Shown piece after piece: positions 1-39,572 of a stretch of DNA of 39,572 nucleotides. How positions within the stretch are numbered: position 1 is the first letter of the stretch; each line of letters opens with the position of its first letter. The translations under genes were made by a program, and so were the position numbers. Source of the DNA: Micromonosporaceae bacterium (lineage in GTDB: Bacteria; Actinomycetota; Actinomycetes; Mycobacteriales; Micromonosporaceae); NCBI GenBank assembly GCA_016880465.1, contig JAEHDK010000300.1, positions 1 to 39,572 of the forward strand, given 5' to 3'. The notes under the pieces are model-generated. The model did not search any database. It worked only from the letters and a program-made list of their open reading frames with translations, and was not told the DNA's origin.

Positions 1-1207
1 CGTGGCGGACCACGAGAATGGTCCCATCGGCCTGAGCGGCGACCACTGCAGCATCGGTCACCGGCAATAATGGCGGGATGTCGATGATAACGATGTCGAA
101 CTTGTCCTTCAGGTTCAGCAGCACGGTCGCCATTTCCCGCGAACCGAGCAGTTCGCTCGGGTTGTCTGGGCTCGTCCCGCTTGGCAGGACGCACAGTCGG
201 TGAGCACCCCAAGGTTGCAGGACCGAATCCAGCGATGCCTCGCCGGTGAGGACGTTCGTCAGCCCCAGGGCGCCTTCGATGAGGAACATGTCGGCGAGGC
301 GAGGTTTCCGCAGGCTGGCGTCGACGATTACCACCCGTCGTCCCGCCTTGGCGAACATGATCGCCAGATTTGCCGCGGTGCTCGATTTGCCTTCAGCGGG
401 AACCGCGCTGGTGACCGCCATGATGTGCGCATTCGCATCGACCTTGACAGAGTTCAGGTTGGTGCGGAGACGACGCAGTTCCTCAGCACGCCACGAGAGC
501 GCGCTTGCCTCGCCGACCAGCGGCTGACGGCGCATCCTTCGATCTACAGAAATCGAACCCAAATGAGGTCCGATCTCGAAGCGCTGCAGGGCGTCCGAAC
601 ACCGGACGCTGGTGTCTACCACATGTCTAAGTGCCGTGATGGCGGTGCCGGCAAGCAGCCCCAGCAGCCCGGCCAGCAGGAGGTTCCGTATCGGTCGCGG
701 CGAGATCGGCGTCGAGTTCAGCTCCGGGCCGGCAACCACTTCCACATTCACCGTCGACGTACCGCCTCCCGGCGCCGCCTCCAACGAATGTATGAGGCTA
801 ATGAATGCCGTCGCGAGCGACTGGGCGATCCGCAACGACCGGGCCGGGGACGTGTCGGTCACGGTCGCCCGGAGCAGAACGCTGTCGGGCACAGTGCGTG
901 CACTGATCCGTGACTGCACCTGCGTAGCGTCGAGGCCGAGTGCCCCGTCTGCCGCAATCGACCGTGCCAACCGGTTACTGGTTAGGACCTCGACGTACGA
1001 TTTCACCCGCTGGGCGGAGAGGAGGCTGCCCGCGTAGGCGTCGCTGACACCGCGACTCGGGACGTTCACGAAGAAGGTCACGTTGGACGTGTAACGCCGT
1101 GTCATGGTGACATTCAGCGTGCCGGCGAGCGCCATAGCGACGGCCATGGCAAGGACGACCCACCACCAGCGCCTGCGTAGCGCCCCTAGATATTCGTGTG
1201 ACCCCAT
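1..1207 (-). CDS. Wzz-type chain-length domain fused to CpsD/CapB-like tyrosine autokinase (BY-kinase), C-terminus outside window
   Basis: Own reverse-strand translation from ATG at 1207: MGSHEYLGALRRRWWWVVLAMAVAMALAGTLNVTMTRRYTS..., Walker A TSAVPAEGKSSTAANLA, Walker A' VVIVDASLRKPRL, Walker B FDIVIIDIPPLLPVTDA. Missing from the ORF track because it has no stop inside the window. Confidence 0.9.
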   Translation of the reverse strand, partial: MGSHEYLGALRRRWWWVVLAMAVAMALAGTLNVTMTRRYTSNVTFFVNVPSRGVSDAYAGSLLSAQRVKSYVEVLTSNRLARSIAADGALGLDATQVQSRISARTVPDSVLLRATVTDTSPARSLRIAQSLATAFISLIHSLEAAPGGGTSTVNVEVVAGPELNSTPISPRPIRNLLLAGLLGLLAGTAITALRHVVDTSVRCSDALQRFEIGPHLGSISVDRRMRRQPLVGEASALSWRAEELRRLRTNLNSVKVDANAHIMAVTSAVPAEGKSSTAANLAIMFAKAGRRVVIVDASLRKPRLADMFLIEGALGLTNVLTGEASLDSVLQPWGAHRLCVLPSGTSPDNPSELLGSREMATVLLNLKDKFDIVIIDIPPLLPVTDAAVVAAQADGTILVVRH

Positions 1208-1483
1208 GCCTGCCTCCGATCCTCCTGACTACCTCACCTCTTTATACGTCATGTAGCAGCCAAAGCGGTCGCATCTCCATAAACTTCCCATTCGTGGCTG
1301 ACAATGATGATCGTTTGAGCTCGAAACCCGCTGGCGGGGCGGCGCTTCACCCAGCACCAGGTTGGGCATCTGCAGTGGCTGGAGGCCGCCACGATGTGTC
1401 TAGTGGAGCCACGGCGATGCGTCCGGACGGCGGTTCGGAATCCTCGCACCGCAGCCATGCTTCCTGAGAAAGCCGGCCGGACG

Positions 1484-3412
1484 TCATGGGATGCGGCGCA
1501 GAGTTGCTGGGTGCCATCTCAGTGGATCGTCGATCCCGGCCGGCGGACCGCAGAACCGGGCCAGTTGCTCGATGACCTTCTCCGGCTCGTCGAACGGATC
1601 GATCGTGATGACCTCGCTGGGTTCGAGCGCGGGAACCGTCACGTGTGAGATGAGCGGGTGCAGTGGACGGAAGTCGGTCTCGCCTTGGCCAAGCAGATCC
1701 TCGTGCAGCTTCTCCCCGGGCCTCAGGCCGGTGTAGACGATCTGGGTGGAGCCGGCGGCCTCTGCGGCGAGCTGCCGGGCGATGTCGTCGATGCGCACCG
1801 GCTGGCCCATGTCGAGGACCAACGCCTCGCCGTCGCCGCCGATCGCCGCCGCCTGGAGAACTAGGTGCGCCGCTTCCTGCACCGTCATCAGGTACCGGGT
1901 GACCTCGGGGTGGGTGACGGTGAGCGGTAGGCCGGCCTCGATTTGCCGGCGGAAAGCGGTCACGACCGAGCCGCGGCTGTTGAGTACGTTCCCGAACCGG
2001 ACACTCAGAAACGTCCCCTGGTACTTGTCCGCGGCGTATGCCATCAGCCGCTCGGTGATCCGTTTCGAATAGCCGAGCACGCTTATCGGGTCGGCCGCCT
2101 TGTCAGTCGAAATGTTCACGAACTTCGCCACGTCCCGGCACGCGTCCAGCACGGCCAGGGTGCCCCAGATGTTGGTCTTGATGGCTTCAGCGGGGTGCCG
2201 CTGGAGCAGCGTGAGGTGCTTGAGAGCGGCCGCGTGGAAGACGATCTCGGGCCGGTGATTGGCAAACACCCGGGCCACCGTTTCGGCGTCGCGGATGTCA
2301 GCCAGGATCAGCTCAGGCCCGTCGAGCATCGCCCGCCCGGACAGCGAGAGCTGCAAGCTGTGCAGAGCGGACTCGTCGCGGTCCAGCATCATGAGCTCCG
2401 CAGGGTCGGTCCGCATGATCTGCTGGCACAGCTCAGACCCGATCGAGCCGCCGGCGCCGGTCACCAGGATTCGCCGGCCGCGCAGTCCGGTGTCGTTCGT
2501 GACCAGGTCGGCGGCCACGTGCCGGCGGCCGAGCAGGTCGCAGAGATCCGGGCTACGTACATCGGTGACCCTGATCCGTTGGTCTACCAGTTCACGGACC
2601 GGTGGCACGACCTTGAAATCCACACCGGCGGCAGTCGCCTGGTTCTGAATCTCGCGGATGAGCTCGGCGTCGGCGTTGGCCACTGAGAGGATCAGCGTGT
2701 GTGCTCCGGTGCGCGCGACAGCGGTGTGGATGTCAGGTCGGCCGCCGAGCGCAGGTACACCGTCGATGCGCAGGCGGTTCTTCTCCGGGTCGTCGTCGAG
2801 CAGTCCCACTGGCAGGTACTTGCCTTCCGGGTCGCTCAGCATCGCCCGCAGCAGTCCCTGGCCGGCAGAGCCGATCCCGAACAGCAGCACCGGCGTTGCC
2901 GAGTTGGTACGGGGCCGGCGGGACAGATCATCGCGGTGGCGGTAGGTCCAGCGGGCAGACAGCATCAGGACCAGGGCTAACGCCGCCCCCACCGGGGGCG
3001 TGCTGGCCGGGACCGGTCGCTTTGACAGGGCCAACACGACGAGCAGCATCACGGCGGCGGTGCAGGTAACCGTTGCGGCCAGGGCACGTGCTTCGGGCAG
3101 GCTGCCGACCGGGACGCGCCCCCACCGGTGGCGGTGCAGCCGATCGAGTCCAATGTGGAGGGCGCCGGCGATGAGTGCTGCGGCGAGAATCACGATGAGC
3201 CGGTCAGCGGTGAGGGTGAACTCGTACCTGGTCCAGGCGGCGGTGGCGAAACCGATGATCCAGCCTGCCATGTCGACCGTTCGCAGCACCGCCGACTGGC
3301 GTGCCGACTTGTTGCGGCGCCGCCGTGCGGCCTCGACTGTGCCACCGATTGCCTGCATCATCATTCCCCAGCTGGTCGGGCCAGTAGGGCGGAAGTCGCC
3401 CTCCTTGAACAC
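1484..3412 (-). CDS. Membrane-anchored nucleoside-diphosphate-sugar 4,6-dehydratase (PglF/WbpM/CapD family)
   Basis: 642 aa; N-terminal hydrophobic segments, then LLFGIGSAGQGLLRAM and RILVTGAGGSIGSELCQQI with STDKAADPISVLGYSKRITE; PGEKLHEDL near C-terminus. Confidence 0.9.
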   Translation of the reverse strand: MFKEGDFRPTGPTSWGMMMQAIGGTVEAARRRRNKSARQSAVLRTVDMAGWIIGFATAAWTRYEFTLTADRLIVILAAALIAGALHIGLDRLHRHRWGRVPVGSLPEARALAATVTCTAAVMLLVVLALSKRPVPASTPPVGAALALVLMLSARWTYRHRDDLSRRPRTNSATPVLLFGIGSAGQGLLRAMLSDPEGKYLPVGLLDDDPEKNRLRIDGVPALGGRPDIHTAVARTGAHTLILSVANADAELIREIQNQATAAGVDFKVVPPVRELVDQRIRVTDVRSPDLCDLLGRRHVAADLVTNDTGLRGRRILVTGAGGSIGSELCQQIMRTDPAELMMLDRDESALHSLQLSLSGRAMLDGPELILADIRDAETVARVFANHRPEIVFHAAALKHLTLLQRHPAEAIKTNIWGTLAVLDACRDVAKFVNISTDKAADPISVLGYSKRITERLMAYAADKYQGTFLSVRFGNVLNSRGSVVTAFRRQIEAGLPLTVTHPEVTRYLMTVQEAAHLVLQAAAIGGDGEALVLDMGQPVRIDDIARQLAAEAAGSTQIVYTGLRPGEKLHEDLLGQGETDFRPLHPLISHVTVPALEPSEVITIDPFDEPEKVIEQLARFCGPPAGIDDPLRWHPATLRRIP

Positions 3413-3666
3413 AACTAGGCCTATACGGACTGCGACGGGGTAATCCGGATTTTTTCACCGGATCAGGCATATGGCGTGACCCAGCGAGGAATGTCTCGTT
3501 GGGCCCTTCGTGAGGAAGGCGACCAGGACGAACGCTGCTCCTAACCACTCCGCTGCCCAACGACCGACCACCTGTCGATGGCGGCGGGCCCGCGACCAGG
3601 TTTCGGCACACCTGCGACGTTGACGGAGGGCGTACACGAATTGGCAACTCCGAGGGATGGCAGCCG

Positions 3667-4728
3667 GTGGTCGCGACGGGTCTGACGATCTACGACCCGG
3701 AGGGTGCCTCCGGCCGGGACCAACGCCGCTACCCGGATATCTACTTCACGCCGGGTTACGGTGTCGCGGCCGCCAGCACCGAAGGTGGCGCGTGGCGTTG
3801 CGCGGACTGGCCCGGCCGAGCCGTGGTCCCGTACGTACTCCGGCCACTCTCCGGGGGCGGATACGACGTGGTGAGTCCGTACGGGTACAGCGGTATGTAT
3901 GTCGCGGCCGGCTGCGGTCGCGACGAGCTGGCCGAATTCTGGTCCGGGTTGCGCCAGGCCTGGCTTGGGGACACCGTGGTGACGGCGTTCCTGCGTTTCT
4001 CCCCGCTGGATCTACGCTCGCTCACCGCGGCGCGCGGCCTAAGCGGCATGGATCTGGTTCGCCGGGGTGACACCGTGGTGGTTCGGGTGGACCGCGGAAC
4101 CGAGGCGCTGTGGAACGATCTGGCGCCGAGCGTGCGCCGGCAGGTTCGCAAGGCACAACGCGCTGGCCTGATGACCGAGATCGGGCCCGCCAAAGTGACG
4201 GATCTCCTGTACGGAAGCGCCTTCCGCGTCTTGTATGAGGAGACCATGGCGCGAGTCGGCAGCTCTTCCTGGTACGTGTTCCCCGACGACTATTACCTGA
4301 AGCTGCATGGCGGGTCTGGCGAGAACCTGCACCTGGCGACGGCCCGAGATGCCGACGGCGACGTCGTGGCGGCGTACCTCGTGCTGACCCATGGTGATCG
4401 CGCCCACTACCATCTGGGCGCCTCTACCCGCAACGGCGCCAGCTCGGGAGTCAACAACCTGCTGATGTGGTCGCTGCTGAATTGGGCTCGGGACAGCGAG
4501 CTGCGGGTGGTGCATCTCGGCGGCGGTCTCGCCGCGGACGACAGCCTGTTCCGCTTCAAGAAGTCCTGCGGCGGCGAGCGGGCCGAATTCTGGACCGGGG
4601 CGGTGGTCGTGGACCAGCACCGGTATGAGTCGCTTCTGGCCAGGCACGCGGCGGCCGAGGGAATTGAGCTCGACGAGCTGCGTGCGGCGACGTACTTTCC
4701 GCAGTACCGGATGCGGCGTAGCGGGTGA
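3667..4728 (+). CDS. FemAB/GNAT-like acyl or aminoacyl transferase
   Basis: 353 aa; VRRQVRKAQRAGLMTEIG, YHLGASTRNGASSGVNNLLMWSLLNWARDSELRVVHLGGGL...FRFKKSCGG, typical of the FemAB/GNAT fold associated with EPS loci. Confidence 0.7.
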   Translation: MVATGLTIYDPEGASGRDQRRYPDIYFTPGYGVAAASTEGGAWRCADWPGRAVVPYVLRPLSGGGYDVVSPYGYSGMYVAAGCGRDELAEFWSGLRQAWLGDTVVTAFLRFSPLDLRSLTAARGLSGMDLVRRGDTVVVRVDRGTEALWNDLAPSVRRQVRKAQRAGLMTEIGPAKVTDLLYGSAFRVLYEETMARVGSSSWYVFPDDYYLKLHGGSGENLHLATARDADGDVVAAYLVLTHGDRAHYHLGASTRNGASSGVNNLLMWSLLNWARDSELRVVHLGGGLAADDSLFRFKKSCGGERAEFWTGAVVVDQHRYESLLARHAAAEGIELDELRAATYFPQYRMRRSG

Positions 4729-4993
4729 CGGCGCGACCTGGGCCGGAATGACACACGGCCAGATCGACCCAGAGTTTGCCGACATGGCAAGGGTAACCAC
4801 CCACCACTGCGAATGCGGTTCGCCGCGCTGTCCAATGTCTCCTTGTGGAGCATTTGCGATCCGGGGCTCTACGGCATCGTTGCCCCTTACGATTCCGTTG
4901 AGAAGAACCGTCGACCGGGATGGGACACATGGACCCGATGAAGGTTAGTCCGCCGGCGCTGGCCGGGGCTGCCGCGTTCCACATGGGGCAACG

Positions 4994-6388
4994 TTGCCGC
5001 AGTCGATGCGCACGGCGTCATGCTTCGTCGGGCCGCTGCGCCCGACGGACGTGAGCTGGCTGTACGCCGGTCGGCAAGCCGGCTCACCGCCCGCCGCTAA
5101 CACGCCGACCGCGTCGATCGCTCGCGAATCCCGGCGCCGTGCCTCACCATCGCTGTTACCGCGGATCGGACGACTGCCGACGACGTTGACCAATGGTGGG
5201 CTGCTCGTCGGGGGTCTAGTTACCAGCGTGATGTCGAGTCGCGCGCTCGGCCCCGGCAGCCGGGGGGAGTACGTGACCTGGCAGACCTGGATCACCACCA
5301 TCGGCATCCTCGCGCTGGGCGGCCTTCCACAGGCCATGGTGCTGGATAAGCGGACAGCGAGTCGCCACCGCTTCGGCGATCTGGCACTACCCCTATTGTC
5401 GACGTGTGCAGCGGCCGGTGCCATCCTCGGCCTGCTGCTCCTGGTCAAGCGGCCAGACTGGCGCATCGAACTGGCTGTTCTCCTCGGCGTCCTGGAGACT
5501 CAGCTCGCCGGTGTAGCAATCGCCGAGGCTCAGCGGATGGGCCGGATGGCCACTGAGTTCAACATTGTCCGCCTCCTGGAGCCCACGTTCGCCATCGCGG
5601 CAATGGTCGCTCTCGTTGTCATCAGGACCACGGATCCGGCCGTCTGGGTCCTGGCGGTGTGCGGTACCCAGGCCTGCGTCCTGATCGTCTGGATGTCGCT
5701 CGCGACCAAACGGGGCCAAGGTTCGCCCGGAACAGACCGCCGTCTCGTGCGTGCGACGCTACATTTGGCGCCGGGGAACTGGGTGACCCTTGTCCAGTAC
5801 CGGCTAGAACTCGTCGCCGTTACGGTGATATTCCCGTCCCAGATCGTCGCCTTCTATGCCATTGCCCTGGCGGCCCAGGCCGCGGTCACCGCCGTCGGCG
5901 ACGCCAGCGGAATGCACTGGTTCGCACGGCGGGGTGCGGAGTTCGATAACAGGCGCCCTCAGCTGCGGGGCGAGGTGTTCAAGACGGCAGGGTTGACTCT
6001 CGCCTCTGCCGTCGTTGTCGCGGCTGTCAGTGAATTGACTCTCGGCTTCCTCTACGGCCGCGATTACTTACCGGCGTTGCCCGTCGTCGCGGTCCTCTGC
6101 GGCGTCGGCGTCGTCAGGTCCGTGGACTACCTGCTGAGCAAGGAATGTCTCATGCTCGGCGCCGGCCGACGCGTCGGCCTGTACCGCGCCCCCGCACTGG
6201 TCGCCCTGGTGCTGGGCTTCGCACTGGTGAAGATCGCGGCGCTGCCCGTCATCGTCGCCGGCCTACTCAGCGGTCTCGGATACACGTTGTCCGCCGCGGC
6301 GCTCGCTTTGGCGACGCGGTCCGCGTACCGGGTCTCACAGCAGGCCTCTCCGCTCAGAGACCGGCGGCGCACTGGCGTGCGGCCGTGA
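4994..6388 (+). CDS. Polysaccharide flippase, Wzx/MATE-like membrane protein
   Basis: 464 aa ORF with many hydrophobic helices; TTLTNGGLLVGGLVTSVMSSRALGPGSRGEYVTWQTW near N-terminus resembles Wzx/oligosaccharide flippases. Start may lie downstream of 4994. Confidence 0.75.
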   Translation: MPQSMRTASCFVGPLRPTDVSWLYAGRQAGSPPAANTPTASIARESRRRASPSLLPRIGRLPTTLTNGGLLVGGLVTSVMSSRALGPGSRGEYVTWQTWITTIGILALGGLPQAMVLDKRTASRHRFGDLALPLLSTCAAAGAILGLLLLVKRPDWRIELAVLLGVLETQLAGVAIAEAQRMGRMATEFNIVRLLEPTFAIAAMVALVVIRTTDPAVWVLAVCGTQACVLIVWMSLATKRGQGSPGTDRRLVRATLHLAPGNWVTLVQYRLELVAVTVIFPSQIVAFYAIALAAQAAVTAVGDASGMHWFARRGAEFDNRRPQLRGEVFKTAGLTLASAVVVAAVSELTLGFLYGRDYLPALPVVAVLCGVGVVRSVDYLLSKECLMLGAGRRVGLYRAPALVALVLGFALVKIAALPVIVAGLLSGLGYTLSAAALALATRSAYRVSQQASPLRDRRRTGVRP

Positions 6389-6415
6389 CGTCCGGTTGGC
6401 CGACGGAAGCACCTG

Positions 6416-8014
6416 TCACCGCAGCGAGGTCCTGGCATCCCGGAACTGTCGGGGCATGGCTGCCACGGACGCGGCGAAGTGGAGCGTGAGCAGAAAGTCT
6501 TTCACCGCCACGGCTCCCGACTCCACCACACGCCCTCGCTCGGCCGTAGTGAGGAACTGGGCAAGATGCGGCGAGTCGCGCAGAATCTCTGCTGCGCGCG
6601 GATCGCCGTACACCCTATCCAGAGGATTGTACGGCGTAATCGGAGATTGGCTTGCCCGCCAGTACCGCCTCGGCGCCGAAGGGTACACGATCGGCTCTCC
6701 GTTCACCGGGTAGTTCATGAGCGACGGCGCGTTGCGCTGGATAAGGCGGCGGTGGAAGTTGTTGCCGAGCTTTGCGTTGCGCGGGAGGGCGGCGGCGGCT
6801 GCGATAAACCTCGAGTCGAGGAATGGCGACGCCGGAGCGGTGTGATAGCCGAGCAGGCTGAACCCGTTGCCGTGGAAGTGCCTTACCCGTTGCGTGCCGA
6901 AGAAGCGGTCCAGGATGTCCAATCCTTTGCCTCTATCGGCGATAGCTGGCGCGATCGACCGCTGGCTGAATGCGACCGCGGCCGCGGCGCCCGCGGGCGC
7001 TAGGAATGGCAGGAAGCCGGCCATCCGCTGGGAACGCCGACCGACCCGTGCCGCCCAGTATGCGCGTACCGTCATCCCACCGCCGCGATCGGCCAGGCGT
7101 GCCAGACGACCTCGGTCAAGGTGCGGGTAGGTCTTTGCCACGTCGCCATTAGTGCCATTCAAGTTCGGCTCCGAGCGCTCGCGGCCTTGGCAGTACAGGA
7201 ACGTGTGCCAGCTGGCGACGGTTTTTGTCCCCCCGGTCAACCTCACGATCAGCGCCGCGTGCCTGAAGTAGTCATCAACGTCCAGGGCGACGCATGTTTG
7301 TTTCAGGCAATGGTCGTTGGCGATGCGGGTCGCCACACGCAGGTCCGTGCTGTCGTGATACCCCATCGTGATGACCTCTGGGAGATAACCAACGGCGAGC
7401 GCCCGGGAGAGGATTGCCCGCGAGTCGAAGCCGCCACTCAGCGAGACCAAGGGCTGCCCCGCGATGAGCTCGTCCATCACGACGTTGAACACGTCGACCG
7501 CGTCGTCGGTCGTGACGGGTCGAGCGCGAAAGATCTCTCGCCAGAACGGCTCAGTCTCTACCCGCCAGCCCGAGCCGTTATGCACCATTATCGAGGTAGG
7601 CGGGACACGGCGTACCCGCGGGTGCAGCGTCTGCGCGCCTACGGTGTGGCCGAACCATGCCACGGCACGCAGCGCGTCGAGGTCCCATGTCCACGGCAGA
7701 TCGGCCCGGACGGCAAGCTCGAATACGTCGTTTCCGTGCAGTGCGGGTCCGGGCGCATCGATGTAGAAGTACGGCCGGATGCCCAACACCGACGTGACGA
7801 TCAGATGGCGTTCCCCGTCCTTCGTCGTCGCGACCAGAACGAAGTCCCCCGGCAGATCGCTTATCCTTCCGTCCGCGAGAACGGTTCGAAGGAGCGCCTC
7901 CTTCGGCCACGGGGAATACCCGTACATCGTGATCGCGATGCCGGGGTGTTGCCAGTCGTCCGGATGAACGAATCTCATGGGCATCCTTCCGTCTCGGATG
8001 GTGGCAACGGGCAC
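6416..8014 (-). CDS. Asparagine-synthase-like (PP-loop) protein lacking the class II amidotransferase N-terminal Cys
   Basis: 532 aa; PP-loop PLVSLSGGFDSRAILSRAL; N-terminal half resembles a degenerate Ntn domain; no Cys at position 2 of plausible starts. Confidence 0.8.
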   Translation of the reverse strand: MPVATIRDGRMPMRFVHPDDWQHPGIAITMYGYSPWPKEALLRTVLADGRISDLPGDFVLVATTKDGERHLIVTSVLGIRPYFYIDAPGPALHGNDVFELAVRADLPWTWDLDALRAVAWFGHTVGAQTLHPRVRRVPPTSIMVHNGSGWRVETEPFWREIFRARPVTTDDAVDVFNVVMDELIAGQPLVSLSGGFDSRAILSRALAVGYLPEVITMGYHDSTDLRVATRIANDHCLKQTCVALDVDDYFRHAALIVRLTGGTKTVASWHTFLYCQGRERSEPNLNGTNGDVAKTYPHLDRGRLARLADRGGGMTVRAYWAARVGRRSQRMAGFLPFLAPAGAAAAVAFSQRSIAPAIADRGKGLDILDRFFGTQRVRHFHGNGFSLLGYHTAPASPFLDSRFIAAAAALPRNAKLGNNFHRRLIQRNAPSLMNYPVNGEPIVYPSAPRRYWRASQSPITPYNPLDRVYGDPRAAEILRDSPHLAQFLTTAERGRVVESGAVAVKDFLLTLHFAASVAAMPRQFRDARTSLR

Positions 8015-8424
8015 TCTCCGCCCACGGGTATCCTATGTTGGATCTTGGCGGTCGAGCGCTGGCAGACATGTTCATCACCCGGAAGGGTGCGGCTCTGGCC
8101 GCGGCGTGTGGTTCGCTCGCTGATTACCGGATCTAGTACCCATGAGAACCACTATGCTGAGCAGACAGTTCGGCACATCTGGCGAGAGGGATGAGAGAGT
8201 GGTATATCCGCTGTGGCGTCAGCCTGGTCGCGGGGCGCCGACGACCATAACCTCGACCCGCCGACGAGCACAGGATCTGGGGTGGTTGAGGGGGAGGCCG
8301 GCGATGGCGTCGCACCACGGCGCGGCCGAGGACCGCGGCGCAAGGTACTTGAGCCGACCTATAACACAGCCGTAGGTGATATGCCGTGGCCCGGTAGGAT
8401 GCTTTCGTGATCTGATTGTCACTA

Positions 8425-9876
8425 ATGGATGATCCGCACCGCTACGGATGCGTGGGAAACGTTCAAGATCGCGGTCAATCGGCTGGACCATGGGTTAAAG
8501 TCGCCTTGCTCGCGGGTACTGGGATCAGTGTCGCCGCCTTCGGTCCGTACACGCCTGTTGCTGGCGTCCGCACCGAGCAGATAGCGGCTTACAGCGTAGG
8601 CGCTATTGTGCTGCTCTCGATGTGGTGGATCCGCGTGAGAGTTCCCCGAGCCGCCATGCTCGTGGTGGTCCTCCTCGCGGTCGAAATGCTTCTCGCACTT
8701 GTCGGAGCGCTCGCGCCCGTCGCAAACATTTCACAGTTCCACGTGGGTAGCCCTCTCGCAGGGCTCGATAACCTGGTGCTGCCGGTCGTCGTACTCGTTT
8801 CGGTGTGGACGCTGTTGGCGGCCGGAGCGGACCGGCGTCGTCTGCTTACTGTCACCTGTCGCGTCGTCGTCCTGGCGATGTGTGCCAACGCCGTCATCGC
8901 ATACTGGTCGCAGGTTCATGATCTGACGCCGCTGCTGTCAAGATTCTGGGACAACACCGTTCCCGTCGCCGACGCCTCCACCGGTACGGTGGCTGGGCGC
9001 GCAGCCCAGCTTGGTCGGTACACCGGGGCTTTTAACCAGCCGGCCGAGGCCGGCGAGATGTACGGCATCGCCCTGCTCGCCGCGATCTACCTTTACCTAG
9101 ATAGATCAGTTAAGTTAGCCGTCAGCGGAATACTGATCAGCGTCGGCGGCATTCTGACCGTGAGCAAGATCTTCTTACTCGTCGGGCTGCCCGTCGGCGT
9201 TTGGCAGGTGCTACGTGAACCAGCGCAACGGGTGCGTCGCCTTACGCTGCTGATCACGGGGATTCTTACCCTAGTCACGCTCGCCCTGTTCAGAGTCGCA
9301 CCTACATGGATAGGAGGGGACTTCCTGACGCGACTGCTCCATCCAGAAGAGGCCAAGGGACTCCTCGACCTATACACGGGCGGGCGGCTCGGCGGCAGCT
9401 CGAGTCTTCGCGAGGTGACTGTCGCCGTCCTGGACAATTCACCATGGTTCGGGTTCGGCGCCGGGGGCCTATCCGCGCCCTACGACAATGGTTGGGTAGA
9501 GGCGCTGTGTGTAGCCGGTGTCGTCGGCGCCACGATCTACACCGCGACTCTGCTCGTACTCGCCGCGACGTGGATTCGGCGACACATCCGGATGGACCTC
9601 GCCGAAGCCCGGCTGTCTGGCGGCCTGGTCGTTGTCGCTGTAGCCGCCTCGGTCGGGCTTCCCGCGTTGACCGCGAACAGGGTGGCAACAATCATTTGGC
9701 TGTTGCTCGGCCTGTCCCTGCTAGCACCGTCTCTCACTGAGGGTTTGAGCGATCGGTGGCAACACAAGCGGCTCGTGCCCCAATGGCCGGGAGGCCTCAC
9801 TCAGGAGACCACGCCGACCGCCGCCCCAAACGTGCCCACTTTCACGCCTGCCAACCGAGCCCATCGATGGCGTTAG
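8425..9876 (+). CDS. O-antigen ligase/polymerase (Wzy-like) integral membrane protein
   Basis: Polytopic ORF; GRYTGAFNQPAEAGEMYGIALLAAIYL, GILTVSKIFLLVGLPVG and SSLREVTVAVLDNSPWFGFGAGGLSAPYDNGWVEALCVAG are typical of Wzy/O-antigen ligase proteins. ATG at 8425 (TTG at 8416 also possible). Confidence 0.8.
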   Translation: MDDPHRYGCVGNVQDRGQSAGPWVKVALLAGTGISVAAFGPYTPVAGVRTEQIAAYSVGAIVLLSMWWIRVRVPRAAMLVVVLLAVEMLLALVGALAPVANISQFHVGSPLAGLDNLVLPVVVLVSVWTLLAAGADRRRLLTVTCRVVVLAMCANAVIAYWSQVHDLTPLLSRFWDNTVPVADASTGTVAGRAAQLGRYTGAFNQPAEAGEMYGIALLAAIYLYLDRSVKLAVSGILISVGGILTVSKIFLLVGLPVGVWQVLREPAQRVRRLTLLITGILTLVTLALFRVAPTWIGGDFLTRLLHPEEAKGLLDLYTGGRLGGSSSLREVTVAVLDNSPWFGFGAGGLSAPYDNGWVEALCVAGVVGATIYTATLLVLAATWIRRHIRMDLAEARLSGGLVVVAVAASVGLPALTANRVATIIWLLLGLSLLAPSLTEGLSDRWQHKRLVPQWPGGLTQETTPTAAPNVPTFTPANRAHRWR

Positions 9877-10033
9877 AGGGCGTCGCGGTCACGGCGGCTG
9901 TCGGACCGTGATTGATCAAGGCCAGCGGCACCGGCGGGACCGGCCGGGTTCCTTCCCGCGTGGGCGGTTACGGTGTCTGCCCGCAAAGCGACCTGGGGAG
10001 GCCGGCACAGTCGCCTGACGCGGGGGTTCCCGA

Positions 10034-11140
10034 TCACGGCTGCGGGGCGGCCACCTCGAGGGACATACGGTGGGGCAGCAACAGCGGGCGGTTAAGTAGC
10101 ACCCGCATGACCTGCCGTCCGTACGCGTCGGGTTCGAAGCACATACGGGACCACTGCGCCGCCGCCTCACCCATGTGTTGCCGCCCCTCGTCGTCATTCA
10201 GGAGCGCGGCGAGCGCCGCGGCGAGCGCTTCCGGTGTTTCGTCGAGTGGTGCGAGGCCCGTAACGCCGGGCAGGAACGCGTCACCGCTGCCGCCGTAGGC
10301 CGGTGCGACCACCGGCGTGCCGGCCAGCTGTGCCTCGAGGAGCACCAGACCGAATCCTTCGCCGGACGCGCGCCCTCCCTGGCGCGTGCGGGTGGCGAGC
10401 ACGAAGAGGTCCGCGTCGGCCAGCAATTGAGCGAGGTCGGGGTCGCTCAGGCCCGGTGCGAGCCGGCACCAGGGAAATGGAGCGATCGCCTCCAGCAGCT
10501 CGGTGGGAGCGTGACCGGTACCACAGATGGTCAGTCGTACGCGGTCGTCACCAGCGATCCGCAGCGCATCGAGGAGGGTCGGCAGCCCCTTACCGCGCCA
10601 GTCGTCCAGCCGGAATGTCGTGACCACGTTGAACACACCCGGCACCCGGGTGCCCCGGGCTCCGGCATCCACCAGCGTCCGGTACCACGCTGGCGAAACT
10701 CCGGGGAGAAGGACGTTTGCCGGGCAGGTCGTCACGAGGCCGCCGGCGCTGAAGTTGCTCACGGCCACGACGCGGACATCCGAGCGCTGCATCATCCAAT
10801 GACCCCGCACGTTGCCGCGCGACCAGATCTCACGGCCGTGCAGAATCACCGTGGCGCCCGAGTAGTTCTCCAGGTGCGCAACAGCGGCGACCACGGGCAG
10901 CAGATTGCAGTGGGCCACCACGAGACGGGTAGGTCCTGGACTGCACCGCACCGCCCGGCGCGCTTCTCGCACAAAACGCACCTTCGTGTCGAGTCCGTGC
11001 ACGCGGTCATGCCGGACCAGGTTAAGCCGGCGGTACGGGACCTCGAACCGTTTGAACACAGACTCTACCGTCGAGACATATCGTTCGATGCCGCCACCGA
11101 GACCCTCCGAGGGCGCGAGAAGCAGGACATTCTCATCCAT
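10034..11140 (-). CDS. Glycosyltransferase family 4
   Basis: From MDENVLLLAPSEGLGGGIERYVSTVESVF; FNVVTTFRLDDWRGKGLPTLLDAL and GEGFGLVLLEAQLAGTPVVAPAYGG (EX7E-type C-terminal motif). Start overlaps end of upstream gene (11133). Confidence 0.88.
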   Translation of the reverse strand: MDENVLLLAPSEGLGGGIERYVSTVESVFKRFEVPYRRLNLVRHDRVHGLDTKVRFVREARRAVRCSPGPTRLVVAHCNLLPVVAAVAHLENYSGATVILHGREIWSRGNVRGHWMMQRSDVRVVAVSNFSAGGLVTTCPANVLLPGVSPAWYRTLVDAGARGTRVPGVFNVVTTFRLDDWRGKGLPTLLDALRIAGDDRVRLTICGTGHAPTELLEAIAPFPWCRLAPGLSDPDLAQLLADADLFVLATRTRQGGRASGEGFGLVLLEAQLAGTPVVAPAYGGSGDAFLPGVTGLAPLDETPEALAAALAALLNDDEGRQHMGEAAAQWSRMCFEPDAYGRQVMRVLLNRPLLLPHRMSLEVAAPQP

Positions 11141-12380
11141 CGTCTCTCCTAGCCAGGATGCGCCACGTCGACCGCGCCTGGGTGTTGTGGTGCGGCCGCG
11201 GTGGCTCAAGGCCCGGTCGCTCAGCCGCTGCTACGCGAAGCTGATCGAGCACGTTGCGGTCGTCTGTTGTAGCGCGCCAGGAACGGTAGACGTCCCCCGC
11301 GGCGCGCCGGCACTCCAGACGCTGCGTCGGCGTCCTGGTCGCGATCCGTTCGATTTCGATGCTGAGCGCCGTTGCCGTCAGAGGGCGGACAACCGCGCCA
11401 CCGCCGCCGTCGAGAACGTCTGTCCATGGCGTCTGGTCCGAGCAGACGACCGGGCATGATGCGGACAGGCTCTCCGCGATGACATGGCCGAAGTTCTCGC
11501 CGCAGGTGGGGAACAGGAAGGCGTCGTAGCGGGCGAAGGTCTCCCGTACCCGATCGGCGGTCAACTCACCCAGGTAGCTGACCCGAACCCCAGATGGGAG
11601 ATGCTCGATAAGTCGCCGGCAGCGGGACCAGTACTGGACGTCCTCAATTGGGCCGTAGATGTCCACGCTGACCGGGTGCGCCACTTTCTGCAAGGCGGTC
11701 AGGGCGAGGTCCAGGTTCTTCTTGGGCGAGATCCGGCTGACGAACACGAAGCGCGCGGGTCCTTCGTTGCCGGCTAGAACGGCTAGCGGCTCTGCCGGTA
11801 GCGTCAAGCCGTTCAGGACGACCATGATCCGTGCGTCCGGAAAGAGTGCTCTGATCTCGGCCGCTTCCCTTTCGGTGGACGCGTGCCAAAGGATGCCCGT
11901 CCTCCTTAGGAACGGAGCCCACCAGCGCAGGAAGGCCAGTTTCTTCCGTGTCTTCAGGGCGAGAGCACCGGCGGACAACTCTCCCCGCGGCGCGAGCAGA
12001 ACGGTGTGTGCTCGGATCAGTCCCAGTCGGCGTGCCACGACAGGAAGGACGCTGAAGGGCGGCGACCAGAGGCTGTTGAGGTACAGGACGTCGAAGTCCT
12101 GCGTGTGCAGCTCGCGCAGCAACCTCAGCCACTGCGATGGTCGCCGAACCGGAAGGTAGAAGACGCGGGAACGGCCGCGGTCGATCCAAGTGCCGGACAA
12201 GCCAGGGTACGGCTGCGGACTACCGACGTCCCGATCCTCGGTGACCAAGGTGACCGCTACATTCGCCGGCGCGGTATCGACGATATGACGGACCGACCGC
12301 ACCGGGCCACCGCCACGAAAGCCGGGCTCGAATGCGCTCGACATGATCAGCGCGCGGAAGCGACCACCGTCCGCCGTCAT
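11133..12380 (-). CDS. Glycosyltransferase family 4
   Basis: 415 aa; FRGGGPVRSVRHIVD N-terminal loop, RFVFVSRISPKKNLDLALTAL, CGENFGHVIAESLSASCPVVCSDQTPW. Confidence 0.88.
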   Translation of the reverse strand: MTADGGRFRALIMSSAFEPGFRGGGPVRSVRHIVDTAPANVAVTLVTEDRDVGSPQPYPGLSGTWIDRGRSRVFYLPVRRPSQWLRLLRELHTQDFDVLYLNSLWSPPFSVLPVVARRLGLIRAHTVLLAPRGELSAGALALKTRKKLAFLRWWAPFLRRTGILWHASTEREAAEIRALFPDARIMVVLNGLTLPAEPLAVLAGNEGPARFVFVSRISPKKNLDLALTALQKVAHPVSVDIYGPIEDVQYWSRCRRLIEHLPSGVRVSYLGELTADRVRETFARYDAFLFPTCGENFGHVIAESLSASCPVVCSDQTPWTDVLDGGGGAVVRPLTATALSIEIERIATRTPTQRLECRRAAGDVYRSWRATTDDRNVLDQLRVAAAERPGLEPPRPHHNTQARSTWRILARRDDG

Positions 12381-12456
12381 GCTCGGTACCCGTTAGAGAA
12401 CATCACCCCGAGCTGGGCATCGACCCGGAGGACTGCGCAGAAGGACGTCAAGGCTG

Positions 12457-13353
12457 TCATGCACCCCACTCGGACGCCGGAAGCTTCCACCGCGACAGAG
12501 CCTCGAGCATCTGAGACACCATCTCGTACCAGGACGGTGGCCGATAGCCCGTCAGCGAGAACAGTGCCTCCGCCGACATCGATCTGTCGCAGATGAAGCT
12601 ATCGTCGAGCGTGATCTCACCCGACCACCCGTAGACTTGGCGGATGAGGCGAAGCAGCTCGTACTTCGAGATCGGCTCCGCCGCCACGTGGTACAACCCG
12701 GCGAGATCGGCACGAGGTAGCACGATCGTCCGGAGGAGGCGGGCGAACTCGGGCGTAGTCACACCGGTGTAGATCGCCCTCGGGTAGCCCCTGACAGTCC
12801 CTGTCTGGGACAGGAACCAGTCGACAAGGGACCGGCTGCTGGCGAGTCCGTGACCGATGATGGATGTCCGCAGGGTGAGCGACGGTCGGGTGATCTCGCC
12901 CAATAGCTTCGAGCGCCCATAGAGATCGGGGGGATCCGGGACATCGGTCTCCAGATAGTTGCCGCGGATACCGGAAAAGACGCAGTCGGTACTCACGTGG
13001 ATGAGCCGGATGTCGCGTTGCGCGCATTCTTGGGCGAGCAGGTGCGGGAAGAGGGCGTTGATGGTGACCGCACAGACGGCATCCCGGATCTCCGGCATCT
13101 GCTTGATCAGACCGACAGCGTTCACGACAACGTCCGGCCGGATGTTCTCGAGCAGCCGGCGGAGCCGGTCCAGCGCGGTGACGTCCACGCCAGATGTGAT
13201 GCGGGCCGCCACCTCGGCGGGGAAGAACTCCGTGGGGTCCTTCGTGGACCGCGCGGAACCATACACGTCGAGTTCGGGGGCAGCGCTCAGCTCACGCATC
13301 AATGCATGGCCAAGCATTCCGGTGACGCCGAGAACCAGGACTCGTCGGGTCAT
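12457..13353 (-). CDS. RmlD-superfamily sugar-nucleotide reductase, FnlB/CapF-like (UDP-L-FucNAc pathway), without CapF cupin domain
   Basis: From MTRRVLVLGVTGMLGHALMREL; NAVGLIKQMPEIRDAV, STDCVFSGIRGNYLETDVPDPPDLYGRSKLLGE, LRTSIIGHGL; ATGA overlap with upstream GT at 13350-13353. Confidence 0.8.
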   Translation of the reverse strand: MTRRVLVLGVTGMLGHALMRELSAAPELDVYGSARSTKDPTEFFPAEVAARITSGVDVTALDRLRRLLENIRPDVVVNAVGLIKQMPEIRDAVCAVTINALFPHLLAQECAQRDIRLIHVSTDCVFSGIRGNYLETDVPDPPDLYGRSKLLGEITRPSLTLRTSIIGHGLASSRSLVDWFLSQTGTVRGYPRAIYTGVTTPEFARLLRTIVLPRADLAGLYHVAAEPISKYELLRLIRQVYGWSGEITLDDSFICDRSMSAEALFSLTGYRPPSWYEMVSQMLEALSRWKLPASEWGA

Positions 13354-14705
13354 CGTCGCTGTCGCTTCCGCTGGTGAACTCCGGCCCCGCCCGCACGGGC
13401 GACCGCCCTGATAATGTCGGCGAGGGCCCACGAGTTCGTGCTTTCGCTCATCACCCGGTTGTAGTAGTCGTGCCCGGTCTGGCCCATAGCAAGGAGGCAC
13501 TGCCGGGGCGTGTTGTAGGCCCGCCGTAGCACCTCCGCCAACTCACCTTGGTCTCCAGGACGCGAGACAAATCCAGCGCCGGCATCGCGGACCACTCCTG
13601 CCGCGTCTCCCGCTATCGCGGCGACTATCGGCTGACCGCAGGCCAGGATCGACTGGATCTTGCTCGGCATGGTGATCCGGAACAGCGGATCGTCGGCCAG
13701 CGAGACCAGTTGGACGTCGGCTGAGGCCATGACGTCCGGCATCCTGTCCCGCGACACGGGGTCGACAAAGTGGACCGTACGCAATTGGAGTTCGTCAGCC
13801 AGCGACCGCAGCGGCACCGCCTCGATGCCCTCACCGACCAGGACCAGATGGAAGTTCGCAAGGTCGCGAAGCTGGCTCATTGCCCGGATCGCGACATCCA
13901 GCCGTTGAGCCGAGCCTAGATTGCCGGCATACATGACCACGAACTCATCCGTGAGACCCAACGACCTACGCAGCTCGTTGCTGGGCGCTAACGGCTGCAT
14001 CAGCTTCTCGTCGGCCCAGTTGTAGACAACCGAGACCTTGCTTTCCGGCACTCCGCGCTGCTGGAGCACCTCACGCATGCCCGGAGACGAGACGGTGATG
14101 TGATCAGCCCAGCGGTACGTCTGTTCGGTGAACCCGACGAGTGCCGTCTGCGCGACGCGGCGAGCCACCCCCTCAGTGAGGAACCCGGAGGCGAAAACCG
14201 AGTCCGGCCACAAGTCCATGATCATCAGCACATATGGTGTTCCCCAGCGTAACCGGGCCGCCATGGCCGGTATGGCCGCCGTCGCGGGGGAGGAGTAGAC
14301 GAGCGCCACGTCGGCGCGGCGGAGCACACATGACCCGAACATGGTCGAGGATGCCGCGTAGCTCAGGTAGTTGGCCATGCGCCCGAGGACGGAATGGCTG
14401 TGGTTCGGGTAGAGCGGCGTCCGGACGACGCGGAGACCATCCCAGGTTTGCCTCACTCGCCGGTAGGCCGCGTAGCCCGTCTGGACTCTGCCCGTCGGGT
14501 AGTTCGGTACTCCGGTCAGCACGTCAGCCACGAGCCCTTGCCGGCGAAGCGCTTGCGCTATAAGCAGCGGGATAGCGGTGGGTTCCGGCGGGAACCATTG
14601 AGTGACGAAACCCACCCGGGCAGGCGGCGTGGGGCCAGTGTCGTCCGCGTCCGCGCACGAGCGGATACCGCCATCAAAGACATTCGCGTACAGCGTGTTC
14701 GTCAC
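13350..14705 (-). CDS. Glycosyltransferase family 4, WbuB-like (candidate L-FucNAc transferase)
   Basis: GFVTQWFPPEPTAIPLLIAQALRRQGLVADVLTGVPNYPTGRV, KVSVVYNWADEKLM, FVVMYAGNLGSAQRLDVAI; GTGA overlap with upstream gene at 14702-14705. Confidence 0.82.
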   Translation of the reverse strand: MTNTLYANVFDGGIRSCADADDTGPTPPARVGFVTQWFPPEPTAIPLLIAQALRRQGLVADVLTGVPNYPTGRVQTGYAAYRRVRQTWDGLRVVRTPLYPNHSHSVLGRMANYLSYAASSTMFGSCVLRRADVALVYSSPATAAIPAMAARLRWGTPYVLMIMDLWPDSVFASGFLTEGVARRVAQTALVGFTEQTYRWADHITVSSPGMREVLQQRGVPESKVSVVYNWADEKLMQPLAPSNELRRSLGLTDEFVVMYAGNLGSAQRLDVAIRAMSQLRDLANFHLVLVGEGIEAVPLRSLADELQLRTVHFVDPVSRDRMPDVMASADVQLVSLADDPLFRITMPSKIQSILACGQPIVAAIAGDAAGVVRDAGAGFVSRPGDQGELAEVLRRAYNTPRQCLLAMGQTGHDYYNRVMSESTNSWALADIIRAVARAGGAGVHQRKRQRR

Positions 14706-15406
14706 GTTGCGTCATCTCCCCTACCGCACAGCGACGGGGGGCTGGGTTCGCGGCTAGGTGCAGAGGTGGTGCGGGTTACTCTCCTGGTGGTGGTCGTACC
14801 CTGAAACTCAGCACACGTTGGGCTGCCGGGCGCGGTAATGCCGTCCCGGCGCAGCACGGTCCGCGCGGTCTCGGCAAGGATTTGTAGGTCGAGGCGGAGT
14901 GAGCGGTGGTCGACGTACCACACGTCGAAGCCGAACTTCTCTTCCCAGGTGAGTGCGTTACGGCCACGGACCTGCGCGAGTCCGGTGACGCCGGGCCGTA
15001 CCTCGTGGCGGCGGGCCTGCTCGGGGCTGTAGCGGTCGAGGTACTCGACGAGCAAGGGACGCGGTCCCACCAGGCTCATGTCGCCGCGCAGCACGTTCCA
15101 CAGCGTGGGCAGCTCGTCGAGGCTGGTGGCCCGCAGCCATTTGCCCACCCTGGTCAGCCGGTCACCGTCCTCGGTCCGGCCCTTGGCCGGGTCTACCGGG
15201 TGCATGGTTCTGAGCTTGATCAGCTCGAAGGGGGCGCTGTGCAGGCCGGGCCGTACCTGCCGGAAGAGCACCGGCCGGCCCAGGAAGAGTGCGACCACGG
15301 CCGCCACGGTGAGTGTGATTGGCAGCGTGACCACCAGGATCGCCGCGGCGACGACGACATCCACAAGTCGTTTGAGGGAGTCGTACGGTCGGCGCTGGGG
15401 TGTCAC
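14702..15406 (-). CDS. Small (PglC-like) initiating undecaprenyl-phosphate sugar phosphate transferase
   Basis: From GTG at 15406: VTPQRRPYDSLKRLVDVVVAAAILVVTLPITL, GRPVLFRQVRPGLHSAPFELIKLRTM, SLDELPTLWNVLRGDMSLVGPRPLLVEYL; only one N-terminal hydrophobic segment. Confidence 0.9.
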   Translation of the reverse strand: MTPQRRPYDSLKRLVDVVVAAAILVVTLPITLTVAAVVALFLGRPVLFRQVRPGLHSAPFELIKLRTMHPVDPAKGRTEDGDRLTRVGKWLRATSLDELPTLWNVLRGDMSLVGPRPLLVEYLDRYSPEQARRHEVRPGVTGLAQVRGRNALTWEEKFGFDVWYVDHRSLRLDLQILAETARTVLRRDGITAPGSPTCAEFQGTTTTRRVTRTTSAPSREPSPPSLCGRGDDAT

Positions 15407-16536
15407 GAGTGTCGCTCCAGGAACTCGCCGATGCTGTCGAGCACTCGCTGAAGTTGAGCTTCGCTCAGGGCCGATCCGCTCGGCAGATTGAGTCCCTCCT
15501 CGAACAGCCGCTGCGCCGAACCGTTGATCATCGTTCGTGCTTCCGAGTAGAGGGGCTGCAGGTGCATGGGTTTCCACACTGGGCGGGTCTCGATGCCCTG
15601 CGCCTTGAGATGCCGCGCGAGTTGGGCGGCCGTCCAGCCGGCCTGCGTCGGGTCCGCGACGATGGTGGTAAGCCAGCAGTTCGCCTCGACGTCGCCCTCG
15701 GCCAGGATGCGAACACCTGGTACGGCGGCGAACAGTTTCGCGTATCGTTCCCGGACTGCGTGTCGGCGGGTCATCATTTCATCCAGTCGGCGCAGTTGCG
15801 CCCGTCCCAACGCAGCCAGCAGGTTGCTGAGCCGGTAGTTGTAGCCGACCTCGGTGTGCTCGTAGTGGACGACCGGTTGCCGCGCCTGCGTCGAGAGGTA
15901 CCGGCATCGGGCAGCCAGTTCTCTCTCGTTGGTGACCAGCATGCCGCCGCCGGAGGTCGTCATGATTTTGTTTCCGTTGAACGAGAAGACTCCAACGCGA
16001 CCGAACGAGCCGGCCGGTCGACCCCGGTGGGTCGCCCCGAGGGCTTCTGCGGCGTCCTCTATGACGGGAACCTCGACGGCCGCACACATCGGCAGGAGCC
16101 GGGTGTAGTCCACGCAGGCGCCGAACATGTCCACAGGGATGACGGCGCTAGCTGCCCTGCCCGCACGCCGTAGTTGGGTCAGCACGTCGTCGAGGAGCGC
16201 GAGATCGATGTTCCCCGTGGCCGGATCGCAGTCGACGAACACGGGGTGGGCGCCGGTGTAGGTGACCGCGTTGGCGGTGGCTACGAAGGTGAGTGTGGGT
16301 ACGACGACCAGGTCGCCCGGCCCGGCGCCCACGGCGAGCAGCGACAGGTGTATCGCGGCGGTCCCCGAGCTGACCGCTACCGCTTCGGCCGTGCCGACCC
16401 GCGCCGCCATCTCCCGCTCGAGGGCCTCGATGTCCGGGCCGACCGGTGCGACCCAGCCCGATCGCAGTGCCCGGACCAGGTAGGACTCCTCCAGAGCCCC
16501 GATGTCTGGCGGAGACAGTAGTACCTGGTTTCTCAT
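15403..16536 (-). CDS. DegT/DnrJ/EryC1/StrS family PLP-dependent sugar aminotransferase
   Basis: 377 aa; NQVLLSPPDIGALEESYLVRALRSGWVAPVGPDIEALE, VIEDAAEALGATHRGRPAGSFGRVGVFSFNGNKIMTTSGGGMLVT (PLP Lys), GYNYRLSNLLAALGRAQL. Confidence 0.92.
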   Translation of the reverse strand: MRNQVLLSPPDIGALEESYLVRALRSGWVAPVGPDIEALEREMAARVGTAEAVAVSSGTAAIHLSLLAVGAGPGDLVVVPTLTFVATANAVTYTGAHPVFVDCDPATGNIDLALLDDVLTQLRRAGRAASAVIPVDMFGACVDYTRLLPMCAAVEVPVIEDAAEALGATHRGRPAGSFGRVGVFSFNGNKIMTTSGGGMLVTNERELAARCRYLSTQARQPVVHYEHTEVGYNYRLSNLLAALGRAQLRRLDEMMTRRHAVRERYAKLFAAVPGVRILAEGDVEANCWLTTIVADPTQAGWTAAQLARHLKAQGIETRPVWKPMHLQPLYSEARTMINGSAQRLFEEGLNLPSGSALSEAQLQRVLDSIGEFLERHS

Positions 16537-16783
16537 GTGTCGGCCGCTGGATTATGCGCAGTCGGTGGAGCCGTCTTGATCAACAGGGCCTCCCGGCATT
16601 CCTCATAGTCGGCCCTATCGGTCTAGCAGATCGAGTAGCGTAGAAAAGGAGCTAACCAGCGCTAACACCCATTAGGGTGAAGTCACCTCCAGATCAGGAG
16701 TTACATAGCGGTTACTGTGCATCTTGGTCCAGTCACGCCCTATCTTGATGGCCGAGCGGCCCGCCACCGGACATCGGCGCTAC

Positions 16784-16801
16784 CCCGCCAGACCTGGCGG
16801 G
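16784..16801. promoter_or_regulatory. Perfect inverted repeat CCCGCCAG-AC-CTGGCGGG, candidate operator in divergent intergenic region
   Basis: Direct reading: 8-bp arms separated by 2 nt, about 41 nt upstream of the GTG at 16843. Confidence 0.45.
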
Positions 16802-16842
16802 TCATCGTCATGGCCGGCGCGCACGACCATCGATAACCAGGA

Positions 16843-17874
16843 GTGACTGTGAGCTTTCTGCCTGCCGGCTGCCGCGTTCTGATCACCGGTGGCACCGGTT
16901 CGTTCGGCCGGGCCATGGTCCGACGTCTGCTGGACTCCGACGTCGGCGAGATCCGTGTTCTCAGCCGCGACGAAGCCAAACAAGACGCGATGCGCCGACG
17001 GCTCGCGGATGATCGCGTTCGGTACCACGTTGGCGATGTCCGCGACCCAGAAACAGTGCTGAGGGCGACCCGGGACGTGCAGTTCGTGTTCCACGCCGCA
17101 GCGCTCAAGCAGGTGCCTTCCTGTGAGTTCTTCCCGCTCGAGGCGGTTCGCACCAACGTGCTGGGCAGCGTGAACGTGATCGAGGCAGCAGACCGCAACG
17201 GCGTCAGCTCGGTGGTGTCGCTCAGCACCGACAAGGCGGTCTATCCAGTCAATGCGATGGGCATGAGCAAGGCCCTGATGGAGAAGGTCGCGCAGGCCCA
17301 TGCGCGGAACAACCCGCGCAGCTCGACCGTGGTTTCCTGCGTCCGGTACGGAAACGTGATGTATTCGCGAGGGTCGGTGATTCCACTCTTCATCGAGCAG
17401 ATCAAGACGGGCAGGGCGCCGACCGTAACCGACCCCGCGATGACCCGCTTCCTGATGTCGCTGGCCGAGTCGGTCGAACTTGTGGAACACGCCTTCACAC
17501 ACGCGCGGCCGGGCGACTTGTTCATCTGGAAGGCCAGCGCATGCACAGTGGGCGACCTCGCTGAGGCCCTCTGCGAGTTGTACGACGTCCCGCCCAAGTT
17601 CGAAGTCATCGGGACGCGGCACGGTGAAAAGAGCGATGAGACGCTGGTCAACCGCGAGGAACTGGTGCTGGCGGAGGATCTCGGAAAGTTCTTCAGAGTC
17701 CCGGTCGATGCTCGCGACCTCAACTACGAGCTGTACTTCTCCGACGGTGATCTGGCGCTGGCGAAAATGGCCGATTTCAACTCCGCCAACGCACCCCGGC
17801 TCGACGTGCCCGGCATCGTGCGCTTGTTGACCACCCTGCCCGAGATCCGAGCGGATCTCGCGTCGCGTGGATAG
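16843..17874 (+). CDS. fnlA: UDP-GlcNAc 4,6-dehydratase/5-epimerase (FnlA/CapE family)
   Basis: RVLITGGTGSFGRAMVRRLL, AAALKQVPSCEFFPLEAVRTNVLGSVNVIEAA, SLSTDKAVYPVNAMGMSKALMEKV, CVRYGNVMYSRGSVIPLFIEQI, GTRHGEKSDETLVNREE. Confidence 0.88.
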   Translation: MTVSFLPAGCRVLITGGTGSFGRAMVRRLLDSDVGEIRVLSRDEAKQDAMRRRLADDRVRYHVGDVRDPETVLRATRDVQFVFHAAALKQVPSCEFFPLEAVRTNVLGSVNVIEAADRNGVSSVVSLSTDKAVYPVNAMGMSKALMEKVAQAHARNNPRSSTVVSCVRYGNVMYSRGSVIPLFIEQIKTGRAPTVTDPAMTRFLMSLAESVELVEHAFTHARPGDLFIWKASACTVGDLAEALCELYDVPPKFEVIGTRHGEKSDETLVNREELVLAEDLGKFFRVPVDARDLNYELYFSDGDLALAKMADFNSANAPRLDVPGIVRLLTTLPEIRADLASRG

Positions 17875-18131
17875 CCACCCGGTACCGGTGTCTGGCAAAC
17901 GCGCCACGGCCGGGACCGGGCAGCGGGGTGCGCTACCACGACAGGTGCGGGTGCAAAGAGCGGTGACATGCTGATGGGAATTGCATCGTGCGGGGTGAAC
18001 GCCCGGCAGGGCCGGCGCGTGCGGGTACTGCTCGGCGCGCTGGGCCGGCCGGAGCCGGTGCGACCGGCGCGCGCCGGTGTGTGTCCGAACGAGAACATGG
18101 TGCTCAGAGCGGCCGCCACCGGGGCGGGCAG

Positions 18132-19256
18132 ATGACCCGGGTGATGACGGTCGTGGGTACCCGGCCAGAGATCATCAGGCTGTCCAGGGTGACGAGGTTG
18201 CTCGATGACACCGTAGATCATGTTTTTGTCCACACCGGACAGAACTGGGACGCCGCGCTGTCGGATGTGTTCTTCACCCAGCTGCGGTTGCGTCAGCCCG
18301 ATCGCTTCCTGCGGGTCGACACCTCGTCGCTCGGAAAGGTGCTCGGTGGCGTGCTCGCTGGCGTCGAGGAGGTGATCCAGGATGTGCGTCCGGACGCCCT
18401 GCTCGTGCTGGGGGACACGAACAGTTGCATCGCCGCGCTGATGGGCCGGCGGATGCACGTGCCGGTGTACCACATGGAGGCGGGCAACCGGTGCTTCGAC
18501 CTGAACGTGCCCGAGGAGACCAACCGGCGACTGGTCGACCACATCTCCGACTTCAACCTCGTCTACACCGAGCACGCTCGGCGCAACCTGCTCGCCGAAG
18601 GGCTGCATCCGCGACGCATCATGCACACCGGCTCGCCGATGCGCGAGGTCCTGGACCACTACCGGGATGACATCGCGCGGTCGGCGATCCTGGGGCAGTT
18701 GGGCCTCGAGCCGGACGGCTACTTCGTGGTCAGCGCACACCGTGAGGAGAACGTCGACTCGGCGGATCGACTGCACCGCCTGCTGGACTGCCTGCGCGCG
18801 GTGCGTCGCGGGTGGGGGCTGCCGGTGCTGGTGTCCACTCACCCACGCACCCGCAAGCGGCTGGAGGCGCTCGCGGGCAAGGCTGGCCCGCTCGACGGGG
18901 TTGAGTTCCACGAACCGTTCGGCCTGTTCGACTATGTCCGCCTGCAACTGGACGCTCGCTGCACGCTGTCGGACAGCGGGACGATCAGCGAGGAAGCCGC
19001 GATTCTCGAATTCCCGGCGGTGACCCTGAGGGAGTCCATCGAGCGGCCCGAGGCGCTGGATGCCGGTGGGATCGTCATGACCGGATTGGATCCGGGCGCG
19101 GTGGTCGAGGCCGTCTCCGTGATGACCGCGCAGGTCACCGCGGGCGGCCTCTTCTGCCCGGTGGACTACCAGGTCCCGGACACGTCTCGGCGGGTTGTCG
19201 ACTTCATCCTCTCCACCTATCGGCAGCACCATGCCTGGGCTGGCGTCCGCCGCTAG
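18132..19256 (+). CDS. fnlC: UDP-HexNAc 2-epimerase, FnlC/CapG/WecB family
   Basis: From ATG 18132: MTRVMTVVGTRPEIIRLSRV, VYHMEAGNRCFDLNVPEETNRRLVDHISDFN (MEAGNRCFD as in CapG/FnlC), SAHREENVD, LSDSGTISEEAAILEFPAVTLRESIERPEALD. Confidence 0.88.
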   Translation: MTRVMTVVGTRPEIIRLSRVTRLLDDTVDHVFVHTGQNWDAALSDVFFTQLRLRQPDRFLRVDTSSLGKVLGGVLAGVEEVIQDVRPDALLVLGDTNSCIAALMGRRMHVPVYHMEAGNRCFDLNVPEETNRRLVDHISDFNLVYTEHARRNLLAEGLHPRRIMHTGSPMREVLDHYRDDIARSAILGQLGLEPDGYFVVSAHREENVDSADRLHRLLDCLRAVRRGWGLPVLVSTHPRTRKRLEALAGKAGPLDGVEFHEPFGLFDYVRLQLDARCTLSDSGTISEEAAILEFPAVTLRESIERPEALDAGGIVMTGLDPGAVVEAVSVMTAQVTAGGLFCPVDYQVPDTSRRVVDFILSTYRQHHAWAGVRR

Positions 19257-19320
19257 GGGTACGCCTCGGGATTATCCGGATTCGGCATAGTCTACGCGCT
19301 TCTTGTCTAGAATATGGACT

Positions 19321-20397
19321 ATGTCACGCGAAGACAATTCTGTCGGTCCGCAAACCCCCATGGAGCCGCCGCTACCGGCGACTGGCGAGCCTAGCCTGGG
19401 TCGTCGTGGCCGCCGATCCGGACGACGGAGAAGGTTGGTGCGGCGCCGGTGGCCCCGAGTGATCGCGCTCGTCGCCGTTCTTGTCGTCCTGGTCGTGGGC
19501 GGCGCAGGCTCGGTCGCATGGTTCTACCTTCGTTCACTGGAAGAGCAGGTCTCGCACGTGGATGCGTTTCGTGGACTGCAGGAAACGGAACGGCCCGCGC
19601 GGGTGACGGAGGCCGCGCTCAACATCCTCGTGGTCGGCAAGGACCCGCCCGAGCGCGGCGTCTCGCGCACCGATACGATCATGCTGGCTCATATTCCTCG
19701 CACCCGCGATAGGGCTCAGGTGATCTCGGTCCCGCGCGACACCTGGACCACCATTCCGGCTGATGGCGCCCGCAGCGCCACCACTGCCAAGATCAACGCG
19801 GCCTACGCCTGGGGCGGTATTCCGTTGCTGGTACGCACCCTGGAGAGTTTCACGGGAGTGCGCATTGACCGTGTCGTGCTGATCGATTTTGCTGGCTTCG
19901 GAAAGATCATCGATGCGCTTGGCGGGGTGGACGTCACCGTCGACCGCCCCTTTACCGCCACCGTTCTACCCGACACAACCTACCCGCCCGGCGTACACCA
20001 TATGGATAGTGCTATCGCGCTCGACTACGCCCGGCAGCGAAAGCAATTCGCCGACGGCGACTTCACCCGGATGCGGCACCAGCAGGCCATCATCGCAGCC
20101 GTGATGCAGAAAGCCGACCGGGAGGGCCTGCTGACCAACCCGCTCAAGCTCAAGGATTTCTTGGGCATGGCAGCCGGCGTAGTGCAGGTCGATCAGGATT
20201 TCCCGATGTTCGAGACCATCTGGGCACTGCGCCAACTGAGCACCCAAAACACTACAATGTTGACCAGTCCGTCAAGGGGCACCGGAGTGGTCGGTGACCA
20301 GAGCGTCGTCTTTCCCGACCAAGCGGCCGCGGCTCGCCTATATCAGGCGGTCAAAACCGACACCATGGCCAAATGGTTGGCGGAGAATCCGCCATAG
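19321..20397 (+). CDS. LytR-CpsA-Psr (LCP) family cell-wall polysaccharide transferase
   Basis: N-terminal TM anchor; NILVVGKDPPERGVSRTDTIMLAHI, VISVPRDTWTTIP, KINAAYAWGGIPLLVRTLESFTGVRIDRVVLIDFAGFGKIIDALGGVDV, ALDYARQRKQFADGDFTRMRHQQAII. Confidence 0.93.
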   Translation: MSREDNSVGPQTPMEPPLPATGEPSLGRRGRRSGRRRRLVRRRWPRVIALVAVLVVLVVGGAGSVAWFYLRSLEEQVSHVDAFRGLQETERPARVTEAALNILVVGKDPPERGVSRTDTIMLAHIPRTRDRAQVISVPRDTWTTIPADGARSATTAKINAAYAWGGIPLLVRTLESFTGVRIDRVVLIDFAGFGKIIDALGGVDVTVDRPFTATVLPDTTYPPGVHHMDSAIALDYARQRKQFADGDFTRMRHQQAIIAAVMQKADREGLLTNPLKLKDFLGMAAGVVQVDQDFPMFETIWALRQLSTQNTTMLTSPSRGTGVVGDQSVVFPDQAAAARLYQAVKTDTMAKWLAENPP

Positions 20398-20457
20398 CCT
20401 CGACCTTGTGGGCGGTGATCGCGCCGCCGGATGTATAGATGCGTGATCGTGGCTGGA

Positions 20458-20781
20458 TCAATGATCGGCTTTGGGCAGTAGGCGTACCGAGCAGGCGGCG
20501 ACGAGGATCACTTTCTGCCAGTTGCCCTTGGAGTAGGTGTCCGGCCGGATCGATGCCAAGGACCCGGACCCGCCCGGAGGTCGCGCGGTAGAGTCCCAGC
20601 GACTCCGGATCGTCGTGGACTTGCCGGCGCCGTTCGGGCCGAGGAAGCCATGCACCTCGCCGGTGCGGACGGTCAGATCGAGTCCATCGACGGCGGCGAT
20701 GTTACCGAACCGCTTCATGAGCCGCTCGACGTCGATGGCGTCGTTCTGCGGCATGTGATCGCCTTGATCCGAGTCATTCAT
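20458..20781 (-). pseudogene. Truncated/frameshifted ABC transporter ATP-binding protein
   Basis: [44 protein letters not shown] then frame break; another frame reads [20 protein letters not shown]; original frame resumes [14 protein letters not shown]. Signature/Walker B region missing. Confidence 0.8.
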
Positions 20782-20877
20782 GAGCGCGCCTTTCGATTGC
20801 CGTCAGCAGGGCGTAGGCGACTGCGGATGCAGAACGCGATTTCGGGCATTGGTGAGCGGTACGTATAGGTTCGGCGG

Positions 20878-21250
20878 TCAGCTTCGGTGTAGGACGAGCA
20901 GGAACTCCGCTACGCCGTGGTCGGCGAGCGAGCCGAGCCCGCCGTACCCGTGGGTCCGGTGATTCCGTAGTCGGCGAAGGCGACCGGGACCGAGCCGGCG
21001 ATGTCGATGCTCGTGCCGTCCCGGTGGACGGAGAGCGGGCACTGTGACGGTGCGCGTGACGCCGTGCAGGGTCAGCGTTCCGGCGGCGTTGACGGTGAGG
21101 GTCGTACCGGATGCCGGGGTCACCGGCTGTGCCAGGCTGATGGTCGCGTCCGGGTACCGCTGGGTGTCGAGGCTGATGCCGTACTGCGGCGCGGGCTCTG
21201 CGTCGCTCGGTGGTGACGGCGCGGAGGCCGACCCGCAGACCCGCGGTGGT
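20878..21250 (-). pseudogene. YceI-family-like gene with two frame shifts
   Basis: PQYGISLDTQRYPDATISLAQPVTPASGTTLTVNAAGTLTLHGVTRTVTVPA, then a different frame LSVHRDGTSIDIAGSVPVAFADYGITGP, then original frame GYGGLGSLADHGVAEFLLVLHRS*. Confidence 0.7.
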
Positions 21251-21423
21251 TGCCCCAGCGGCGCGGGTACCGGTTGCAGCTTGATGGCCACGGCGACCAG
21301 GCCCATCCAACCCCGCCTTACCGAGGCAGGCACTCAGACCAGGTAGCCGCCATCCAACCCGGTGCGGTTCAGACGGTGCAGTTGGGTTGAGTGAGAGGTC
21401 ACGGCGCGGCCCGGCGGACGTGT

Positions 21424-21507
21424 GCGGCAGACGTCTTCGACAACGAGTGGTTCCCGATCTGGCGCTACCACGCCTCATCCACCGACAACCCGTTCCTGCT
21501 CGTATAG
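21424..21507 (+). mobile_element. Possible IS1380-type transposase fragment
   Basis: Reads AADVFDNEWFPIWRYHASSTDNPFLLV*AEA; resembles the C-terminal RYHAFxTDxP...QAE region of actinobacterial IS1380-type transposases as recalled. No inverted repeats identified. Confidence 0.35.
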
Positions 21508-21588
21508 GCCGAAGCTAGCGCGTGGCAATGCCCCTTGGCCCCGGCCGCTTGCCCGGCCGTGGGCCCGGGCTCCGGCCGCGAGCCGGGA

Positions 21589-22227
21589 TCACCTCCAGGC
21601 GGTCGTAAGTTCGTCGACGGTGGCGATTGTGGCGTATCGGTGACCGGCGGTGGCGAGAGTCGCATCGTGTAGGGACGGGTCCCAGGACGCGCACCCGTCG
21701 CGGGCGTAGACGACGTAGTAGTCGTGGCTGAACGCTTCTCGTGCGGTGGCTTCCACGCAGGCGTTGGTAGATACGCCGGCGCAGATCACGGTCTCCACGC
21801 CCGCGCTGCGTAGTTGCATGTCCAGGTTGGTACCGGCGAAGCCGCTGTACCGGTACTTGTAGACGGTAAGGTCGCCGGGGTGTGGTGTCAGTTCGTCGAT
21901 GACCAGGGCGCCCCACGATCCGGCGAGGCAGAGATCTTCGACGGAGTACGTGGCGCGGTTGCGCGCCTCCAGCCAGGCGCCGGAGGCACCGGCACGGTCG
22001 GGCAGCGTGACGTGGTTGACGTAGACCACTCGTACCCCGGCAGCCCTTGCCGCCTCGAGCAGAGCCCGCTGCGGAGCGATCGCGCCACGGGCGTCGGCGA
22101 GCGGCCGGCCGGCGCGCACCGCGGCCTTGCCGGCCGGGTCGATGAGGTCATTAACCATGTCGATGAGCAGGACGGCGGTATGCGCTGGGCCGACCTTGTC
22201 CGCAAGCGTGTACCTGATGGTGACCAT
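21589..22227 (-). CDS. Isochorismatase-family cysteine hydrolase
   Basis: From MVTIRYTLADKVGPAHTAVLLIDMVNDLIDP (catalytic Asp), VYKYRYSGFAGTNLD (Lys), VICAGVSTNACVEATAREAF (Cys). Confidence 0.9.
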   Translation of the reverse strand: MVTIRYTLADKVGPAHTAVLLIDMVNDLIDPAGKAAVRAGRPLADARGAIAPQRALLEAARAAGVRVVYVNHVTLPDRAGASGAWLEARNRATYSVEDLCLAGSWGALVIDELTPHPGDLTVYKYRYSGFAGTNLDMQLRSAGVETVICAGVSTNACVEATAREAFSHDYYVVYARDGCASWDPSLHDATLATAGHRYATIATVDELTTAWR

Positions 22228-22229
22228 TG

Positions 22230-23210
22230 CTAGTCGAGGTAGGTGGGGATGAGGGTGTTCGATGTGAACAACTCTGCCGGCTCGACCAGCCGCTTGCTCA
22301 ACCCCTGCTCGAACGAGTAGCGGCAGGCGGTCTCCAGCGTGGTGCGGTTGGCCTCCAGTCCGTAGGGCCACAGGTCATCGCCGAACACGGCGCGGGCTTC
22401 TTCGAGGTGGTGCGGGAAGAACGGCAGCGCCACGGGGGAGTGGCCGCCCACGCCGCCCATCCGCGCCAGGCAGAGCTGCTTGGCCTCCTGGAACGCCTTC
22501 ATCAGGCTGGTGGTGACCCAGGCGTGCTGCTGGTAGATGTCGCGCCGCAGGACCACCAGGTGCATGATCGGGTAGATGCCGGTGCGCTGGTAGTACTCGA
22601 GTTCTGCCTCGCGGGGGCGCGGGTAGAGCCGCCGGACGGGGCCTTCACCGAGCAACCGCGAAGTGTACGGACTCAGCGCACCGTGCACGGCGCCGCCGGC
22701 GAGCAGTTCGTCGACCGTGCGGTCGCGTACGACCTCCACTCGGATGTCCGGAGGCAGGTCCAGCTTCTCGCGCTCGATCCGTCCGGGCGCGTACTGGCCG
22801 GCCTGTACCCAGGTCACGTCCTGGGGCCGGATGCCGAACTCGTCGCCGAGCAGGCCGCGCATGAACAGTACGGCGGTCATGTGGTATTCCGGCACGGCCA
22901 GCCGCGAGCCGGCGAGCGCGGCCGGCTCGGCGATCTCAGGGCGGACGACGATGCCGCTGTGGCGGAACACCCGCGAGGTGAACACCGGCAGGCCGACGTA
23001 ACTGTCGTCGCCGCGGGCCACCCGCATGATGAATCCGGACAATGACATTTCGGCCAGGTCGAACTCGCCGCTCTGGGTTAGCCGCCAGAACGTCTCGGCC
23101 GGCGACATCGGCAAGCGCACGAGATCCACGCCCTCGACCGGCACCTCTCCGCTCATGATCGGATCGGTACGGTCGTACCGGCCACAGGCGAAGGACAGCG
23201 TCAATGCCAC
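22230..23210 (-). CDS. 4,5-dihydroxyphthalate-decarboxylase-like / periplasmic-binding-fold protein
   Basis: MALTLSFACGRYDRTDPIMSGEVPVEGVDLVRLPMSPAETFWRLTQSGEFDLAEMSLSGFIMRVARGDDSYVGLPVFTSRVFRHSGIVV; no obvious signal peptide. Confidence 0.78.
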   Translation of the reverse strand: MALTLSFACGRYDRTDPIMSGEVPVEGVDLVRLPMSPAETFWRLTQSGEFDLAEMSLSGFIMRVARGDDSYVGLPVFTSRVFRHSGIVVRPEIAEPAALAGSRLAVPEYHMTAVLFMRGLLGDEFGIRPQDVTWVQAGQYAPGRIEREKLDLPPDIRVEVVRDRTVDELLAGGAVHGALSPYTSRLLGEGPVRRLYPRPREAELEYYQRTGIYPIMHLVVLRRDIYQQHAWVTTSLMKAFQEAKQLCLARMGGVGGHSPVALPFFPHHLEEARAVFGDDLWPYGLEANRTTLETACRYSFEQGLSKRLVEPAELFTSNTLIPTYLD

Positions 23211-23222
23211 GGTGTACTCCTT

Positions 23223-23990
23223 CTAGCGATCGAGCCTCTTCTCCAGCGCCCACAGTCCAAAGGAGACACCGAAGGTGATGACGAGCAGTGTGAGCACGGT
23301 GGCGAAGACGCGGTCGTAGTCGCCGACGTTGTAGCTCTGCGACAGCGAGCGGCCGAGGCCGACGTCAGAGGCGAAGAACTCGGCCAGCACGACACCCAGC
23401 ACGGCGAAGCTGGTGGCGACTCGGATCGCGGTCACCACCGCCCGGGCGGTCGCCGGCAGCAGCACCTTCACCAGGTACTGCCGGCGGTCGACCAGCAGCG
23501 AGCGGGCCAGCTTGGTGTAGATGGGTGGGGTCGAGGCGATGGCCGCGCCTACCATGATCATCATAGGGAAGCACGACGAGATGACGCCCATGAAGACCTT
23601 CGACGGCGACCCGATCGTCAGCACCGGGATGATCAAGGGATAAAGCAAGATCTTCGGTACCGCGTACAGCGCCATCACGAACGACTGGAGGGTCGCGCGA
23701 GCCAGGGCGGAGACGCCGAGCACGAACCCGCCGAGGATCCCGATGACCACTCCGATGCCGAGCCCTGTCACGATCCGCCAGAATGTCACCTGAGCCGAGT
23801 AGAGATAGTCGCGGTCGGTCCACTCCTGCCCGATCACGCGCAGCGTCGCCGCGGGAGACGGCACGACGAAGGTGAGCCGGGAGGCGAGGTACCAGGCGCC
23901 GGCCGCGAGCCCGAGCAGCACCAGCGAGCCGGCGGCAACAGACGTACCGCCTGGCGCCTCGCGCTGCTCGTACACCCGGGCCACGGTCAC
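23223..23990 (-). CDS. ABC transporter permease (SsuC/TauC type)
   Basis: From GTG 23990 (VTVARVYEQREAP...); VTFWRIVTGLGIGVVIGILGGFVLG, AVPKILLYPLIIPVLTIGSPSKVFMGVISSCFPM. GTGA overlap with upstream gene. Confidence 0.9.
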   Translation of the reverse strand: MTVARVYEQREAPGGTSVAAGSLVLLGLAAGAWYLASRLTFVVPSPAATLRVIGQEWTDRDYLYSAQVTFWRIVTGLGIGVVIGILGGFVLGVSALARATLQSFVMALYAVPKILLYPLIIPVLTIGSPSKVFMGVISSCFPMMIMVGAAIASTPPIYTKLARSLLVDRRQYLVKVLLPATARAVVTAIRVATSFAVLGVVLAEFFASDVGLGRSLSQSYNVGDYDRVFATVLTLLVITFGVSFGLWALEKRLDR

Positions 23991-24760
23991 CGCCTGCCCT
24001 TCTGCACCGCGTTCTCCATGGCCGAGGCGGCCGCCATGAACACGCACGCCACCGCGAAAATGACCACCACGTACGCCCACATCTGTGCCTGCTCGAAATA
24101 CTCGTACAGGTACCGGACCTGGAATCCGAGCCCGGCCGGCGCGAGCAGGAACTCCATCGAGGTGATGCCGACGACCGCGAGGCTGGCCCCGATGCGCAGG
24201 CCGGCGAGGATCTGTGGCAGCGCGGCCGGCAGCATCACCTGGCGGAACCGTCGCGCCGGGCCGCATCGCAGCGACCGGGCGAGCCGGTGATACACCGGTG
24301 GTATTGCCTGGAAGCCGACCCACGTGTTGAGCAGTACCGGGATCGCGACGACCACGGTGTTGAGGATGATCAGCGACCACACGTTGATGCCGACCACGAC
24401 GAGCATTACCGGATACAGCACGATCAGCGGTACCGCGTAGAACGAGACGATGTATGGCTCCAGCACCCGGCCGATCAGCGGTAGCCGCCACAGCAGCGTG
24501 CCACCTGCGACGCCCACGAGACTGCCGGCGGCGAAGCTGATGACGATCGCGACCAGCGTGTCGGCCATGCTGGACCAGAAGACGGCGGTGGTGAGCAGGT
24601 CACCCAGTGCTGCCGCGACGGCGCCGGGCGTCGGCATCAGCCCAGGACCCCACCATTCCAGCGTGGAACCGAGCTGCCAGACGATCAGGATCAGCAGCAG
24701 CATGCCGGTGGTACCGGTGACGCCGAGCAGGAACGGCCGGGTATTCGCCGGCCCGGTCAT
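23987..24760 (-). CDS. ABC transporter permease (SsuC/TauC type)
   Basis: MADTLVAIVISFAAGSLVGVAGGTLL, SFYAVPLIVLYPVMLVVVGINVWSLIILNTVVVAIPVLLNTWVGFQAIPP, LRIGASLAVVGITSMEFLLAPAGLGFQVRY. Confidence 0.9.
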   Translation of the reverse strand: MTGPANTRPFLLGVTGTTGMLLLILIVWQLGSTLEWWGPGLMPTPGAVAAALGDLLTTAVFWSSMADTLVAIVISFAAGSLVGVAGGTLLWRLPLIGRVLEPYIVSFYAVPLIVLYPVMLVVVGINVWSLIILNTVVVAIPVLLNTWVGFQAIPPVYHRLARSLRCGPARRFRQVMLPAALPQILAGLRIGASLAVVGITSMEFLLAPAGLGFQVRYLYEYFEQAQMWAYVVVIFAVACVFMAAASAMENAVQKGRR

Positions 24761-25626
24761 AGCTCCACCTCGGCGACCACCGGGTGCTTATCGACGCCCG
24801 CGGGGTGTAGCTCCGTGTCGCTGAAACCGCGCAGCGACTCGCGCCGGATCGTCGACCACAGCCGGTTGGAGTACTGGTTGAACCGGTCGGTACCGACGAC
24901 GTCGAAGTCGCGGGGGTAGGGCAGGTCGATGCGCACCCGGTCGATGATCTGCCCGGGCCGGTACGACATCACCCAGACCTCGGTCGACAGCAGCACCGCC
25001 TCCTCGATGCTGTGTGTCACGAACAGCACGGTTAACCGCAGCTGGCTCCAGATCCGCAGCAGTTGCGCGCCGAGGATCAGGCGGGTCTGCTGGTCCAGCG
25101 CGCCGAACGGCTCGTCCATGAGCAGCACGCTGGGCCGCATGGCCAGCGTTCGGGCGATCGCGAGGCGCTGGCGCATGCCGCCGGAGAGCCGGGCCGGACG
25201 CTCACCGGCGAAGTCGGCGAGGCCGACCATGGTGAGCATCTCGTTGGCCCGGCGCTGCCGCTCGGCTCGCGGTACGCCGGCCACCTCCATCCCGAACGTC
25301 ACATTGCGCAGGGCCGACCGCCAGGGCAGCGTCGAATCCTCCTGGAACACCAGCCCGACATCCCGGCGCGGACCGGTAACCGGGGAGCCGCCGACCGAGA
25401 CACGACCGGAGGTGGCGCTGTCGAGGCCGGCGACGATGCCGAGCAGTGTCGACTTCCCGCAGCCGCTGGGCCCGACGATCGACACGAACTCCCCGGCCGG
25501 CACCGTGCCGGTCACCTCCTCGACGGCCTGCACCGTACGGCGGCCGGGGATGTCGAACGCCTTGCTGACCCGATCAAACACGACCTCGTTAGCCACGACC
25601 GTGCTCCGGGCGGGCGCCTGGGTCAT
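24757..25626 (-). CDS. ABC transporter ATP-binding protein (SsuB/TauB type)
   Basis: From MTQAPARSTVVANEV; Walker A GPSGCGKSTLL, signature LSGGMRQRLAIARTLA, Walker B VLLMDEPFGALD. Confidence 0.93.
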   Translation of the reverse strand: MTQAPARSTVVANEVVFDRVSKAFDIPGRRTVQAVEEVTGTVPAGEFVSIVGPSGCGKSTLLGIVAGLDSATSGRVSVGGSPVTGPRRDVGLVFQEDSTLPWRSALRNVTFGMEVAGVPRAERQRRANEMLTMVGLADFAGERPARLSGGMRQRLAIARTLAMRPSVLLMDEPFGALDQQTRLILGAQLLRIWSQLRLTVLFVTHSIEEAVLLSTEVWVMSYRPGQIIDRVRIDLPYPRDFDVVGTDRFNQYSNRLWSTIRRESLRGFSDTELHPAGVDKHPVVAEVEL

Positions 25627-26660
25627 CCGGCGGCCCCGAAGTCGCAGCGGTCCTCCTGCGGCAGGTACTGCTGATCCATGACCTTGGACCAGTCCACCTG
25701 CTCTTTGACGAACCCGGTCTTTGTCCACTGGGTGGTGAGGTTCTTGAAGCCGGCACAATCGATCTTGATGGTGAACGCGGTCGGTGCCTTGACCATGTCC
25801 CGCATCGCGGCCTGGAGCGTGGCCAGGTCCATCTTGATGATCTTGTTCAGCTCCACCGACACGCCATCCGGCTCGTCGCGGATATATGTGAATGCCCGGT
25901 CGGCCACCCGCCAGAAGGCCTTCACCGCGTCCGGGCTCTTGTCGGCGTACTCGGTGCGTACCGCGGCCAGATTCATCGGCAGTTCACCGATGACCTCGCT
26001 GGGACGTACCAGGGGCCTGCCGCCCTCGGCGAACAGTTGTTGCGCCTGTGGCTGGGCCGAGTAGGCGCCGTCGATCTGGCCCGCCTTGGCCGCCGCCCAG
26101 TTGGCGCCCAGTCCGGCCACCACCACCGGCTGGAGGTTCAGCTCCGGCCGGGCGGCCTGCATCGCCTTGACGAGGAACTCGCCGGTGGAGCCGGCGCCGG
26201 TAATGCCAAGCTTCGCGTTCTGCAGCGTTGCATTCGGCTTCGCCGCCACCCACACCACCACGTTGTGCTCAAACCAGGCGCCGATCACCTTGATGCCGCT
26301 GCCCGCCGTGGTCGAGGCCTTGTAGATGGCGTCCGGACCGGCCAGACCGATATCCGCCTGTCCCGAGGTGATCAGGCGGGTGGTGTCGCCACCTCCGCCG
26401 GCGTTGATGACGGTCACGTCCAGGCCGGCCTCGCGGAACCAGCCCTTGTCAGCCGCGACCTGAAGGATCGTCATGTACGGGATCGAGTCCACGAGAGACG
26501 TCGCGATGCGCAACTTGGTCAGCTCGCCGCTCCCGGCGGGCTGGGGATTGTCCTTGCTCGGCGACAGGCAACCGGCCGCGGCAAACGCCACGGCCACGAG
26601 GATCACCGTCATGCGGGCCAGGTACTGGCGAGAGGGCCGCCGAAACGTTGATTCGGTCAT
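25623..26660 (-). CDS. ABC transporter substrate-binding lipoprotein (SsuA/NMT1-like)
   Basis: MTVILVAVAFAAAGCLSPSKD lipobox; LRIATSLVDSIPYMTILQVAADKGWFREAGLDVTVINAGGGGDTTRLITSGQADIGLAGPDAIYKA. Confidence 0.9.
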   Translation of the reverse strand: MTESTFRRPSRQYLARMTVILVAVAFAAAGCLSPSKDNPQPAGSGELTKLRIATSLVDSIPYMTILQVAADKGWFREAGLDVTVINAGGGGDTTRLITSGQADIGLAGPDAIYKASTTAGSGIKVIGAWFEHNVVVWVAAKPNATLQNAKLGITGAGSTGEFLVKAMQAARPELNLQPVVVAGLGANWAAAKAGQIDGAYSAQPQAQQLFAEGGRPLVRPSEVIGELPMNLAAVRTEYADKSPDAVKAFWRVADRAFTYIRDEPDGVSVELNKIIKMDLATLQAAMRDMVKAPTAFTIKIDCAGFKNLTTQWTKTGFVKEQVDWSKVMDQQYLPQEDRCDFGAAG

Positions 26661-27634
26661 GGTGTGCTCCCGATGGATGAGGGCGCGGGCTGGTACTCAG
26701 CGGCGAGGGCCAGCAGGGGACTTATGGTCGGATCCCCCGGGTCGCGCAGGATCGCCGTGGCGAGTCCCGCGTCGACGAACCGATCGAGGCCGGCCCGGCA
26801 CTGGTCCGGGTCACCGGCGACGGCGAAGCCGTCGATCATTTGGTCAGATACCAGATCTTCGGCCGGAGAACCGGCCAGCCACGCTGCCCGGAACGCCCCG
26901 GCGAGGTCGGCAGACAGTCCGCCGACCCGGGTGATGTCGTGCGCACCGTGCACACCCAGATAGGTGGCGAGCGGTCGCCGTACCGCCGCGCGGGCGGCCT
27001 GCGCGTCACGATCGCACGCAGCGAGAAGGTAGGCCCCGGTCTGGATCGGCCGGCCCACCTGCTCCCGTGCCCACCGTACGTACGACGGCGCTGAGAGCAG
27101 GGAGAGCAGGACACCGTCGGCTACCTCTCCGGCGAGCGCCAAGCCGCGCCGGCCCTTGGTACCGAGATGGATCGGTGCGTCCGGGCGCGGCGGGGTGAAC
27201 GACAGCGCTGCGTCGGTGTGGAAGTGACGGCCATCGGTGACCAGCCACTCACCGGCGAGTGCGGCGCGGATGATCGCGGTGGCTTCACGCACCGCCGTCA
27301 ACGAAGCGGTGAACGGGATGCCGCAGCGCTGCTGTATCCACACCGCGTTGCTCGCGCCCAGCCCCAGCACCGCCCGGCCGCCAGACACCTCGTCCAGCGC
27401 GGCGTACTCCATGGCAGTGACCAGCGGGTGGCGGGTGAACGGGTTCACTACCCCGACACCGATCCGGACCCTCTCGGTGGCCGCCGCAACCGCACCTGCG
27501 ACGGCGAACGCCCCCCGTTCGAAGTAGTCCTCGGAAACCCAGATATCGCGCATGCCCGCCTGCTCCGCCTCGCGGGCGAGTCCGACCGCCTCGCGAGCGG
27601 GGCGGGTGCCGGACAGCAGCAGGCCGAGCCTCAT
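26657..27634 (-). CDS. LLM-class (probably F420-dependent) oxidoreductase
   Basis: From MRLGLLLSGTRPAREAVGLAREAEQAGMRDIWVSEDYFERGAFAVAGAVAAATERVRIGVGVVNPFTRHP; 4-bp overlaps at both ends. Upstream part of the 590-aa ORF is out-of-frame shadow of the next gene. Confidence 0.88.
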   Translation of the reverse strand: MRLGLLLSGTRPAREAVGLAREAEQAGMRDIWVSEDYFERGAFAVAGAVAAATERVRIGVGVVNPFTRHPLVTAMEYAALDEVSGGRAVLGLGASNAVWIQQRCGIPFTASLTAVREATAIIRAALAGEWLVTDGRHFHTDAALSFTPPRPDAPIHLGTKGRRGLALAGEVADGVLLSLLSAPSYVRWAREQVGRPIQTGAYLLAACDRDAQAARAAVRRPLATYLGVHGAHDITRVGGLSADLAGAFRAAWLAGSPAEDLVSDQMIDGFAVAGDPDQCRAGLDRFVDAGLATAILRDPGDPTISPLLALAAEYQPAPSSIGSTP

Positions 27635-28911
27635 GGCGTCACGCCCGCAGGGGTCTGCGCCATCGCGCGCTCCAGCGCGGGCAGGTCCGCGGTGAGGGTG
27701 GCCGGTGGCGGCAGTCGCGACGCCGTCGCCGCGACGTCCTTGAGCCCCGTTGAGGTGGCTACCACGACCACCAGTTCGTGCGGTCGCAGCCAGCCGCTCG
27801 CCGTCAGGTGCTGCGCGGCGACCAGTGGCAGCGCGCCGGAGGCCTCGAGGTAGAGCCCTTCGGTACCGGCGAGCCGGGCCTGCATCGCCATCACGATGTC
27901 GTTGGAGGGCTCGGCCACCGCGGTACCGCCGCTCTGCCGCAGCGCCTCGATGCCCTGCATGGTGGCGATAGGCGTGGCCACGGAGAAGGCGACGGACGCC
28001 AGCGAAGGCACCCTGGGTGGTGCCGCCGCGGGGTCGGCCAGCGCGGCGACGTAAGCCCCGAACGGGTCGATCGCCACCATGCGCGGTACCGACACGGCCA
28101 ATCCCAGCGCGACGAGGTCGGCGAAACCGCGGTGCACGCCCGCCAGACCATCGCCGTACGCCGCGGGCATGATGACCGCGTCTGGTACCTGCCCCAGGTC
28201 CTGCCAGATCTCGTAGGCGAGCGTCTTGTACCCGTCTACGCCGAACGGGTTTGATCCGATGGGTGGATCCCGGAAGCCGGACATCGGCACCCAACCGTGT
28301 GCGGCAACGGCCGCGGCCATCACGGCCCAGCGATCCGGCCCCGACTCGTACGCGAACACCCGCGCGCCGTACGCCTGCATCAGCGTCCGCATCGTTGTCG
28401 GCACCGATGTCAGCGTGAGCGCGATGCACTCGATTCCGGCGACGGCGGCGTAGGCGGCCACGGCGGCGCCATGGTTCCCGGTCGTGGACACCACGACCGT
28501 GCCGGCGCCCTCGGCGGCGGCCTTGCTCACCGCAACCGCGGCCAGTCGGTCCTTGTAGGACCAGGTCGGATTGCGGGTCTCATCCTTGAGCAGCAGGCGC
28601 TGCAGGCCAAGTTCTGCGCCGATCCGGCGTACCGGCAGCAGCGGCGTCCCGCCCTCGCCGAGGCTGACCGCCCGCGCCGCCGGGGGCAGCGGCAGCAGGC
28701 GGCGGTACCGGAAGATGCCTGGTTCATTCGGCGTGACCGGCAACGCACCGGCCTCGATGCGGTAGGCCGGACGAAGGTTCACCGGTATCCCGGCTGCGGC
28801 GCACCCGCGGCAGCCGTCAAACGCCTGCTCTTCCGCCTGCGCCGCACCACAACGGGGGCATCGGAGATGGCCCAGGTAGCCCGGGATGGTGAGAGCATCG
28901 AGGCCGGTCAT
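27631..28911 (-). CDS. Threonine-synthase-like fold-type II PLP enzyme
   Basis: N-terminal zinc-ribbon-like CPRCGAAQ...CRGCAA; PLP Lys in NPTWSYKDRLAAVAVSKA; STTGNHGAAVAAYAA. Confidence 0.88.
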   Translation of the reverse strand: MTGLDALTIPGYLGHLRCPRCGAAQAEEQAFDGCRGCAAAGIPVNLRPAYRIEAGALPVTPNEPGIFRYRRLLPLPPAARAVSLGEGGTPLLPVRRIGAELGLQRLLLKDETRNPTWSYKDRLAAVAVSKAAAEGAGTVVVSTTGNHGAAVAAYAAVAGIECIALTLTSVPTTMRTLMQAYGARVFAYESGPDRWAVMAAAVAAHGWVPMSGFRDPPIGSNPFGVDGYKTLAYEIWQDLGQVPDAVIMPAAYGDGLAGVHRGFADLVALGLAVSVPRMVAIDPFGAYVAALADPAAAPPRVPSLASVAFSVATPIATMQGIEALRQSGGTAVAEPSNDIVMAMQARLAGTEGLYLEASGALPLVAAQHLTASGWLRPHELVVVVATSTGLKDVAATASRLPPPATLTADLPALERAMAQTPAGVTP

Positions 28912-30053
28912 ACCGGCACCACCCGCAGCGCGCGGTCGATATCGGTGAATAGCTCGAAGCCTGACTCGGTGACCACGCCGGTGTCCTCGACCATCATCCC
29001 GCCCCAGCCGGGTTCGTAGTACGGCGTCTCAAGGCAGAAGACCATGCCGGGGACGAGCACGGTGTCCACAGCGGAGCCGATGATGGGTTGTTCGTAGACG
29101 GACAGCCCGATAGCGTGCCCGGCGTGATGCCGGCGGTACGGCGTGAGCCCGGCCGCCTCGACGGTGCGGATCGCGGTGTCGAACACCTCGCCTGCCGTGC
29201 TGCCCGGCCTGGCAGTCTCGAACTCGGCGAGTACGCCTGCCAAGAGCGCCTCGTAGTACGCGCGCTGCCGTGCGGTCGGCTCGCCGAGCACCGCGGTGCG
29301 CGCGATGTCCGACCAGTACCCGCGGTACACGCAGCCGACGTCGAAGCGGAGCAGGTCCCCGGGCCGGCAGGACCGTTGCGACGCGAAGGCGTCACCGAGC
29401 GAGCTGCGCTCCCCTGCGACCGCCACCACGAAGCGCGGCTCGGCGCCGCCAGCCACCATCTCGGTGGCAACCGCCGCGGCCAGCTCGTGCTCCGTCACGC
29501 CGTCGCGGGCGATGGCCAGGGCCGACTCGATACCACGCTCGGCGAGGCGGGCCGCTTCGCGCAGCAGAAGCTGTTCACCGGGCAGCTTCACTTGGCGCAC
29601 GGCCGCCATCCAGCTCGAAGCGTCCGCGGTGGAGCCGGTTATCGAGGTGACCACCTCTGCATGCGGTCCTTCGACGCCAGAGGGCACGTGCGGCAGCAGT
29701 TGCAGCGCCTCGGTTAGTGCTGCGCCGAAGGAGTCGTTGCGATCGCTCATGCCAGCCGCGTCCCCATCGCCGCTGAAGTAGAAGCGTCCGTAGGGCACGA
29801 TGCGATCGGCGGGTACCCCGGCCTCCACGGCCGCGGCGGTGTCGGCGGCGGGGCAGACCAGCCACACGTCGTCGCCGGTGAGGAGGGCAGCCATCGCGTG
29901 GCTCGCGAAAATCTGTCCGGCCACGCTGCGGTACCCGGTTGCGTAGTGCACCGCCTCGGGCGACGTGAGCGCGACCGCGTCGAAGCCCGCGGCAGCCAGC
30001 GACGCGCGTAGCCGGTCCAGCCGCGCGGCGCCCAGTCGGTCCGCATCGGACAC
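28908..30053 (-). CDS. M24 (Xaa-Pro peptidase/pita-bread fold) metallohydrolase
   Basis: GTG start 30053; FDVGCVYRGYWSDIARTAV, YRRHHAGHAIGLSVYEQPII, GMVFCLETPYY, MVEDTGVV: five expected metal ligands retained. Confidence 0.9.
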   Translation of the reverse strand: MSDADRLGAARLDRLRASLAAAGFDAVALTSPEAVHYATGYRSVAGQIFASHAMAALLTGDDVWLVCPAADTAAAVEAGVPADRIVPYGRFYFSGDGDAAGMSDRNDSFGAALTEALQLLPHVPSGVEGPHAEVVTSITGSTADASSWMAAVRQVKLPGEQLLLREAARLAERGIESALAIARDGVTEHELAAAVATEMVAGGAEPRFVVAVAGERSSLGDAFASQRSCRPGDLLRFDVGCVYRGYWSDIARTAVLGEPTARQRAYYEALLAGVLAEFETARPGSTAGEVFDTAIRTVEAAGLTPYRRHHAGHAIGLSVYEQPIIGSAVDTVLVPGMVFCLETPYYEPGWGGMMVEDTGVVTESGFELFTDIDRALRVVPV

Positions 30054-30054
30054 G

Positions 30055-31062
30055 TCAGCTCCGGTTACGACCGATTACCTCCGTGCTGAAGGCCGACATG
30101 GCCGAAATGGTGTCGGGTATGGTGTCCGCCGCGAACAGCAGTCCGGCGAGCGTAGTAACGCCGGCCTGCCGGTAGGCGTCCACCTGTTCGAGGATGTCGG
30201 CGGCCGTGCCGATCAGGTTCCGGGACAACAGGTCACCCTGCTGGTCGCGCAGGGTTGACGTGGATAGCGAGCGCAGGTGCGCGTAGAGCTGTGAGCCCTC
30301 GAACTGCCGCAGCGCCAGCTCGCGGGTCGGTGCCATCGATACGCCTACCTGCAGCGCGACATGGAAGTCCGGGGGCAACTGTCGGCGGTTGTCAGCCGCG
30401 ACCCGCCGGATCTCCGCGACGCCGGCGGCGACCTCGGCCGGGGTCAAGCAGGCCGGTAGCCAGCCCGTCGCCTGGGTCGCGGCCCGGTGCCGGCTGCCCG
30501 CCGAATTGCCGCCGGAGAGCACCGGTAACCGGGGCTGCACCGGCTTGGGAAAGCTCTCGACATCATCGAAGGAGATCCATTTGCCGGTGAAGGAGGCGCT
30601 GCGCTCGGTCCAGAGTGCCGACAGCGCGGACAGCGCCTCGCCGGCGTACTCGCCTCGGTTGAGCCGGCGGCCGGGCCACATGGCCTCGAACTCCTCGCGG
30701 TATGCGCCGATGCCCACACCCATGATCAGTCGCCCGTCGGAGAGGTGATCCAGGGTGGCTGCTTGTTTAGCGAGCACAACAGGGTGCCGGAACGGCAGGA
30801 CCGAGACACACGTGGCCAGGCGCAGCGAGGTGGTCCGGGCAGCCACGAATGACAGGTAGAGCCAGGGATCGATGTAGCGCGGCGGTTCGGGGAACTTCGC
30901 CCGCACATACCGCTGGGTCGCTACGTGGTCGTTGCCCCAGACCGAATGAAATCCCAGCTCTTCAGCGGTAATCGCCAGGCTGACGGCCTGCTCGACGCTG
31001 GCGTACGGCACGGGGTACATCAAGCCCTCCGTTGCCGTTGGCGCGCCCAGCCCGAACTCCAT
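30055..31062 (-). CDS. LLM-class (probably F420-dependent) oxidoreductase
   Basis: From MEFGLGAPTATEGLMYPVPYASVEQAVSLAITAEELGFHSVWGNDHVATQ; LVLAKQAATLDHLSDGRLIMGVGIGAYREEFEAM-type motif. Confidence 0.9.
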   Translation of the reverse strand: MEFGLGAPTATEGLMYPVPYASVEQAVSLAITAEELGFHSVWGNDHVATQRYVRAKFPEPPRYIDPWLYLSFVAARTTSLRLATCVSVLPFRHPVVLAKQAATLDHLSDGRLIMGVGIGAYREEFEAMWPGRRLNRGEYAGEALSALSALWTERSASFTGKWISFDDVESFPKPVQPRLPVLSGGNSAGSRHRAATQATGWLPACLTPAEVAAGVAEIRRVAADNRRQLPPDFHVALQVGVSMAPTRELALRQFEGSQLYAHLRSLSTSTLRDQQGDLLSRNLIGTAADILEQVDAYRQAGVTTLAGLLFAADTIPDTISAMSAFSTEVIGRNRS

Positions 31063-31082
31063 CTGACTCCGTCCGAGGATTA

Positions 31083-31125
31083 GATCTTGGCGGGTTGACG
31101 CAATACTGCCCGACAACGGAAGATC
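31083..31125. promoter_or_regulatory. Dyad GATCTT-N31-AAGATC in divergent intergenic region, candidate regulator site
   Basis: Direct reading between LLM start (31062) and PucR start (31167); offset inner GTTG/CAAC pair. Confidence 0.25.
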
Positions 31126-31166
31126 ATTCCTATGGTGCACCGTCGCAATGCTCGCAAAGGTCATTT

Positions 31167-32348
31167 GTGTCAACCGAACAAGTCATAGCCGCGCTGCTGG
31201 ACTCCGTCGAGCAGCTGACTGCTGAGGTGTTACGTCGGGTCTGGGGTACTCCCGGCTACGATGAGGACCACATGCGCCCCGAGGACCTCGCTAGCAAGGT
31301 GAGCCCCAACCTCCGCTGGATGATCCGCTGTGTCGGAACCATTGGCCCTGCCGCCGAGGAGGCGACCACCTCAGCGCAGGACATCGGCCAGAGCCGGGCG
31401 CTGCAAGGGGTACCGGTCGACGCACTGATCCAGTCCTGGGCAACTGCGGAACGCGTGGTGCTGGACAGCCTGCTCGAGCACGGTGAACTCCTGCTGCCCG
31501 CGCATCTCCGCCGGCTCGTGCGGCGACTCGGCGAGGTCACCGCAGAGCTGACCCGATGCTCGGTGATCGCGTACCGCCGCACGCAGGAAGAGGTCACGGC
31601 CCACTACGACCGCCTCACCACGGACCTGGTGGCGAGACTGACCGGGGAGCGACCCGCAGACCCGGAGACCATCCGGCGGCGCGCACGCACCGTCGGCAGC
31701 GATCCGGATGCGCCACACACCGCGGTCACGGTCGCCCTGCCGGCCATCGACGGCCCGGCTGCATACCTGCGCACCCAACGCCACCTGCTCGCTGTCATGG
31801 CCGCGGCCAGTGCCGGCCGGATCCTGGTCGGCAGCCTCGACGAGCACCCGCTGATGCTGGTACCCATGCCGGACGGGCAGACCGAGCGGCTCAATTCATT
31901 GCTCGAAGCCTGCGTGACCGACCGGCACCGTCCCGACCCGGTGGTGCTCGGCATCAGCGACCTCGCCGCACCGCTGCACGCCGTCGGACCGGTCTGCCGC
32001 GAGGCCCACCTCGCCATGCAGGTCGGCATGCGACTGGGCTGGTCCGACCGGGTCGTGAGGTTCAGTTCGGTGGCGCCGGAAGTGCTGCTGGTGCGCAACC
32101 CGGACGTGGCGGACGTGCTGGCCGACCGGCTACGGCCGCTGTGGCAGCGGCCAGAACTCGTCGACACGATCCGGGTGTACCTGCGGGAAGGCATGTCCGC
32201 CCGGGCCACGGCGCGCGAACTGTACGTGCACCCGAACACGGTGCAGTACCGGCTCAAGGCGATCCAGCGGATCCTCGGCCGACCGCTGTCGGACGCGATC
32301 GGGCTCGCCGACGTCATCCTCGCCCTGCGCGGCGAAGTGCTGCGCTGA
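31167..32348 (+). CDS. PucR/CdaR-type helix-turn-helix regulator
   Basis: GTG at 31167 (VSTEQVIAALLDSVEQL); C-terminal TIRVYLREGMSARATARELYVHPNTVQYRLKAIQRILGRPL, a PucR-type HTH. Confidence 0.88.
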   Translation: MSTEQVIAALLDSVEQLTAEVLRRVWGTPGYDEDHMRPEDLASKVSPNLRWMIRCVGTIGPAAEEATTSAQDIGQSRALQGVPVDALIQSWATAERVVLDSLLEHGELLLPAHLRRLVRRLGEVTAELTRCSVIAYRRTQEEVTAHYDRLTTDLVARLTGERPADPETIRRRARTVGSDPDAPHTAVTVALPAIDGPAAYLRTQRHLLAVMAAASAGRILVGSLDEHPLMLVPMPDGQTERLNSLLEACVTDRHRPDPVVLGISDLAAPLHAVGPVCREAHLAMQVGMRLGWSDRVVRFSSVAPEVLLVRNPDVADVLADRLRPLWQRPELVDTIRVYLREGMSARATARELYVHPNTVQYRLKAIQRILGRPLSDAIGLADVILALRGEVLR

Positions 32349-32654
32349 CACGTACCTGTGGAGCCCGCAAAGTGGGTTCGACTAATGCCCATGGCGAGTA
32401 CGCCCGTCTCTTCCTCCTCCAGGCCGCCGGCTGCCATGCTTCAACTGACCAGGTGAGGTTCGAGGGCTGGTCGGCTGCGCTGCTCCGGTGGGCGCCGACC
32501 AGCCGTGCCGGTACTCTCGGTGACACACCCTCGCCACGAGGCGCCGCGACCGCATCGATATTGACCGTGTCGGCGGCGCCTGAAACTGGCTCTGGCACAG
32601 ATTCCATGATCGCGGGCTGGACGTGGCTGGGCCACCTGACTGCTGGGGGTCAAG

Positions 32655-32684
32655 GGGTCGCGGGTTCAAATCCTGTCGCCCTGA
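32655..32684 (+). tRNA. tRNA-like 3' remnant (T-arm plus acceptor-like end)
   Basis: GCGGG-TTCAAAT-CCTGT T-arm followed by CGCCCTGA; no convincing 5' acceptor or D-arm found upstream. Antisense reads RQDLNPRPLDPQ, a typical spurious tRNA-derived peptide. Confidence 0.35.
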
Positions 32685-32694
32685 CAAGATCGCA

Positions 32695-32733
32695 AGGCCG
32701 CTGATCGGGAGAGTTCTCCCAGTTCAGCGGCCT
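32695..32733 (+). terminator. Strong hairpin AGGCCGCTGA...TCAGCGGCCT with inner GGGAGA/TCTCCC
   Basis: 10-bp perfect outer arms (32695-32704 / 32724-32733), 6-bp inner arms (32707-32712 / 32715-32720); no T tract follows. Confidence 0.5.
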
Positions 32734-32839
32734 CCGTCGAGGTACGCCCACGACGTCGCCCGGCACCCGCTAGGTACGCGTCCCGCACTGTCTCGGTCGA
32801 AATCGACTGGCCGCGCCGAGCCGTCGCGTGTTCTGGCCG

Positions 32840-33571
32840 CTACTTCGTCAGCGCGAACGAGGCGTCGGCGGACTTGACGCTCTGCAGGCCGGTCGCCACG
32901 ATGCTGACCTGCCTGGGGGCGAATGCGTCCAGGTTTCCAGGGATGCGTACGTTGAGGGTGAACCGTCCTTGGCTGTCGGCGACTGCTCGCCCCATCTCGG
33001 TCGTGGAAAACCGTACCTTCACTTCTTCGCCGGGTGTGAAGTTCTGACCCGACACGGTGATCTGCGTGCCGGATGGGCCGGTGCCCTTGGAGAGGGAGAT
33101 CGCCGCCGGACCCGAGTTGGGGCCTCCCCCGCCGATCAGGAGTTTGAAGGGCTGGCTGGCGTGTTGAACGCTGTCGCGTCCGACGGCGGAGATGTCGAAG
33201 GTCTGGCTGCCGGCGAATGCGTCGAAGGTCCCGGGGATGGTCACGTTCGCGGTGAAGGTGTCGTCGTCGCCGACCCGTGCTTCGCCGATCTTCTCGGTAC
33301 TGAAGCGGATGTCGACGACCTCTCCGGCGGCGAAGCCGGTGCCGGTGACGGTCACCTTCGTACCCGACGGCCCTTGGCCCTGCGAGAGGGAGAGGGAGAC
33401 CGTGGTCACCGCGCGACCGGGCAGACCGGGCAGCCGAAAGTCGCCGAATGCCCCGAGCTGGGTCGGGATGCCCAGCCCCGCGCAGATGGCCAGGACGCCG
33501 CCGAGGATCGCCACGTACTTGGCGATCCTGTCGCTCGGACGTTCGCGCTGCCGCTGGTACCCGTACGCCAC
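32840..33571 (-). CDS. Membrane-anchored protein with two tandem Ig/TIG-like repeats
   Basis: N-terminal hydrophobic anchor AKYVAILGGVLAICAGLGIP; repeats VSLSLSQGQGPSGTKVTVTGTGFAAGEVVDIRFST... and AISLSKGTGPSGTQITVSGQNFTPGEEVKVRFST.... Confidence 0.75.
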   Translation of the reverse strand: MAYGYQRQRERPSDRIAKYVAILGGVLAICAGLGIPTQLGAFGDFRLPGLPGRAVTTVSLSLSQGQGPSGTKVTVTGTGFAAGEVVDIRFSTEKIGEARVGDDDTFTANVTIPGTFDAFAGSQTFDISAVGRDSVQHASQPFKLLIGGGGPNSGPAAISLSKGTGPSGTQITVSGQNFTPGEEVKVRFSTTEMGRAVADSQGRFTLNVRIPGNLDAFAPRQVSIVATGLQSVKSADASFALTK

Positions 33572-33926
33572 GCCGGTGAGGTTATCGCCGCAGCGGCACT
33601 TTGACAGTCAACTTGGCGTCACCGTCCTTGACCGGCCTCGAAGCTCGCCAACGGCGGGCGTCGCGGACGCGGGCCTGTTCGGTCGGGGTGACGGGGTTGG
33701 GCAGGCTGCCGCCGTCGGCGCTCTGCGGACCCGGCTCGCCGAGACCACGGCGATGGTACGGTCGGCGAAGCTCGGCGAGGTTGCCGACGAGTTCGACCGG
33801 ATTCACACCATCCAGCGGGTCCTGGCGGTCGGCTCGGTGGACCGCATCATCACCGCGAGGGATCTACGACCGTACATTGTGGACGCCTTGGAGCGGGGAA
33901 TGAGGACCACACCTGCTCGGCGCGCC

Positions 33927-34110
33927 TGACGCCGCGCGGCGACCCGGAGCAGCCGCCGGCCACCTCGACGCTGCGGGTATCCCGGCGCAGGCCGGTGCGC
34001 AGCACCTTCAAGGCGCTCTCCTTCGCCGACCACACCAGGTTGGCGGCCGTGTCGCGCTCGTCGCCGGTCGCGCGATGACGAACCGCTGCTCGCTCGCCAG
34101 GCGGCCGGGT
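33927..34110 (-). pseudogene. 4'-phosphopantetheinyl transferase remnant
   Basis: Minus-strand frame ERDTAANLVWSAKESALKVLRTGLRRDTRSVEV contains the W-S-x-K-E-S-x-x-K motif; N- and C-terminal domains not in frame; possible upstream piece LASEQRFVI in another frame. Confidence 0.65.
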
Positions 34111-34302
34111 GCACCGTACGGGGATGGGCGTGGTCGTTGGCTACGAACCAGGACTTCGTGCTCTTCCGCCAACCCCTGGATGGATGTCAGGTTTGGGCTA
34201 GGGTCAGGCCCGCGTGGCACCGAACAACGTGGCAGTAGCTCAATCGCGTCGCAGCATTGCCGCCCGGGTGCGCGATCGTCGATCTCCTTGAGGCGGTGGG
34301 AA

Positions 34303-35394
34303 ATGATCGCAGTTCTCGGAGCGGGCGCGATGGGGATAGCCCTGGCCACCCACCTGGCCCGGACCGGCCACCGAGTGGTCGTGCTCGCGACCGAGTACGA
34401 CGCCGCGGTGGTGCAGGCCTGGCGCGAGCACCGACCGCACCCCGCAATCGGCGTACTCTTCCATCCCGACATCACCGTCTACCAGCGCGGCGAGTGGCCG
34501 ACCGCCCTGGCCAGCGCCGAGATCGTGGTGGTGGCGGTGTCGAGCCCCGGCCTGTATCCGGTCGTCGCGGCGGCCGCGGTGCACGCGCCGCCGAACGCGG
34601 TCTGGGTTCTGGCCACCAAGGGCTGGCAACCGGAGACTCTGCTGACGCCGTCTCAGGTCGCGGCGAAGGTCCTCGGGGAGGCCGCCCGGGTGGTGACCCT
34701 CGCCGGCCCGGGGATCGCCGCGGAGATCGTGGTGGGCTCGCCGACCGCGCTGTTGTGCGCCTCGCCCGATCCGCAGGCCCGTCGGCTCGTCGCGCGTACC
34801 CTGAGCGGCCCGTCCATGCTCACCCTGACCACCAGTGACGTCGCCGGCGCGGAGACCGCCTCGGCGTTCAAGAACGTGGTGGCCATCGCGGTGGGCATCG
34901 GTCAGGGGCTGTCCGAACGCTTCATCGAGAGCGCGTTCGTCCGGGCGTTTCTCAACGTGCGCGCGGCGATGTTCGCCCAGGGCATGGTGGACATGGTCCA
35001 GCTCGCCGAGGCCAGCGGCGGCCGCGCGAGCACCGTCGTCGGTCTCGCCGGTTCGGGCGACCTCTACGTCACATGTGTCGGCGGCCGCAACGGACGGTTC
35101 GGGCAGCTACTCGGCTCCGGCGCGAGCCCGGCACAGGCGTTGCGCACCATCGGCAGCACGGTGGAGGGGGTGGCGAACACCGCGGCCGCCCTCGATCTGG
35201 CCGCCCGGTACTCGATTGACCTGCCGACGGCCCGCGCGGTCGATCTCGCCTTGCGCGAAGACCTGACCGACGTGCACGCGGCGGAGCAGTTGCGCCACGT
35301 GTTCGAAGCCACGGTGCGGGCGGACCCGTCGGCCAATGGCCGCCGGGCAGGATCACGCACGGCGAGGCCCGCTTCAAGCGCGAACCAGCAGTAG
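34303..35394 (+). CDS. NAD(P)H-dependent glycerol-3-phosphate dehydrogenase family (GpsA-like)
   Basis: From ATG 34303: MIAVLGAGAMGIALATHLARTGH; VTLAGPGIAAEIVVGSPTALL, AGAETASAFKNVVAIAVGIGQGL, VGLAGSGDLYVTCVGGRNGRFGQLLG. Confidence 0.88.
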   Translation: MIAVLGAGAMGIALATHLARTGHRVVVLATEYDAAVVQAWREHRPHPAIGVLFHPDITVYQRGEWPTALASAEIVVVAVSSPGLYPVVAAAAVHAPPNAVWVLATKGWQPETLLTPSQVAAKVLGEAARVVTLAGPGIAAEIVVGSPTALLCASPDPQARRLVARTLSGPSMLTLTTSDVAGAETASAFKNVVAIAVGIGQGLSERFIESAFVRAFLNVRAAMFAQGMVDMVQLAEASGGRASTVVGLAGSGDLYVTCVGGRNGRFGQLLGSGASPAQALRTIGSTVEGVANTAAALDLAARYSIDLPTARAVDLALREDLTDVHAAEQLRHVFEATVRADPSANGRRAGSRTARPASSANQQ

Positions 35395-35648
35395 ATCGAC
35401 ACCAGGAACGGGGTGGACAACGCGGGCATGCCTCGCAACGAAATCCGCCGGCTTCACCGACGCGACCCGGCCTTGGCAGGGATACCCGGCCGACCCGCGA
35501 GCAGGTACCGGGTCGGGCCATGCCCAGCCACCGAATGTGCGACGTAGAGCGGGGTCACCGGTACAGCTCCCACCGCCACCGCGCGGGCCATCCCACCAGC
35601 CGGGCGGGGGACCGGACCGGACAAGCACGGTGCGCAGCGCCAGGACGA

Positions 35649-36593
35649 CTAGGAGGTCTGCTCGTTGGCCACCGACGGGACCATGAGGGCCGATAGTCGA
35701 GCGGTTGCCTGCAGGAGGAGCTCCGCACATCGTGGAATCTCTGTTCGGAACCGCTCGGCGGGGCCGGAGACACTGACCACGGCGACGGGGCGCGCATGGT
35801 CGAGTACCGGCGCGGCGATGGATGCCGCTCCCGGCTGACGCTCGCCGATAGACATGGTGTACCCGCGCTTGCGGGCGACGGCGAGGTCGCGGCGCAGGCG
35901 CTGCAGGTCGGTGATCGTCCGGTCGGTGAGTGCTTGCAGGGTGTGGCGGGCGACGTACTGCTCTATCTCGTCTTTCGGCAGGAAGGCGAGGAATGCCTTG
36001 GACGAGCTGCCGGCGTGCAGCGGGTACGGCACGCCCAAGGTGACCTCCATGCGGATCTCCCGGTCGGGGACCACCTGGTCGATGTAGGTACGCAGGTCGC
36101 CGGTGCGGATCGACAGGGTCGCGGTCTCCTGGGTCTGCTGGGAAAGCCAGGACAGCTCGGGCGCGGCCACCGCGCGGATGTCTAGCTGTTCGGTGTAGAC
36201 GCCGCTGAGGCGCAGTGCGGCCGGGCCGAGCGCGTAGCGCCGAGTGGACTCGTCGAGGACGACCAGACCGCGGCTCCGCAGCGAGGTGAGGATCCGGTGA
36301 ACGGCGGCTTTGGAGAGCCCCAGCTCGCCGGCGATCTCGGTCACGCCGTGGTCTCGTTGGCTGCTCTGCCCAAAGAGCAGCAGCACGTCGAGCGCGCGCT
36401 CCACGGTTGCGATGGACTGGCTTCGCCCGTTCTCCTCGACGTTCGCCCGGGTACGTCGTGGCAACGCAGAGGCCCGGCGGTCGGGCTGTGCGGTCGGTCC
36501 CTTCGGAGGCACCTCGGTCGTCTCCTCGGTGGCGGGCGCGGAGCCCGGCGGCTCGGACAGTCTAATCACTCGCCGCGCACACTTCGTGGCGAC
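35649..36593 (-). CDS. IclR-family transcriptional regulator
   Basis: SIATVERALDVLLLFGQSSQRDHGVTEIAGELGLSKAAVHRILTSLRSRGLVVLDESTRRYALGPAALRL; effector domain follows. Start uncertain (ORF open to 36677). Confidence 0.9.
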   Translation of the reverse strand, partial: VATKCARRVIRLSEPPGSAPATEETTEVPPKGPTAQPDRRASALPRRTRANVEENGRSQSIATVERALDVLLLFGQSSQRDHGVTEIAGELGLSKAAVHRILTSLRSRGLVVLDESTRRYALGPAALRLSGVYTEQLDIRAVAAPELSWLSQQTQETATLSIRTGDLRTYIDQVVPDREIRMEVTLGVPYPLHAGSSSKAFLAFLPKDEIEQYVARHTLQALTDRTITDLQRLRRDLAVARKRGYTMSIGERQPGAASIAAPVLDHARPVAVVSVSGPAERFRTEIPRCAELLLQATARLSALMVPSVANEQTS

Positions 36594-36829
36594 GCCGTCG
36601 GGCGAACGAGGTAGCTCCCCCGAGACCCGCCCCGCTTCGGCCGTCCACCATGACCGGCTCGCCACGCACGAAGGCATCGGTGAGGTTGGTGGTCAGCGCA
36701 GCGCCGCGGACTGGGTGTACTCCCGGGTCTGCGCTCCTCCTCCGCTCAGTCATCGGCTGGCACCGCCAGCGGGCGCACCGGCGAGCCTGTCGCGCCGACA
36801 AGCTTGAGTGGCGCCCGCGCGGCGGCTGG

Positions 36830-37669
36830 TCAGTAGCACAAGCAGCCGGGTTGCGGCTGTTGGCCGTAGCGCTGAAGCTCGGACGGCAGGATCGGCTGGT
36901 GCTCAGGCGTCCAGCTGAACCCGACCTCATGTTCGGTGTAGACGGTGCTCAGCGGTCCCCCCTTCGTCCGGAAGAGCATCAGGTTGCCGGTGGGTGAGCC
37001 GAACGGGCCGTGCCACTCCTCCGGCGGACGCCAGAAGTAGCAGCCGGGCTGCATCGTGCCGAGCGGCCCGACCAGCTCGCCCGAGAGCAGGTACATCTCC
37101 TCCACCACCGGGTGCTTCTCCGGGCGGCGGCCGGAGCGCAGCGGCATGGTGCCCAGCAGCCAGGTTTCCTCCCCGTCGTAGGGGTCGCGGCGGAGAAACT
37201 TACGCCCGGCGCCGGGCGGGAACAGCGGATGGAAGTTGGCACCCCACTGGCCGGCGAAGCCGTCGACGTGGGTGACGAGCCGCCGCTCATCGAGCAGGCC
37301 CGCCGGTGGCGGGCCGTCCACCAGCTGCGGCTCGCCGGAGAAGAAGGTGAGCACGACGGCTCCACTCCGGGACACGGTCCGCCGGCGGAGGTACCCGGCG
37401 GGCAGGTGCGCGTACGACTTCGGGCCGTAGTCAATGCTGTCGATGGTCAGCTGGCCGCCGAGGACGAAGAGCTCCTCGTCGACCCCGAGGTGATGGGTGC
37501 CTCTCGACCAGCCATCCGGGTACTCGATGAGCATGCTGGAGGCGCCGGTCTCCTGGTCCATGCTCAGCACCTTGGAGCGCAGTCCGGACCGCTGCTGGCC
37601 GTAGCTGCCGTCCCGCCAGGGCAGCGCCTGCGCCTGAATGAACTCGATAAATGGCCGGCCCACTCTCAC
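36830..37669 (-). CDS. Bicupin-type protein (DUF4437-like)
   Basis: Two cupin-like halves: WSRGTHHLGVDEELFVLGGQLTIDSIDYGPKSYAHLPAGYL and RPEKHPVVEEMYLLSGELVGPLGTMQPGCYFWRPPEEWHGPF. GTG start overlaps upstream stop. Confidence 0.75.
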   Translation of the reverse strand: MRVGRPFIEFIQAQALPWRDGSYGQQRSGLRSKVLSMDQETGASSMLIEYPDGWSRGTHHLGVDEELFVLGGQLTIDSIDYGPKSYAHLPAGYLRRRTVSRSGAVVLTFFSGEPQLVDGPPPAGLLDERRLVTHVDGFAGQWGANFHPLFPPGAGRKFLRRDPYDGEETWLLGTMPLRSGRRPEKHPVVEEMYLLSGELVGPLGTMQPGCYFWRPPEEWHGPFGSPTGNLMLFRTKGGPLSTVYTEHEVGFSWTPEHQPILPSELQRYGQQPQPGCLCY

Positions 37670-38016
37670 ACCTCCGCGTCCAGGTCGGGACGCAGGGGGG
37701 TACGTGCGTCGTCACCCTCGATGAGGACCCGCAAGAGGCCCCGCAGCGAGCGGTCAAGTTCGTCGCCGCTGCGCTTGCGTAGCACCGGGTCGGCAGCGGC
37801 CGAGTCCAGTGACTCCCGGTCGACGAACCCCTTGCTCACCAGCAGGTGCTCCATCGTGGACAGCCGGGTCCGCTCGATGTGCAACTGCCCGGCCAGCTCG
37901 AGGACGAGACCGGCGAGCTGGTCGTTCTGCGCGGTGGTGAGGAAGCGCCACTCCGGCGCCGGCGGCAGGCTGGCAGGCTCGACAGCCGGCTGCCGTGTCA
38001 CGTTCAGGTCAGGCAT
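37666..38016 (-). CDS. Hypothetical 116-aa protein
   Basis: ATG 38016: MPDLNVTRQPAVEPASLPPAPEWRFLTTAQNDQLAGLVLELAGQLHIERTRLSTMEHLLVSKGFVDRESL...; overlaps neighbours at both ends. Confidence 0.7.
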   Translation of the reverse strand: MPDLNVTRQPAVEPASLPPAPEWRFLTTAQNDQLAGLVLELAGQLHIERTRLSTMEHLLVSKGFVDRESLDSAAADPVLRKRSGDELDRSLRGLLRVLIEGDDARTPLRPDLDAEV

Positions 38017-39070
38017 CGCGCTCCTCCTGTTTGCGCGCCTCCAGCACCGCCCAAGGGAAGTGCCATTCGGACCGTTCGGGCCAGCTCGCCGTCTCCAGCC
38101 GGCCGGCCCCACGCTCGTCGAACGCGACCCAGCCAGCGTCGGCGAGGCCGGCTCGCCGACACAGCTCGAGCACGTCGACGGCGAACAGCCGGGGGAGGTA
38201 TGGCTCATTGTTGTGGCGGCCGTGCTCGACCATCGCCAGGTCGCGGATCGGGTCGCCGGTGGGCTGGAAGTCCAGGATGCGGAGCAGGCCGCCGGGCGCG
38301 AGCAGGCGGCTCGCCTCCACCAGGACGTCCGCGAGGACCTCGGTCGGTAGCTCGTGGATGAGCATCGTCGCGGTGACGAGGTCGACCGAGCTCGACTCCA
38401 GGCCGGTTCGCCGGGCGTCCCGCTGCAGGAAGCGGATCGCGAGATGCGCTGCCGCGGCCTGCCGGTGGGCGAGCCGGAGTGCCGGCGCGGCCAGGTCCAC
38501 GCCGACGACCTCGGCGTCTGGCCAGCCGGCCTTGAACGGGCGGGTGCTCTTGCCGAAGCCGCAGCCGAGGTCGACGATGCGCCGGTACGGCCGGTCGGGG
38601 ACCGCCGTCTCGACGAAGAGCCGGTGGAACACGTAGTCGTCGTTTTCACCGAGCATGACCAGCTTCGCGCCGAGCTCGTAGACCCGTGCGGCGTCGTCGC
38701 TGGACCAGATGCCGCCGGGCTGCAGGTGGATGTCGACGTCGGTGTACCAGCCGGGCAGCTCGAGATCGGGGTCGAGCTGAAGCTCGCCGGGACCGGCCAC
38801 GTCGGGCGGGCCGGCCTCGGGCTCGGCGGCGACCGCGTCGGAGACGGCCCGCCAGAGCTGCTTCTGCGAAGTGCGCTCCAGCCAGGCGAACCACGGGTAG
38901 ACGCCGCTGCGGTGAACGGCGTCGGCGACGGTGCCCGGGTCCGTGGTGTGCTCGGCGCGCTTGCGGGAGTCGCGGACCAGCGCCGGGTACATCCGGCGTG
39001 CCCATTGCTGGCGTAGCGCCAGCGCGAAGTCAAGCCGAGCCCGCTGGCCGAGATCAGGCTGTTTCGTCAT
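38009..39070 (-). CDS. Class I SAM-dependent methyltransferase
   Basis: From MTKQPDLGQRARLDF; motif I RIVDLGCGFGKSTRPFK, AEVVGVDLAAPALRLA, SSSVDLVTATMLIHELP, LLAPGGLLRILDF. ATGA overlap with upstream gene. Confidence 0.88.
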   Translation of the reverse strand: MTKQPDLGQRARLDFALALRQQWARRMYPALVRDSRKRAEHTTDPGTVADAVHRSGVYPWFAWLERTSQKQLWRAVSDAVAAEPEAGPPDVAGPGELQLDPDLELPGWYTDVDIHLQPGGIWSSDDAARVYELGAKLVMLGENDDYVFHRLFVETAVPDRPYRRIVDLGCGFGKSTRPFKAGWPDAEVVGVDLAAPALRLAHRQAAAAHLAIRFLQRDARRTGLESSSVDLVTATMLIHELPTEVLADVLVEASRLLAPGGLLRILDFQPTGDPIRDLAMVEHGRHNNEPYLPRLFAVDVLELCRRAGLADAGWVAFDERGAGRLETASWPERSEWHFPWAVLEARKQEERDA

Positions 39071-39572
39071 AGGTCCTCCTCCTGCGCTCGCTGGGGTGTC
39101 GCAGGCGCCTGGTCCAGGTGGAGCCCGGAGTCGAGCTCTCCGGGGAAAAAGCAGGCCACGAGACGGTCGGGTCCGGCGGCCGCGAGGGGCGGGATGTCGC
39201 GGCCGCACACTGGTCGGGCGATCGGGCATCGGGTGTGGAACACGCACCCGGTTGGCCGGTCGATCGGCGAGGGCGGTTCGCCGTTGAGGACGATCCGCTC
39301 GCGCTGGCGGTCGCCTGGAAGGGGGGTCGCCGAGAGCAGCGCCGCCGTGTAGGGGTGCTGCGGGGTCGCGACCACCTCCGGGGTGGGGCCGTCCTCGAGC
39401 ACGCGTCCGAGATAGAGCACCACGACCCGGTCGGAGATGTGATGGACCAGCGCGAGGTCGTGCGCCACCACCAGGTATGCGAGACGCTCGGTCCGCTGGA
39501 TGTCGGCGAGCAGCCTGACGACCTGCGCCTGGATCGAAACGTCGAGCGAAGAGACCGGTTCGTCCGCCACGA
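39067..39572 (-). CDS. Oligopeptide/dipeptide ABC transporter ATP-binding protein, C-terminal part (N-terminus outside window)
   Basis: ADEPVSSLDVSIQAQVVRLLADIQ Walker B/D-loop, VVAHDLALVHHISDRVVVLYLGRVLEDG, HPYTAALLSATPLPG, GCVFHTRCPIARPVC (Opp/Dpp C-terminal motif). Confidence 0.92.
   Translation of the reverse strand, partial: VADEPVSSLDVSIQAQVVRLLADIQRTERLAYLVVAHDLALVHHISDRVVVLYLGRVLEDGPTPEVVATPQHPYTAALLSATPLPGDRQRERIVLNGEPPSPIDRPTGCVFHTRCPIARPVCGRDIPPLAAAGPDRLVACFFPGELDSGLHLDQAPATPQRAQEEDL

Follow-up and report, generated by a model that had tools for sequence, protein, structure and literature searches.

A PucR-Linked Operon of Micromonosporaceae Predicted to Couple the Import and Breakdown of a Small Nitrogen Compound

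Introduction

What is taken up and degraded by an operon that joins an ABC importer to two luciferase-like oxidoreductases, a metallohydrolase, a PLP enzyme and two further enzymes, all facing a divergent PucR-type regulator? This question is raised by the window, i.e., the whole stretch of 39,572 nucleotides of DNA from an uncultured member of the Micromonosporaceae analysed here (contig JAEHDK010000300.1). The initial annotation proposed the import and stepwise breakdown of a small nitrogen-containing compound, possibly heterocyclic, by a gene set that it could not assign to a described pathway.

Operon Layout and Evidence for a Selected Unit

All ten minus-strand open reading frames were found where they had been claimed, between 31062 and 21589, and the divergent regulator was confirmed as a member of the PucR/CdaR type. 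The features are as follows:

31167..32348, plus strand: PucR/CdaR-type transcriptional regulator, divergent (Pfam HTH_30 8.1e-20, GGDEF_2 1.5e-9)
31063..31166, no strand: divergent control region of ~100 bp, from the regulator to LLM1 (read directly)
31062-30055, minus strand: LLM1, core enzyme (PF00296 4.5e-52)
30053-28908, minus strand: M24 metallohydrolase, prolidase-like, core enzyme (PF00557 1.3e-47)
28911-27631, minus strand: PALP, fold-type II PLP enzyme, threonine-synthase-like, core enzyme (PF00291 1e-61)
27634-26657, minus strand: LLM2, Mer-like oxidoreductase, core enzyme (F420_mer 147 bits)
26660-25623, minus strand: SBP, NMT1/THI5-like solute-binding lipoprotein with an AAGC lipobox (PF09084 3.6e-23)
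25626-24757, minus strand: ABC transporter ATPase (PF00005 1.2e-31)
24760-23987, minus strand: ABC transporter permease 1 (PF00528 2.9e-19)
23990-23223, minus strand: ABC transporter permease 2 (PF00528 5.8e-19)
23210-22230, minus strand: DHPD, 4,5-dihydroxyphthalate-decarboxylase-like, accessory (PDB 9jp7_A, E 5.8e-74)
22227-21589, minus strand: isochorismatase-fold cysteine amidohydrolase, accessory (PF00857 6.2e-41)

The six consecutive 4-nt overlaps described for these genes were exact (five ATGA and one GTGA), and the remaining junctions corresponded to gaps of 1, 12 and 2 nt. Such 4-nt coupling is commonplace in actinobacterial operons and carries no novelty in itself. The proposed gene-family contents were upheld by Pfam and NCBIfam, and the DHPD-like assignment, missed by Pfam, by a full-length match (residues 3-319) to 9jp7_A, a protein named '4,5-dihydroxyphthalate decarboxylase'.

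The whole operon, together with its regulator, was also observed in another Micromonosporaceae genome, at 71-83% identity, and all ten genes were under purifying selection, with dN/dS of ~0.15-0.31. These two observations, and the conservation of a four-enzyme core across families and classes, place the operon beyond chance, so that, on comparative sequence grounds, it is a real, selected unit.

A Four-Enzyme Core with Exchangeable Importers

The LLM1-M24-PALP-LLM2 core was found in 17 genomes, including that of the window, which represent at least two classes and several families of actinobacteria. Pairwise distances of the four core proteins were correlated over eight lineages (r 0.51-0.81), and at most 19 of 2000 permutations reached the observed value. 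The view of the ten genes as a single indivisible pathway did not hold, since the transferable part consists of these four enzymes, accompanied by a PucR-type regulator, while the importer, DHPD and isochorismatase genes are interchangeable accessories to it. Homologues of LLM1 and LLM2 above threshold were absent from the plasmid search, and a relative of PALP was absent from viral contigs. A link to thiamine was considered from a phosphomethylpyrimidine-kinase gene lying beside the core at locus L113, and was abandoned when none was recognised beside the core in the congener L115, in which two neighbours were scanned.

The importer adjoining the core was an SsuABC/NMT1-type ABC system in four genomes and an NCS1 cytosine/purine-type permease in ten, and neither was found near the two mycobacterial core loci. 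The four ABC systems (those of the window and of loci L064, L095 and L114) comprise three unrelated binding proteins, which are ~20% identical where they are not orthologous, and this divergence indicates that the pairing of the core with NMT1-type ABC importers arose more than once. The permeases of the ten NCS1 loci are orthologous members of the Transp_cyt_pur family; they score ~215 bits against a cytosine-permease cut-off of 326, so their cargo is not fixed by family. NMT1-type binding proteins have highly diverse ligands, among them sulfonates, nitrate, pyrimidines and aromatics. The importer exchange narrows the candidates to compounds within the range of NCS1 permeases as well as of NMT1-type ABC systems, and the recurrence of the core beside an NCS1 permease in ten other genomes strengthens the idea of a heterocyclic nitrogen substrate.

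The description of the window's own importer as SsuABC-type stood as a resemblance at the superfamily level, but its binding protein reached only 74.5 bits against the cut-off of 163.5 of the SsuA model (SsuA_fam). The operon shares with SsuABCD an importer of the NMT1/SsuA superfamily and LLM oxidoreductases, and differs in that this importer is replaceable by an NCS1 permease. Membership in Ssu was rejected for the enzymes as well, with 61 and 34 bits against 510 for SsuD (NF001939). Organosulfur scavenging, in which a sulfonate or sulfone would be imported, LLM1 and LLM2 would release sulfite, and PALP would assimilate the sulfur or strip the amine from the residual carbon skeleton, draws on this superfamily resemblance, on the fold of LLM1, which is closest to SsuD/MsuD/SfnG, and on the presence of two LLM genes together with an importer of the Ssu type, a familiar arrangement. 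Nevertheless, we consider it improbable, given the distance of these models from their cut-offs (SfnG likewise, at 82/383 bits), a Mer-like rather than SsuD-like LLM2, an operon devoid of a flavin reductase, and the pairing of the core with NCS1 permeases, a family for which, to our knowledge, sulfonate transport is not known.

The Luciferase-Like Oxidoreductases LLM1 and LLM2

LLM1 belongs to the TIGR03619 subfamily of luciferase-like (TIM-barrel) oxidoreductases (206.8 bits against a cut-off of 166.9), and its fold is nearest to the SsuD/MsuD/RutA/SfnG class, at ~22% identity. LLM2 adopts the fold of Mer, as indicated by an AlphaFold model (pLDDT 90) whose best eight PDB matches were all F420-dependent Mer enzymes, with TM values of 0.83-0.87. 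The catalytic residue of Mer is Glu6 (PMC11094777). Although LLM2 has the same fold and its closest solved relatives in Mer, it differs at this position, which is occupied by Leu, Ala or Ser in 13/13 homologues and by Glu in none, and it remains under the Mer equivalog score (147 against 349 bits). Judging from the modelled structure, LLM2 is probably an F420-dependent oxidoreductase, and an FbiC-like protein of F420 synthesis is encoded in the genome (475 bits against a cut-off of 213).

M24, PALP and the Amino-Acid-Like Product

The five dinuclear metal ligands of M24 (D238, D249, H313, E342 and E356) and the PLP lysine of PALP (K120, within S-Y-K-D-R) were invariant in alignments of 16 rows. 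M24 is closest to Xaa-Pro dipeptidases and the best PDB relatives of PALP are threonine synthases; a threonine synthase proper was rejected, with models under their cut-offs (223/303 and 103.5/167 bits). The chemistry of both families is too versatile to be predicted from family alone. The M24-PALP pair also occurs in Rhodococcus, with other importers and beside amino-acid and oxo-acid enzymes, and in Agrobacterium, with a TTT transporter alongside, and these contexts fit an M24 step followed by the action of PALP on an amino-acid-like product.

The same two enzymes could be read as acting on a substrate without a ring, namely an Xaa-Pro-like dipeptide or an amino acid that is N-acylated or N-substituted, with M24 as the first hydrolase, PALP taking the amine, and the LLMs trimming N-alkyl groups as in the NTA/EDTA monooxygenases. 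Here the kinship of M24 to Xaa-Pro dipeptidases would be accounted for, as would the occurrence of M24-PALP pairs with MFS, TTT and SBP_bac_1-type ABC importers and with an argininosuccinate-lyase-family gene. However, an NCS1 permease stands beside the core in ten genomes, LLM1 reaches only 55/280 bits with the NtaA/DmoA model (TIGR03860), and a peptide transporter is absent beside the core, so that this reading seems unlikely, if less so than the organosulfur one.

Comparison with Ectoine and Pyrimidine Catabolism

The ectoine/5-hydroxyectoine clusters (ehu/ueh-eutABCDE, DoeA) present the same association of an M24 enzyme (EutD/DoeA), a fold-type II PLP enzyme, an oxidoreductase and an importer. 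In these clusters, EutB is threonine-dehydratase-like, EutC is the oxidoreductase, and the importer is ABC or TRAP depending on the species (PMC5924519). In contrast, the window operon is devoid of EutE, EutA and the MocR-type EnuR, two LLM proteins replace EutC, and the regulator is of the PucR type; membership was rejected at 60.2/613 (eutD), 79.8/575 (DoeA_2) and 38.8/413 bits (EutB). The Rut system (RutA-RutG) likewise combines an LLM monooxygenase and an isochorismatase-fold amidohydrolase within a nitrogen-scavenging operon, whereas the window operon lacks RutC-RutF and has additional M24, PALP, Mer-like LLM and ABC importer genes. RutB is the best solved relative of the isochorismatase-fold protein (E 3.7e-23), whose Asp-Lys-Cys motif regions are retained in the window, L064 and L095, and Rut membership was rejected at 42.7/498.3 (RutA) and 102.7/378 bits (RutB).

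Thus, no gene reached the curated cut-offs of the Ssu, Rut, ectoine, Mer or threonine-synthase models, in agreement with the proposal that the pathway is not a described one, and no description of the gene set was found in the searchable open-access literature. The enzyme families are all known, and it is their combination that appears to be new.

A Predicted Route for Nitrogen-Compound Breakdown

Of the original proposal, a single unit, the coupling of import to catabolism and the link to nitrogen were retained, but not the ten genes as one indivisible pathway. The reading that we favour, at roughly even chances, is a PucR-controlled import of a small nitrogen compound, probably an N-heterocycle, followed by its breakdown by the core. 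The PucR/CdaR-type regulator would control the operon divergently, and the NMT1/THI5-type ABC importer would take up a compound that is probably a planar N-heterocycle, with the size of a pyrimidine or hydantoin. LLM1 might then oxygenate the ring, or the C-N bond of an amide, with FMN or F420, LLM2 might transfer a hydride using F420, M24 would cleave the resulting C-N bond by hydrolysis to give an amino-acid-like product, and PALP would eliminate from or deaminate this product to an oxo acid and ammonia. In the window organism, an amide could be a further source of ammonia through the isochorismatase-fold hydrolase, and a substrate or intermediate could be decarboxylated by the DHPD-like protein, which would widen the substrate range. 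The order of these steps is a guess.

A more specific version, to which we attach a rather low probability, is an undescribed N-heterocycle pathway, plausibly for a pyrimidine (for instance that of thiamine, or a relative of cytosine or hydantoin), where a hydride step by an F420-dependent Mer-like enzyme would precede M24 and PALP, with import by either an NMT1-type ABC system or an NCS1 permease. The four-enzyme set persists with exchanged importers in different families and classes of actinobacteria, which predicts a nitrogen compound that is common in the environment and is degraded by an undescribed route. If this is true, coenzyme F420 would gain a role in nitrogen-compound catabolism, and names would be provided for many genes annotated as threonine synthase, Xaa-Pro peptidase or LLM oxidoreductase.

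Regulator and Control Region

The regulator carries the C-terminal PucR helix-turn-helix (PF13556, HTH_30) and a GGDEF-like domain, and the N-terminal PucR domain of purine catabolism regulators was without a Pfam match at E 0.001. Comparison with the L064 orthologue, which is 71% identical, suggests that translation probably starts at the GTG at 31167 rather than at 31032, as in the open reading frame list. Most other core loci also have an adjoining regulator of this type, 30-47% identical. A search of the control region for sigma-70-like promoters returned none, which is uninformative for actinobacteria, and an Rfam scan of the window and seven related loci for riboswitches or other RNA control detected only tRNAs. 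An inverted pair noticed by eye in the divergent region (GGTTGAC/GTCAACC) is absent from L064, and therefore no operator is claimed.

The DHPD-Like Protein and the Mycobacterial Loci

The two mycobacterial core loci adjoin genes for a Rieske oxygenase, an alpha/beta hydrolase, an FAA hydrolase, a 3-hydroxyacyl-CoA dehydrogenase and an MCE-type importer, and these neighbours could point to a more hydrophobic substrate. If the Rieske, FAA hydrolase and MCE context represented the original chemistry, and DHPD were a true phthalate-type decarboxylase, as its match to 9jp7 would allow, the system would degrade aromatic or hydrophobic compounds. We regard this as the least probable of the explanations considered: the window operon is devoid of a ring-cleavage dioxygenase or aromatic oxygenase, no DHPD was detected around the core in non-mycobacterial loci save the window and L064, and the isochorismatase-fold amidohydrolase and PucR-type regulator indicate nitrogen. 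DHPD itself has no apparent signal peptide, and in two Mycobacterium genomes its orthologues immediately follow LLM2. Paralogues are too numerous in the wider DHPD family for it to define the system.

Operon layout and conservation

Ten genes were found on the minus strand of the window, from 31062 to 21589. The ORFs at these coordinates agreed with the initial annotation, which had also proposed six consecutive 4-nt ATGA/GTGA overlaps; reading of the junctions confirmed them (five ATGA and one GTGA), the three other junctions being gaps of 1, 12 and 2 nt. The operon and its regulator comprise:

Minus strand, LLM1: luciferase-like protein, above the TIGR03619 cut-off
Minus strand, M24: metallohydrolase
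Minus strand, PALP: fold-type II PLP enzyme
Minus strand, LLM2: Mer-like LLM
Minus strand, SBP: NMT1-type binding lipoprotein
Minus strand, ABC ATPase and two permeases: importer parts
Minus strand, DHPD-like protein
Minus strand, isochorismatase-fold hydrolase
Divergent from the operon, regulator: PucR HTH and GGDEF-like domain

The full operon and regulator were found, in the same order and at 71-83% identity, at L064, a locus in the Micromonosporaceae MAG Dino_bin41 of the same family (same contig as L067 of genome G348). Comparison with L064 places the regulator start most likely at GTG 31167, which would leave a control region of ~100 bp shared with the operon. Over the ten genes, dN was 0.11-0.23 versus a dS of 0.54-0.84 (NG86), and therefore all ten are under purifying selection. 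Those flanking genes of the window that were tested had no counterpart beside the operon in L064. The operon is a selected unit.

A portable four-enzyme core

The constant part is LLM1-M24-PALP-LLM2, usually accompanied by a divergent PucR-type regulator. Searches of other genomes recovered this core in 17 genomes, window included, the others being L064/G348, Mycobacterium sp. E1747 and E796, G671, G1049, G906, G1018, G920, G984, G949, G1057, G1002, G009, G076, G248 and G1185. In E1747 (L062, 6369-6618), LLM1 is a fragment with only the first ~54 residues recognisable before M24, unlike the intact gene of E796 (L063).

The core is uncommon. Of 399 genomes from the order, 2 had an LLM2 orthologue; PALP orthologues were present in 10 of 346 genomes from the class and in 4 of 297 from the phylum sample. 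LLM1, in contrast, occurred in 8 of the 22 genomes from a single family. The samples behind these counts overlap. Over eight lineages, the pairwise distances of the four proteins were correlated, as would be expected under joint inheritance; r was 0.51-0.81, and no more than 19 of 2000 permutations gave values as high.

Importers and accessory genes

In ten genomes, the gene between the regulator and LLM1 encodes a permease of the NCS1 type (Transp_cyt_pur). These permeases are orthologous from one family to another, sharing 49-51% identity between families and >92% within one group. An NMT1-type ABC importer partners the core in the window, L064, G671 (locus L095) and G248 (locus L114); the SBPs of the last two share only ~20% identity with that of the window and are thus separate acquisitions. 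The window and L064 both carry the isochorismatase gene, and L095 has a more distantly related one. In two mycobacteria, the core and DHPD are followed by MCE genes and by genes for an FAA hydrolase and a 3-hydroxyacyl-CoA dehydrogenase; genes for a Rieske oxygenase and a hydrolase lie upstream. Since importer, DHPD and isochorismatase vary among core loci, they are accessories.

In G009, a phosphomethylpyrimidine kinase (ThiD-like) gene adjoins the core's regulator (L113, 3732-4550). In four other actinobacterial loci without the core (L028, L032, L036 and L039), DHPD paralogues lie near isochorismatase-fold hydrolases, with Ssu/NMT1-type ABC parts nearby in all except L032, which suggests a separate recurring module.

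The M24-PALP pair also occurs on its own, outside the core. At locus L096 its neighbours are a PucR-type regulator, an SBP_bac_1 importer and a gene of the argininosuccinate-lyase family; in Agrobacterium a TTT transporter accompanies it. On the megaplasmid of Rhodococcus sp. JS3073, genes for MmgE/PrpD, an ELFV dehydrogenase, a TPP enzyme and parts of a 2-oxoacid dehydrogenase lie near two such pairs, which are a short distance apart and each have an MFS carrier gene in front:

L078 13859-16263: first M24-PALP pair
L078 29739 to L082 2871: second M24-PALP pair

These contexts fit M24 and PALP acting consecutively on an amino-acid-like product.

Proposed pathway

M24 retains D238, D249, H313, E342 and E356, PALP retains K120 within SYKDR, and the isochorismatase-fold amidohydrolase retains its Asp, Lys and Cys motif regions. 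The LLM1 model (pLDDT 84) matched the FMN monooxygenases SsuD, MsuD, RutA and SfnG at ~22% identity, too weak for cofactor assignment. For LLM2 (pLDDT 90), Mer was the best match, ahead of all others; Glu6, the catalytic residue of Mer (PMC11094777), was absent in 13 of 13 LLM2 homologues. The window's genome carries an FbiC-like F420 synthesis gene.

While gene content, conservation and these residues are observed, we infer the reaction order, cofactors and substrate. The exchange of NCS1 and NMT1 importers and the PucR-type regulator form the main argument that the substrate would be a small nitrogen heterocycle. After its import, LLM1 would oxygenate it and LLM2 would carry out a hydride step; M24 would then hydrolyse a C-N bond, and PALP would perform an elimination or deamination. 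The accessory enzymes of the window's organism may add deamidation and decarboxylation.

The nearest design parallel is ectoine utilisation, which combines an M24 hydrolase, a threonine-dehydratase-like PLP enzyme, an oxidoreductase and an exchangeable importer (PMC5924519), and Rut is the nearest for the combination of LLM and isochorismatase-fold hydrolase. Membership in either system was rejected, as the operon's proteins fail the curated cut-offs. No published description of the gene set was found among the open-access papers covered by the search; one may exist elsewhere.

Neighbouring genes

Just downstream of the operon, a short ORF (20458-20781, minus strand) with the Walker A motif GPNGAGKST appears to be a truncated piece of a DrrA-like ABC ATPase gene. 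Positions 1-19300 hold a polysaccharide/glycan cluster (glycosyltransferases, sugar transferase, DegT aminotransferase and epimerases), accompanied by a LytR-CpsA-Psr protein at 19303-20397. At 35649-37669, a gene for a ChrR-cupin/DUF4437 protein adjoins an IclR regulator.
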